DNA from: Hemileia vastatrix
Taxonomy: Eukaryota; Basidiomycota; Pucciniomycetes; Pucciniales; Zaghouaniaceae
Length of the DNA stretch: 64,000 bases
Assembly (NCBI GenBank): GCA_030280995.1
Contig: JASXTE010000001.1
Coordinates: 23,879,106 to 23,943,105, forward strand
Reading direction: 5' to 3'
The notes below the pieces were generated by a model. It searched no databases. It was not told the DNA's origin and was given only the letters and a program-made list of their open reading frames with translations. Position numbers and translations under genes: made by a program. Below, one piece after another: positions 1 through 64,000 of the stretch. Every line of letters starts with the position of its first letter. Position 1 is the stretch's first letter.

Positions 1-250
1 ATTGTGATGATGAATTATACTTACTTCTATGAGGACCTGGCAGAATACTCTGAAAGATTATTATATTGTGCTACATGCTTGTTGAGATGTGGAATGTTTT
101 GTAAATATTTGTCAGATAAAGAGTACTAAAGTATGTACACATCAATTATCAGTCTGATCAACAAAACAGACAAAGTATTATACTGGTTAACTTTCATGTG
201 CAAAATATTATAAACAAGTGAAATGGGAAATAAAATAAAAAAACTAATAA
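1..250. other. Harbinger-1 interior, no gene supported
   Basis: This stretch lies past the stop codon of the Myb-like gene. If the element has convergent genes, the tail of a plus-strand transposase would be expected here. A short open stretch reading LAEYSERL (about 20-130, plus strand) is compatible with that but too short to support a call. Confidence 0.3.
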
Positions 251-957
251 TCAATCAAAAAATATCATTAATTTTTCAATTTCCTCAACAGATTTACTAG
301 CTTTAATGCACCCTATCAAGAAAAATTTCTTTTTGCAACCATCTTCAAGTTGATACTTGAGGTTTATCTGATTAAAGAGGAAATTTAACTCAAGAGCCTT
401 CTCCTCTTTCTTTATCTTAAATTTATTCTCCTCCAAGTCATGTGCCCTCTCATCCCTCTAAAGAAAGCTCAAATTTTTTTCACCTCCAAGTCTTGTACTC
501 TCCCATCTCTCTGTAAAGAAAGCTGAAATTTCTTCTCCTCAAAGTCTTGTGCCCTATCATCCCTGCGTTAAGAGAGCTTGTATTGCTGATTTTGAGATTT
601 AAGAGTATCTATTGCAACTTCAACTCTATCTAGAGCGAAAAAGAATATTAAAAAAAGAAAAGAAAAGCTCACTAATTTATTAAGAGGTATGCTATCACTT
701 ACCTGATTCATGTTTCTCCAGAAAATCATCAATGAAAGAAAAAGGGGTTTGGGAAAAACTATCTCTTTTTTTTTCTATGACTGTTGAAATTCAGAGTAGT
801 TGATGGTCTTTGCTTTTTTATGGAGGTAACATTTTCCTCTTCATCATCAATGCTAGCTTCAGACTTGCTTGATTTTGGCTCCTATGTTTTTTCATTTTCC
901 TTTTTAGTAATAAGAAAAAGAGATTTTAAAAAAAATAAAACAACTGGACAAGAAATA
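251..957 (-). pseudogene. Myb/SANT-like protein of Harbinger-1, C-terminal part
   Basis: This is the continuation of the gene at 10323-10982 beyond the Chromo-1 insertion. On the minus strand a likely acceptor (ACATAG) is followed by an acidic stretch SKSEASIDDEEENVTS, then FSFIDDFLEKHESG. A GTAAGT donor follows, with a CTCTAG acceptor near 632, then RVEVAIDTLKSQNQQYKLS. Next come three degenerate 50-65 nt tandem repeats (about 430-600) encoding RAQDFEEKKFQLSLQRD-like heptads. The C-terminus, ending at 251, has GCIKASKSVEEIEKLM, typical of the helical tail of these proteins. Several frameshifts and a stop show it is dead. The exon model is by eye. Confidence 0.55.
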
Positions 958-962
958 AAAGC

Positions 963-2084
963 TGTCAGCCAGGCTATTCCAGGAGCCCAGTAAATGATAT
1001 GTTAACTTATAGGACTTTAAAGAGGGTGTAAGAATTGTATTTAATGTATATAAATTAATATTCTATTGCATAATAAAATTATATAAGTATCTTATTACAT
1101 ATAAGTGTTATATTAATTTTATTGTTTATATAAATTTTTATACATTTAAATTAAACATAATATATTTTATATTCTACAAATAATGGCGCATCTTTATGTA
1201 ATTAATAATTATTTATAAATTTATGTTTAATTAATTAAAAACATATATTATAATTATAAGTGTAAAATTTACTTATAGTATAATTAAATTAATTATTTAT
1301 ATTTATATATAAAATATCATTTTTTATAGTACTAAACAATAAATAATGACGCTTCTTTTGACCCATAATTGTGTCAGGAAAAACTAATTAATACTAAACT
1401 GAAATTAATTACTTATTTTTTTGCGTCAAAATATTTTTTGTTTCACTTAAAAATCCTTACATCAGACTGTACCATCTGTTTTGAATTATTTTTCTCATAG
1501 TTCCTATGTTCCAGTCTTGTTTAGTTATTTACTATTTTTACTTACTGATTTGGGAATTAATTGTGGGAAAATTTGATTCTTAATTGGTGTTTTAATTAAT
1601 TGTTTCATATTTTTCTCTACATTGTTATTTTTCACTTATTCTTTTATATTCTTATTTCAGCTAATTATAATTCTTGTATTTACAAATATAGTGGCGCTTC
1701 AGAGGACCCATTGCCTATAAAAAGGCCTTGGATAATCCCCTGTAGCCTCATCACTTATTATACACTCAACAAATTAAATACACTTTTACATTACGTTTAT
1801 ATTCTTTTTATTAGTAATAAAATTCTAATCAAAATTCTATACAACAATTGAAAGGTTGCTTTAAGTCTGATAGTGATCACAGTGTCTGCTGCCCATAGCC
1901 CTTACATCATAATAATATTATTAATAAATAAAAACCTCACTTTTGTCACCACTCAAGAAAACGTCATTGATTTTCCTCAATAAATTAGATAATTTTTAAA
2001 ATTTCTTTTTCTTTTATTTCCCATAATCCCTTCCTTCTTCTCCTCTACCACTTCTTCCTCCCTCTTCTAGACGACTGACCGACA
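963..2084 (+). repeat. Chromo-1 5' LTR
   Basis: The 1122-bp LTR runs from TGTCAGCCAGG to GACCGACA. It differs from the 3' LTR at roughly 19 sites plus a 4-bp indel, all before 1461; from 1461 to the end the two are identical by eye. An 83-codon ORF inside (1600-1851) is a by-product of the repeat, not a gene. AATAAATAAAAA near 1920 may serve as a poly(A) signal. Confidence 0.95.
1714..1728 (+). promoter_or_regulatory. TATA box of Chromo-1 LTR
   Basis: CCTATAAAAAGGCC lies in an otherwise AT-rich LTR next to a short GC-rich patch, the expected U3/R promoter position. The same motif is present in the 3' LTR near 9952. Start-site position is inferred, not seen. Confidence 0.55.
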
Positions 2085-2086
2085 AC

Positions 2087-2100
2087 TGGAGGCCTTTTCT
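2087..2100 (+). other. Primer binding site of Chromo-1
   Basis: After a 2-nt spacer (AC) the LTR end is followed by TGGAGGCCTTTTCT, which begins with the TGG complementary to a tRNA CCA end. All four chromoviruses here keep a 2-nt spacer before TGG (TGA in Chromo-3), with different downstream bases, so they probably use different tRNAs. The tRNA identity is not established. Confidence 0.6.
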
Positions 2101-2758
2101 AAACGACGACGACGATTGAGCCTGGCAACGAACGACAAACGCACGGACCACCTAGCAAAAAAGAAACTTTTGCCGCGACCATGTTTCGAACTTGGGTTTG
2201 ATATATTAGGTTTATATTATATTAATTCATATATTATTTTGAAGTGATTTTTTGATCACTATAGTAAGTTCACCTTTGCACCTCTCACTCATATTACTAT
2301 ATTTTTACTGCAATAACAGTGATTGTGGCTTAATTGCTGATTCACTGAGTGTAAGTGTTCATTTATTAATTTTTTTTTCCTAGTTGACCATTATAGAGTG
2401 TTAAATCCTCTTAGTCCTAGAAGAATTAACATTATTATTAATATAGAGAATTATTAAATTAATTTTTTTATTATTATTAATTATTGTTAATTTTGGTTGA
2501 CTTAAATAGTACTTTGTGCTTAGTCCCGTATATATTGCCATATTTAATATTGGTAATTTAATTAATTGGTTGAATTAACTGAATTCCCAATTTAACTTTG
2601 CAATCCATTTTATTAATTAATTTTTTATAAATATTACTTTATATTAAAAAAATTTTTTTTATATATAATTTAATTACTAAAAATTTTTTTTTTTTTGGAG
2701 CAAATTATTAACTGATTTTAATTAATTTTTTTAAGAATTAATTAATCTTCCCACTATT

Positions 2759-3440
2759 ATGTCCAACAATTTGGCTGAAAAAATGGATAACATGCTAGTG
2801 GATGAAATTGAAATTGACTATGATGCTGATACGGTGAGTTCTTCTAAAGTTGAACATAAAAAATCTTATGCTAACACAAAAAATTCACATACTTCAGGAT
2901 GTGGAAATGACAGGAGAAGTAAACAAACCAAACCCCCTTCCCCCAGCACCACAGAAGGAAGTAAAGCCTCTAGTAACTCAAGAAGGTCTTCCAAAAGGAT
3001 TCAAAATAAAAAAGCTTCCTCTGCCACAACAAATCAGCAATCTGTCCAGTCATATAAAAGAGCTGAAGACAGAAAACATGAGGTACAAAGCAAAAGTAGA
3101 CACCTTGTGGGATCAGGTTCAGGAACTCAGGAACCAAAATCAGGCCTAGGCCCCTCCTCAATTGCCTCCCAATCAGCCTCAGTTTCAGGCTCAACCTTCA
3201 CAGCCACCCAGCTCCTCCAACCAAAATTCAAAGACTATGGAAGTAGAGCAATGGAAATGGGATTATCTCATGAGTCACTACCAACAGAATGTGCAACACC
3301 CTCCTCATCATCAGCCTGGCCCATCCAGAACACCCAATTTCCATCCTCCTCCTCATCCCTACCAACAAGGCTGGAGAAAGAAGGCCCAAGCACAATCCCA
3401 AACCCAGTCTCAGGGGAAGTTTCCTCCTCTGCCATGGTAA
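2759..3440 (+). pseudogene. Chromo-1 ORF1: spliced overlapping reading frame (coiled coil, WxWD)
   Basis: Exon 1 (2759-2833) is in the gag-pol frame and ends in an acidic DYDADT. A GTGAGT..CTAAC..TTCAG intron (2834-2897) leads into exon 2, read one base off from gag-pol. Exon 2 encodes DVEMTGEV, a KGFKIKK block, a heptad-rich coiled coil (QQISNLSSHIKELKTEN), a P/Q-rich linker, QWKWDYL, HPYQQGW and a C-terminal PPLPW before TAA at 3438. The same blocks occur in Chromo-2, -3 and -4. One TAG (3147) breaks this copy. I do not recognise the family and assign no function; the predicted coiled coil suggests oligomerisation. The frame overlaps gag-pol over its whole length. Confidence 0.65.
2834..2897 (+). 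other. Intron 1 of Chromo-1 (frame-switching)
   Basis: A GTGAGT donor, a CTAAC branch-like site near 2866 and a TTCAG acceptor give a 64-nt intron in phase 0. Because 64 is 1 mod 3, splicing moves translation from the gag-pol frame into ORF1. Counterparts occur at the same place in Chromo-2, -3 and -4. No transcript evidence is available. Confidence 0.6.
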
Positions 3441-3494
3441 GTAATTTGGTTGATAGTCACTTGGGTATGTTTTCTAATAAGACTTCTTCTACAG
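3437..3494 (+). other. Intron-2-like segment at the ORF1 stop of Chromo-1
   Basis: GTAAGT, then CTAAT in a pyrimidine tract, then TTCTACAG followed by GTAAT. The length of 58 nt is shared with Chromo-2 and Chromo-3. The unspliced sequence is open in the gag-pol frame. Splicing would leave the ORF1 ending (TGG TAA) unchanged, because exon 3 also starts GTAA. Confidence 0.5.
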
Positions 3495-5530
3495 GTAATA
3501 TTATTGAATATGGTGAAAGAACAGTTAAACCTGTTAAAAGACAGCTTCCTGTAACTAGTAGTCCTATTGATGTAATTAGCAAATTTTCATTTGATGAACC
3601 TTTACATTTAACTTCTACCTCTTTAATTAATCCTTCTCTTGCAATTAAGAATGATTCTGTTTCCCCTGAAGTCTATAACTTAATTGAGAAAACTTCTGAA
3701 GAAATATTGAGAGATACCCTTGATTTTAATGTTGTGAAAGACAAACATTTAAGAGATGTGTTAATACATAAAAGTGATAGATTAAATAATCTACACTTGC
3801 ATTGTAAAGTAAGTTCTTCTGTACAAGATACAGCTTATTATAAAATCAAAGACACTTTAAATATTGTTCTTAGCCAACAAAAACAAATAAGGAGTGACCA
3901 TAGAGCTATCTCAGATAAAAATATCAATCTGCATAAGACCTTGAGTGAATTGAAACCCCTTATTGAGGAAAATTATTCATTAAAAAGTGAAATAAAGTCT
4001 CTACAAAATGAGTTTAAAAAGCTAAAGAATGATTTCCATGCACCGAATACCAAACACACAGTTTCTGAGGACAGAAATGTTTTATCTCTTGCAAAAATAA
4101 ATGACCAAATGTCTGAATTTCCAAGGATAAGAAACTATATGTCTGACCTGCAGGAAAAATTTTCAACCTTAACCATCAATAATCATGGTATAAGTGAGAA
4201 TGCTGCCCATATGCTGCATAGAAATAAAGAAAAAGAACCTGAACAGAGTTCCTCTTTTCTTCCTCATATTTCAGCCATTAAAAAAGCTGATAATGAGTCT
4301 GTCAAATCTTTTGCTACTAGCAAAAAATCTTGTGATGGTCATGTACCAACTGGTTCTGTAAATAATGAAATTTCTGAACACCTGGCTAAACTTCAGGAAT
4401 TATTAATAATGAATAATTCAAACCAGAAAATGGACCATCCCAGTAGTCAGAAAAATTGGCCTAAATTGGACCAATATCCTACCTTTGATGGTGATTCTTC
4501 TTCTGATTGGCAACACTTTATCCAAAGGATTGATAATTTAAAGAGATCTTATAAACTACCTGATGAGGAAATTGTTTCTAAGCTAATTTCTTTATTTTCC
4601 AATGTAGCCTTGATGTGGTATGAATCTGTTCTTTTAGATAACAATCATTATACATGGAATGATTGGAAATCCTTGATTGAGAATCAGTTTGGTGGTTCAA
4701 AATTCAGGTTAGCTCAGCAAAGACTGTATGAGAATACTAGATATGTATCCTCCTCTGATGAAAAGCCCATTGTTTTTCTTATGAAAATAAGAAAACTCCT
4801 AAAAGCAATTGATCCAAAGATGGATTATGATATTTGTAGAGATAAAATCTTGTATAAATTACCAAATTCTCTTAGAAAGTTGATTGTGGCTAGAGCTGAG
4901 CATGTAAGGGAAAATTCTTCTTTTATTAATATCTGTAATGAGGTACTACTCACCCATAGATATGAACCAAAGAATTACCTTGGTAAATCTTATAATGATC
5001 AGAATAAACCTTCTACAAAGCTCCCAGAAAAATCTGGTAAACCCTCTGCCCCAGTTGCACCTAAAAAATATGCAACAAATACTTGTTATAAATGTAGCAA
5101 ACCGTGGCAAAAGGGTCATGTTTGTGACAAGAAAATTCATCTTTTTGAACAAAATGAAGACACTGATGAAGTTGAACATGATGTCAATAATTCTTCTAGT
5201 GACTGTGAAAGTAATATCTCCTATGACATTGAATCTGTTAAAGATGATTTAATGTTGGAACAGGATGTCCATTATTTAAATAATATATCTGAAGAATGTG
5301 TATTGGATTTATCTTCAGTAGAAAATGCTGAGATAATTAAAGATATTACTAACAATTCTATACCTATATCCCCTTTGAAGGCACCTGTTATCATCAATGG
5401 TAAAAATGTTGATGTAGTTCTTGATTCTGGTGGTGGAGGAAGTGTAGTGTCTGAAAAAGCTTTAGCTTCAGTAGATAGGGATTATTTGAGTAAATTATTA
5501 CCTATGACTTCTGAAAAATGGAGAGGGTAT

Positions 5531-5768
5531 CACCGCACAATACGGGGGGTGGACTTGTTAGCAAGTCCGCAACCTTGGACTCAAATTCACCACAGATTGA
5601 ACACACATTGAGCTATTGACAAAGGAACCATACAATCAGGGATGAACACCACTCAGCATAACAGTTTTTGTGGGTCTTCAAGTAGAGTTCAGTATGAGTT
5701 CAGTATGAGTTCAGTCTGAGTTCAGGTTGGGGACTTGCTAGCAAGTCCACCCCCTATATTGCGTAGTG
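5531..5768 (+). mobile_element. CACTA-ended MITE, copy A1, in the protease of Chromo-1
   Basis: This 238-bp non-coding insert is flanked by TAT at 5528-5530 and 5769-5771. Its 38-bp terminal repeats contain GGGGGTGGACTTG and a CTTGCTAGCAAG palindrome. The right end is TAGTG; the left end has drifted to CACCG. Internally, GAGTTCAG-type units are repeated, as in the subterminal repeats of CACTA/EnSpm elements. The insertion plus duplication (241 nt) shifts the reading frame by one and ends the gag-protease ORF at 5611. Removing it exactly restores the WRGYGS context seen in relatives. CACTA assignment rests on ends and 3-bp TSD. Confidence 0.85.
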
Positions 5769-8700
5769 TATGGTTCTACCTTAATTCCTATTGGAAAACA
5801 CAAAACCTCTGTATTCTTCAAATATTATGGTGGTTTTTTCAGAGCTATTTGTGAATTTGTTGTCATGAAGAATGATAATTTAAGCAATTGGTTTATTATG
5901 GGAAATGATATTTTAACCATGTTTGGTGTGAAATTGGACCCAGCAAATAATTGCTTTACCTTAGGAATGAATGGCAAAAGGAAATTCAAAATTTCCTCTT
6001 CTAGAAAACCTTCTGGGCATCTGTTAAAGTCTTATAACTCACTAATCCAGTTTAAAGGCAGAACAAAATTTGAAATGGATGATTTATTAAATGAAATAAA
6101 TACTGCTTCTTTTGGTGATCAGTTAACTAGTGAACAAAAGGATTCTATTATTGCCTCAATTACCTCTTTCCCTATGGCTTTTGCTCATGGTTCTCATGTC
6201 TTAGGAATTTTTCAGGAAGAAATGAAAATTACCTTATCCTTTAACTTGAGTGATATCCCTCCTAGTCTTAAGAAAAAACCATATCCTGTCTCTCCAACAA
6301 AAAGAAAAGATATTGAAGATAATATTGCAACATTATTAAAAATGAATATCATTGAGAAAATGGATGTCACCCCCAAATATTGTGTCATCTCCCTAGTCTT
6401 AATTTCTTATGAAAAAGATAAGGCTAGATTATGTGGAGATTACAGAGCTTTAAACACTTATACTGTTGATGATATTTATCCTTTACCCAGAATTAATTCA
6501 ATACATTCTACCTTGCAAGGTGCTAAATTTATTAGTTGTCTGGATGGTAATAAAGGATATCATCAAGTTCCAGTTGACAAAAATTCTCAAAACTTTTTGC
6601 TTATTGCTACTCATATGGGAATATATAAGTATGTTAGGATGCCATTTGGCCCTAAAAATGCTCCTTCAGTTTTCCAAAAAGTCATGGATAACACTTTCCA
6701 TCAAGAAATAATTGAAGGATGTCTCATGGTTTATATTGATGACATCATTGTTGTTTCTAAAACTTTTGATGAACATATGATTCACTTGAATAGAGTTTTC
6801 CGAAAAATGGATGAAATCAATATGACTTTATCCTTAAAAAAGTGTAAATTTGGTTTTCAATCTTTGAAAGTCCTTGGCCATGTTGTGTCAGGCTTACAAA
6901 TTTGTGTAGACCAAAAAAAAGTTGCTTCCATTCAAAATGTGAAAGCACCAACTTCTGTAAGAGAAATCCAAAGTTTTTTGGGTATGTGTGGCTATTATAG
7001 ACAATATATTAAAAATTATCAGGTCATAGCCTTGCCTCTTACAAAACTGACCAGAAAAGATGTTGCCTTTCTCTGGAATAATGACTGTCAAAAATCATTT
7101 GATACATTAAAAAGTTGCTTAATGACAGCCCCTATATTGGCTCTTCTAGATTTTAACAAGCCATTTGTCCTGTATACAGATGCTAGCTTTATTGGTCTGG
7201 GTGCTGCCCTTCACCAGAAACAAATTATTAATGATAAATCCTCAGAGGTTGTAATTTGTTATATTTCAAGAACCTTAAGAAATAGTGAATTGAAATATGG
7301 TGCCACTCAATTATAGTGCTTAGAAGTTGTTTGGGCTCTTGAGAAGCTTCATTACTATCTAGATGACCAAAAATTTGAATTGGTAACTGATTTTAGTGCT
7401 GTGAAGTCCTTCTTAAACCTGAAGACACCTAACAGACATATGTTCAGGTGGCAACTTGCTGTTCAAGAATACAGAGGACGGATGACCATTATCCATAGGG
7501 CTGGAAATGTTCAATCCAATGTTGATATGCTCTCCAGATTGCCTCTGCCAAATAATGACTCAAATCCTGCTTATGTACCTGAAGATGATACTGTTCATAT
7601 CCATGGTATATTTGTAGTGGATATGGAAGAAGAGTTATTGCAACTAATACTGGATTCATATGAGAAGGATTCTGATTTAAATAAATTGGTTACTATCTTA
7701 AATGATCCTAAGAATTCTTCAATTCAAGCATTAATAAAAACTCTTCCTGAAAAGTATCAAAATGCTTTGAGTAAAGGAAAGTTTTCTATTGAAGATGGTT
7801 ATATATATTATAGAAGAAAGCTTACTAATGTAATTGTAATTCATCCTTCAATGAAAGAAACTATCCTCAAACTTTGTCATGATGACATATTAGCTGGTCA
7901 TTTTGATCTTGAAAAAACATTGATTAGAATCAAAAACACTGCATGGTGGGCTAATATGTCTCAAGACACAAAATTATATGTTGAATCTTGTGATTCCTGC
8001 CAAAAATATAAAAGGTTAACAGGTAAGAGAGCAGGGCTATTACAACATATTGAAGCACCTAATGCTCCCTGGCAAATCATTAATATGGATTTTGTCACTG
8101 GTCTTCCTGTTGCAGGTAAAGAAGCTTTAACTCTTGTTGGGTAATAGTAGATAGATTCACAAAAATGTGCAAATTTATTCCAAGCCACAAAGATGTATCC
8201 ACCAAAGAATTAGCTTTCTTATGGTGGTCTTACATGTTTAATATTATTGGTTTTCCAAAAGCCATTATCTCTGATAGGGATCCTAAATTTACTTCTGAGT
8301 TTTGGACCTCTTTGATGGATATTTGTGGCTGTGAGTTACAATTGTCTACAGCTCACCATCCTCAGACTGATGGTCTAGCTGAGAGAATGATTCAAACTCT
8401 GGAAGATATGATTAGAAGGTATTGTGCCTTTGGTTTAGAATATAAAGACAATGACAGATTTACTCATGATTGGGTCACTCTATTACCTGGTCTTGAATTT
8501 GCATATAATAGCACTGTTCATTCTGTCACTGAGAAAAAGCCTTTTGAGCTTTGGTTAGGTTATGTCCCACATACTCCTGCTCAGATCCTCAACAATAAAT
8601 TACCTAAGTTGGAACTACATTCTGGTGTAAAATCTTTCATGCAAATGCAACAGCTATGCAGAAAAAATGCTCAGAGCTGTATTGATAAAGCATTTGAATA

Positions 8701-9190
8701 TTAAAAGAAAAGATGGGATAAATCCCATAAAGAATACACATTTAACAAGGGTGATGAAGTGTTGATCTCTACTATTTATTTCAATTTACAAGGTAGCCAC
8801 GAATTAAAAGAACCTTTTGTAGGACCATTTGTTGTTAAAAGAATGGTTGGTGATAATGCAGTAGAAGTTGTATTGTATTCTCCATATGATAGGAAACATC
8901 CTGTTTTTCCCATTTCTTTGCTTAAGCCTTATACTTCCAACAGTGACTTATTTCCTAAAAGAAGGGGAAGACCTAAGAAAAACCCTCAGGAAGTCACAGA
9001 AACAGAAGAAATTGATAAAATTCTCAATGATAGAGTTATCACTTCTGAAAGAGGTACTGAATATTTGTTGAGATATAAGAGCAAATCATCTGAACATGAT
9101 GCATGGATACCTGGCAAGGAGATTTCAAATCTGCCTACTCTGTTGAAAAAGTACAAAAAGAAAAAATATTAGCATTTTTTTTTGTTTTTT

Positions 9191-9204
9191 TTAGAGTGAG
9201 GGAG
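9191..9204 (+). other. Polypurine tract of Chromo-1
   Basis: TTAGAGTGAGGGAG directly precedes the 3' LTR TGTCAGCC. The same GAGGGAG or close variant precedes the 3' LTR of the other three chromoviruses. Confidence 0.7.
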
Positions 9205-10322
9205 TGTCAGCCAGGCTATTCAAGGAGCCCAGTAAATGATATTTTAACTTATAGGACTTTAAAGAGGGTGTAAGAATTGTATTTAATGTATATAAATTAA
9301 TATTTTATTGCATAATCAAATTATATATGTATCTTATTACATATAAGTGTTATATTAATTTTATTGCTTATATAAATTTTTATACATTTAAATTAAACAT
9401 AATATATTTTATATTCTACAAATAATGGCGCATTTTTATGCATTTAATAATTATAAATTTATATTTAATTAATTAAAAACATATATTATAATTATAAGTG
9501 TAAAATTTACTTATAATATAATTAAATTAATTATTTATATTTATATATTAAATATCATTTTTTATAGTATTAAACAATAAATAATGACGCTTCTTTTGAC
9601 CCATAAATGTGTCAGGAAAAACTAATTAATCGTAAATTGAAATTAATTACTTATTTTGTTGCGTCAAAATATTTTTTGTTTCACTTAAAAATCCTTAAAT
9701 CAGACTGTACCATCTGTTTTGAATTATTTTTCTCATAGTTCCTATGTTCCAGTCTTGTTTAGTTATTTACTATTTTTACTTACTGATTTGGGAATTAATT
9801 GTGGGAAAATTTGATTCTTAATTGGTGTTTTAATTAATTGTTTCATATTTTTCTCTACATTGTTATTTTTCACTTATTCTTTTATATTCTTATTTCAGCT
9901 AATTATAATTCTTGTATTTACAAATATAGTGGCGCTTCAGAGGACCCATTGCCTATAAAAAGGCCTTGGATAATCCCCTGTAGCCTCATCACTTATTATA
10001 CACTCAACAAATTAAATACACTTTTACATTACGTTTATATTCTTTTTATTAGTAATAAAATTCTAATCAAAATTCTATACAACAATTGAAAGGTTGCTTT
10101 AAGTCTGATAGTGATCACAGTGTCTGCTGCCCATAGCCCTTACATCATAATAATATTATTAATAAATAAAAACCTCACTTTTGTCACCACTCAAGAAAAC
10201 GTCATTGATTTTCCTCAATAAATTAGATAATTTTTAAAATTTCTTTTTCTTTTATTTCCCATAATCCCTTCCTTCTTCTCCTCTACCACTTCTTCCTCCC
10301 TCTTCTAGACGACTGACCGACA
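9205..10322 (+). repeat. Chromo-1 3' LTR
   Basis: The 1118-bp LTR runs from TGTCAGCCAGG to GACCGACA, followed by the target duplication AAAGC. It is identical to the 5' LTR over about 620 bp of its 3' half but differs at about 19 sites in its 5' half. The 83-codon ORF at 9838-10089 repeats the one in the 5' LTR. Confidence 0.95.
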
Positions 10323-10982
10323 AAAGCTCACTTGGGTGAGATCAGGTTGATTTATATCACCATAAGGATCTATTGGAAAGATATCTTAATTTGTGGAAGT
10401 CAAATGAGGGGAGGCTTGATATGAAGAGGAAGGAAAAAGATTTATTTTGAAATCATGTTTGGAGATATTATCTTCTCCATACAATATGTTTTCAGGATTT
10501 AAATTGGTTTGCTCTCCAAATATGGAATCCATCTCTTTAAAGTAAGGACATAAAGAATTAAGTTTATTGTCTATAGAATTGATGCCCTTACTGATATCAA
10601 TTTTGATAATTCCAAAACCAGTAAGATTAGAAAGAGTCTTAACCTTCTTGTATTTGGCTTGATAGTGCTTGAAGCATTCAGAAATCTTTTTAGGCAAAAG
10701 ATCAATCCTTCCCTTTGTCTTGTTTCTTAATTCATAAGCCATTAGAAGATATCCATTTACTTTTGATGAAGGGGGAAATCCTATTCTAGTTGAATTCTCA
10801 GCACCAAAACAAAAATCATAATTAGCTTTAGTTCTTAGCCAGTTGATAAGTATGAGGTGATCATATTTTTTTAGCTGAATGGTCTATGATTTCTTGGCTG
10901 AGTGGGGAAAAGAGGGAGTAGTATGGTTTGAAGAAAAACAGATGGAAGCCTTCCTTTGAGAAGATTTATGACAACAAGGCAT
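10323..10982 (-). pseudogene. Myb/SANT-like DNA-binding protein of Harbinger-1, N-terminal part
   Basis: The proposed start is the ATG at 10982. The translation carries the Myb/SANT-like pattern of Harbinger accessory proteins and rust-expanded relatives: DHLILINWLRTKANYD, then KVNGY, then KYKKVKTLSNLTGFGI and CPYFKEMDSIFGEQ. Such proteins bind transposon ends and help import the transposase; that role is family knowledge. One TAG sits at the position of the expected first tryptophan (about 10886). The long frame ends at 10386. Downstream, a CAA|GTGAGC looks like a splice donor only a few bases before the Chromo-1 insertion, so the retroelement probably landed in an intron. The gene resumes at 957 and below. 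Confidence 0.7.
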
Positions 10983-11350
10983 GTTGAGATATTTGAAGAT
11001 GAAAAGGAGAAGAAACAAAAAGATGAGATGGAGAGGGGTTCTGAACAGATAGAATGAATAGACAGGATTTGTTTATGACAGAAAGTAGTTCAAGATATGG
11101 TTATTACTATAAGTAGTTCAAGATGTGTTTATGACAGAAAGTAGTGCAAGATGTTCTTATTATAGAGTTTGTCCAAGGTGTTTTTTTGAAAAATTGAGGA
11201 TAAAAATGTTGGATAGAGGTAAAAATTAACATGTAAAAGGTCTAATAACTCAATTATTAGCAAAAATAATTGCTGAAGCTAACTAGGGTATAATAATTTT
11301 TATCCACAATCAATTTAATTGCAGATTGGTCAACATTGATACCCCCTATT

Positions 11351-12904
11351 GTATTCAGTTTAATTTTTTAAAAAAATTCATGTAAAAAATACATGGGGAA
11401 AAGTTAGTACTTGCAGTCAAGTAATTTTTTGAATTGCCTGAAATAACTTTCATGTAACCTCCATCAAAATTTTTTATGCAAAATAACTAGATTTCATCAT
11501 GAATAAGTTGATCCTATTTGTATCACCAGTAATATGGGTTAATAAATTTTTTGTAAGGTGTATATAAAATGAACAGGTTACTTTAATCATCTAAAAAAAA
11601 GGCATGAACTAAATTATTAGAAGATATTATTCAAAAAGCTCCTGCTAAAAAATTTTCATAATAAATTAAATTGAAATTTTTGAATCATTTCCCTTAGGTT
11701 TTTAATCAGTAAAAAACACGTTTTTAGAACTTTATTGTAGAGATAATTTCTTTTTGGAGAATTATCTAAGAGCAGATTGTCAATCATATGTTTTATAGGA
11801 TCACAAAGCTCAACTAAATAGAAAAAGTTTCTGGGGGAAGTATAGGACTCCCAAACTCTTAATAAGACTCATTCTTCATTGAATTTTTCTAATTTGATTT
11901 CCATTTTCTCTTTCTCTTGATTTGTTAAATATAATGAGAAAAATTTAAAATAAATTTTTAATTTTTTACATAATGAGATTAGAAACATATCAGATGAGAC
12001 AGAAATTTCAATTTCCTCATAGAAAACAGCTTCTGATCTTATAAAATCAATATTTTTTACTATTTAAAGCCATAAAATACAGTTTTCAAAGTTACTTCAG
12101 CTTAAGACATAAAATTAACAGAAATAAATCATTTTTTTATCAAATAACTATATTTAATGACTATAGTGAGCTTTTTTTAGTCAATTCAAACCTTTTCATA
12201 ATTTTTCGAGTTTTCTTCCTATGTTTTTGTTTTTGTTTTATTTTTTATACATAAGTATGTTTTAAATGATGAAACATGCATTATGAATTTTTTCCTGAAA
12301 CAAAAACCAAAAATACATTTAAATGCTAATCTTCTTAGGCCTATATTGATGGCACATTTATTTACCAATAAAAGAATTAATAAAAAAGGTTTTATTAACC
12401 TTAATCTTTTCATTATTTAAAATAAAGAATAGTTAAAAATCTTAATTTCATATTTTCTTTTTTCTGTATAATTATTACCTTTATTTTTATTACAAGTATT
12501 ATATCCATTATTAAAAGTATTTTTTATTAAAAAATTTATAACCGATTTTTTGATTCTAAATTTAAATATTTTAATTTCTCTTCTTCTTTATCATCTCAAT
12601 TTTATAATTATTATTGCTAGGTTTATTGGTATTAATACTCATATCATCATCATCATTACTATTATTAAATTTATTAATACTATTATTATAATTAAAAAAA
12701 TTAGATTAATGAAAATAATTACAATAGGGAATATTTAAAATTAACATACATGCCTGGAAGACCTGGGATTTGGGTTCTCAAACAACAAGTAAAATACTCC
12801 CTAATTTTTTTCTATTATATGGGTGTGTGTATGTGTATTAGGGGATGGAGCATGTTATTGTCATATATGCATCTGAAAAAGGGCATGTTACGTTACAAAC
12901 ACAT
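11351..12904. other. AT-rich spacer, nothing recognised
   Basis: I see no conserved ORF, inverted repeat or LTR edge here. Around 12450-12740 is a low-complexity run of AT trinucleotides (ATT/ATC). Short ORFs are of chance length for this composition. Confidence 0.5.
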
Positions 12905-12907
12905 ATT

Positions 12908-13374
12908 AGGGGGTATCATTGTTAAGGGATCCACAATTAAATCAATTGCAGATATAAATCATTATACCCTAATTATCTTCTGCAAATATTTTTGCTAATA
13001 ATTGGGTGGTTAGAAATTTTACATGTCAATGTTCCCCTTTATCCAACATTTTCTACTTAAATTTTCATAAAAACTTCTTAGAAAACTTTCTGTCATAACC
13101 AAATCTTGCATAGAGTGAAGAGAGACATAAGGATGGCACCCGCAATTATTTGTCATGTGACTTGCTGACAAATAACTCATGGATGTAATGAGTTTGGGAT
13201 CAGGAATTAGTAATGGAGAATGAGGTATAAGAGGTGGGAAAATGCATTTTTGTGCATTCCTTATGCACTAGCCCCTGGGGCTAGTGGATAACAATTTTCA
13301 GGTATTAATAATGTCTGATTCCAGAAAAAAATTCCTGATCCCTAATATTGGATCCCTTAACATTGATACCCCCT
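12908..13374. mobile_element. Harbinger deletion derivative (MITE C, 467 bp)
   Basis: Terminal repeats of about 25 bp (AGGGGGTATCATTGTTAAGG on the left, its near-perfect complement on the right) are flanked by ATT at 12905-12907 and 13375-13377. The left half aligns with the Harbinger-1 end at 11347. The right half aligns, inverted, with the Harbinger-2 end at 17254, including a GCTAGTG-containing palindrome. It therefore looks like both ends of one full-length Harbinger joined by an internal deletion. No ORF is needed to explain it. Confidence 0.8.
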
Positions 13375-13630
13375 ATTTTAAGTACACCTGTCTTGGCAAG
13401 TTGTACTTCAAATAAAATTGACTTACTTTGTACCAACTTCTGTTTATGCTTAAATGGTGCAAATGATAATGTTTGAGACCCTCTAATAATATTAATCATC
13501 ATTAAATTTAACATTATTATTCTTTTTCTTATACATTGAATTATTTAGTTCCTTAATCTGAATTTCTTTAGAGTCACTTTATTTTATTTCACTTTATTTA
13601 ATTTCTATCTATTTAATTTTATGAAATTTT

Positions 13631-13880
13631 CACTATGCAATGTAGAGGGTGGACTTGCTAGCAAGTCCTCAACCTGAACTCAGATGGAACTCAGACTGAA
13701 ATCATACTGAACCCATACTGAACTCTTCTTGAACACCCACCTAAAACTTTTTTGCTGAGTGGTGTTCATCCGTGACTGTATGGTTCCTTTATCAACAGCT
13801 CAATGTGTGTTTGATCTGTGATAAGTTTGGGTCCAAGGTTGTGGACTCGCTAGCAAGTCCACCCCCCATATTGTGTGGTG
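13631..13880. mobile_element. CACTA-ended MITE, copy A2
   Basis: The 250-bp element begins CACTATGCAATG and ends TTGTGTGGTG, with TTT duplicated at 13628-13630 and 13881-13883. It shares with copy A1 the GGACTTGCTAGCAAGTCC motif near both ends, the internal GAACTCAGACTGA units, and a central TTCATCC..TGTATGGTTCCTTT block. Confidence 0.85.
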
Positions 13881-13883
13881 TTT

Positions 13884-14673
13884 GGTTATTTATTCTTTAC
13901 AACTAATCTTTTTTATAAATTTTTCTTTTATTTAATTCTTGAAATAAATCTTGTATAAGCAAATATCTAAAACTCTTCTATCTTTTTAGCCAAAGGAAGA
14001 AATTTATTTTATGTAGACCCAGCCACTTGAGTTGTTTTTAAGAGTATCTTTTACCTTCCACAGCCAAAGTTAAATTTTATTTATAAAAAGAGTAATTACT
14101 GCATAAAACATAACTAAGTGAAACTCACTTGATGTATTACCTTAAAAGTTAGTTGATAGGACTGACAGATGAGTAAATAAACAGAACAGAGATATTTGAA
14201 TTTATTTATGAGAAGGAAACAACTGAAAAAAACATGGGCACTTGAAAGCAGGCGCCAGTCCCTATATTTGCCTCAACATGATTTCAGCTCAGCTTTAATT
14301 CTTCTGTAAAGACTATGCACTAATCAATGAGAAAAATAGCTCACTCAACATCAAATCACATTTAATCTTAAATAAAAACTGAATGTAGAAATAGGCACCT
14401 TCTAGTAGGTGCCACTTGATTTTTTGCAGTGAAAAACACCTGAATTCAATTTTTCTCCTCAAGTCCTCTCTCTAGCTAGTAAGCTTCAGTAAAGGAGAAG
14501 TTGATAGCTGCTATGAAAGAGGACTTGTGTCAGCCATAATATATGGTTAAGGGAGAGAAAAACCTATAAGATTTTACTTCTGGTTAATTACTTTAAAAAC
14601 ATAATGAATTATTACTTAATATACCTCACTAAATTTTTTCTTACCAATAGGGGGGGACAATAGGATGCTTGTA
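13884..14673. other. AT-rich spacer, nothing recognised
   Basis: There are no supported genes or repeats. GCGCCAGTCC near 14250 and AGGTGCCACTT near 14405 are slightly GC-richer but have no partner that I could find. Confidence 0.45.
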
Positions 14674-14676
14674 ATA

Positions 14677-14873
14677 AGGGATATCAAAGTTAAAAATCTT
14701 CCATTTCGGAATACCTTTCTGATCCACCAAATCGACCTTGATTATTTTTTAAAATATGCCATCTTGTGCCCTAAAACCACCTTTTTACTGAGAATTAATG
14801 TCAAGTTTGTGGCCTTCTTTTTGTGTTGTGAAATATTTTTTAAATGATTGAGAATTTCTAACTCTGATACCCC
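14677..14873. mobile_element. Small Harbinger-like MITE, copy B1
   Basis: It begins AGGGATATCAAAGTTAAAAA and ends AACTCTGATACCCC, flanked by ATA on both sides. Its interior matches, in reverse orientation, the element at 33379-33578 (shared AAGTTTGTGG, TTTTTACTGA and GGTGTGAAAT-like blocks). Both ends are somewhat decayed. Confidence 0.65.
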
Positions 14874-14876
14874 ATA

Positions 14877-17250
14877 ATATTTAAAACTTGATTCTGATAT
14901 TTCTGGAGTGGTGAAAAAATAACTCTGTATTATTAACATGAATAGTTTCCTTGAGTGGGAAATAATTTCTTACTATATAAATTGACATGAGAACATAATT
15001 CTTTGGGTGGGAATGAAATACATTTATTAATCTTTACTTGAAATATAAGCTGTACATAACTTATACTACTGCCCTCCTTTTATTCTGTGTTAAGATGAAT
15101 TGTAAAAAAACTTTGTCTTCAATGTTGTTCCTATCTCAAATTTAAGTCACACTGTGGTAGTCTAAAGTTTAGGATAGCACTAATATGTAATTCAAATTGT
15201 TAAGAGATGCTCAGCTATTAGTTTCCTGATCTTAATCCAATATTATTTGAGTTTAATTATCATTAAAGTTGGCTATAAAAAGCATAAAAAGGGGGTAATG
15301 ATAATTCTCAGGTAAGAAAATTTAATTTACAGTCAAAAATATTTTTATAGGGTCAAAAGTGTATGAAAAAATATTTATGGACGCTTAAATATCTTTGTAA
15401 ATCTTTCTGAATTTTTCCTAACTTTTCTTATATTTTTAAAAATTGTATTTAGTAATTTTAAGAATTTTTTATTTACAGAGTTTTACTTAAATTAAATGAT
15501 TTTTAGTTTAGTTAATAGTGCTTCTCAGGCTATTTAAAGTGCATGAAATAAGGTATCAGAAGTTTATATATCTTCCTAATTTTTACAGATTTTTTAGGGT
15601 AGTTTTTAGACATCAACTGAGTCTGAATGTCTACACAAGCTCCCTGGAGATCCATACGAGCACCAGGATGTGTCTGGAAGGGGAAATAGTGTCATGCAAT
15701 TAATATATGCATATATTTGACTTTTTACTCAAAGATAGAGAATACAGCACAAGCAGAACTTGTAACAAATAACCAACAACACATAATTTTAAACATTATA
15801 ACTTAATATTACATATATACCAGTAACCTTTTGAAATCAAGATTTTAATAAATATTACAAATATTTTACATAAAATTTCAAAAATATATACTTTAAGGGT
15901 ACCATTAAAATTTCTTAACCTCAGAGAGTCAAAAACAACATAATTTTCATTAATTAAAAACATTATAAAAACATATATATTCAATTATTTAAATAACTTT
16001 TCACTGGTACAACCTTTTGTTGTATTTTATTATATTTTATAAAGAACACAAATTCCAACATCTCAAAAGAATCAATATTATTTGGACCAAAATTCTTTTT
16101 CATATAAAATTTTAATTTTAGCTTTGATTTTTAAGAAGTCTTATTTTTTATAAAGAACAGGGTTTTCTTGGGATTATCCAACTCCCTTTTGATTCTGCTT
16201 AAAGCAAGGCAACTGTAAGAGTCTTTCTAAATTAATGGCACCCAAGGTGGGGTTTGAAATCCTTATCTTTTAAAAAACTTACTTGGTACTTGTAGTTTTT
16301 TAGCCAGCAAGAATCTCACTTTTAAAACACTTTTATATGGCTTATCTTTGGTCTTTGGGATGTCTTCTGCTATTGGATCTGATGTTTTGGCTACTTGTGT
16401 GTCTGTTAGGGAATAAGCAAGGGTTTTATCTTATTAAGGGCCCAAGTTTTCTAGTGATAATTTAAAGAGATTTTTATAAAGGATGAAGGAGTGTAGAAAG
16501 AAAGTTCTATAATACTAAGCAATAGACACAATATGATATGGTTGGTTCTCCTTTCTAAATCTAATTTAAAAAAAGAAGCACCTTCAAATTTAAAAAAAGA
16601 CAGTGAAATCAAATATTGTAAGTGTGGTTATATATATATAGGTAAAGAAGGAAAGATTAGAATGATTTAGGGATCCTTTAAAGACAGAGGTAAATATATT
16701 TATGAATAAGTAATCTATCCATCGGCTAGATCTATTCTCAGTCAGTCCCTCTCTGAAACACTCTATCTAATACTATCTTTACTGTAGCAATAAAATAACT
16801 CTACAGTGCTACTTCTGGTGTGTACACCCTCTTTGTGCAAAAAATAAAATAAATATTATCTATGAATCTTTTTCTCTAACTATAATTTTCATTTTTTGAT
16901 ATCTATATATTTTTAACTACTCTATATCTGTATTCTATATATTACTACATTACTATCCTTATGTCTTTAAGAGTGATTAATTATTTATACACCCTGTAGT
17001 ATGTATAGAACCCTTTTCCTATGCTTAATTACCCTACTAGACAATTTTGGTGCTACTACAAGAATATAAAACACTAACTAAGTATCTCAAAAATCTAAGT
17101 ACATTTTTTGGCACAAATCCTGGTTCTAATAGTGCTCAAAAAATCAATGTAAGACTACTTTTAGCACCTGATGCTTCACCTTTCTGTACATACCTTATGT
17201 TTCTTGAGACTAATAACTACATAATCAGTACTGTACCGCCTCCCATACCT
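14877..17250. other. AT-rich spacer, nothing recognised
   Basis: No ORF here has a recognisable product, and I found no LTR edge or inverted repeat. A short TA microsatellite sits at about 16630-16640. Confidence 0.45.
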
Positions 17251-17740
17251 ATTAGGGTGTAACAATGTTCAGGGGTCTATGATTAGAGATCAGGAATATT
17301 TTTTTCCAGGATCAGACATTATTAATTGTTGAAGATTATCATCTACTAGCCCTGGGGCTAGTGAATAAGAATAATAATGCATTATCCCACCTCTTATAGA
17401 CCAATTTCCATTTCTAATTCCTGATCCCAAATTCATCACATCCATGATTGATTTGTAAGAAATTCACATGATATATAATTGCAGATGCCATTCTTATGTG
17501 TCTCTTCACTCTATGCTACTTAATTTGGTGGCAAAAACATAACATTCATTCTCATCCTTATTTGTCTCTTCACTCTATGATACTTAAGTTTGGCAGCAAA
17601 CACATAAAAACTTTTTCTATCTACACACCCCCCCTGTTCATTTGGTGGCGAATTCCCACCTCCCACCTCCAACTCATCACCTAAACCTTCTATCAAAAAT
17701 AATGTAGCACCTCTCTAATAGGAAGCAACTTCACTCAGCT

Positions 17741-18730
17741 ATGAGTGCTATCACTTTATCTTTGGCTGCTGACTCTGATTCTGACTCTGGCTTGAAAAAA
17801 ATGTTAGCTTATATGTCTTTTCTTTCCAAAAAGTGTTACCTCATCCCAAAAAGGCCAAATCTTTATCATGATTTCAGGTATGATCTTGCCTCAATTCTTG
17901 AAATTACTCATTTAAACTTTACACAACTTTCTCAAAATTCTCCTGATTATTTTTTCAAACTTTCTCAACTCATCTGCAATCATCCTATCTTCCATAATAA
18001 TTCCCATAACAAACAGCATAATCCTACCTTTAAACTTCCTGTCTCACTATGTCACTTTGGTTCGAATGGAATTGGTTCTGCTGTAAGACATTAAGATATT
18101 CTCTTTACAATAGGATATGGTACTGTCATATTATACACCAAGTGCTGTAGGATTGCTATCCTTTCTCTCAAGTCTCAAACACTTGCTTGGCCAACTCCAC
18201 AACAGAAACTTAAATCCTCTCAAGTAGTGCAAGCTGAAGGTTTCCCTGACTGTATAGGTTTGGTTGATGATACAACTTTACAATTGAGCATAAAGCCTGC
18301 TCATGATGGCAACCATTATTTTGATCACAAAAACGGTTTCTTCAAAATTTTCTCAAGTTTCTCTTTATGAACTAACTTTTCATCTTCTTTCTAGATACTC
18401 TATTGCCATTCAAATTTTCTGTGATGTCAAAAAAAAGTTTATTGCTTTTCATAGTGGCTGCCCTGGCTCATGTCATGACTCTTCTGTGTTCCAAAGAATG
18501 AAGATTTCTCAAAATCCTGACCAATACTTTGACAAATCTCAGTACCTCCTTGCAGACTCAGCATATGCAAGTGGAAAATACATTATACCTGCGTTCTGTG
18601 ATGAAACTTTAGAAAAAGACCCCAAAAAAACATTCAATTATCACCTTTCCCAGTCAAGAGTACAGATTGAACATGCTAGTGGTATTTTAAAGCAAAAATT
18701 TTCTTGTCTCAAGTAAATTAGAATTGAATT
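17741..18730 (+). pseudogene. HARBI1-like DDE transposase, main part
   Basis: The translation follows DDE_4/HARBI1 order: helical N-terminus with LPVSLCHFGSNG, then GFPDCIGLVDDTTLQLS (first Asp, 18266), GNHYFDHKN, then CDVKKKFIAFHSGCPGSCHD, SVFQRM, YLLADSAYASGKYIIPAF (second Asp, 18554) and SQSRVQIEHASGILKQKF (Glu, 18669). The catalytic triad is intact. A 59-nt intron is likely at 18336-18394 (ACTAAC branch, CTTTCTAG acceptor, weak GTTTCT donor). It joins FDHKN to RYSIAIQ. Lesions: TAA at 18092 and TAA at 18714. The gene is then cut at 18730 by Chromo-2; the joined frame reads IRIEFQKKMKIKTANHW. Confidence 0.85.
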
Positions 18731-21421
18731 TTTCAGGCTGAAGTCAAGTACAAAGATGTGAACTAGCTTGAATGGTCAGTTGTCTAGAAGATTTTAATGG
18801 TCCTATATGAATACTGTAGTATAAATCCAACAAGTAGTAAAATATAATCAAATATAAGGTCTCAGTAATATAATTCTCACTAATTGTATATATTGCTTAC
18901 AATCTTTGTAGTTGGTAGAAAATTAGATTTTATAATTCAGATACTATTCAAAATTCTTATAGAAGTACTAATTGATATGTATTGTAATTTATTTGGTTAT
19001 ATTGGTTAAATTGTAAATGATAAAGAATGAAGAAATACAACCAAAAACCCTCCTTCAATTATACACAATGAGTTCCCCAATGATTCCCTTGATGTACCAC
19101 ACAATACACAGTTAATGACGCCTCTAAACAACTAATAGACATGCCCATCAACATTCCCAGTAACCCATGACATAATTAGAAGAGTAACAACCACAAAAAT
19201 TGTCAGACTAGATATCCCCAGGACTGAGTATTTCTTATACTTAAAATAAGATAGCCTTAAGTACATTAAGCTTATATCTTAAAAATAAGGTTAAAATAAT
19301 AATATATATGATTATATTACATATATATATATTTATTACTCTATTATATAAATTATAGTAGTTTAAATAGCTTATACATAGCCTAATAATACTTATTAAA
19401 GTGTTAATGGAGCTATTATATAATTATCTTAAGTTATACTAAGTAATTATTGACATACATAAGCTTATATGTATACATAAATCTCATATTCAGTGAAATA
19501 TGCAGTATATTATGTATATTTAGGTATATAAGTGGGTTTTAGCCTCTTAATAGCCTATAAACTTTAATTTTCTGCTTATTATAGGTCATGTGGATGTATA
19601 AAGTGGACTCACAATGCCAACAGAAACATAAACATCTATTTCAGGCGCATACACTCAGTCTGGACAACTTAATCTGCTTCCTTGGATGGATATTCACCGA
19701 TTTATAAGTTGGGAGGTCATTTCTGGGTTAATATGGATGCTTGGGGATGTTATTGGAGGCTTGAAAATTTCATTTGTTTCCTTTATATGCTTTGGGTTTC
19801 ATTATATTTTCTTTGGATGAGTTATTTTACCTGTCTCTTTATGGTATCCGCTTTTATCCGCTTTTATCTGGATTTTCTATTTATGATATGGGTCTGTGTT
19901 ATCATTAATTGTGATGGAGGGTCCTTACTGGAGGTCTGGGTGTTGAATCTTCTTGAAGTGGACGCCATGGGGAGGTGATGGGCCCTCAAAGTACTGTAAT
20001 CTCCCGGGATAGCAGTGACATCATCTGGATTGAAGGTCTGTGCACTCCAGTGGATTTTGGTATAAGTAAGTGAGGATTTTGACAGTTATTAGACATCATT
20101 CACTTACTAAAATTCAAATAAACATTACAACACAAAAATTAGCGTTGAGAAATATATTATAAAGCCATTGTATATTGATATTATCTTTATATAAGCTATA
20201 ACTATATTATATTCATATATTTTCCACCACTAGCACACATTTAAATCCAAGTATTGTGAGTTTTATTTGAGTATAACTATATTATTAGTCTTCCCCTGAG
20301 GTTTAATCACTAAATAATTTATCCATAAGTAGTAGGACCATAAGTAAATACTATTATATCATACTTAAATACTAGATACACTGATAAAAAGCTTGTATTA
20401 ATAAGCAAAATCCATCAAAATTAAGAAATAAGATAAAAAGAGAATATATGTGTAATAAACAATAATAAAGAAGTCTAAAGGGGAATTTTTAAGGTTAATA
20501 ATAGCTTAAAAATAGGTGATATTCACTTTATTAATAATGGGGCCAATCCTGACATTATACTACGTGAAATTCCCATTCAAAAATACCCAATATTGACTGA
20601 GAAACCACCCAAAAACTCAAAAAATAGCATGAGATGTGGGGTAACTACATGCAGTCCTTGGCAGTCGCTTGCACGGGTAAGTCCTTGACTAATTTTAGGA
20701 AAATTTAAGCGTGGTGATGAAATTATATGCCAAGAGTAAGGTTATTAATGAAATTAGTGCATATAAACAAAGTCAATGCATTATTAATTAAGCTAGGATA
20801 CTAAATAAGCGCCTGTCGCCTATTTTAGTGTGTTTCCCCACAGTGGGCATAGAATGTGGGGTAATTATAGTGTGAAAAAGCTAACTTTGCTAAAAATGAA
20901 GCTATTCACACGGGGAAAAAGCAGGCAGTATGTGGCCAGTACACAGAAGCCATTTCTGGCATAAAAAACACCAAATTTGAAAAGTGTTATTTTTATGCAT
21001 TTAAATAGCCAAATCAATAGTCCTAAATGAGACAAATTGATCTTTCAAAGCGCATTTTCGATATTCTCAAATTTATGGCGCATATAGTCAACTTTTAGGT
21101 GAAATAAAGTGCATTTCTTGTTTTTTGCGTTAAACAGTGAAAATAACAGCTTTAAGTGTACTTAAAAATTATGTAGCCTTATAATAAAGGTTCTTAAGAT
21201 TACCCTAACGTATTACAAATTAATATTAAGTACATAAGACTTATAAAAGGTGGATATATGCGTGTATATAAGGTGTTATAATGGCATATTTTGTATATTA
21301 TCATAATTTTACTTATGTATACTGTTTGTGTACTCTTAATTATTATTCCCATGTATATTTCATGTGTTTAACATAACTTATAAATAATTTTTACTCAGGC
21401 CTGGGGATATACAGGCTGACA
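18731..21421 (-). repeat. Chromo-2 3' LTR, split by a solo LTR
   Basis: The LTR occupies 18731-19200 and 20392-21421. It aligns throughout with the 5' LTR at 27998-29497 and begins, on the minus strand, TGTCAGCCTGTATATCC next to the polypurine tract. The interruption is the 1186-bp solo LTR plus a 5-bp duplication. Confidence 0.93.
19201..20386 (+). mobile_element. Solo LTR of the Chromo-4 family
   Basis: It runs from TGTCAGACTAG to ACACTGATA, flanked by AAAAT (19196-19200) and AAAAG (20387-20391), a 5-bp duplication with one mismatch. It aligns along its length with the LTRs of Chromo-4, including the TATATAAGTGGGTTTTAGCC promoter-like segment near 19523 and the GC-richer block that follows. 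No internal region is present, so it is probably the product of LTR-LTR recombination. The ORF at 19682-19978 lies within this LTR. Confidence 0.9.
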
Positions 21422-21437
21422 CTTGCCCACCCAAAAA
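21422..21437 (-). other. Polypurine tract of Chromo-2
   Basis: On the minus strand, GGGTGGGCAAG directly precedes the 3' LTR TGTCAGCC, preceded by a T run as in Chromo-1 and -4. The stretch up to the gag-pol stop (21603) is 3' untranslated sequence. Confidence 0.6.
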
Positions 21438-21602
21438 AAAACAATAAAAAATGATAAGTTATACATTTTTATTTATTTATTTGTTTAATTTCAGGTATTC
21501 AGATTAATTACGTAGCATTAAAGATTATACTTTAAAGAAATAAATTATAATAAAATATTATGAGTACTGGTATTTTAACCCCTCAGCTGGTTGAATAGAA
21601 AT

Positions 21603-24600
21603 TTATTTCTGTTTAATTTTTTTAAGAAGGGTGGATAAATTAGAAATTTCTTTTTCAGGTATCCATTTATCAAATTCATTTGATTTCCCTTTAAATCTTA
21701 ATAAATACTCAGTTCCATTTTCTTTAGTAAGGATTCTTTTCTTGAGAATTCTTTCAATCTCTGCTTTTTCCACAATTTCTTCAGGTTTCTTTTTAGGCCT
21801 TCCCCTTCTTTTTGGAAATAAGTCAGGATCATTTGCATGGTAAGGTTTCAATAATGAGATAGGGAAAACTAGATGTTTCCTATCATATGGAGCATATAAT
21901 ATGACTTCCACTGCATTATTACCAACCATTTTGCTTACTAAAAAAGGTCCTACAAAGGGATCCTTTAATTTAACATTACCTTGTAAGTTAAAATGTAGTG
22001 TTGATATAAGGACTTCATCTCCCTTTTTGAATTCAAATTCTTTATGAGATTTATCCCACCTTTTCTTTTCATATTATAATGATTCTTGGATGCATTCTTC
22101 TGCATGCTTTCTACACATTTGTTGCATATGAATAAAAGATTTTGTACCAGGGTGTATATCTAACCTTGGTAATTTATTTAAATAATTTACTGGGGTATTT
22201 GGTACGTATCCCAGCCAGAGTTCAAATGGTTTCTTCTCTGTTACACAATGAGTTGTGCTGTTATAAGCAAATTCAAGGCCAGGAATTAATGTTACCCAGT
22301 CATGTGTGAATTTCTCATTGTCTTTGTATTCTAATCCAAAGGCACAGTATCTTCTGATCATGTCTTCTAGAGTTTGTATCATCCTCTCAGCCAGCCCATC
22401 AGTTTGTGGATGGTGTGCTGTAGACAATTTCAATTGGCAACCTGATACTTCCATCAAAGATTTCCAGAACTCTGAAGTGAACTTAGGGTCTCTGTCAGAG
22501 ATTATGGCTTTAGGGAACCCAGCAGTATTCATCATCTGAGTCCACCATGGTAGTGCCAAGTCTTTTGCAGATACCTCTTTATGGGTAGTGATAAATTTAC
22601 ACATTTTGGTTAATCTATCCAAAATTACCCACAAGAATTGAAACTTTCTTTTCCTGCTAACGGAAAGCCAGTTACAAAATCCATGTTTATAATTTCCCAT
22701 GGAGCTTTTGGCTGCTCTATTTGTTGTAACGACCCAGCTCTCTTCCCAGTTAATCTTTTAGATTTCTGACAAGAGTCACATGTTTCAATGTATTTTGTAC
22801 ATCTTCTCTCATGTTTATCCACCAGGCTGTGTTTTTAACTCTATTTAATGTTTTGTTAAAGTCAAAATGACCAGCTAAGATGTCATCATGACAAGTACTT
22901 AACATTAACTCTTTCATAGAAGGTGGTATCACTATTACATTACTTAATTTTTTCCTGTAATATATGTATCCATCTTCAATTGACAGTTTACCTTTTTCCA
23001 ACACATTTCTATACTTTGGAGGCAAGGTGTTAATTAATGCACTCATGGAGGCATTATTTGGATCATTTAGAATGGTAGATAGTTAAGTCAAATCTTTATC
23101 AGATAAATAATTTTCCAATAAAGTTTGCATAAATTATTCCTCTAAATCCACTATATAAATTGCAAATATATGTATAACCTCATTTTCAGGTACATAAACT
23201 GGGTTGTCAGCATCATTTGGAGAAGGACTTGTGGATAAAAAATCCACATTACAATGCAATGTTCCTGCTCTGTGAGTAATTTTCATTCTTCCTCTGTGCT
23301 CTTGTACAGCTAGTTGCCATCTAAACATGTGCCTATTAGGTCTTTTCATGTTTAGTAATGACTTTACTGCATTGCAGTCTGTTATAAGCTCAAACTTCTG
23401 GTCTTACAGATAGTAATGAAGTTTCTCCAAAGCCCACACCACAGCTAAACATTCTAGCTGTGTGGCACCATACCTCAATTCTGTTTTTCTTAAGGTTCTG
23501 GATGTATAACAGATAACTACTTCAGATAATTTTCCCTTTATTATCAGTTTCTGCTGTAAAGAAGCACCTAAACCTATGAAGATTGCATCAGTGTACAAGA
23601 TAAAAGGTAGGGTGAAATCTGGCAGTCCCAATATTGGAGTTGACATTAAACATTCCTTTAATTTATTAAAGGCGTGTTGTCTTTCATTATTCCAAATGAA
23701 AGCTTCATTTTTCCTGATTAATGTTGTTAAAGGAGCTGCAATGGATTGGTAATTTTTAATGTACTGTCTTTAATATCCACATATACCCAAAAAAATTTGA
23801 ACCTCTTTTACATTTTTAGGTATACCAATGTTTTTATTTGCTGCCACCTTATTCTAGTAAACATAAATTTGTAATCCATATACAACATGTCCAAGTACTT
23901 TCAAGGATTGAAATCCAAACTTACATTTCTTTAATGCAATTGTCATTTTTATTTTATCCATCTTTTGGAAGACTCTTTCCAGGTGATTTAAATGATCATC
24001 ATATGTTTTTGAAAACACTATGATGTCATCAATATAGACCAATAGCCATCCTTCTACCAATTCATGATGGAAAACACTATCCATTAATTTTTGGAAGACT
24101 GAAGGCACATTTTTTGGGCTGAATGGCATTCTCACATACTTAAATATACCCATATGTGTGGTTATTAATAAGTAATTTTGAGAATTCTTTTCTACAGAAA
24201 TCTGGTGGTAACCCTTGTTTCCATCCAGACAGGAAATATATTTTGCTCCTTGTAAGGTAGCATGGATAGAAGCTATCCTTGGTAGTGGGTAAATATCATC
24301 TACTGTGTTTGTATTCAGAGCTCTATAATCACCGCATAATCTTGCCTTATCTTTTTCATAAGAGATTAATACTGGTGAGATAACACAATACTTTGGTGTT
24401 GTGTCCACTTTTTCAAAAATAGCCATTTCCAACAACATTTTTATGTTGTCTTCAATATCTTTCCTTTTTGCAGGAGAAGCTGGGTAAGGTTTCTTTTTAA
24501 GCTGCCAGGAATATTATCCAAATCACAACTTAAAGAGATTTTCATCTAATGGTCTTTGACCAATTCCAGTTCATTTGAACCATGAGCAAATGCCATAGGA

Positions 24601-26990
24601 TATGATTTAATCAATCTCAAAATATTTTCTTCCTCAATTTTTGAGAGTTGAGGACTGAAAGAGGCCTTTTGGATTTCATTATCCAATTCAACCATTTCAG
24701 TGGTGGTTCTTCCACCTTGCAGTTGTTCTTCTCTAGGAGAAATGGCATACACTGAGTTTTCAGAACATATTTTAAATTTTTTCTTACCATTCACACCTAT
24801 AGTGAAGCTGCTGTTTTCAGGATCTAGTTTAATGCCAAATTTTGTCAATAAATCATTGGCAATTATAAACCAATCACTACAATTTTTATTATTCATTACT
24901 ACAAATTCACACACTGCTCTAACATATCCACTATTATATTTAAAGAATACTGCAGTTTTGTATTTTCCAATTGGATTTAATACTGAACCAAAACCTCTCC
25001 AGTTCTTTGTTTGAACAGGTTCTAGTTTTTCCTGGTACTTACTATCAAGTTTCATTAATGTCTTAATTGAAACTACACTACCTGCAGCCCCAGTGTCAAG
25101 AATGGCATTCATTTTATTTTGACATATAATAAAAGGTGCTCTGATAGGTGTTATTTTGTAAGTATCATGAGTTACATCTTTTATTATTTCAGCTTCCTCA
25201 ATGGAAGTTAAAGATGTGTCTGTATATGGTATAGCATCATTCAGGAACATAATATCCTGTTCTAATACGAATATCTCATGTTCATCATCACTGTAAGATA
25301 TGTTACTTTTGAAATCCTCACTGGATTCCACATTCTCATCTTCATGATTACTTGGTTCAGAATTCTGTGAGGTTTCAATAACATTTATTCTTTTCTTACA
25401 TGTGTGACCCTTTAACCAAGGCTAATTACATTTGTAACAGGTGTTTTTTCCTGTCTCTTAGGGACAAGGGGAGCTGAAGGTTTTTTCTTCTCCACTGGAA
25501 ATTTACTTGTAGTAGGTTTTACCATGTCAAAACTTTGTCTGTAATTGTTATACTTGGTTTCATACTTGTGGTTTAATAATATCTCATTGCATATATTAAT
25601 GAATCCAGAGGTATCTCTGATGGTTTCAGTTCTAGCTACAATAATGTCTCTAACTGATATAGGCAACTTGTATATTTGGCTTTCATGATTTTTATTAAAT
25701 TCATTAAAAATACCATGGGTTTATCTCCAGCATTTGGATTATATCTGGATTTTTCATACAATCTTTGTTGAGTGATTCTAAATTTTGGGCCACCAAATTG
25801 CCTTTCAATTAGTGCCTTCCATTCATTCCAGGAGTAATTAATTCCCTCACTCAATACTGATTCAAGCCATAATAAGGCCACATCTGTAAATAAAGATATT
25901 AACTTTAAATAATTTCTTCATCAGATAATTTGAATGAAAATTTTAAGGTATCAATTCTTTGTATGAACTGCTGCCAATCAGATTTTGAATCCCTGTCAAA
26001 AGAAGGGTACTGATCTAACTTAGGCAAGTTCTTTTGGTTAGTTCATGCTTCCCTAACCTGAGGAATATTCAGTAATTCACTCACTTTGGAATGATGATCA
26101 TTTATTTCATCTTTTACTGATTTACTGTTCTCAGAGCTCATGAAACTATATTCATGTTCCATCATTGGTGTTTCATTTGCGTGTTTCATGAAAACAGGTA
26201 CTCTTGCCACATAAGAAGTGTTATCTTTTGTTTTTTCAGTATTTTTCAAAATGTTTGCTACTTCTATTTCTACTCTTTGTAACCTATCCTTTATTACAGG
26301 TACATGAGTTAGAGTATCATTTACATTTGAAAAAGATAATTTAACACGTCCTTCAATGGTAGCCATAACATTCTGAGTATGTTCTAATTTACTTTCTAAA
26401 TTCCTAATCTCAGAATACAATCTTTTATTTTTATTGATTAATTCATCATTTGAATTTTCAATAATTTTTAATTTATTGGCTGTGGTACTCAATGATTGTG
26501 TTAGCTGTATTAATACATTTTCTGTATTATTGTTTGACTCTTTTGAGAACTCTTCCAATTTTTCAATTCTCAATAATAATTTACTTATTATTTTTGATTC
26601 CATTGGATTCTCTTTCAAAAAATATTCTATTTTTTCTGTGTCTAATTTAGGAGACTCATGATTTGATTCCATTTTTATATTAATAGCATTATCCTGGTGA
26701 TCAATAGAACTATTTACATTGTCCTCATGTAGAGACAAGTTTAACATATTCTTTTCAAATAAATAATCCTTTAAATAATTATCAATAATATCCAATGTTT
26801 CCTTATCAATCTCATTACCTATAAGTAATTCATTGTCAGGTTGATACAATTGACTATGAGGAGTTGGATGACTTACAAAGGTCTTATCCCACTTTTCATT
26901 CCTCTCCTTGCCTTTCCCCTGAAAGGGTGACTGCTGAAGCCCTGCAGTTGAGGATTGTTGTGATTTTGGGCGTACCAATCCCATTTCCAT
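21603..26990 (-). pseudogene. Chromo-2 gag-pol
   Basis: Order on the minus strand: coiled-coil gag N-terminus (26990-26043, first residues MEMGL, in frame with the exon-1 ATG at 27410), then a gag domain with FGGPKFRITQQRLYEKSRY, decayed by a frameshift and loss of about 14 codons. A knuckle with one stop and protease AILDTGAAGSVVS (about 25110) follow. RT with YIDDIIVFSK lies near 24030, RNase H with YTDAIFIGLG near 23590. Integrase has its HHCC finger near 22860-22780 and a D,D,E core (ISDRDPKF; GLAERMIQ) near 22380-22500. GPY/F and a chromodomain with YLLRFKGKSNEFDKWIPEKE end at 21603. At least eight stops or frameshifts are present. Confidence 0.92.
26819..26876 (-). other. Intron-2-like segment of Chromo-2
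   Basis: GTAAGT donor, CTGAC branch-like site, CTTATAG acceptor followed by GTAATGAG; 58 nt. It begins at the ORF1 stop as in the other copies. Here the ATG that overlaps the stop in Chromo-1 and -3 is absent. Confidence 0.5.
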
Positions 26991-27410
26991 TTGCTTACTG
27001 TGATTTTTTGATCCTCCTCTTGGGCTGGAGGTGTTGCTACAGAATTGGTGAGTGCCACTGTTTGTGGTTGAGCCTTTATGTCCACTAGAGCTTGGTTGAC
27101 TTTGATGAAACCTTGAGCTGCTCTTTTCTCCAGTTTGTTGATCTGGTCCACTATATTAATGACTCTTATTTTCAAGGTGTTCAATAGGGTGGATAGGGAG
27201 TGAATTTTTTCTTGTAATGTATTTCTTACTTTCTTTATTGAAACTTACTTTAAAAGTCTTTCCCTTTCCTCCAGAGACATTGGTGGAGTGTTGTTTATTA
27301 TGGGAGAGTCCTGGACCTCCATTTGAATGTTCTGTAACAGGTCTTTCAGCTCTAGGTCTGAAGTTATAAGGTTTTGCCTTATTGCTTACAATGTCATTGT
27401 TGTCACACAT
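26873..27410 (-). pseudogene. Chromo-2 ORF1 (spliced overlapping frame)
   Basis: Exon 1 is only seven codons (27410-27390), followed by a 58-nt intron (27389-27332). Exon 2, one frame off gag-pol, reads NIQMEVQD, PPMSLEERERLL, a coiled coil (LQEKIHSLSTLLNTL, then IVDQINKLEKRAAQGF), VSKWKWDWY and ends GIRPL before TAA at 26873. PMSLEERE corresponds to QMSIEEKD in Chromo-4, and KWKWDW to the W motif in Chromo-1 and -3. One TAA (27245-27247) interrupts this copy. Function unknown. Confidence 0.62.
27332..27389 (-). other. Intron 1 of Chromo-2
   Basis: GTAAGC donor, CTGAA branch-like site and GTTACAG acceptor; 58 nt, phase 0, 1 mod 3. It occupies the same place as the introns in the other three copies, immediately before the conserved start of the ORF1 exon. 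Confidence 0.55.
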
Positions 27411-27997
27411 TTTTATGTGAAATTTTTCTAAAGAATTGAAAGTTTATATATGGAAACTTCAAAATGAGTTTTATCAGTATTTATCAATACCACTGAAGAC
27501 AATTTTATTGCTTACTTATTGGTATGAAGTGAATTTCTAAGTGCCAAAAGTCAAATATGCTTTTTAAGTGGTCACTTGATTTAACTGTTCTACAATATGT
27601 AGCCGTGTTTTTATATTTAAAATGAAAACAACTGTCAGTAAGATTCCTTTTCAAATATAAATGAATTTTACAAACCAATAGAAAGGGATTAAAAGTCCTG
27701 TTAAAAGAAAACAATTTATCAGTTTAATTGGTTATCATCTGAAAAGATCACAAATTTAATTGGTCTATTGACAGACTCCCACTAAGAACAATTATATGTT
27801 AAATTAGTGGTAAAATTGTTTATTCAATATCACAATTTTATTATATAACAGGGCTTCTTTTTCTGAAATCACTATATAAGTGACCCCAACCTGTTGTAAT
27901 TATCCAAATATTTTTATAGGGATTTTATTTACGTGCACCTTCTTTGAAATTTTTACTTACTGGATTATAACAGAATTCTTGAGGAAAGTTCCCCAAT
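27411..27997 (-). other. Chromo-2 5' leader with primer binding site
   Basis: Next to the 5' LTR, after a 2-nt AT spacer, TGGGGAACTTTCC (27995 leftwards) is a plausible tRNA primer site. The rest of the leader up to the ATG at 27410 is AT-rich without a supported gene. Confidence 0.55.
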
Positions 27998-29497
27998 TTT
28001 CAGGCTGAAGTCAAGTACAAAGACGTGAAATAGCTTGAATGGTCAGTTGTCTAGAAGATTTTAATGGTCCTATATGAATACTGTAGTATAAATCCAACAA
28101 GTAGTAAAATATAATCAAATATAAGGTCTCAGTAATATAATTCTCACTAATTTTATACATGGCTTACAATCTTTGTAGTTGGTAGAAAAATAGATTTTAT
28201 AATTCAGATACTATTAAAAAGTCTTATAAAAGTACTAATTGATATTTATTGTAATTTATTTGGTTATATTGGTTAAATTGTAAATGATAAAGAATGAAGA
28301 AATACAACCAAAAACCCTCCTCCTTTTATACACAATGAGTTCCCCAATGATTCCCTTGATGTAACACAAAAGAAACAGTTATTGACGCCTCTAAACAACT
28401 AATAGACATTCCCATCAACATTCCCAGTAACCCATGACATAATTAGAAGAGTAACAACCGCCGAAATCCTGTATTAATAAGGAAAATCCATCAAAATTAA
28501 GAAATAAGATAAAAAGAGAATATATGCGTAATAAACAATAATATAAAAGTCTAAAGGGGAATTTTTAAGGTTAATAAAAGCTTAATAATAAGGGAGATTC
28601 ACTGTAGAAATAATGGGGCTAATCCTGACATTATACTATGTGAAATTCCCATTCAAAAATACCCAATATTGACTGAGAAACCACCCAAAAACTCAAAAAA
28701 GAGCGTGAGATGTGGGGTAACTACATGCAGTTCTTGGAAGGCGCTTTCACGGTTTAATCCTTGACTAAATTTAGGCAAATTTATGTGTGGTGATGAAATA
28801 AGACGCCAAGAGTAAGGTTATTAATGAAATTAGTGCATATAAACAAGGTCAATGCATTATTAATTAGGCTAGGACACTAAATAAGCGCCTGTTGCCTATT
28901 TTAGTGTGTTTCCCCACATTGGGCATAGAATGTGGGGTAATTATAGTGTGAAAAAGCTAAATTTGCTAAAAATGAAGCTTTTCACATGGGAAAAAAGTAG
29001 GTAGTATGTGGCCAGTACACAGAAGCCATTTCTGGCATAAAAAACACCAAATTTGAAAAGTGTTATTTTTATGCATTTAAATAGTCAAATAAATAGTCCT
29101 AAATGAGATAAATTGATCTGTCAAAGCGCATTTTTGATATTCTCAAATTTATGGCGCATATAGTCAACTTTTAGGTGAAATAAAGTGCATTTCTTGTTTT
29201 TTGCATAAAACAGTGAAAATAACAGCTTTAAGTGTACTTAAAAATTATGTAGCCTTATACTTTAGATTCTTAAGATTACCCTAACATATTCCAACTTAAT
29301 ATTAAGTACATAAGACTTATAAAAGGTGGATATATGCGTGTATATAAGGTGTTATAAAGGCATATTTTGGATATTATCATAATTTTACTTATGTATACTG
29401 TTTGTGTACTCTTAATTATTATTCCCATGTATATTTCATGTGTTTAACATAACTTATAAGTACTTTTTACTCAGGCCTGGGGATATACAGGCTGAAA
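27998..29497 (-). repeat. Chromo-2 5' LTR
   Basis: 1500 bp, highly similar to the left LTR. The outer end (29497) reads TTTCAGCC on the minus strand where the 3' LTR copy has TGTCAGCC. The inner end is CTGAAA, as in the other LTR. Confidence 0.93.
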
Positions 29498-29704
29498 GAA
29501 TTTCAAAAAAAGATGAAAATCAAAACTGCAAATCATTGGATAATGACATGCGTTATACTCCACAATATCCTTGCTGATTTAAAGAATGAGTGGAATGATC
29601 TTTATAAGAGTAGGAACCTGAACCTGTGCCAGGTATCACCTCCCTTGAATCATAAAAAATTTTTTACACTGGCATACACTCTGTCATTATGCCAATCACC
29701 CTAA
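29498..29704 (+). pseudogene. HARBI1-like transposase, C-terminal part
   Basis: Downstream of Chromo-2 the frame resumes with KKMKIKTANHWIMTCVILHN and ILADLKNEWNDLY, the conserved C-terminal helix of Harbinger transposases. The duplicated GAATT (18726-18730 and 29498-29502) shows exactly where the retroelement entered. The reading frame ends at 29704. Confidence 0.85.
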
Positions 29705-29777
29705 AACATTTTGTAACACAACACTTTTATTTTTATTTTTCCATACTCTCCAAATGTTCAACATGTCTTCTTAAACT

Positions 29778-29962
29778 ACCAACACCATTCTTTACGCCAC
29801 AAGGCGTAATAAATGCGTAACAGTTGTGTAACAGTTGTATAGTAAATAATTAACAATCTTTATGTCCCTTAACAATAAATAATAATTGTTATGTATTTGT
29901 TACATGACCTTTACCCAAATTTTATGCCATGTGGTGTAACAGAAAAATTTGGTAGTGTTAAT
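29778..29962. repeat. Putative small inverted-repeat element (MITE D)
   Basis: AACACCATTCTTTACGCCAC at the left has an imperfect inverted partner ending GGTAGTGTT at the right. Inner arms contain CGCCACAAGGCGTAA and its partner TTATGCCATGTGGTG. No clear target duplication is seen, so this is a weak call. Confidence 0.4.
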
Positions 29963-30099
29963 TCACTTGGTTGGTGTTTTTTTTGCATATTTGTTTTTTG
30001 AATTTATGGTGAATATTTCTTTTTTGGATGTCTGATTTGTTTATATTCACCAGCTCATCATGAAAGCACATATCTTCTGCAATTGCATAATTTTTCACT

Positions 30100-30350
30100 C
30101 ACTACCCAATATAGGGGGTGGACTTGCTAGCAAGTCCCCAACCTGAACTGAGACAGAACTCAGACTCAACTCATACTGAACCCATACTTAACTCTACTTG
30201 AGCACCCACCTAAAACTGTCCTGCTGAGTGGTGTTCATCCCTGATTGTATGGTTCCTTTGTCAATAGCTCAATATGTGTTCGATCTGTGGTGAGTTTGGG
30301 TCCAAGGTTTCAGACTTTCTAGCAAGTATGCCCCCCCATATTGTGTGGTG
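30100..30350. mobile_element. CACTA-ended MITE, copy A3
   Basis: It begins CACTACCCAATATAGG and ends ATTGTGTGGTG, with ACT duplicated at 30097-30099 and 30351-30353. The 251-bp interior matches copy A2 closely (AACTCAGACT units, GCTGAGTGGTGTTCATCC). Confidence 0.87.
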
Positions 30351-30353
30351 ACT

Positions 30354-31161
30354 GTTTCTTTTTTTTTATTCATCCCTCATTTCAATTTCCTTCCCTCCCC
30401 AAACATCCCTCAAACAATTTGGTTTCACAATTTTCTCTTCCATCTCTCCAGGTAAGTTTTTTTATTTTTTTATTTTGATTTTTTGTTTGCTAATTATAAT
30501 TTTTTTATTTTTTTTTCTGATTTTATTTTTTTATTTTTTTATTTTTTTTGTAAGTGATTCTTTTTGTGGTTTCAAGGTTAAATTACCTTTTTTTTCTTTA
30601 TCTCCCTTTTTTCTCTTTTTTTTACTCTACATCATCCCCTCTTTATCCCTCCCTAGCCTGGTAATTATACCACCTTTCCACCCTCCTTGGTGTCCTCATT
30701 ACCACCTTTCCCTTCTCTTTGTCTGCCTCTCACCCCCTTTTTTGTTCCTCCTTGGATGCCTCAAACCCCCCTTTTCCCCCCTATTACTCCCTCAAACCCC
30801 CTTTTCCTCCCCCCTATTACAACCCCAACCCCTCTTTTCCTCCCCCCTATTACACCTTCAAACACCCCTACACCCACTTCAAACCACACCTATAAACCCC
30901 TCAAACCCCCCCTAAAACCACCCCTACACCCACTTCAAAACCCCTCCTATAACCCCCTCATAATTGAGATAGTGAAAAATGGAGAGTGAATTTTGTTCTT
31001 TGGAAAAACATCAGAGTCCATCTCATCAATCTACGTCTCTATTCTGCCAATATAGAAAATCATTGATAATTAATTTTTATCGATATTTTTGAACTTAAAC
31101 CTATAATTTATATATCTTTATTTTATATTTTTGATTTACAATGCACTTTAAGACTAAGAAA
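30354..31161. other. Pyrimidine-rich stretch without a supported gene
   Basis: The plus strand is dominated by C and T, then returns to AT-rich sequence near 31010. Long ORFs at 30475-30989 are proline-rich readings of this tract in more than one frame and I do not regard them as genes. Confidence 0.5.
30751..30960 (+). repeat. C-rich minisatellite
   Basis: There are about seven degenerate units of 20-34 bp, each starting TCAAAC or a variant followed by C runs (CCCCCTTTTCCTCC, CCTATTAC). The complementary strand carries many GGGG-type runs. Confidence 0.7.
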
Positions 31162-31166
31162 GTAAG

Positions 31167-31951
31167 TGTCAGGATGGTCTCTTGGTCTACAAGGTTCTGA
31201 TGAAGGTTCAACAGCAATGGTAGGTGGATTTTGAAGATTTCAAGATCAAGGTAGATAGAGAAATATCTTTGTTTAAATTACCCAAATTAAAAGGTAAAAG
31301 TTTATAAATATTATTATAACTAATGAATTAGAAGATATGCAATGTAAATACTAAAAAAATGGATAGTAGTAATAAATATTTATTGGTTTGTAAATATAAT
31401 AATTAAAGATATAAGTCAAGGATGATCCTAAAACAACTAGAAGGGGAGGCCTTATATAGGCAAAAGAGAGAGAAAGAACAGAGTTTAAATCCAATATACA
31501 GGAATATTACAGAAGAAAAAAAAATTCAAGAAAAATATTTCAAATATTAAAACTGTTCTATAAAGAATGTATGTAAAATATTTTTTTTCTGTATATGTCA
31601 AAATAAATTGATTTATTTAAAAATTACTGTAAGTGCCACTTTTAATAAATTAAATTGAATTTTTTGTGTATATTTATTTTTATTTTTATATAAATTTTTA
31701 TTTTAATATCAATTTTTATTCCCTTTAATCTGTCATTGAGTAAATTGTTACAAAATAAAAATTATAAGGGAAATTTAAAATTAATTTTTAAATATTTACT
31801 AAATTTACTGTTTGTAACTAGTTTACTTATTACAAGTAATTTTGAAGTAAATATACTATAATTAATAATAATATAAGAAATAAAAAGGGGTGGCTTCATC
31901 CCATTAAATAAATAATTTTTTCACTGGGTAATTCTAGCAGCCCGGCTGACA
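31167..31951 (-). mobile_element. Solo LTR of the Chromo-3 family, minus orientation
   Basis: On the minus strand it starts TGTCAGCCGGGCTGCTAGAA and ends near GAGACCATCCTGACA, matching the LTRs of Chromo-3 at both ends (CTGCTAG..ACCCAGT; CTAGACCAA). Flanks are GTAAG (31162-31166) and GTAAT (31952-31956), a duplication with one mismatch. Confidence 0.82.
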
Positions 31952-31956
31952 GTAAT

Positions 31957-33375
31957 ATAGTCAAATAATTGGTAATGAAATACTATTTTGCTTTTTTACA
32001 CAAAAATTCGCAGAATGCTTCTGATAACTATACATGATTTAAATAAATAATATAATAGGAAAATTTTAGCAAAAAGTTAAAAACTAGAACAAAACATTTA
32101 AAGAAATTTTAAACTATTTAACTTACGTATTTTATGAGTTTATTGTATTTATTTTTGAATGTAATAGTAAAATATATTGGTTAGATTAAAAATAGCTTTG
32201 AATTAAATTAAATAATTCAGGTAAGATTTGAAGAAAAAACTTATCTACATATATAACCATTTAGGTTGATTTCTTGTTTTGTGATTGCTATATATAGCTG
32301 GATAATTGTCTTTAATAACTGCAAATTTAAAAAATTTCAATAAGTTATCTACCAAAATATATTTATTATAATCTATTCAGTAACAGAAAAAACTTTCTGA
32401 GTCCTATCTTTTACTAATTTTCTTTCATTTCAATGACCATATACATTTTCAAAAATATTATTTATGATTCTTTTGGTGGAACTTATATTGAACTCTCAAT
32501 GAAATCTTCTTTCCAAGTGTAGTTAAAGCTAATTTAAGCCATGAAAAAAATTTATACTTTTTTAGAAGTTTTATTAAATACTTTTAAATATAAAACTAAT
32601 TATATTTTTATATCAAAATATTTTTATTAAATACTTTGAAGTTCTGAAAATAAGTACAAATTAAGAATCATTTTTAGAAAATATTATATTAAAAATAGTT
32701 TTAAGTTTATTATATATTATTTTGATATTATTTCTTTCAATATAACAGATTAAGAAATTACCTAAAAAGAATTTAATACAACTATATTATATAAAAAAGA
32801 TATAAGCTCTTCTGCTTAGATTTGAAGTACTTCAAAAAAACATCATTCTTGCCTTAGGTACACATTATATAGAGTATTCAGAGCATCATATTAATTTTTT
32901 AGACTTATACTTGTAAGTTGAAGGGAAGCTTCACAAGATAAAATTGTTCATTTTGTAAAAAAAAATTAATAAATATCTTTTAAATCAATATATGTTTTTA
33001 TAAAAGTCATATTTTATAATTTATGTTTTTTTTAATCTGTTATGAAGATTTGATATTTTGCTATTTAAACTTATTTTTATAAAAATATACTCATTCCAGT
33101 ATTACTTTGTGACAAGGCCAAGTTCAAGAAAATTTTTGAATTCTTCGGTTTAAATAAAATATCAAAGGGATTGTTTTTCATAACCTTAGAAATTGAATAG
33201 AAACATCATATAAGATCTACAAATCAGCATAAATATCATAATTTCAATAAATCATTGATAAATATTGAACCCATATATTTAATTTTTCAATTGTGTGTAA
33301 GTGTTCATTTGCGAATCACTCCTATAAAAACTTTGATTCTAATGACTAAAAAAGCGTACCTGAAATGTTTCATTT
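31957..33375. other. AT-rich spacer, nothing recognised
   Basis: Composition is strongly AT. I see no conserved ORF, LTR edge or inverted repeat. Confidence 0.5.
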
Positions 33376-33378
33376 AAT

Positions 33379-33578
33379 AGGGGGTATCAAAGTTAAAAAT
33401 ATGAAATTATTTAAATGACATTTCACACCACAAAAATACAACCACAAACTTGCCTTTAATTATCAGTAAAGAGGTATCTTGGGGGAAAAACATGCTATAT
33501 ATGAAAAAATAATTATGTCTGATTTGATGGAAAAAACAAGGATTTTGAACTGGCTAATTTCTAACTTTGACACCCCCT
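33379..33578. mobile_element. Small Harbinger-like MITE, copy B2
   Basis: It begins AGGGGGTATCAAAGTTA and ends TAACTTTGACACCCCCT, with AAT duplicated at 33376-33378 and 33579-33581. It is 200 bp and the reverse-orientation relative of copy B1. Confidence 0.8.
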
Positions 33579-33581
33579 AAT

Positions 33582-34346
33582 TTATTTTTCAACACAATAG
33601 TATTGAAATATTTTTTTCTTTTCATTTAAAACATGGAATAATATTATTTTAATCAAAAGATGATTGCCTTTAAAGCTGTTTTTGTACATGAGTATAATCT
33701 AAAGTACCTATTGTGCCTTTTTAAAAAAATGAATATCATATAATAGTTTTTCAATTTGAAACTGGTAGAATTATCAAAAAGTACCACTTTTACCTATATA
33801 ATTCAGGCCTTGAACAATAATACAATCAAAATATTTACCTGAAGCACATTTTTTAACACAAAAAAACATTGGGAATTATATGGTGCTTAATCCCAGGTTG
33901 ACACTGAAATTATCCCACAATACAGCATTGAAGCAAAATCAAGCACTTAAATTAAAGTTTAAATAATTTTATACTACTTTGTTTTTATTATCTTTAAATT
34001 TTTACATCTAGCTTTAATTTTGGTGTTTCATATTGAAAATTCACTAAGTAGTGATTAATTATTTCAACTCATGAGATTACTCTACCAAATAACCTTATTT
34101 ACATGGAATTTTGATGAAATACATCATGAAGAGTTCCAGAATATCATATATGTATTAAATTAAATAAAGTAATATTGCAAAAATTCATAGTAGTTGAATA
34201 TTCAATAGAAATAAAAAAAGAAAAAAGAAATTTTCTCTTAATTTTATTCATTATCTTGCATACAAAAATGTAAAAAACTGGATTAAAATTCACTTGTATA
34301 AGAATTATACTTCTTTCTAAATATATAATTAAACAATTTATCACTT
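33582..34346. other. AT-rich spacer, nothing recognised
   Basis: There is no supported gene or repeat. Its right edge is the ATTAA target site of Chromo-3. Confidence 0.45.
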
Positions 34347-34351
34347 ATTAA

Positions 34352-35119
34352 TGTCAGCAAGTCTGCTAGATTTACCCAGTAAGATAATTATTTATTTACT
34401 GGGATAAAGCCACACCTTATTATTTTTAATTTTATTAATTATAATATATTTACATTAAATTTACTTGTAATAAATCAACTATTTACAAAAAAAGGTAAAG
34501 TTAGTAAATAATTAAATTAAATATTAAATTTCCCTTATATTTTTATTTCCTAACACTGTGCTCAATGACAGCTTAAGAGAAATAAAAGTTAATATTAAAA
34601 TAAAAATAAATATATAAAAAAAATTCAAATCACATATTTAAAAATTTCATTTACAGTAATTTTTAAATAAACTAATTTATTTCTGTCATATACAGTAAAT
34701 ACACTTTTCTAACACCTTCTTTTTGGAACGACCTTATTATTTAAAAATGTTTTCTGGGATATTCCTTTTCTTTTCTCATAATCCTGTATTTAGGACTTTA
34801 ACTCTGTGCTTTGTCTTTCTTTTGCCTTTATAAGGCCTCCCTTTTCTGGTTGTTTTGGATCATTCTTTTACTTACTTAATATTTTCTTAAACCAATCTAT
34901 TTCAATCATATATTTATTACTACTTAATTTTTTTAGTATTTACTTACAGTAATTCTTAATCATTAATTATAATAATTATAAATTTTCTTACCTCTCTTAA
35001 TTGTGTAAAGCAAATAAAAGATAAAATATACATACTTTAATTTTGAAACCCCAAAATCAACCTATCACCTCTGTTGGACCTGCATTAAAAATCTTCTAGA
35101 CCAAAAGAGCCCTTCAACA
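34352..35119 (+). repeat. Chromo-3 5' LTR
   Basis: 768 bp, TGTCAGCAAGTCTGC to CCCTTCAACA. It is about 73 bp longer than the 3' LTR, mainly because of a block around 34530-34600 that the 3' copy lacks. Confidence 0.9.
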
Positions 35120-35121
35120 CT

Positions 35122-35135
35122 TGAGATCCTTTCCA
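35122..35135 (+). other. Primer binding site of Chromo-3
   Basis: After a CT spacer the sequence is TGAGATCCTTTCC. The expected TGG has become TGA, consistent with age. Confidence 0.4.
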
Positions 35136-35539
35136 AATTTTTGACAGCGCATTGATATCTTGAATCTGCCAAAAAGGGACCATTGACAACAAAGTACCAG
35201 TAGGACAAGTGAACTACAAAAACAAAAAATGTCATAGACCACATGACTTATTTTTTTGCTGCAACCGGAATTGAACCGGGCTCCAAAATTTAGCTTCATA
35301 TATTGACAATTGTTATATATAATTGTGGTAATTATATTGATTATTAATTGTGGGTCATTTTTCACATATCATTTTCCATGTATATCTTTTTTACTAAGCA
35401 CTCTGTAAGTGGCATTAACTTGCTCAGGTAAAGGGGGAGGTGCCTGGTAAATTAAATTTTTTCTCCTAGTTGAACAAGATAGAACTATATTGTTCTTAGT
35501 CCAAGAAGTGATATAAAAAATCAAATTAATTATATTAAG

Positions 35540-36030
35540 AAATTTTAATAATTTCAGTTGACTTCTGTCCTCATAATTAAATTTTTACATTATTTTTTCA
35601 CTTGACAAATTGTCCTGGAAGTAAATTAATAATATTAAAAATTAATTAAATTATTTCTGTTGAAAATAAGTCCTGGTAATCAAATTATTTCAGTTCACAT
35701 TAAGTCCTTGTAATTAAAATTACTTCATTTGACAATAAGTCCTGGTAATTAAATTATTTCAGTTGACATTAAGTCCTGGTAATTAAAAGTATTTTCAGTT
35801 GACATTAAGTCCTGGTAATTGAATTCTTCAGTTGACTTCTAGTCCTGATAATTATTAAAATATTACTAATTATTAAATTATTTTATTATTTAAGTTGATT
35901 TATTTTAAATCCTATTTATAAAATTATCTTAAAATTAATTAATAAAAATTGTGATTATTATTTCAGTTGATTTTTTTTCCTGATTAACATTATATTTTAA
36001 TTATTCCAGTTGATTAAAAAATCCTGAAAA
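35540..36030 (+). repeat. Tandem repeats in the Chromo-3 leader
   Basis: Eight or more degenerate units of about 38-45 nt share TTTCAGTTGACATTAAGTCC followed by TGGTAATTAAA. The best-preserved run is at 35640-35840. The Chromo-1 leader has two isolated similar motifs (GTTGACC..TAGTCC near 2383 and 2495). Confidence 0.75.
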
Positions 36031-36134
36031 TTACTTGTATAATAAATTTTTTACCCTATTTTTCTTAAAATAAAGTAAAAATAATAACTGATTAAATTTC
36101 TATAATTTTCTCTCAGTTCAGGTATATTACAACT

Positions 36135-36756
36135 ATGACTGATAAAAGTGCTTCTGCTGGCAGTGATGAGGAGCTGGATTTAGTTGACTATGATGAAGCT
36201 TCTTTTGTAAGTTCTCCTTTGACTACAAAACTGGCTCAAATTAATCAATTACTGGACCAATCAGGATGTAGAAATTCAGAAGATGGAAATATTAGTGGAG
36301 ACAACTGCTCAAGATCAAAAGCCTTCTATCAACCCCCTAGAAGAGTTTCAAAAAGGCTTCAAAATAAAAAATATTCCCTTGAATCAGCAAGTCAAAAATA
36401 TCTCCACTCACATCAAGGAGTTGAGGTCAGAAAACCTCAAGCTGAGGTCTTAAACAGACTCTCTAGTAGATAAGGTAAGAAAAATAGAGTCCTTCCTTCA
36501 AATGAAGTGGAAACCTCCTCCTTCAAAAGCCATTCCACAATTGGCCCCCAAGCAACAAGAAAAGGTGGAAGTCTCAAAGTGGCAGTGGGATTGGCTGAAC
36601 ACCCAGTGGGATTATCTGTCCCAACAACAAAAGCAACAAGTACCTCAGGCAGGTCCTTCAAGAACCAATCAGTTCACCCCCACACCCCCTCACCCCTATC
36701 AATGAGAAAGAAAGATTAAAAACAATCACATTCAATTCTTGCCCAAGCCATGGTAA
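36135..36756 (+). pseudogene. Chromo-3 ORF1 (spliced overlapping frame)
   Basis: Exon 1 (36135-36206) ends in acidic DYDEASF. A 58-nt intron (36207-36264) leads to exon 2, which is one base off gag-pol. It reads DVEIQKMEI, EEFQKGFKIKN, coiled coil QQVKNISTHIKELRSEN, VSKWQWDWL, QAGPSRT, HPYQ and a final PKPW before TAA at 36754. Compared with Chromo-1, the coiled-coil segment has 11 of 17 identical residues, and differences such as CAA/CAG, CAT/CAC and AAA/AAG are synonymous in this frame. The gag-pol frame over the same bases is poorly conserved. Stops at 36451 and 36703 show decay. Confidence 0.65.
36207..36264 (+). other. Intron 1 of Chromo-3
   Basis: GTAAGT donor and ATCAG acceptor, 58 nt, phase 0, 1 mod 3. 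The acceptor is followed by GATGTAGAA, as in Chromo-1 (GATGTGGAA). Confidence 0.58.
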
Positions 36757-39700
36757 GCCCCTCTATTGAAACTCAAGTACCATTTCTTGTAACTGATTCA
36801 GTTCCTTCAGGTAATTCTGGAAGAGAAGATGAGACTGTGAGACCAGTATAGGCTGAGAATATTAGACAAATTTCTCAATATTCTAATGTATCTAATCCTT
36901 TGCTTTTGATTGCTACTTCAATGATAAATCCGGATATGGCTATTATTGATGAGAAAATTGATCCTGAGTTTTATGAGAATCTGGAAAGTTATTCTGTTTC
37001 ACTATTGAGAAATACTCCAGATGTAGCTAACATTAATGATGAATATTTGAGGGATATTATTGCTAAACAAAATCATATAATGAAAAATATAAAATGACTC
37101 AGAAATATAATAGTTTTTTAACTGAAAAGGGCTACCAAGCATTGAGGAGTAAGTTACAGAGAGTTTCTTTTTATTTGTTTCATTACAAAGTAACTCATGA
37201 AAAGAAAGTTTCTTTATGGCAAAATATCAAGAATAATTTGTCTAAATTAAAAGATGATGTGTCCATCTGTTTCCAGGAGCTAGAAGGAGATAAGATGAAC
37301 TTAGAAAGATTGAGTAACCATTATTCATCTTAAAAAAAAAGAACCAGTTATCTTTTCCAACCATAAATGAGAATTTATCTAGTATTCCGAGAGTAAAAAC
37401 TAGGTTAACAAATATTGAGGATAAATTGAACTCATTTTTATATAATCAAAAGTTTTCTGACATTTCTTTGAAAGAACCTGTTGAGCAGGATACCCCAATT
37501 GTACCTGTTCCTAGTTCATTCAAAGTAAAAATAGTGCCATAAATGCCTGTTGATACCACTGAGTTTCCATCAAAATTGATGATGTACCGGGATTGTCTAC
37601 AGAAGGATTAAACAATGAGATTAATGCCCAATTGGAGAAGTTATATCTCCTTCTCACTCAGAACCAAGCTTGTAATAAGGAGACTAATTCAAATAAAAAT
37701 AATTGGCCAAAACTTGACCAGTATCAAAAATTTGATGGTCACTCTTCCTCTGATTTGCAATAGTTCATTTGCAGGATTGATAGTCTAAAAATTTTTTACA
37801 AACTCCCAGATGAGGAAATTGTGTCAAAATTAATTTCTTTATTTACTAATATAGCCCTAATGTGGTATGAATTTGTTCTCCTGGATAAAAATGACTACTC
37901 ATGGGAAGATTGGAAAAAATTAATTAAAGCACAACTTGGTGGTTCCAAGTTTAGGTGAGATAAGCAAAGGCAACATGAAGAAACCAGATATAGCTCTTCA
38001 ACAGAAAATCCTATTGAGTTCCTGATGAAACTTGTGAAAATATTGAGGGAAATAGACCCAGATATGGAGTTTGATTTATGGAAGGACAGGATCCTCTATA
38101 AATTACCTATGTCTCATAGAGACTTAATAGTCTCTAGGACTGAGTTCTCAAGGGAAACTTCTTCTTTCATTAATCCTTGTATTGAGATCCTTCTAAACAA
38201 CAAGTATGATTCTAGAAGATTCATTTCTAGAACTTCATTGGTGAAAACCTCCAATAACCAACAACAACCTCTGGAAAAGGTTGGTAAACCTTCTGCCCCT
38301 GTTGCACCCAAAAAGTATGCAACAAACACTTACTTAAAATGCAGAAAGCCTTGGAAGAAAGGCCATGTTTGTGACAAGAAGATAAATCTTGTTGAACAGA
38401 CAGAGGAACATGCTGATGAAACAATATCACTGGATGATACTTCAAGTGATTGTGCCAGCAATATATCATATGAATCTCACCAAGAAATTTTAATGCTGGA
38501 AGAGGATATTCATTATTTAAACAATATTTATATTGAGAATAATGATTTATCTACAGTGGAAGATGCTGAGATCATAAAAAATCTTAAGGATAGCTCAATT
38601 AGTATTGCCCCTCTCAAGGCACCAGTCTTGATCAATGGAAATAACCTTGAGGTTGTCTTAGATTCTGGAGCTAAAGGAAGTTTAGTATCTGAAAAAGAAC
38701 TTACTTAAGTGGACCAAGATTATAAATCAAAACTTATGCCTATCATCTCTGAGAATTGAAGAGGTTATGGCTCTGTTTTGTCCCCCATTGGTAAATACAA
38801 AGCCACAGTATTTTTCAAATATAATGATGGTTTTGTAAGAGCTATATATGATTCTGTTGTCATGAAAAATGATAATTTGAGTAGTTGGTTCATTGAGGGA
38901 AATTAAATTTTAACCAAATATGGCATAAAATTAGATCCTTCAAACCAATGCTTCACAATGGGGATGCATGGGAAGAGAAATTTTAAAATTTCCTCCCCTG
39001 AGAAATTATTAACACCAGGATTGAACACATGTAATTCTGTAGTTCATTATAAAGGAAGATCTACAAATGAAATGCCTGCCCTTGTGTCTGAAATTGACAA
39101 TGCTTCCTTTGGGGAACAACTTTCTGGTGAGGATAAATATTCCATCATTAAATTGATAAAATCTTTTCCTATGGCCTTTGCTCATGGGTCACATGAATTA
39201 GGATTGGTAAAGGAAGAAATGAAGCTTTCATTATTGTGCCCATTGACAGAAATACCACCTAGTTTAACGAAGAAGCCTTATCCAGCTTCTCCCACAAAGA
39301 GAAAAGATATTGAAGACAATATCTCTACCCTTTAAAAATGAATATTATTGAAAAGGTAGTTGAAACACCTAAACATTGAGTTATCACACCCATCCTAATA
39401 TCTGATGAGAAAGATAAAGCCAGACTATGTGGTGATTATAGAGCATTGAACTCTTATACTGTTGATAATATCTATCCTTTACCCAGAATTAGCTCTATAC
39501 ATGCTACCCTACAAGGTGCTAAATATATCAGCTGTTTGGATGGTAACAAGGGACATTATCAGGTACCTGTTGAGAATTATTCCCAGAATTTTCTGATGAT
39601 TTCTACTCATATAAGTATTTATAAGTATATTAGGATGCTATTTGCCCTAAAAATGCCCCTTCAGTTTTTCAAGAATTTATGGATAACACATTCCATCAGG

Positions 39701-41519
39701 AGATAATTGAAGGATAGCTGATGGTTTATATTGATGTTATCATTATATTCTCAAAAACATTTGAGGACCATCTTAACCACCTATTCAAAGTGTTTCACAA
39801 AATGGATGAAATTAATATTACACCTGCTTTGAAGAAATGTGAATTTGGTTTTCATTCCTCAAAAGTGCTTGGTCATATTGCTTCAGGGTTACAGATATGT
39901 GTTGACCGAAACAAAGTGGCAGCCAAAAAGCAGGTGAGGGCTCCTGAGTTTTTTGGGAATGTGTGGGTATTATAGAAAGTATATTAGAAATTACCAAGTC
40001 ATAGCATTACCCCTTACCCAACTGACTAGGAAAGATGTTTCTTTTGTCTGGAATAGTGAAATACAAAGAGCTTTTGACACTATGAGACATTGTTTAATGT
40101 CAGCACCAATTCTTGCTTTACCTGATTTTAATCAACCATTTTTTTTATACACTGATGCCAGTTTTATTGGTCTTGGTGTTGCCCTCCATAAGAATAAAGT
40201 GATGAATGATAAAGTATCAGAATTAGTAATTTGTTATATTTCAAGAAACTTGAGAAATTGTGAATTGAAATATGGTGCCACTCAACTAGAATGTTTAGCA
40301 GTATTGTGGGCTCTGGAGAAGCTATATTTTTACCTGGATGACCAGAAGTTTGAACTTGTCACTGACTGAAGTGCAGTTGAATCCCTATTAAACTTGAAAA
40401 CACCTAACAGACATATGTTCAGATGGCAGTTGGCTGCTCAAGAATACATAGGGAGAATGACAATAATTCATAGGGCTGGTATTGTTCACTCAAATGTGGA
40501 TATGTTATCAAGATTACCTTTGCCAAATGATGACTCAAATCCTGCATATGATCCTGAAGATGAAATTATTCATTTTCAGGGGATATATGTGGTTGATATG
40601 GAGGAAGAGCTATTACAGCTTATTCTGGATTCATATGACAAGGAACTAACTTAAAAAGGTATGTATTATATTAAATGATCCAAAAAATGCTTCAATAAAA
40701 GCATTAATTAAAACCCTTCCACCAAAGTACCAGAAGGCTTTGGAAAAATCTTAATTTTCAATTGATGAAGGATATCTATATTATAGAAGAAAGTTGAGTA
40801 ATGATATTGTTATTCCTCCTTCTATGAAGGATATCATCTTGAAAATTTGTCATTATGACATATTGGCTGGACATTTTGGTCTTGAAAAAACAATGATGAG
40901 ATTTAAAACCACTGCTTGGTGGGTTAATAAGTCTGAAGACACCAAACTATATGTTGAATACTGTGATTCATGCCAAAAATTAAAATGATTGACTGGTAAA
41001 AGAGCTGGATTAATGCAACATATTGAAACACCTGATGAACCATGGAAGATAATAAACATGGACTTTTTAACAGGATCACCCATTTCTGTGAAAGACAGTT
41101 ACGAATCTTGTTCGGTTTTTGTGGATAGATTCATAAAAATGTGTAAATTTATCCCCACCCACAAGGATTTTTCCACTAAAGAATTAGCCTTCTTATGGTG
41201 GTCTCATATTTTTAATATTGCAGGTTTTCCTAAGGCCATAATATTGGAAAGGGACCCTCAATTTACTTCTGAATATTGGATGTCTCTGATGGATGTTTGT
41301 GGTTGTGATCTGAAACTTTCTACTGCCCATCACCCCCAAACTGATGGATTAGCTGAAAGAATGATTCAGACTTTAGAGGACATGATAATAAGGTATTGTG
41401 CCTTTGGCCTTGAGTACAAAGACAATGACAGATTTACTCATGATTGGGTTACCCTACTTCTGGGTTGCAATTTGCTTATAATAGCACTGTTCATTCTGTT
41501 ACTCAGAAAAAGCCTTTCA
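36750..41519 (+). pseudogene. Chromo-3 gag-pol, N-terminus to integrase core
   Basis: The frame starts at the ATG overlapping the ORF1 stop (36750), or at 36135 if intron 1 is retained. Gag domain (about 37700-38200), knuckle with its first Cys lost (YLKCRKPWKKGHVC), protease VLDSGAKGS (about 38650) and RT follow, but the RT motif is YIDV in place of YIDD (39727), so a catalytic Asp is gone. RNase H has YTDASFIGLG (about 40150) and an intact ECLAVLWALEK. The integrase finger and core (HHPQTDGLAERMIQ near 41330) are recognisable until sequence homology stops at 41519, where the foldback element enters. More than ten stops or frameshifts are present. Confidence 0.9.
36753..36810 (+). other. Intron-2-like segment of Chromo-3
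   Basis: GTAAGC donor, CTGAT branch-like site and TTCCTTCAG acceptor followed by GTAATTC; 58 nt. It starts inside the ORF1 stop context CCATGGTAAG, identical to Chromo-1. Confidence 0.5.
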
Positions 41520-42291
41520 CAGCAGGAAAAATAAGTAAACTAGATGTCTAGTTGTTTTTTTTGACCCTGTTCAAGCCCTGGTTGTGATTATTCTCGATAC
41601 CTTTGAATGACCTTGCTTTATCCCTTCCACCCTTTTACTGTCTACAAAAAGTCACTTTTTCACTAACCCACTTGCTCCCTTCTTCTCATTATCCCTTTAT
41701 ACTTACCTGATCATTGTTTTCTTTTCCCTTCCTCATTTCAATTCCCCCTTTTTAAAATTTTCTTTTCTCTTTTTCTTGCCCTATTCTTTCTTCTTTCCAT
41801 TTTCCTTTCTTTGCTTCTTAAGTGGCACATGAAAACATGTTAACTACATATCTACTTACCTCTTTACAGTATACGACTTCATGCAATTCAAAGGTGCTTA
41901 AAGCACCTAATAAGAAAAAAAAAATTTCTCTTAATTCTGTAATTTGGGACTACTTTTTTGATGTACATATGTGGTGAGAAATAATAAAAACATAAAAATG
42001 AATGACTAAAAATTTAAACGATTAAAAAAAAGGAAGGCAGATTACCCCACAGGTATTTTTTATGTGTACTAGGGGAAAATTATGTCATGTTTGCATCACA
42101 CATTACAATGTCCTAAAAAAAATGTAAAATATTTTAGTATCCTCTGAAATGTTTAATTATTAAATATAAATGCATAAAATAAAATGTAACCATTTACAGG
42201 ACACCATGTCATGTTTTTTTTTGGCAGTAAATCTGTACTCAATGCACAAATGTGCAAATCCAACACCCCCTCCCCCATGTATGGAATAATC

Positions 42292-44203
42292 ATGGATTCT
42301 GTCTCAAACAACCTTGATAAGCAAATTGACACGCCTGATGCGCCTCCACAAAATTTGCCTCCTCTCATGCCTCCTGACCCTTCCCCTCCTTTGGAAGCAG
42401 AATCCCCCCTCTTCCATCCAATTCCCCCACTCCTGCCCCTTCCCTCCTGGAGTCTCACACCCAAGACTTCAATTCTTCCATGGCACTTGATCCTGTCGTC
42501 AAAGATCTTCCCCCACCCCCCCAAGATTCAATCAATCTGGTCTCCTCCCCCCCGCTCTCTCCTCTCTCTCCCCTCCCCCCCTCTCTTCAACCCCAATTCC
42601 ATCTACGTAGCCCCAACTGTCCAGCCCCCCCCACCTGGCCCCACTAGATACCCTGCTGCCAAGAAACGCAGGTATTCTTCACCTACTTTAGGATGCACCT
42701 TTTGTCTCAGCAATCCATGGCTGAAGCTAGGGAACAACATCTGGAGCTGTTCCCACATCCTGGTAGTATTTCTAGCTCTGAAGGTAGTGCCACTCCCACT
42801 CCTCCTCCAAAAATTAACCCCATCCCCCTTACTCTTAGACCCTCCCCACCAACCCAAGGGGCCTCCCTTAGCGCCTCCATTCACAACCCAAACAAACCAT
42901 TCGCCTGTTTTGGCCTCTCCTCTGTGCCTCAAATTCCTCTCCCTGTCACTGTGTACCAAAATACTCCTGCAGCCCGCATCATACGTCTGGTGGGCAAAGA
43001 ATGTGCAAATAACCCTCATGCTCTTGTCTCCTGCCTCAATAATCTCTTAGGTACAATCAGAGACCCACCCAGAAATGGTTCACACATCACAGTTCACACA
43101 GCCACCATCTCTGAGATCAAAGCTTTGGCAGCTGCATTGTCTCCCCTTGCATCCCAATCCACTTTCCAAAAATAATCTACCTCCCCTCCCCCCTTCTGTT
43201 AACTCCATCAACAGCAAACTTGATGATATTCTCTCCCCTCTTCCTCTCAAGGATCATCACTCTCACCCTCCCCCCATCCACAATGCTTCAGCCCCATCAC
43301 GCCCCACCTTTTCCCAAGCTACTGCTGCAGGTCTTTCCCCCCAAGGCACCCATCCTCCCCATGCTAAAACCAGGGTATCTCTCCCATCCTTTACTATCAA
43401 ACAAACGGATCCGGCTTCCCCTTTCCTCAAAGAATTTCCAAATTCTAAACTTCTCTCATTCATTAACAACCGGCTTGTCACCAAGAAAATTGTGAACCCT
43501 GCAATCAAACTCTCCATCAAAGTCAAAGGTGTCATTTGACCCAAGTTAAATGACCTCAAAATCATCACAGACTCCAAGGAAGAACACCTCATCCTGGTCA
43601 ACTCCTGGCAAGAATGGATTCCACAAGGCATGATCTTTAAGCCGCCCACCTTCCCAGTTGTTGCCCATGGTGTCCCAACATACTACGACCTTAATGATCA
43701 AGCATGTATCTCCTCCATTATTGGGGACAACCCATCTTCTCTCAAATCCCTCTACTGATTCTCATGGCTCAGACACCCAGAGGACAGAATGGGAAAAAAC
43801 CATTCCTCAGTAGTTTTACACCTTTTTGACCAAAATGATGCTGACACCCTCACCTCCTCCTTTCCCCTCCATCCCCTTATTATTGAAGGACAAGTTAGGC
43901 ACACGGAAGCAGTCAACCGAGAGAAGAGCACCTGTTACCAGTGCTGAAGTAAAGGTCATCTTTCCATCCATTGCTCGCTTCCTCCCGTTGCTCCAATTGT
44001 GTGGCCACCACAACTCCAAAACCTGCAAGGCTCCTAAACTCTCTTCCCCAGTGTGCTTCTGGTGTGTGGATGCTCTCCCAAATGAACACCCCCTGAAGAA
44101 TTCACCCAACTCTCTCCCCTCTCTCCTTCTAAATCTCTCCATCGCCCCTCCAATCTTCCATCTCCCCCACGCCCCAACCTGCCCTCAAAATAATCAAATA
44201 TGA
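42292..44203 (+). pseudogene. LINE ORF1 (gag-like, zinc knuckles)
   Basis: It starts MDSVSNNLDKQID at 42292. A proline-rich N-terminus is followed, after frameshifts near 42690 and 43180, by TYDLND-type core sequence (HLILVNSWQEWIPQ, VPTYYDLNDQ). A knuckle CYQC-SKGHLSIHC fits CX2CX4HX4C, and after one more frameshift a second reads CGHHNSKTCKAP..VCFWC. RNA binding and RNP formation are the family role. Three in-frame TGA codons stand where Trp is plausible (CYQC*SKGH among them). The stop TGA (44201-44203) overlaps the ORF2 start as ATGA, a common LINE arrangement for reinitiation. Confidence 0.8.
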
Positions 44204-47200
44204 TTGACAACCCTTCCTCTCTGCCAATCTGCTCTTGCCTTTTCACCTTTTTTCAGCTTAATTGTCAACGTTCTTTTTATGTATTCCACTCTATTTTTAA
44301 TGATCCCACTATTGACTCATATGATATCCTAGTGTTTCAGGAACCTTTTCACTCACCCAACCACCACTACCCTGCCCCAGCCAAATGCTGGAACCTTATC
44401 ATCCCTCTTCACTCCCCTCCTTCTCCCCCCTCCCCTATCCAGTGTTGTTTCTATATTAATAAGAAACACCCTATTTACCTGTTCACTTCCATTCCAAGCC
44501 CCTCCCTTGACCTCACGCTCATGAAAATTGACCTTTCACCATCTCCCATTTTTTGCGCCAACCTTTACAATCCTACCTCTACTTTCTCTACAACTCAATT
44601 TATCTCTCCTTTTCTCTCCCCCTTCTGCAACTCCCCAACTTTCTTCTTTGCTTACTCGAATTTACATCATGATCTGTGGGCTGATCCTTTAAAACACCAC
44701 ACTAACAACCCTGCTTCCTCCCCCTTTTTAGATGCCCTCTCCAACCTTGACATGTCCCTCATGTCTCAATAAGGGGTTCCTACCTTTTTCAACTCACGTA
44801 ATTTTACATCTGTAATTGACCTTGTGTTTGCAAACGGTATGGCCTCTGAATATGGTTGTCAGCTGCATTACTGACCAAGAGGGTTCTTCATCTCATCTTT
44901 CCAATCACAAATCCATTACCACCCGTATCTCACTCAACCTTCCCATGCTCCCTCACCGATTTCCATTCTGTAATTGGAAAGGTTTTGTTGAGTCTTCTCT
45001 CTTTGCTTCCCTTACTTCTCTCTCCCATTGCCACCCTCCCCCTCTCCTCTCTGCCTCTTCCATTGATTTGGCTGCCAAACATGTTACCTACAATTTTATT
45101 GAACTAATGGAAAGTTCTGTCCCGCTGCAGAAGCCCAGCTTGTTGTGTCATGCATAGTGGAATCGCAGCATCTTGAATCCCCTCAAGTCTGCTTGCTACC
45201 AGACCCAACATAAATTCAGGTCTTCCCCAGCCCCACATGTTGCAGCCAAGTTCCTGCTAGCAAGGAGAGCTTTCCGCTCCAAAATTAAATACCTTCGTAA
45301 ATTACACTGGCAATCACATCTTTCCTCACTCACCCCTCATACTCTTTTTAAACCGGCTAAGTCTTCCCCTTTCCTTTCTAATTCCCACTCCAACCCTCCT
45401 TTAACCCTTCCTGATGGCTCCTTGCTCACTAAAAACTTCCTAAAAGCTAAAGCCCTGTTTGAAGGAACTTCAGTTGCACAAATTCATGGTGATCTTACTG
45501 ATGCCCCTCCTTGTCCCCCTCCCCCCTCTTCCCCCTCTCCTCCCTTCACATTTGAGGCAGTTAAGGCCACCCTTCTCAAATCAAAAAAGGGAAGGGCCCC
45601 TGGCCCTGACTGCATTCCTAATTCCCTCCTCCACTGCCACCCCAAACCATCACTTCTATCCTTCTCCCAATTTTCCAGGCAAGCCTTGACCAGGGACACT
45701 ACCCCTCCCCCTAGAAGGAAGCCAAGACAGTAATCATTCCAAAACCCGGCCGCCCAAATTATACCGTCCCAAATGCTTACCGTCCCATTGCACTATTAAA
45801 CACCATGGGTAAGTTACTTGACTCCCTACTGACTAAACACCTGTTGTTCTTAATGGAATCAGGTAATCTTTTACCTGAAAACCATTATGGTGGCCTCCCC
45901 TTAAGAAGCACCTCAGATGCACTCCTACATCTCACCACCTGGAAAAAATACCAATGGTGGAAAGGTAAGGTTGTGGGCGCCCTATCCCTTGATTTTAAGG
46001 GCACCTTCCCCTTTGTTAACACCTCCCACCTGTCCTTAATCCTTCATTCACTCCTTCTCCCGCTCAACCTCATCAAACTCATCACCAACTCATTGGAGGG
46101 AAGGAAAACAAGTATTGCTTTCTCTTCATATGTGTCCCCGACTTCCTTCTTCCCCAAAGGTCTCCTGCAAGGGTCACCCATCTCCCCAATTTTATACATT
46201 ATATATAACTCTCACCTACTCTCGCTCCCTTCCCTCTCAACTTCAACCCTTGCCCTTGGCTATATTGATGACATAATATATTTAGCTGCTGACTCTGAAC
46301 AAAGCAAGGTCTGGGAAAAACTATCACAATTAGGTTCTGAGGCAGTGGATTGGGGCTCTAAGCATGCTGCTATATTTGAACTTTCAAAAACTAAATGGTT
46401 ACAACTAACTAAGCATCCTTCTCTCCTCAGATCTCCGCCTTCCCTTCAATTTGATGGGATTCTCTCCCCCTCTCCTCCAGTCTAAAATGGCTTGGAACCC
46501 CCATTGATCCCACCCTCTCCTTCAGACCCAATGGCAAAAAAATAATTTCCGCAGGCCTAAAGGCTGCCTCCTCCATCCATTTTCTGGCCTCCTCAGGATG
46601 GGGCATCCCACTCAAACAGTATAAGATCCTCATCTCCTCTCTCATCAACTCCCATACAGACTATGCTGCTATAGTATGGCACCAACCCACCAAACACACC
46701 TGCACCACAAGATTACTCCAAGTGGTTGACAATAAATCCATCAGACAAGCTCTGGGATGTTTCAGATCCACCCCCACTTGCATTCTTCTCCACGACTCTT
46801 ACTCCCTATCCTGCAAGCAGTGCCTTGACTTGGCGGTCAACAAGGCATGAGCGCGCCTCGTAACTATCCCGTTGTCCAATCCTATGGCCCAACTTGCTAG
46901 ATCCCTCTGTAATTCCCCCTCTTCCCCAAAAACTCACCTACACCAACTTCATCTCCTATCTTCAAATAACATATTTCCCCGCTCTGTTCCCCTGGGAAAT
47001 ATGGATTCTAGACTTCCCCTCCCGCTCCCCCCTTGGTTTCCCCCATTATTCAAGGGGATCATTGCACACTCAAAGGATGATGCACTTACTAAAGTTACCA
47101 ACTCCACGCTCCACCTGCCCCCATCCTCATACTTAATTTTTACAGATGGGTCAAAATCTCAAAATGGCATGTTTGCTGCTGCTTTTGACCCTCTATCACA

Positions 47201-48041
47201 GTTCCCATTTGTGACCCAAATCAAGGACCCCTCCCATTTCTCAGTCTTCAAGTTGGAGGTGATAGGAGTCCTACTGTGTCTACAACTCTTCTTAAACAAT
47301 CCCCTTCACCCACTCTTCAATACCCTCACCATTTTCATGGATAATCAATCTGTTATTCGCTCCCTCTCCTCCCCTTCTCCAACCTCATCCAACTCCTCAA
47401 TCTTCCTGTCAATCCTCACCACCATTCACCAACTAAAACAGCACCACCCTGACTTCTCACTCATTCTCCACTGGTGCCCCGGTCACATGGGCCTCACAGG
47501 AAATGAGACAGCTGATGTGCTTGCTAATGGTACTGACAAGTTATCTCACCCAGCTAAGTCATTCCTCACTTTTCAGTCTCCTCCCCCATCCATCTCTTTT
47601 CTAAAGTCAATATTATCTTTGCAAACCAAGTAATTACTTCTCACCCCTCCCTGAGCTGAAGATCTTAGGAAGTTAAGAGGCAAGTTTGACCCACATGGGA
47701 TGTACAAAACATTAACTAGCCTCCCTAGAGTGCACGCCACTGCTTTCATACAATGCCTCTCTGGTCACTCTCCCTTGAAACACTACCTATTTAGATTTAA
47801 AGCTTCAGACTCTCCCAAATGTCCCCTTTTCCCTACCACCTCAAAAGACACTCCTGAACACATCCTCCTTATATGCCCATCACACTTAGCTTTTTGCCGC
47901 ATCCTTCTCAAGGCCGCACAAAAACACAAAACTCATTTTACCACTTCTGGTCTCCTCACTTCCTCTCCCATAAGCTCACTAGTTGCTAAATTCCTCGTCT
48001 CTTCTGGTAGATTCCACAATAATATCCCCCTCACACAGTAA
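44200..48041 (+). pseudogene. LINE ORF2 (endonuclease, reverse transcriptase, RNase H)
   Basis: Endonuclease: FFQLNCQRS and DILVFQEPF near 44250-44350, a SNLHHDLW motif near 44660, and HLSNHKSITT near 44910 at the catalytic S-D/N-H position. RT: KGRAPGPDCIPNSLLH (45590), AYRPIALLNTMGKLL (45780), GLLQGSPISPILYIIYN (46160) and GYIDDIIYLAADS (46260). RNase H: IFTDGSKSQNG (47140), LEVIG, MDNQSVI (47340) and WCPGHMGLTGNETAD (47470). A C-terminal CPLFPTTSKDTPEHILLICP finger ends at 48041. Lesions: TAA 44770, frameshift near 44830, TAG near 45157, frameshifts near 45730 and 46485, TGA near 46848 and a break near 47633. Confidence 0.92.
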
Positions 48042-49729
48042 CCACTAATTTTCAAATAGAATTATTGCCCTCCCCACTCCCCTCATGCCCCGCTCATCAT
48101 GTACCTACATCTATTAGTCCTACCCTTCATGCCCCTAGCTGGGTGAGATTGTAAGAGAATAAAAAAAATGTATGGAATAATAGGAAAAAATTACTAGATC
48201 AAAGTGGCCCAGTAATCAGTGCAGTGACAGTTTCTTACCATTATGATGATGTAAGACAACTAAAGTTGAAGCTGGTGTAAAGGAGCATACGGCTTGAACA
48301 ATCTCAGCTTCACTTGAGACTCTACTGTGTCAGCTAAGTGGTAGAGGCTATACACAGTATTTTTCTCACTACTTGTCCAAATTTTTTCTCCCCCAATTTT
48401 ATACTCAAAAGTGAAAATTTGTGAAGGAAAATGAAAGATTTTGCTTGCCAGTCTTAATTACGCAATATGAATATCAATATTGAATATCCTCTTTTTTTGA
48501 TCCTGTCAATATAATATTTTTAACAACAAATTAAGAATCAAGTAAGCACAATTTTGTCATTGCAAAAGAATGATAAGTCAATATTATTGTTGCAAATACA
48601 ATGAGCTATTCAGATTTAGAAACTAAGTTAAATTGGCCAAGTTATAGCCATTTCAACCTAACATGTGATTTTCACTAAGAAGTGCTATATCTCACTCAAA
48701 TTTTAAGCTACAATAATAATTTCAAGTTATATAAAGATTAATATAGTGTTTGATAACCTGTGAGATACACAGATTTAGAATAAATGTCTAGTTGGCTAAG
48801 TCATAACAATAAATGAGATGTGACACTTGGTAAAAACCATATGTTAGGTTGAAATGGATATAGCTTGCCCAATTTTACTTAGATACTAAATTTGTGTAGC
48901 TCATTGGATTTGGAATCATTATATTAACCTTTCTATAACTTGAAAGTTTTATTGTAGATAAAAATTTCAGTGAGATATAGCACTTCTTAGTGAAAATCAC
49001 ATTTTAGGTTGAAATAGCTATAACTTGGCCAATTTAACTTAGATTCTAAATCGGAATTTCTCATTTGATTTGAAACAATAATATTGAATTATCTTTCTTT
49101 TGAAATGACAAAATTGTGCTTACTTAATTCTTAATTTGTTGTTGAAAATATTATATTGACAGGATCAAAAAAAGAGGATATTCAATATTCATATTCATAT
49201 TGCATAATTAAGACTGGCAAGCAAAATCTTTCATTTTCCTTCACAAATTTTCACTTTTAGGTATAGTATTGGGGGAGAAAAAATTTGGACAAGTAGTGAG
49301 AAAAATACTGTGTATAGCTTCTACCACTTAGCTGACACAGTAGAGTCTCAAGTGAAGCTGAGATTGTTCAAGCTGTATGCTCCTTTACACCAGCTTCAAC
49401 TTTTGTTGTCTTACATCATCATAATGGTAAGCGACTGTCACTGCACTGATTACTGGGCCACTTTGATCTAGTAATTTTGTCCTATTCTTCCATACATGGG
49501 GGAGGGGGTGTTGGATCTGCATGTTTGTGCATTGAGTAGGGATTTACTGCCAAAAAGAAAAAAAATGACATGGTGTCCTGTAAATGGTTACATTTTATTT
49601 TAAGCATTTATATTTAATAATTAAAGTTACAGAGGATACTAAACTATTTTACTTTTTTTGTAGGACATTGTAATGAGTGATGAAAACAAGACATAATTTT
49701 TCCTCTAGTACACATCAAAAATACCTGTG

Positions 49730-50502
49730 TGTCACGCGCCACGTGAAACTCGAGGCGAAAGCAGCTCATTAAATCAATAATATCGAGTCCTAAATCTATA
49801 CTCAAAGCGCAGAAAGCAATTCTCCATAGCAACTGCGATTCCCCTTTGTGTACTTACTATTTAACTGCGCTAGCCTAAACTCTAAATCTAAATTAGTCAA
49901 TCTCCCAATTGGGTGCCTTAGTCTCCCTTTCAATAAGCGACGCACAGCGCTAGGTTCAACGAAATAGTATAGTAGTAGTTTTTCATTAAAGTTTTGTTAA
50001 TTAATTAAAAAGGGGTAAATTGAGCATGGACGGATATTTAGCGAAGAGGGTCTAAGTGTATGTTATTAATGGTCAATGGAATGGGAATGGTGCGATGGAA
50101 GGGAGGTCAATGCGAGGAGGAACAAAGGATATAAAAGGGGTTGGGTATTTGGTTTGATATTCCTTAGAATTAAATTATAAATCGTATTTACATTAATAGT
50201 GGTAAATCTTTAAAGTTAAATCATTGTTATTGTATCTTTCTTTTATTTTCTCAATATTCATTTCTAAATCCTAAATCTTTGATTATTGAGTTTCCAACCC
50301 TTCGTGAGATCTTAAGAATTCCTATTACCTTTGAAACTATTTTATAATTCTTCTCGAACAAAACTCGAACCTGTAGCTCTTACTTCGAGTGACCTTCGAA
50401 CCACTTCCTCAAATCATTCCTCTGTCCTTCAAAGAAGTTTCTAAATCCCTCATATCACTTTCAGGAACATCCTCGACCTTGTGCGTAGGTCGTCCGGTGA
50501 CA
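49730..50502 (+). mobile_element. Solo LTR of an unrelated family
   Basis: The 773-bp LTR runs from TGTCACGCGCCACGTG to GTCCGGTGACA with perfect CTGTG duplications (49725-49729, 50503-50507). It is richer in CpG than its surroundings and does not resemble the chromovirus LTRs here. A TATAAAAGGGG motif near 50139 may be its promoter. It lies in the right arm of the foldback; removing it restores pairing with the left arm. Confidence 0.9.
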
Positions 50503-51162
50503 CTGTGGGGTATTCTGCCTTCCTTTCTTTTTTTAATTGTATTACTTTTTAATTGCTTATTTTTCCCATTGTTCCTTATCCTTTATTTACATATATTCAA
50601 ATGCAAATCAAGTTCCAAAAGAGAATCAAATTAGTATCCAGTAAACAACAATATTCTTGGTGAATTTTAATTTTTTCTATTGATATCTTGGATGCTACAA
50701 TAAGATTCAAAAAGGCATGTATATTATAAAAAATCATGAAGCCTATAGAAAGTTAAACAATTGTAATGATAGAAAAACAAATAGATATAATTCTATTTTC
50801 TTATCTTGTATCAATTAACAGGGGATGATAAGGAAACTAAGAGGAGGTAAAATGATGGATACATCAGGGAGTGGAAAGAAGTAGGCAGAAAAATACACAT
50901 AGAAGAAAAAGAATGTTAATGATTAAGATTTCTGGAAGAATTGGTGAGCATGTAGAACATGAAAGAAGCTTAACAAAGGGATCAAGCAAATTAATGGAGT
51001 GGAAAAAAAAGTTAAGTATGAAGGGGGTTTAACTAAAAAGGGTTAAGAGATTTCTAGAAAAGAATTCGCACAGGGTAATTACCATAATCATGCACAGGGT
51101 GACAAGCAGAAACCAAAAAAACAACTAGACGTCTAGTTGATGCTTTTTTCCTCCTGTTTTTT

Positions 51163-51308
51163 GAGCTCTGGCAGGGATATTTTCCAAATTTTCCATAATA
51201 AATTACCTAAATTGGACTTACATCCTGGTGTAAAATCTTTCCTTCAAATGCAAAATCTTTGCAGAAGTCATGTTCAAAAATGTATTGAAAAATCCTTTGA
51301 ATATGTGA
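51163..51308 (+). pseudogene. Chromo-3 integrase C-terminal fragment
   Basis: Between the foldback element and Chromo-4 the Chromo-3 frame continues: NKLPKLDLHPGVKSFLQMQ and CIEKSFEYVKK correspond to Chromo-1 8598-8710. The AGAAG at 51309-51313 is the Chromo-4 target site. Confidence 0.85.
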
Positions 51309-51313
51309 AGAAG

Positions 51314-52489
51314 TTTCAGCCTAGGTATCTTCAGGACTGAGTAACTCTTATGTTTAAAGTAATATAACCTTAAATACATTAAGCTTATATCTTAAAAAGA
51401 AGGTTAAAGTACTTATATATATGATTATAATACATATATATATAATTATTATACTATTATATGACTTATAGTAATTTAAATAGCTTATAAATAGCCTAAA
51501 AACACGTATTAAGGTGTTAATCAAGTCATAATCTATTTATCTTAAGTGATATTAAGTAATTATTGACAAATGTAGGCTTATATGTATACATAAATTTCAT
51601 ATTAAGTGAAATATGCAGTATATTCTGTATATTTAGGTCTATGAGTGGGTTTTAGCCTCTTAATAGCCTATAACATTTATTTTTCTGATTATTTTAGGTC
51701 ATATGGACGTATTCAGTGGATTAAAAATGCCTAAAGAAGCATATACATCTATTTCAGGCGCATGCACTCAGTTTGGACAACTTAATCTGTTTCCTTGGAT
51801 GGATATTCACAGATTTATGGGTTGGGAGGTCATTTATGGGTTAATATAGATGCTTGGGTATGTTATTGGGGGCTTGGAAATTTAATTTTTTTCCTTTATA
51901 TTTTTTTGGTTTCATTTAATTCCTTTTGGATGAGTTATTTTACCTGTTTCTTTATGGTATCAACTTTTATCTGTCTTTTCTATTTATGTTATGAGTCTGT
52001 TTTATCATTAATTGTGATGGAGGGTCCTTACTGGAGGTCTGGATGTTGAATCTGCTTGAAGTAGACGCCATGGGGAGGTGATGGGCCCTCACAGTGCTGT
52101 AATTTCTAGGGATAGCAGTGACATCATCTGAATTGAAGGTCTGTGCACTCCAGTGTATTTTGGTATAAGTAAGGGAGGATTTTGACAGTTATTGATTATC
52201 ACTTACTTACTAAAATTCAAATAAACATTTAAAAACAATTATTATCATTTATAAATATATTATAAAGTCTTTATAAATTGATATTATCCTTATATAAGAT
52301 ATAATTATATTCTACTTATCTATTTTCCACCACTAGCAAACATTTAAATCCAAGTATTGTGAGTTTTTTTTGAGTATAACTATTTTAATAGTCTTCCCCT
52401 GAGGTTTAATACCTAAATAAATTATAAATAAGTAGTGGGGCCATTAATAAATATTATTAAATCATACTTATATACTAGATAAACTGACA
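51314..52489 (+). repeat. Chromo-4 5' LTR
   Basis: 1176 bp, beginning TTTCAGCCTAGG where the 3' LTR has TGTCAGCCTAGG, and ending AAACTGACA. After a promoter-like segment it contains a less AT-rich block (about 51740-52150) with short hydrophobic ORFs shared by other LTRs of the family. Confidence 0.94.
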
Positions 52490-52491
52490 AT

Positions 52492-52505
52492 TGGGGGTTT
52501 TTTCT
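52492..52505 (+). other. Primer binding site of Chromo-4
   Basis: After an AT spacer the sequence is TGGGGGTTTTTTCT, a TGG-initiated candidate tRNA primer site. Confidence 0.5.
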
Positions 52506-52996
52506 TGATTATTATAGATTATTTAGTATAAACTTTGGGATATGATTTTTACTTTAATATAGCTCAAAAAAACCAAATATTTGGCTCAGCTGAACATTGG
52601 TGGGTCATCATAACTCAGTGATTGCTGAAAAGAACCCTTATAATAATTGTACTAATTTTTTATAATAAAAATTAGGTATTTACAGTAGTAACTGTACTAA
52701 ATATAAACCCAATTTCACTTGGTTTTGGTCACCAATATAACACCCAATTTAATTGATATTTGGTTAAAGCTTGGTAAGCTAATTATTCACCCTTATAAAG
52801 GTCTATTTAAACTTATTTTTTTATTTTTAACAGATTTTTCAAATTTTTCTTATATTTTATTTAAATAAATAAAGATGTAAATTCAGGGTAAGCTCCAGAG
52901 CTTTTATTAGTAATTGTATTGATAATATTTCTTGTCTGCTAATTACCATATAGGTTTTCTCATTTTTAGACGTAAAATATTATTATTCTTATCAAT

Positions 52997-53563
52997 ATGA
53001 GTGCTTCCCAGGACAATGTAAGTGAAATGCCTGCTTATAATACCAGGTCTAAAGCTAATAACAACATTGCTCCAGGACATAACCATGGAGGGTCAATCAT
53101 ACCCCCAGCCAGAGCAAATGAGTATAGAGGAAAAAGACGCCCTCTGAAAAAAGATAACAATAAAAAATACATCTCCTCCTCTGCAGGATCAACTTTCCAA
53201 TCTTGCAAAACATGTCCTGAAGTTGGAGGAATCAAAGTCTCTCATGCTGAAGGAAGTAGAGCAATTGCAGATCAATTGCAAGTAGGATTCCAAAAGATGA
53301 ATCAAACCTTGGCAGAAATAAAGTTAGGCCAGCCAAGTCAGCAACCCCCTACCCCAGGAGGGTCACATCACTACCATGAAAAAATTCTGGTAGACAAATA
53401 GAAGTGGGATTTGTTCCATCAAAAATGGTCCAGTTACAGCTGCAAAAATGATCCTTCTCCTCATCATACTTCCTCAGTTTACCCCTACAAAGGAAAAAAA
53501 AGCGCCAAAAATCAGGGCTTGCATGAAACCCCTGGTAAGTAGATTACCCTCTCAGATTGAACA
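52997..53563 (+). pseudogene. Chromo-4 ORF1 (spliced overlapping frame)
   Basis: Exon 1 is seven codons (52997-53017), then a 58-nt intron (53018-53075). Exon 2 starts DITMEGQ, then EQMSIEEKD, a TGA, and a coiled coil (LQDQLSNLAKHVLKLEE). A one-base slip near 53280 moves the rest to another frame: QVGFQKMNQTLAEIK and a stop just before KWDLFHQKW. The order and motifs match Chromo-2 ORF1. A second slip in an A-run near 53500 is needed to reach the usual end. Too decayed to be made as one protein. Confidence 0.55.
53018..53075 (+). other. Intron 1 of Chromo-4
   Basis: GTAAGT donor, GCTAATAAC branch-like site and GCTCCAG acceptor; 58 nt, phase 0. Same position and length as in Chromo-2. Confidence 0.58.
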
Positions 53564-56500
53564 AAATACTGATAATTACAATATAGGTAATATTATCAAT
53601 GTCAAATCTGTACAGAGAATAGAGGAGGACTTAAGAATATTAGGTTTAAATGTAGATACACCTGACTTGTCTTTTTTCAATAACAACAGTACTATTCATA
53701 ATAATAATACAGTAAATCCTCAGTTGCTATCACTTACTAGTGAGATGAGAAGTTCACAAGATAGTGAAAGAATTGAGCAGGAAGACATGGAGTATTTTAA
53801 CAATAATCCAACTGTCCAATTAATTGTTTCAGCATTGTGGAATAGAATGACTGATTGTGAGGAACAGAAAGTTAAGCTCACAGTTGATACAATTTCATCC
53901 TTTACATTGAAAATTTCTCAACTGACAACAAGAAATAAAGAATTTGAGAATGAACATCTGTTTCTAACTCTTAAGTATGATTTATTGAGTAATAAATGTA
54001 GTTAACTTTCAAATAAATTTTCTGAGTTAGAAAAATTGTATGAAGCACATTTATTGAAAACTAAATCAAGAACTAAGTTATCTTTTGCCCAGACAAATCA
54101 AAGTGTCTCTGAGCTGCTACAAAGATTGACTAAAATTGAGAGTGAAACTGCCAATCTACTAATGAACCAGGATAATCATAAGTATACTCAGTATAATAAT
54201 AATCCTTTCATTGGCAAAAGTGAATCTCATTCCTTCCATATACCACCACAACTAAAAAAATCTGGTGGTAGTGTCAAATCTGAAGATGTAAGTCACAAAT
54301 CCGTACAGGAGGAAATACAAGACCATTTATCAAGAGTAAATGATTTATTGAATTTACCTAAGATTAGTGAAATAAAATCCAATCAGAAGAACTGGCCTAA
54401 GATATACCAGTACCCAACTTTGATGGGGAAGCCAGCTCTGATTGGCAACATTTTATCCAAAGAATTGAAAACCTGAAATTCTCATATAAGTTACCATATG
54501 AAGAAAGAACATCAAAATAGATCTGTTTATTTAAGGATGTTGCTTCATTATGGTTTGAAGATTTTTTGAATGAGGGTAAAGATTACTCTTGGGCTGAATG
54601 GAAACAACTAATTGAAAAAAAATTTGGAGGTTCTAAATTCACACTCACTCAGCAATGATTATTTGAGAAAACTAGGTATAATCAAATGAATGGTGACAAA
54701 GCTATGGTATTTATAATGAATTTAAATAAAATATTAAAAGCCATTGAGCCTAATATGGATTTTAACTTATGGAAAGATAGGATAATATATAAATTACCTA
54801 TATCTGTCAGAGACATTGTTGTAGCTAGAACAATTAATGTTACTGAATATTCTGACTTTATTAATATATGTAATGAAATATTGTTAAACCATAAGTATGA
54901 AACAAGGTATTCCACTTATAAACAAAATATTGAATCTGTTAAAAATCAAAATTCAAAAACACTTCAGGAGAAGCAGAAAAAACCTACTGCACCTGTAGTA
55001 CCTAAAAAGTATGAAACTAATACTTGTATAGGTGTAAAAAACCTTGGGTTAAAGGTCACAAATGTGAGGAAAACATAAATTTTGTTGAAAATCAACGTGA
55101 ATCTGTAACTGAAACTTAAAAAAGTAAAGATCCAAGTGATTATGACAGAAATATCTCATATAGTGATGAAAATGAAGTCTGTATCTTGGAAAATGATTTG
55201 TCCATCTTTGACAATCCAATATTAAATATGGACTCAAATGAATCTTTAATGAATTTTGAGGATTCTGGAATTATTAAAGATATACAAGCTGATTACTTAA
55301 GAATGACACCTATCACAGTTCCAGCTATCATTTCTGGTGAAAATTTTAATATAGTATTGGACACAGGAGCTGCTGGTTCTGTTGTTTCAACTAATACATT
55401 ACAAAAAATTGATAGTGAATATAAGTCAAAGCTTGAACCCCTTCAAAGTAAAAATTGGAGAGGTTTTTTATCAGTACTACACCCCATTGGTAGATACAAA
55501 GAATCTGTTTTCTTTAAACATCAACATGGTTATGTAAGAGTAACTTGTGACTTTGTATGAATGGATAATACTCATTTTAGTAACTTTTTTATCATTGGAA
55601 ATGACATTCTGACTAATTTTGCTGTGAAATTAGACCCTGCTAATAAAAATTTTAAAATTGGCATGAATGGTAAAAATAAATTTAAAATAAATTCTTTTAA
55701 CACAGTCTTACACATTGAGTCAGTAACAAATATTCCGTGCAAAGGAAGAGAATCCAATGAGATGGAACTTCTGGAAACAGAAATTTCTAAAGCATCATTT
55801 GACACTCAGATATGTGAAGCTGAGAAAAATAATATTTTGGACTTAATTAAAGCATTTCCAATGGCTTTTGCACATGGTACAAATAAACTTGGCCTTGTAA
55901 AATATCATGAGATGAAAATAAGTTTAACCTGTGATATGGATAATATTCCTCCTAGCCTTAAAAAGAAACCATACCCTGCTACACCAATGAAGATGAAAGA
56001 AATAGAGGATAATATTAAGATGTTATTAAAAATGAACATTCTTGAGAAGGTTGAAACTACCTCAAAATATTGTGTAATATCACCAGTGCTAATTTCTTAT
56101 GAACAAGATAAAGCAAGACTGTGCGGTGATTATAGAGCATTAAATACACTTATAGTAGATGATATTTATCCCTTGCTAAGGATTGCCTCTATACATGCTA
56201 CCCTTAAAGGTGCTAAGTATATAAGTTGCTTGGATGGAAAAAAAGGGTACCATCAAATTCCTGTTGAAAAGAGTTCACAGAACTATTTGTTGATAACAAC
56301 ACACATGGGAATTTATAAATATATCAGGATGCCATTTGGACTAAAAAATTCTCCATCAATGTTTCACAAGTTAATGGATATAACATTCCATAATGAAATG
56401 ATTGAGGGATGGTTAATGGTATACATTGATGACATCATAGTGTTCTCTAAGACATATGATGAACATTTAATCCATTTAAAGAAGGTATTTCAGAAAATGG

Positions 56501-58854
56501 ATGAAATAAAAATGACCCTTGCATTGAAAAAATATAAATTTGGTTTGAGTCTTTAAAAGTGCTTGGTCATATTGTATCTGGCTTACAAATATATTTAGAC
56601 CAAAATGAGGTGGCTGAAATGAGGAATATTGGCATTCCTCAAAATGTAAAGGATGTAGAATCTTTTCTTGGTATGTGTGGTTATAATAGACAATATATAA
56701 AAAACTACCAATTAATTGTTTCACCATTGACCACATTGATAAAGAAAGCAGAAGCTGTAATTTGGAATAATGAAAGACAACAGGTTTTTGATAAGTTGAA
56801 AGAATGTCTGATGACAGATCCTATCTTGGGATTACCAGATTTCCAATTACCTTTTGTATTGTATACAGATGCAAGTTTCATTTTTCTGGGTGCTGCTTTG
56901 CATCAAAAACAACTTATTGAAGGGAAAATGTCAGAAGTATTTATTTGATAGATTTAATGTAATCTAAGAAGTATGGAATTAAAATATGGCACTACTCAAC
57001 TTGAATGTTCAGAAGTAGTATGGGCTCTTGAGAAGCTACATTAATACCTTGAAGACTAAAACTTTGAGTTGTTAACTGACTGTAGTGCAGTACAGTCACT
57101 CTTAAACATGAAAACTCCTAATAGACACATTTTAGATGGCAATTAGCTGTACAAGAATACAGGGGATAGATGACTATTACACATAGAGCAGGAAACTTAA
57201 ACTCTAATGTAAATTTGTTATCTAGAGTACCTCTGCCTAATAATGATGATAATCCTGCTTATGTTCCTGGGTCAAAGATTATTAAAATTTATGGCATTTA
57301 TATTGTAGATCTTGAGGATGAATTTATGCAATCAATTCTTGACATATATGCTTTAAATCCTGACTTGAGTAAACTCACTAAAATATTAAATGATCCATCT
57401 AATTCTTTGATGAATGTTTTAATAAAAACATTACCAAATAAGTATAAAGATGCATTAGAAAAAGTAAAATTTTCAATTAAGGATGGTTTTATATATTACA
57501 GGAAAAAATTAAGCAATGTAGTTGTGATTTCCCCTTCAATGAAGGAGTTAATGTTAAGTATATGTCATGATGATATATTAGCAGGTCAATTTGACTACCA
57601 TAAAACATTAACCAGAGTAAAAAACACAGCTTGGTGGATTAACATGTCTGAGGATGTTCAAAAATATGTTGAGGCATGTGATTCTTGTCAAAAAACTAAA
57701 AGATTAACAGGCAAAAGAGCTGGTTTATTACAAAAAATTGAGCAACTAAAAGCTCCATGGGAAATAAGTAACATGGACTTTGTAATAGGTTTGTCAATAG
57801 CAGGGCATAAGAGTTATAACTCCTGCTGGGTAATTGTAGATAGATTTAAAAAAATGTGTAAATTTATTCCTACCCAGAAAGAGGTTTCTGCAAAGATCTT
57901 AGCTTTCTTATGGTGGAAAAAAATTTTAAATATAGCAGGTTTCCTTAAAGAAATAGTCTCAGACAGAGATCCTAAATTTACTTCTGAGTTCTGGACATCA
58001 CTTATGGATTTTTCAGGGTGTCAATTAAAATTTCTTCAGCACACCATCCACAAACTGATGGGCTAGCAGAAAGAATGATACAAACTTTAGAAGATATGAT
58101 AAGAAGATATTGTGCTTTTGGTCTTAAGTTTAAAGACAATAAAAAATTCACACATGATTGGCTAACCCTTATCCCAGGTTTAGAATTTTCATACAATAGT
58201 ACTATACATTCTGTCACTGACAAAAAGCCATTTGAGTTATGGTTGTGTTATGTACCTAATACCCCTGCCAAAACTCTTAATAAATTATCTAGATTGGATA
58301 TCCCTCCAGGTACAAAATATTTTCTTCAGATGCAATAATTATGCAATAAACATGCCCAAGAATATATAAATAAGGAATTTGAGTATGAGAAGAAAAGATG
58401 GGATAAAGCCCATTAAGAACAAATGTTCAAAGAGGGTGATGAAATCCTTATTTCTACACTACATTTCAATTTAAATGGTAATTTTAAATTGAAGGATCCT
58501 GTCATTGGACCATTTGTAGTTAAAAAGATGGTTGGTAACAATGCTGTTGAGGTTATTCTATATGCACCATATGATAGAAAACATCCAGTATTTCCTATTT
58601 CTCTTATAAAACCATACCATTCAAATGATACTGCTCTATTTCCAAGAAGATCAGGAAGGCATAAACAGAAACCTGAAGAAATAGTTGAAAAGGCAGAAAT
58701 AGGTAGGACACTTAAAAAAGGACACCTTACTAAAGAAAAGGGAGTTGAGTATCTATTAAGGTTTAAAAACAAATCAAGTGAATATGACTAGTGGATTCCT
58801 AAAAATGAAATCTCTGATCTTACAAATCTCTTGAAAAAATTTAAATCCAAATAA
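53448..58854 (+). pseudogene. Chromo-4 gag-pol
   Basis: Gag with coiled coil (53600-54200) and capsid-like domain (54370-54900), a damaged knuckle near 55020, protease VLDTGAAGSVVS (about 55355) and a stop at 55558. RT has YIDDIIVFSKT (56423), RNase H YTDASFIFLG (56867). Integrase finger CHDDILAGQ..CDSCQK (57560-57690), core NMDFV, SDRDPKF, then a frameshift near 58030 to HHPQTDGLAERMIQ. A GPF..HPVFPISLIKPY module and a chromodomain with YLLRFKNKSSEYD*WIP end at 58854. About a dozen stops or frameshifts. Integrase would act in the nucleus; the chromodomain normally steers insertion to marked chromatin (family knowledge). Confidence 0.93.
53535..53586 (+). other. Intron-2-like segment of Chromo-4
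   Basis: GTAAGT donor, CTGAT branch-like site and AATATAG acceptor followed by GTAATATT; 52 nt, six shorter than the other three, so the length is still 1 mod 3. The overlapping ATG has become CTG. Confidence 0.48.
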
Positions 58855-58960
58855 TACTTTTTAATTCAGTATATGTATCATAGAAATTTTAAAAATTATT
58901 TTTCTATTCACTCCTTACTTATTGATTAAAATTTCTTAACATTTTTTTATTGTTTTTTTT

Positions 58961-58971
58961 GGGTGAGGGAG
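58961..58971 (+). other. Polypurine tract of Chromo-4
   Basis: GGGTGAGGGAG directly precedes the 3' LTR, after a T run. Confidence 0.65.
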
Positions 58972-60145
58972 TGTCAGCCTAGGTATCTTCAGGACTGAGT
59001 AATTCTTATGTTTAAAATAAGATAACCTTAATTACATTAAGCTTATATCTTAATAATAAGGTTAAAGTACTTATATATATGATTATAATACATATATATA
59101 TAATTATTATACTATTATATGACTTATAGTAGTTTAAATAGCTTATCAATAGCCTAAAAATACTTATTAAGGTGTTAATGAAGTCATAATATATTTATCT
59201 TAAGTGATATTAAGTAATTATTGACATATATAAGCTTATATGTATACAAAAATCTCATATTTAGTGAAATATGCAGTATATTATGTATATTTAGGTCTAT
59301 AAGTGGGTTTTAGCCTCTTAGTAGCCTATAAACTTTGTTTTTTGCTTATTTTAGGTAATATGGAAATATTCAGTGGATTCAAAATGCCTAAAGAATCATA
59401 TACATCTATTTCAGATGCATGCACTCAGTTTGGACAACTTAATCTGTTTCCTTGGATGGATATTCACAGATTTATGGGTTGGGAGGTAATTTATGGGTTA
59501 ATATGGATTCTTGAGGATGTTATTGGGGGCTTGGAAATTTAATATTTCTCCTTTATATATTTTTGGTTTCATTTAATTCCTTTTGGATGAGTTATTTTAC
59601 CTGTTTCTTAATGGTATCCACTTTTATCTGGATTCTCTATTTATGGTATGAGTCTGTGTTATCATTAATTGTGATGGAGGGTCCTTACTTGAGGTCTGGG
59701 TATTGAATCTTCTTGAAGAAGACGCCATGGGGAGGTGATGGGCCCTCACAGTGCGGTAATTATTGGGGATAGCAGTAACATCATCTGGATTGAAGGTCTG
59801 TGCACTCCAGTGGATTTTGGTATAAGTAAGGGAGGATTTTGACGGTTATTGATCAGCACTTACTTACTACAATTCAAATAAACATTTAAATACAATTATT
59901 ATCATTTATAAATATATTAAAAAGTCTTCATAAGTTGATATTATCATTATATAAGATATAACTATATTCTATTTATCTATTTTCCACCACTAGCGCGCAT
60001 TAAATCCAAGTATTGTGAGTTTTATTTGAGTATAAATATTTTAATAGTCTTCCCCTGAGGTTTAATAACTAAATCATTTATAAATAAGTTGTAGGACCAT
60101 TAATAAATACTATTAAATTACACTTATATTCTAGATAAACTGACA
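58972..60145 (+). repeat. Chromo-4 3' LTR
   Basis: 1174 bp, TGTCAGCCTAGG to AAACTGACA, followed by AGAAG. It aligns end to end with the 5' LTR. Confidence 0.94.
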
Positions 60146-60611
60146 AGAAGAGATGGGAAAAATCCCATAAAGAATACACTTTTAAAAAGGGTGATGAAGA
60201 ACTGATTTCTACAGTCCACTTCAATTTAAAAGGTATTAACAATTTGAAAGACACATTTTAAGGTCCATTTGTTGTCAGAAGAATGTTTTGTGATAATATA
60301 GTTGAAGTTATTTTGTATTCTCCATATGACAGAAAACATCCTGTTTTTCAAATATCTCTTTTAAAACCTTACACATCCAATAGTGAATTATTTCCCAAAA
60401 GGAGGGGAAGAGCAAAAAAGATGCCTAATGAAATAACTGAGGCAGCATCAATCAATAAGATTCTAAATGACAGAATAATTACTGCTGAAAAAGTACTGAA
60501 TCCTTATTGAGATTCAAGAATAAATTTTCAGAATATGATTCTTGGATAACTGGGAAAGAGATATCTAATCTTCCTACTCTGCTGAAGAAATATAAAAAGA
60601 AAAAATCATAG
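60146..60611 (+). pseudogene. Chromo-3 gag-pol C-terminus (GPY/F and chromodomain)
   Basis: The Chromo-3 frame resumes after Chromo-4 with KRWEKSHKEYTFKKGDE, a stop within NNLKDTF, GPFVVRRM, HPVFQISLLKPY, then SINKILNDRIITAEK. After a frameshift near 60500 it continues YLLRFKNKFSEYDSWITGKE and ends KKKKS at 60611. The layout matches Chromo-1 8700-9172. Confidence 0.87.
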
Positions 60612-60642
60612 CATTTTTTTATTTTTTTTTAGAGTAAGGGAG

Positions 60643-61337
60643 TGTCAGCCAGGCTGCTAGACTTATCCAGTAAAATAATTAATTATTTACTGGGATGAAG
60701 CCACACCTTATCAATTTTAATTTTATTAATTATAATAAATTTACCTTAAATTTACTTGTAATAAAGTAACTATTTACAAAAAAAGGTAAGGTTAGTAAAT
60801 AGTTAAAATTAATATTAAAATAAAACTAAATTTATACAAAAAATTCAAATTACTTATTTAAAAATGTCATTTACAGTAATTTTTAAATAAACTAATTTAT
60901 TTCTGTCATATACAGTAAATACACTTTTCTAACACCTTCTTTTTGGAACAACCTTATAATTTGAAAATGTTTTCTGGAATATTCCTTTTCTTCTCTCATA
61001 CTCCTGTATTTAGGACTTTAACTCTGTGCTTTGTCTTTCTTTTAGCTATATAAGGCCTCCCTTTTCTGGTTGTTTTGGATCATCCTTTTACTTACTTATT
61101 ATTTTATTAAACAAATTTATTACAATCATATATTTATTACTACTTATTGTTTTTAGTATTTACTTACAGTAATTCTAAATCATTATTTATAATAATTACA
61201 AAATTTTTTACCTCTTTTAATTGAGTAAAGCAAATAAAAGATAAAATATATGTACTTTAACTTTGAAACCTAAAAATCCACTATCACTGCCGTTAGACCT
61301 GCATTAAAAATATTCTAGACCAAAAAACCCTTTGACA
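60643..61337 (+). repeat. Chromo-3 3' LTR
   Basis: 695 bp, TGTCAGCCAGGCTGCTAG to CCCTTTGACA, preceded by the polypurine tract AGAGTAAGGGAG and followed by ATTAA. Confidence 0.92.
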
Positions 61338-61342
61338 ATTAA

Positions 61343-61852
61343 TGCTTAGTTTAAAGAAGCTATTAGAGGACTTTATTGAAACAGAAATTAGGAAAACATG
61401 TTTCTATCTTTTATTTTTTTTTAATTATGAGTCTTTTCACAGTATTCTTGAATAAAAACTTGAGAATTTTAATGGCTCAATATTTTTCTTAAATGAGTCC
61501 TTTGAATTGAAAATAATTATATTTCATAATCAGAAATAATAAAAATACAAAAAAAAATCAGGTAATATGGTTTAAATTAAAAAATAAAAGCTTCAAGTTC
61601 TTGGTTAAAAGGAGTTATCAATAAAAATAACCACAGATCTTATTTTATATCTTTTCAAAAAAAATAGAATAAAATTATTAGAGAGGTTAAAAGTGATTTT
61701 TTTGAAATAAATAGTATAGTTTTCAGTCTTTTTAATGATCAAGTGAGATTCAAAATGAAAATGAAAATGAGTTTTATGAAAGAAATTCTGTGAATGGATC
61801 AGATTATTAATCTTCCCTTGTTATTATTTCTTTAAATTATTCATTAAATTTT
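61343..61852. other. AT-rich spacer, nothing recognised
   Basis: This is the right flank of the Chromo-3 target site. No gene or repeat is supported. Confidence 0.45.
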
Positions 61853-62020
61853 CACTATTATTCCAGAACAGACTCATCCATTTTTGGTTGAGAGCTCAAG
61901 ATGAGTTCAAAGTAAAGCTCAGTCTGAGTCAAGTCTGAGTTAAGTCTTAGTCCAGTCTGAGTTTAATCTGACTTCAAGTTGAGGACTTGCTAGAAAGTTC
62001 CCCACAAATATTGCATGGTG
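61853..62020. mobile_element. CACTA-ended MITE, degraded copy A4
   Basis: The right half keeps GAGGACTTGCTAG, ATATTGCATGGTG and several AGTCTGAGT units. The left end only retains a possible CACTA and lacks the GTGGACTTG motif, and flanking triplets do not match. It is a truncated or older copy; its left boundary is uncertain. Confidence 0.55.
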
Positions 62021-62960
62021 ACACTTTGCAGATCTTGTTGGTCAATAATTTGAACTTTGAAAATTTGGAAAATATTTGTAATGCTGAATAACCAAACTCA
62101 AATAATATTTTTCCATTTAAGAAGACTTATCACCTTGAATCATCAATGATATGGATGCTATCAAGACTAGTTAGCCCAAGTGCTCACCAGCGTTCTTTGT
62201 GGCATCCCTTTTTGCATCATCTCTTTATCTCGCTTCTCAAGAGTTAAACCTTCCTGATGAAGAATCCAACTTCAATCCATATTGTCCTATTGATTGTGCC
62301 CTACATTTTCTGACCCTCCATACACATCTGAAATGAAAAGTTCCTGATATGTTTGACAGCTCAACATCACAGTTAACTGCTGCAAAATTTTCAATGACTC
62401 CTCTGTGCCCATTTAGAGACATAATAATTGACATCATAATTTCAATAATTGTTTTCAAATCTAGACAGGCTTCTGCAAATATATCTCAAGCTCAAATCAA
62501 GAAAAAATGACATTCAAGAATAAAAATAAATTGACAGATATTCAGCGATTTGATGAGTCTCATAATGATTCTATTCAGAAGATTAATCAAGAATATGCAC
62601 ACCATAAATATCAATTACTTACTTTTTTCTTGGTTGATGGTGTTTGTGGTTTATTTCTTTCCTCACAGGACCACTGGCTTGTGTCAGCTTCAGACAATTT
62701 AGAATTCATAACACAAATTGGCCTCCTTATAAAATACAGTGATAATAATAATCCAGGAAGTTAAAGAACCTGGAAAAACCTTAGTTTTTATATCTTCAAT
62801 ATTATCAAACCCTTAATACATAATTCTAGGCCTATAACACTTAGTTTTAATACTTTCACCCTTAGCCATATTGCTAAAGCAATGGCAGCTAATGTTCTTG
62901 ATTATTGGAATCTTATTCAGCTAAATTTGTCAGTTTCTCTATTTTTAATGTGATGAATAC
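62021..62960 (+). other. Coding-like sequence, unrecognised
   Basis: From about 62190 a plus-strand frame stays open for some 110 codons with one TGA: FFVASLFASSLYLAS, then LNLPDEESNFNPYCPIDC, then PDMFDSSTSQLTAAKF and CPFRDIIIDII. A shorter stretch near 62870 reads SHIAKAMAANVLDYWN. That is longer than expected by chance at this composition. I do not recognise the product. The stretch is cut at 62961 by an LTR. Confidence 0.35.
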
Positions 62961-64000
62961 TGTCAGTGTATCTAGTATTTAAGTATGATATAAAAGTATT
63001 TATTTATGGTCCTATTACATATTGATAAATTATTTAGTGATAAAACCTCAGGGGAAGACTAATAAAATAGTTATACTCAAATAAAACTCACAATACTTGG
63101 ATTTAAATGCATGCTAGTGGTGGAAAATAAATGAATAAAATATAGTTATAGCTTATATAAAGATAATATCAATTTATAATGGCTTTATAATATATCTTTG
63201 AATAATAATAATTTTGTTGTAATGTTTGTTTGAATTGTAGTAAGTGAATGATGATAAGTAACCGTCAAAACCCCTCCTTATTTATACCCAAATCCCCTGG
63301 AGTGCACAGACCTTCAATCCAGATGATGTCACTGCTATCCCCGGCAATTACAGCACTGAGAGGGCCCATCACCTCCCCATGGCGTCCACTTCAAGCAGAT
63401 TCAACACCCAGACCTCCAGTAAGGACCCTCCATCACAATTAATAATAACACAGACCTATAGCATATATAGAAAATCCAGATGAAAGCGGATACCATAAAG
63501 AAACAGGTAAAAATAAGCAATCCAAAAGAGATTTAATGAAACCCAAAGCATATAAAGGAAACAAATGAAGTGTCCAAGCCCCAATAACATCCCCAAGCAT
63601 CCACATTAACCCAGCAATGACCTCCCAACCCATAAATCCATGAATATCCATCCAAGGAAGCAGATTAAGTTGTCCAAACTGAGTGTATGCACCTGATATA
63701 GATGTTTATGCTTCTGTAGGCACTGTGAATCCACTGATTTCGTCCATATGACATAAAATAAGCAGAAAAACAAAGGTTATAGGCTATTAATAGGCTAAAA
63801 CCCACTTATAGACCTAAATATACATAATATACTACACATTTCACTGAATATTAGATTTATGTATACATATAAGCTTATGTATGTCAATAATTACTTCATA
63901 TCACTTAAGATAAGTATATTATGACTCCATTAACACCTTAATAAGTATTATTAGGCTATGGATAAGCTATTTAAACTACTATAAGTTATATAATAGTGTA
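62961..64000 (-). repeat. LTR of the Chromo-4 family, minus orientation, truncated by window end
   Basis: The left edge TGTCAGTGTATCTAG is the complement of the family LTR end. The sequence then follows the LTR in reverse, including CACCTCCCCATGGCGTC and the TATA-like segment near 63830. The LTR start would lie about 150 bp beyond the window. Whether it is solo or part of an element cannot be told. Confidence 0.88.

What the first reader, a model, noticed from the sequence alone, without database searches (positions are those of the whole stretch)
2759..3440. Overlapping second gene (ORF1) reached by a frame-switching intron in four chromoviruses
At the start of gag in Chromo-1 (2834-2897), Chromo-3 (36207-36264), Chromo-2 (27389-27332, minus) and Chromo-4 (53018-53075) there is a GTRAGY..AG segment of 64, 58, 58 and 58 nt, always 1 mod 3. 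Splicing moves translation one base off the gag-pol frame into a frame with shared protein features: a start (DVE or its equivalent), a coiled coil, K-W-x-W-D and, in two copies, GPSRT..HPYQ. Between Chromo-1 and -3 the coiled coil has 11 of 17 identical residues in this frame but about 5 of 18 in the gag-pol frame, and many changes are synonymous in the ORF1 frame. In Chromo-1 the gag-pol frame is also open for 200 codons across the same bases, which is unlikely by chance in AT-rich DNA. This looks like true dual coding.
Basis: partly seen in the sequence, partly recalled or inferred. Interest (0 to 1): 0.88.

Follow-up and report, generated by a model that had tools for sequence, protein, structure and literature searches.

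The report
Splice-switched overlapping genes in rust retrotransposons
In what is probably a rust fungus, abundant retrotransposons read the same stretch of DNA in two ways, once as the start of their structural protein and, after an intron is cut out, as a second protein, and reinserted spliced copies in the genome show that the cutting really happens.

Summary
Unspliced, ATG1 runs into the gag-pol frame; with I1 removed it enters ORF1, which in intact copies ends PW*. Elsewhere in the genome, 16 of 78 scored Chromo-1-type rows and 24 of 50 Chromo-3-type loci lack I1 exactly (both samples favour such copies); 12 lack I2 exactly. These processed insertions show that both introns are spliced. 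With the ORF1 protein fixed and codons shuffled, the gag frame should hold about 4-8 stops in exon 2; 0-2 are seen (P<0.004 in 19 of 19 hand-picked copies, about four lineages). So the gag frame is kept open, but only ORF1's amino acids are conserved there: dual coding is asymmetric. 'Always 1 mod 3' fails genome-wide (57- and 63-nt I1), although three sampled copies of two abundant subfamilies have 58 nt. ORF1 (coiled coil, basic patches, no homologue found) recalls Cer1 CERV and HIV Rev; its function is inferred. New variant of a known kind.

The parts
963..2085 (+). Chromo-1 5' LTR (at least this extent)
   Evidence: 98.0% identical to 9205-10323 over 1123 nt (repeats D8, D13)
2759..2833 (+). 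Exon 1 of Chromo-1: ATG1 and 25 acidic codons shared by ORF1 and the gag-pol frame
   Evidence: joined directly to exon 2 in I1-less copies
2834..2897 (+). Intron 1 (64 nt, GTGAGT..TTCAG, CTAAC at offset 37); open in the ATG1 frame when retained
   Evidence: precisely absent in 16 of 78 scored rows
2898..3440 (+). Exon 2 in the ORF1 frame with its stop: coiled coil, KWxWD, GPSR, HPYQ, ends PW*; in-frame TAG at 3147-3149 in this copy
2759..5611 (+). Unspliced gag-pol frame, 950 aa: exon 1, I1, alternate frame of exon 2, I2, then gag and the start of the protease
   Evidence: weak Asp_protease_2 match at residues 875-908 (E 0.05, below cut-off); zinc-knuckle-like CX2C..HX4C (motif recalled)
3434..3436 (+). 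ATG2, a gag-frame ATG overlapping the ORF1 stop (CCATGGTAA)
   Evidence: ATG kept in 77 of 78 C1-type rows; absent in C2, C4 and a C3 subgroup
3437..3494 (+). Intron 2 (58 nt, GTAAGT..TACAG)
   Evidence: precisely absent in 8 of 78 C1-type rows and in L101, L103, L106 and L113 of the C3 type
5766..7316 (+). Reverse transcriptase and RNase H of Chromo-1
   Evidence: RVT_1 E 2.6e-26, RT_RNaseH_2 E 4.9e-21
7380..8144 (+). Integrase zinc-binding part of Chromo-1
   Evidence: Integrase_H2C2 E 7.7e-19
8705..9169 (+). Integrase C-terminal part with SH3-like domain and chromodomain
   Evidence: Chromo PF00385 E 5.8e-8, SH3_Tf2-1 E 1.6e-7
9205..10323 (+). Chromo-1 3' LTR (at least this extent)
27390..27410 (-). 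Chromo-2 exon 1 (7 codons)
27332..27389 (-). Chromo-2 intron 1 (58 nt)
   Evidence: L139 and L140 carry a segment of the same length (L140 with a damaged donor); I1-less C2 copies not tested
26877..27331 (-). Chromo-2 exon 2, ORF1 frame (broken by a stop in this copy)
26819..26876 (-). Chromo-2 intron 2 (58 nt)
36135..36206 (+). Chromo-3 exon 1 (24 codons)
36207..36264 (+). Chromo-3 intron 1 (58 nt)
   Evidence: precisely absent in 24 of 50 C3-type loci, a sample biased to such copies
36265..36752 (+). Chromo-3 exon 2, ORF1 frame (2 stops in this copy)
36753..36810 (+). Chromo-3 intron 2 (58 nt)
52997..53017 (+). Chromo-4 exon 1 (7 codons)
53018..53075 (+). Chromo-4 intron 1 (58 nt)
   Evidence: family not tested for I1-less copies
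53535..53586 (+). Chromo-4 putative intron 2 (52 nt, GTAAGT..TATAG)
   Evidence: letters; not tested by processed copies

Best explanation
A lineage of chromoviruses (Ty3/gypsy LTR retrotransposons with a chromodomain) in a probable rust fungus makes two proteins from one start codon and overlapping frames. The unspliced RNA, which also serves as genome, is translated from ATG1 through intron 1, exon 2 (alternate frame) and intron 2 into Gag-Pol. Removal of intron 1 (58-64 nt, 1 mod 3) puts exon 2 into the ORF1 frame and gives a protein of about 160-205 aa with a predicted coiled coil, basic patches and a PW* end; intron 2 is removed at the ORF1 end. Spliced RNAs are sometimes reverse transcribed and inserted, leaving copies without I1 or without both introns. 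Shown here: the intron anatomy; removal of both introns in vivo (from processed insertions); a gag frame kept stop-free beyond chance; amino-acid selection on ORF1 in exon 2. Inferred: that gag-pol is translated by intron retention from ATG1; that ORF1 is an RNA-level regulator, most likely one that helps unspliced RNA leave the nucleus, as CERV does for Cer1 and Rev for HIV (this last step about 0.35).
For: Splicing: I1 removed to the base in 16 of 78 scored C1-type rows and 24 of 50 C3-type loci; I2 removed in 8 of 78 (all also I1-less), in L101, L103, L106, and alone in L113. Parsimony counts at least 11 changes of I1 presence and 6 of I2 on the C1-type tree, 5 and 3 on the C3-type tree. 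I1-less L016 sits beside I1-bearing L058, branches 0 and 0.0035, support 85; L101 matches L141 at 98.4% over 485 nt and lacks exactly both introns.

Gag frame kept open: expected vs observed stops in exon 2 are 6.6-7.7 vs 0 (7 C1-type copies) and 4.5-8.5 vs 0-2 (8 C3-type), P<=0.001 each; C2-type L139 6.84 vs 0 (0 of 20000 shuffles), L140 6.12 vs 1 (33 of 20000); L141 5.18 vs 0 (8 of 20000), L142 5.63 vs 1 (61 of 20000). The third frame shows no deficit in any of them.

ORF1: amino-acid constraint; conserved blocks across three families. I1's ATG1 frame is stop-free in 61 of 64 C1-type and 24 of 27 C3-type I1-bearing rows (C3 and L091 are one copy), against means of 1.2-3.4 stops in the other two frames. 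L139, from a C2-type burst, and L141 and L142, from an abundant C3-type subfamily, have a 58-nt I1, 1 mod 3.
Against: No RNA reads or proteins were available. 25 of 78 C1-type rows have a 63-nt I1 (0 mod 3), with which unspliced RNA reads ATG1 into ORF1, not gag; 63- or 60-nt and I1-less copies are 24 of the 25 rows of one short-branched clade, so some lineages amplify without gag reachable from ATG1, in trans or by another route. An A AAA AAG slippery heptamer in the ORF1 frame offers another way in. In 64-nt and 58-nt copies alone, changes that make a gag stop and are silent in ORF1 are no rarer than other ORF1-silent changes (0.060 vs 0.053; 0.140 vs 0.099), which I put down to decay after insertion. 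Stop-making changes that also alter ORF1 are not depleted in the deep C3 and 58-nt sets (0.101 vs 0.073; 0.106 vs 0.101) nor between families (0.65 vs 0.53). Gag-frame amino acids in exon 2 show no constraint. Codon-position signal is weak or absent in exon 1 and exon 3 of the 58-nt C3-type copies. ORF1 has no homologue found, so its role rests on analogy.
Confidence: 0.8

Rival explanations
1. The gag frame is reached by -1 ribosomal frameshifting from ORF1 at a slippery A AAA AAG/A AAA AAT site about codon 33-37 of exon 2, so I1 phase does not matter and spliced, 63-nt and intronless RNAs can all make Gag-Pol.
For: The gag frame is -1 to ORF1. The heptamer lies in the ORF1 frame in all 10 copies checked: C1 types at codon 36, C3 types at 32-33, C2 types as AAAAAAT at 34, counted from 0. 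63-nt and I1-less copies keep gag open: ORF1-silent stop-making changes 0.0099 vs 0.109 for other silent changes in the C1 set, 0.040 vs 0.202 in the deep C3 set, 0.074 vs 0.262 in the other I1-less C3 copies.
Against: Stops are also missing upstream of the site: rate 0 vs 0.397 (I1-less C3 set) and 0 vs 0.051 (63-nt plus I1-less C1 set); but the all-copy sets give 0.057 vs 0.363 and 0.022 vs 0.044, and the 64-nt set 0.051 vs 0.006, on only 2-2.5 sites per sequence. Shuffles expect 2.7 upstream stops in C1, P about 0.02, and 1.3-1.7 in C3, P 0.10-0.16; in the C2 copies the cut fell at codon 14, not at the heptamer, so they do not test it. I1 is open in the ATG1 frame. The deep C3 subfamily proved to hold copies with a 58-nt I1. 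The C2 site lies at another place than in C1 and C3, and A-rich codons are common here. No stimulatory RNA fold was sought.
Confidence: 0.12
2. Only ORF1 is translated from ATG1; Gag-Pol starts at ATG2 (CCATGGTAA) by termination-reinitiation, and the open gag frame across exon 2 is luck of composition.
For: ATG kept in 77 of 78 C1-type rows and in many C3-type rows, in a CCATGG context; it would serve the 63-nt and I1-less copies that keep I2.
Against: Shuffles keeping the protein and codon usage almost never give an open gag frame. ATG2 is absent in L139 and L140 and in L141 and L142, where the gag frame from ATG1 through I1, exon 2 and I2 has no stop (L139, L141) or one (L140, L142).
Confidence: 0.05
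3. An ordinary intron-split gene: ORF1 is simply the first exons of gag and splicing restores one frame.
For: Two canonical short introns near the start of gag in all four window elements.
Against: Both introns are 1 mod 3 in the window copies, so their joint removal does not return to the gag frame; of the 8 doubly spliced C1-type rows the 4 with intact ORF1 end at PW*, and ATG2 then gives only 20 codons in all 8; L101 ends at PW* too.
Confidence: 0.02
4. The I1-less and I2-less copies are deletions or ancestral forms, so no splicing is proved.
For: Parsimony on the trees does not give direction, and many forks are weak.
Against: The missing pieces run exactly from GT to AG, at both introns and in several lineages, beside nearly identical intron-bearing siblings; the introns sit at the same places in C1, C2 and C3 families.
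Confidence: 0.01

Closest known systems
Cer1 of C. elegans (Ty3/gypsy) and its CERV protein (PMC10309623; read: abstract, introduction, sections 6, 9, 15)
   Same: LTR retrotransposon; a second protein comes from a spliced mRNA, shares its N-terminus with Gag, then uses its own reading frame; contains a leucine-zipper-like part; unspliced RNA serves gag-pol.
   Different: CERV is 517 aa from 5 exons; [quoted passage not shown] Here one 58-64 nt intron overprints the start of gag itself. Export function is shown for CERV, only inferred here. No homologue of ORF1 was found in the protein collection; a direct comparison with CERV was not made.
BARE1 of barley and copia (PMC3735527; passages), EVADE of Arabidopsis (PMC12786077; passages)
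   Same: Facultative splicing switches between a Gag-only product and the full polyprotein.
   Different: There the spliced form makes Gag with an early stop; here it makes a different protein and the unspliced form is read as Gag-Pol. These are Ty1/copia elements.
Ogre of legumes (PMC6317226; passages; the primary paper is not held)
   Same: Ty3/gypsy element (superfamily recalled) whose intron is spliced from only part of the transcripts.
   Different: [quoted passage not shown] no frame-overlapping second protein is told in the passages.
HIV-1 Rev (as described in PMC10309623, section 15; overlap and size recalled)
   Same: Small retroviral regulator from spliced mRNA that acts on unspliced RNA.
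   Different: No sequence relation was found or directly tested; location and overlap partner differ.

Membership tests
Chromovirus (Ty3/gypsy with chromodomain) | RT and RNase H of the Ty3/gypsy kind | tested here: met
   RVT_1 and RT_RNaseH in C1; RVT_1 in C2 and C4; no RT piece of C3 was scanned
Chromovirus (Ty3/gypsy with chromodomain) | Integrase after RT, with a C-terminal chromodomain | tested here: met
   Chromo PF00385 in C1 (E 5.8e-8) and C2 (E 7.3e-7); the C4 piece gave only SH3_Tf2-1, just below its cut-off; C3 not tested
CERV-type spliced accessory protein | Encoded by a spliced element mRNA | tested here: met
   Precise processed copies; no RNA reads
CERV-type spliced accessory protein | N-terminus shared with Gag, remainder in its own frame | tested here: met
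   Exon 1 gives 7, 24 or 25 shared codons; that Gag starts at ATG1 is inferred from the open frame
CERV-type spliced accessory protein | Sequence relationship to CERV | tested here: inconclusive
   No direct comparison; ORF1 alone and a 4-row alignment found no homologue at all, in a search that needs shared 5-residue words
CERV-type spliced accessory protein | Nuclear protein needed for export of unspliced RNA | not testable with these tools
   Needs experiments
bZIP transcription factor | Basic region plus leucine zipper at Pfam's curated cut-off | tested here: not met
   bZIP_1 22.2 bits against a cut-off of 27.6, profile positions 27-63 only: read as a generic coiled coil
-1 programmed frameshift element | Slippery heptamer in the zero frame | tested here: met
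   A AAA AAG or A AAA AAT in 10 of 10 copies checked
-1 programmed frameshift element | Gag frame free of constraint upstream of the slip site | tested here: inconclusive
   Few or no stops upstream, against the idea, but few sites and mixed sets
-1 programmed frameshift element | Stimulatory downstream RNA structure | not tested
   -

The most novel reading that the evidence does not exclude
These fungal chromoviruses have evolved, by overprinting the start of gag, their own Rev/CERV-like regulator: a protein from spliced mRNA that licenses export and packaging of the unspliced, intron-containing genome. Gag keeps the overprinted stretch only as a free-form readable linker. Spliced RNAs that escape into particles seed gag-less copies that still supply or exploit ORF1.
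Probability: 0.3. Interest if true: 0.85.

Novelty: new variant of a known kind. Interest (0 to 1): 0.72.

Why it matters
Overlapping genes reached by splicing are familiar in complex retroviruses (recalled). For LTR retrotransposons the one close parallel that I read is Cer1 in a nematode, and the listings of my seven paper searches showed none in a fungal element. Here the elements are so abundant in a 750-Mb genome that the genome itself records which splice forms were copied back. That makes it possible to ask, from sequence alone, how a retroelement balances translating, splicing and copying one RNA, and how a gene born by overprinting divides selection between two frames.

Tried and rejected
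Rejected: an ordinary two-exon gag (frames do not rejoin); ATG2 reinitiation as the general gag start (absent in C2 and in the L141/L142 subfamily); chance openness of the gag frame (shuffles). Kept as a rival: -1 frameshifting. For a time the 63-nt and I1-less groups, where stop avoidance looked strongest, suggested that I1 was irrelevant; a further search and two more copies showed that the subfamily in question holds copies with a 58-nt I1, so the first sample had been biased by a spliced query.

Led nowhere: ORF1 in the protein collection and in solved structures; Pfam, only weak coiled-coil matches; C3-type exon 3 position rates (2 copies passed the filter; redone with a looser filter, where I1-less copies show a gag codon signal, 0.105/0.099/0.172, and 58-nt copies almost none, 0.085/0.084/0.091). 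A genome-wide count of spliced C2 junctions by pattern did not complete. Structure prediction was not used: its stated rule does not name the tools that gave my loci, and the window's own ORF1 copies are broken.

Limits: copies are not independent; the pair-based rates count pairs, not events. One search used 71 copies filtered for open ORF1 and at most one gag stop. Searches dropped copies with a frameshift or more than two ORF1 stops (10 of 11 kept in the deep set). One search dropped 3 of 81 rows (L025, L034, L043); the tree left out L025 and L043, that left out L091 and L098-L100. The 15 copies were picked by hand with intact ORF1, three with gag stops (L096, L120, L131). The 80 loci hold all 17 unbroken or nearly unbroken rows listed and 63 of the others.

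Full report
What the window holds. The window lies in a 747.6-Mb assembly of 791 contigs. Chromo-1 has LTRs of at least 963-2085 and 9205-10323 (98.0% identical over 1123 nt), RT and RNase H and a chromodomain. Chromo-2 also has a chromodomain; for C3 and C4 it was not shown.

The introns. All four reported segments are present with GT..AG ends. Each window copy has a second intron at the end of ORF1 whose acceptor is followed by GTAAT: 58 nt in C1, C2 and C3 and 52 nt in C4 (the C4 length is counted from its letters). Both introns are 1 mod 3 in each of the four. CTRAY, a branch-point motif that I recall, occurs in C1 I1 and I2, C3 I2 and C4 I1, not in C3 I1 or C2 I1.

Splicing is written in the genome. 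Searching the assembly with exon 1 joined to exon 2 gave 185 matches, the best of which run unbroken over the whole query. Fetching 80 copies and aligning them to Chromo-1 gave 78 scored rows including the window copy: I1 of 64 nt in 34, 63 in 25, absent in 16, and 60, 66 and 55 in one each; I2 absent in 8, all also without I1. In the C3 type, 24 of 50 loci lack I1 exactly (58 nt in 22, one of them the window's own copy, and 57 in 4), and L101, L103, L106 (I1 gone) and L113 (I1 kept) lack I2. Both samples were drawn with spliced queries and over-represent such copies, and three of the 24 (L098-L100) are near-identical. On trees built without the introns, I1 presence changes at least 11 times and I2 6 times in the C1 type, 5 and 3 in the C3 type; many forks are weak and the counts give no direction. 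L101 equals L141 at 98.4% over 485 nt of exon 2 but lacks precisely both introns. The plain reading is that spliced RNA is now and then reverse transcribed and inserted.

Is the gag frame really kept open? In exon 2 the gag frame has no stop in 56 of 78 C1-type rows, ORF1 in 54, the third frame in 1. Because related copies share an open ancestor, I asked what openness is worth: keep the ORF1 protein, shuffle its own synonymous codons, and count stops. Expected 4.5-8.5, observed 0-2, P<=0.001 in 15 of 15 hand-picked copies; with the codon usage of pol 12.6-15.6 are expected. The C2-type copies L139 and L140 gave 0 and 1 stops (0 and 33 of 20000 shuffles as low), L141 and L142 0 and 1 (8 and 61 of 20000). 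The third frame shows no deficit. T is rare at ORF1 third positions (0.16-0.26 against 0.45 in pol), as avoidance of stops in the -1 frame demands. These are about four lineages, not 19 independent tests.

Who is constrained? In exon 2 changes pile up at ORF1 third positions (C1 type 0.033, 0.041, 0.088; C3 type 0.127, 0.108, 0.284), while in C1-type exon 3 the same pattern appears in the gag frame (0.038, 0.031, 0.081). In the C3 type exon 3 shows it in I1-less copies (0.105, 0.099, 0.172) but hardly in 58-nt copies (0.085, 0.084, 0.091), and exon 1 of the latter shows none. In a filtered set, changes silent in ORF1 but altering gag are frequent (0.091 and 0.309 for C1 and C3 types), those silent in gag but altering ORF1 are not (0.033 and 0.132), and ORF1-silent changes that make a gag stop are 3-fold rarer than the former (0.030 and 0.096). 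Without the gag filter this depletion is strong in the 63-nt plus I1-less C1 set (0.0099 vs 0.109), the deep I1-less C3 set (0.040 vs 0.202) and the other I1-less C3 copies (0.074 vs 0.262), and absent in the 64-nt and 58-nt sets (0.060 vs 0.053; 0.140 vs 0.099). Stop-making changes that also alter ORF1 are not depleted in the C3 deep and 58-nt sets or between families. I read the 64-nt and 58-nt results as old copies decaying after insertion, but they do not favour the model by themselves. Taken with the shuffles, gag needs this stretch to be readable, not to have a given sequence.

How is the gag frame reached? More than 100 of 150 scored C2-type rows share one score, and most listed rows share one match shape; the copies that I sampled from these two abundant groups, L139, L141 and L142, have a 58-nt I1. 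From ATG1 the gag frame runs through I1, exon 2 and I2: without a stop in L141 to the end of the stretch fetched, without one in L139 until a one-base loss in exon 3, and with one stop in L142 and in L140, a closer relative of the window's Chromo-2. I1 is open in the ATG1 frame in 85 of 91 I1-bearing rows. This supports intron retention. Against it as the only route stand the 63-nt copies, made by loss of one base at differing places of the A-rich intron, the I1-less copies, the fact that such copies make up 24 of 25 rows of one short-branched clade, and a slippery A AAA AA(G/T) site. Stops are scarce upstream of that site too, which favours entry before it, but the sites are few and the sets mixed. 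ATG2 cannot be general, being absent from C2, C4 and the L141/L142 subfamily.

What ORF1 may do. Four aligned ORF1 sequences share IKK, a stretch read as coiled coil, VxxWxWD, GxS, HPY, R and a final PW (coiled-coil families below cut-off). In L141 and L142 the stop after PW is created by removal of I2, so the doubly spliced form seems to be the selected product. No homologue was found among 5.8 billion proteins (the search needs shared 5-residue words) or solved structures. A protein made from spliced RNA, basic and probably self-associating, in an element whose genome must leave the nucleus unspliced, fits the role shown for Cer1 CERV, which likewise shares its start with Gag and then uses another frame (PMC10309623). 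This is analogy, put at about 0.35.

Known or new. Facultative introns are known in BARE1, EVADE, copia and Ogre (passages), where splicing makes Gag or allows the whole polyprotein. My seven paper searches, judged by titles and starts of abstracts, listed no fungal element with a splice-switched overlapping gene, and a 2025 survey of rust transposons has no word beginning 'splic' or 'intron' in its main text (PMC12210899, passages). Many subscription papers are not held. I call it a new variant of a known kind.

Noticed in passing
window 42000-48000: A GC-rich (0.46-0.47), strongly C-skewed element with RVT_1 (in 45805-46482) and RNase_H (in 46872-47630) matches, probably LINE-like, lying between the two halves of repeat pairs that flank Chromo-3.
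   Followed up: partly
window 48168-48751 and 48914-49497: Inverted repeat with 584-nt arms, 94% complementary, 162 nt apart.
   Followed up: no
G000 C338:55418241 and 55426464; C579:33421706 and 33429925; C338:52526034 and 52533960; C338:15346245 and 15354277: Pairs of same-strand copies about 8 kb apart, perhaps tandem elements sharing an LTR.
   Followed up: no
G000, C2-type ORF1: More than 100 of the 150 scored copies share the same score with no stop inside: a very recent burst.
   Followed up: partly
L110; G000 C260:31755999-31756523: Copies in which the ORF1 frame runs on for 439 and 712 aa; L110's I2 is 56 nt, 2 shorter than usual, which joins ORF1 to the gag frame.
   Followed up: partly
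C1-type I1 of 63, 60 and 66 nt: Single-base losses seem to have arisen at differing places in the A-rich intron; two groups of 63-nt copies lie apart on the tree and one of them is part of a short-branched clade.
   Followed up: partly
L098, L099, L100 (contigs C756, C757, C768): Near-identical copies on three small contigs, perhaps assembly duplicates.
   Followed up: no
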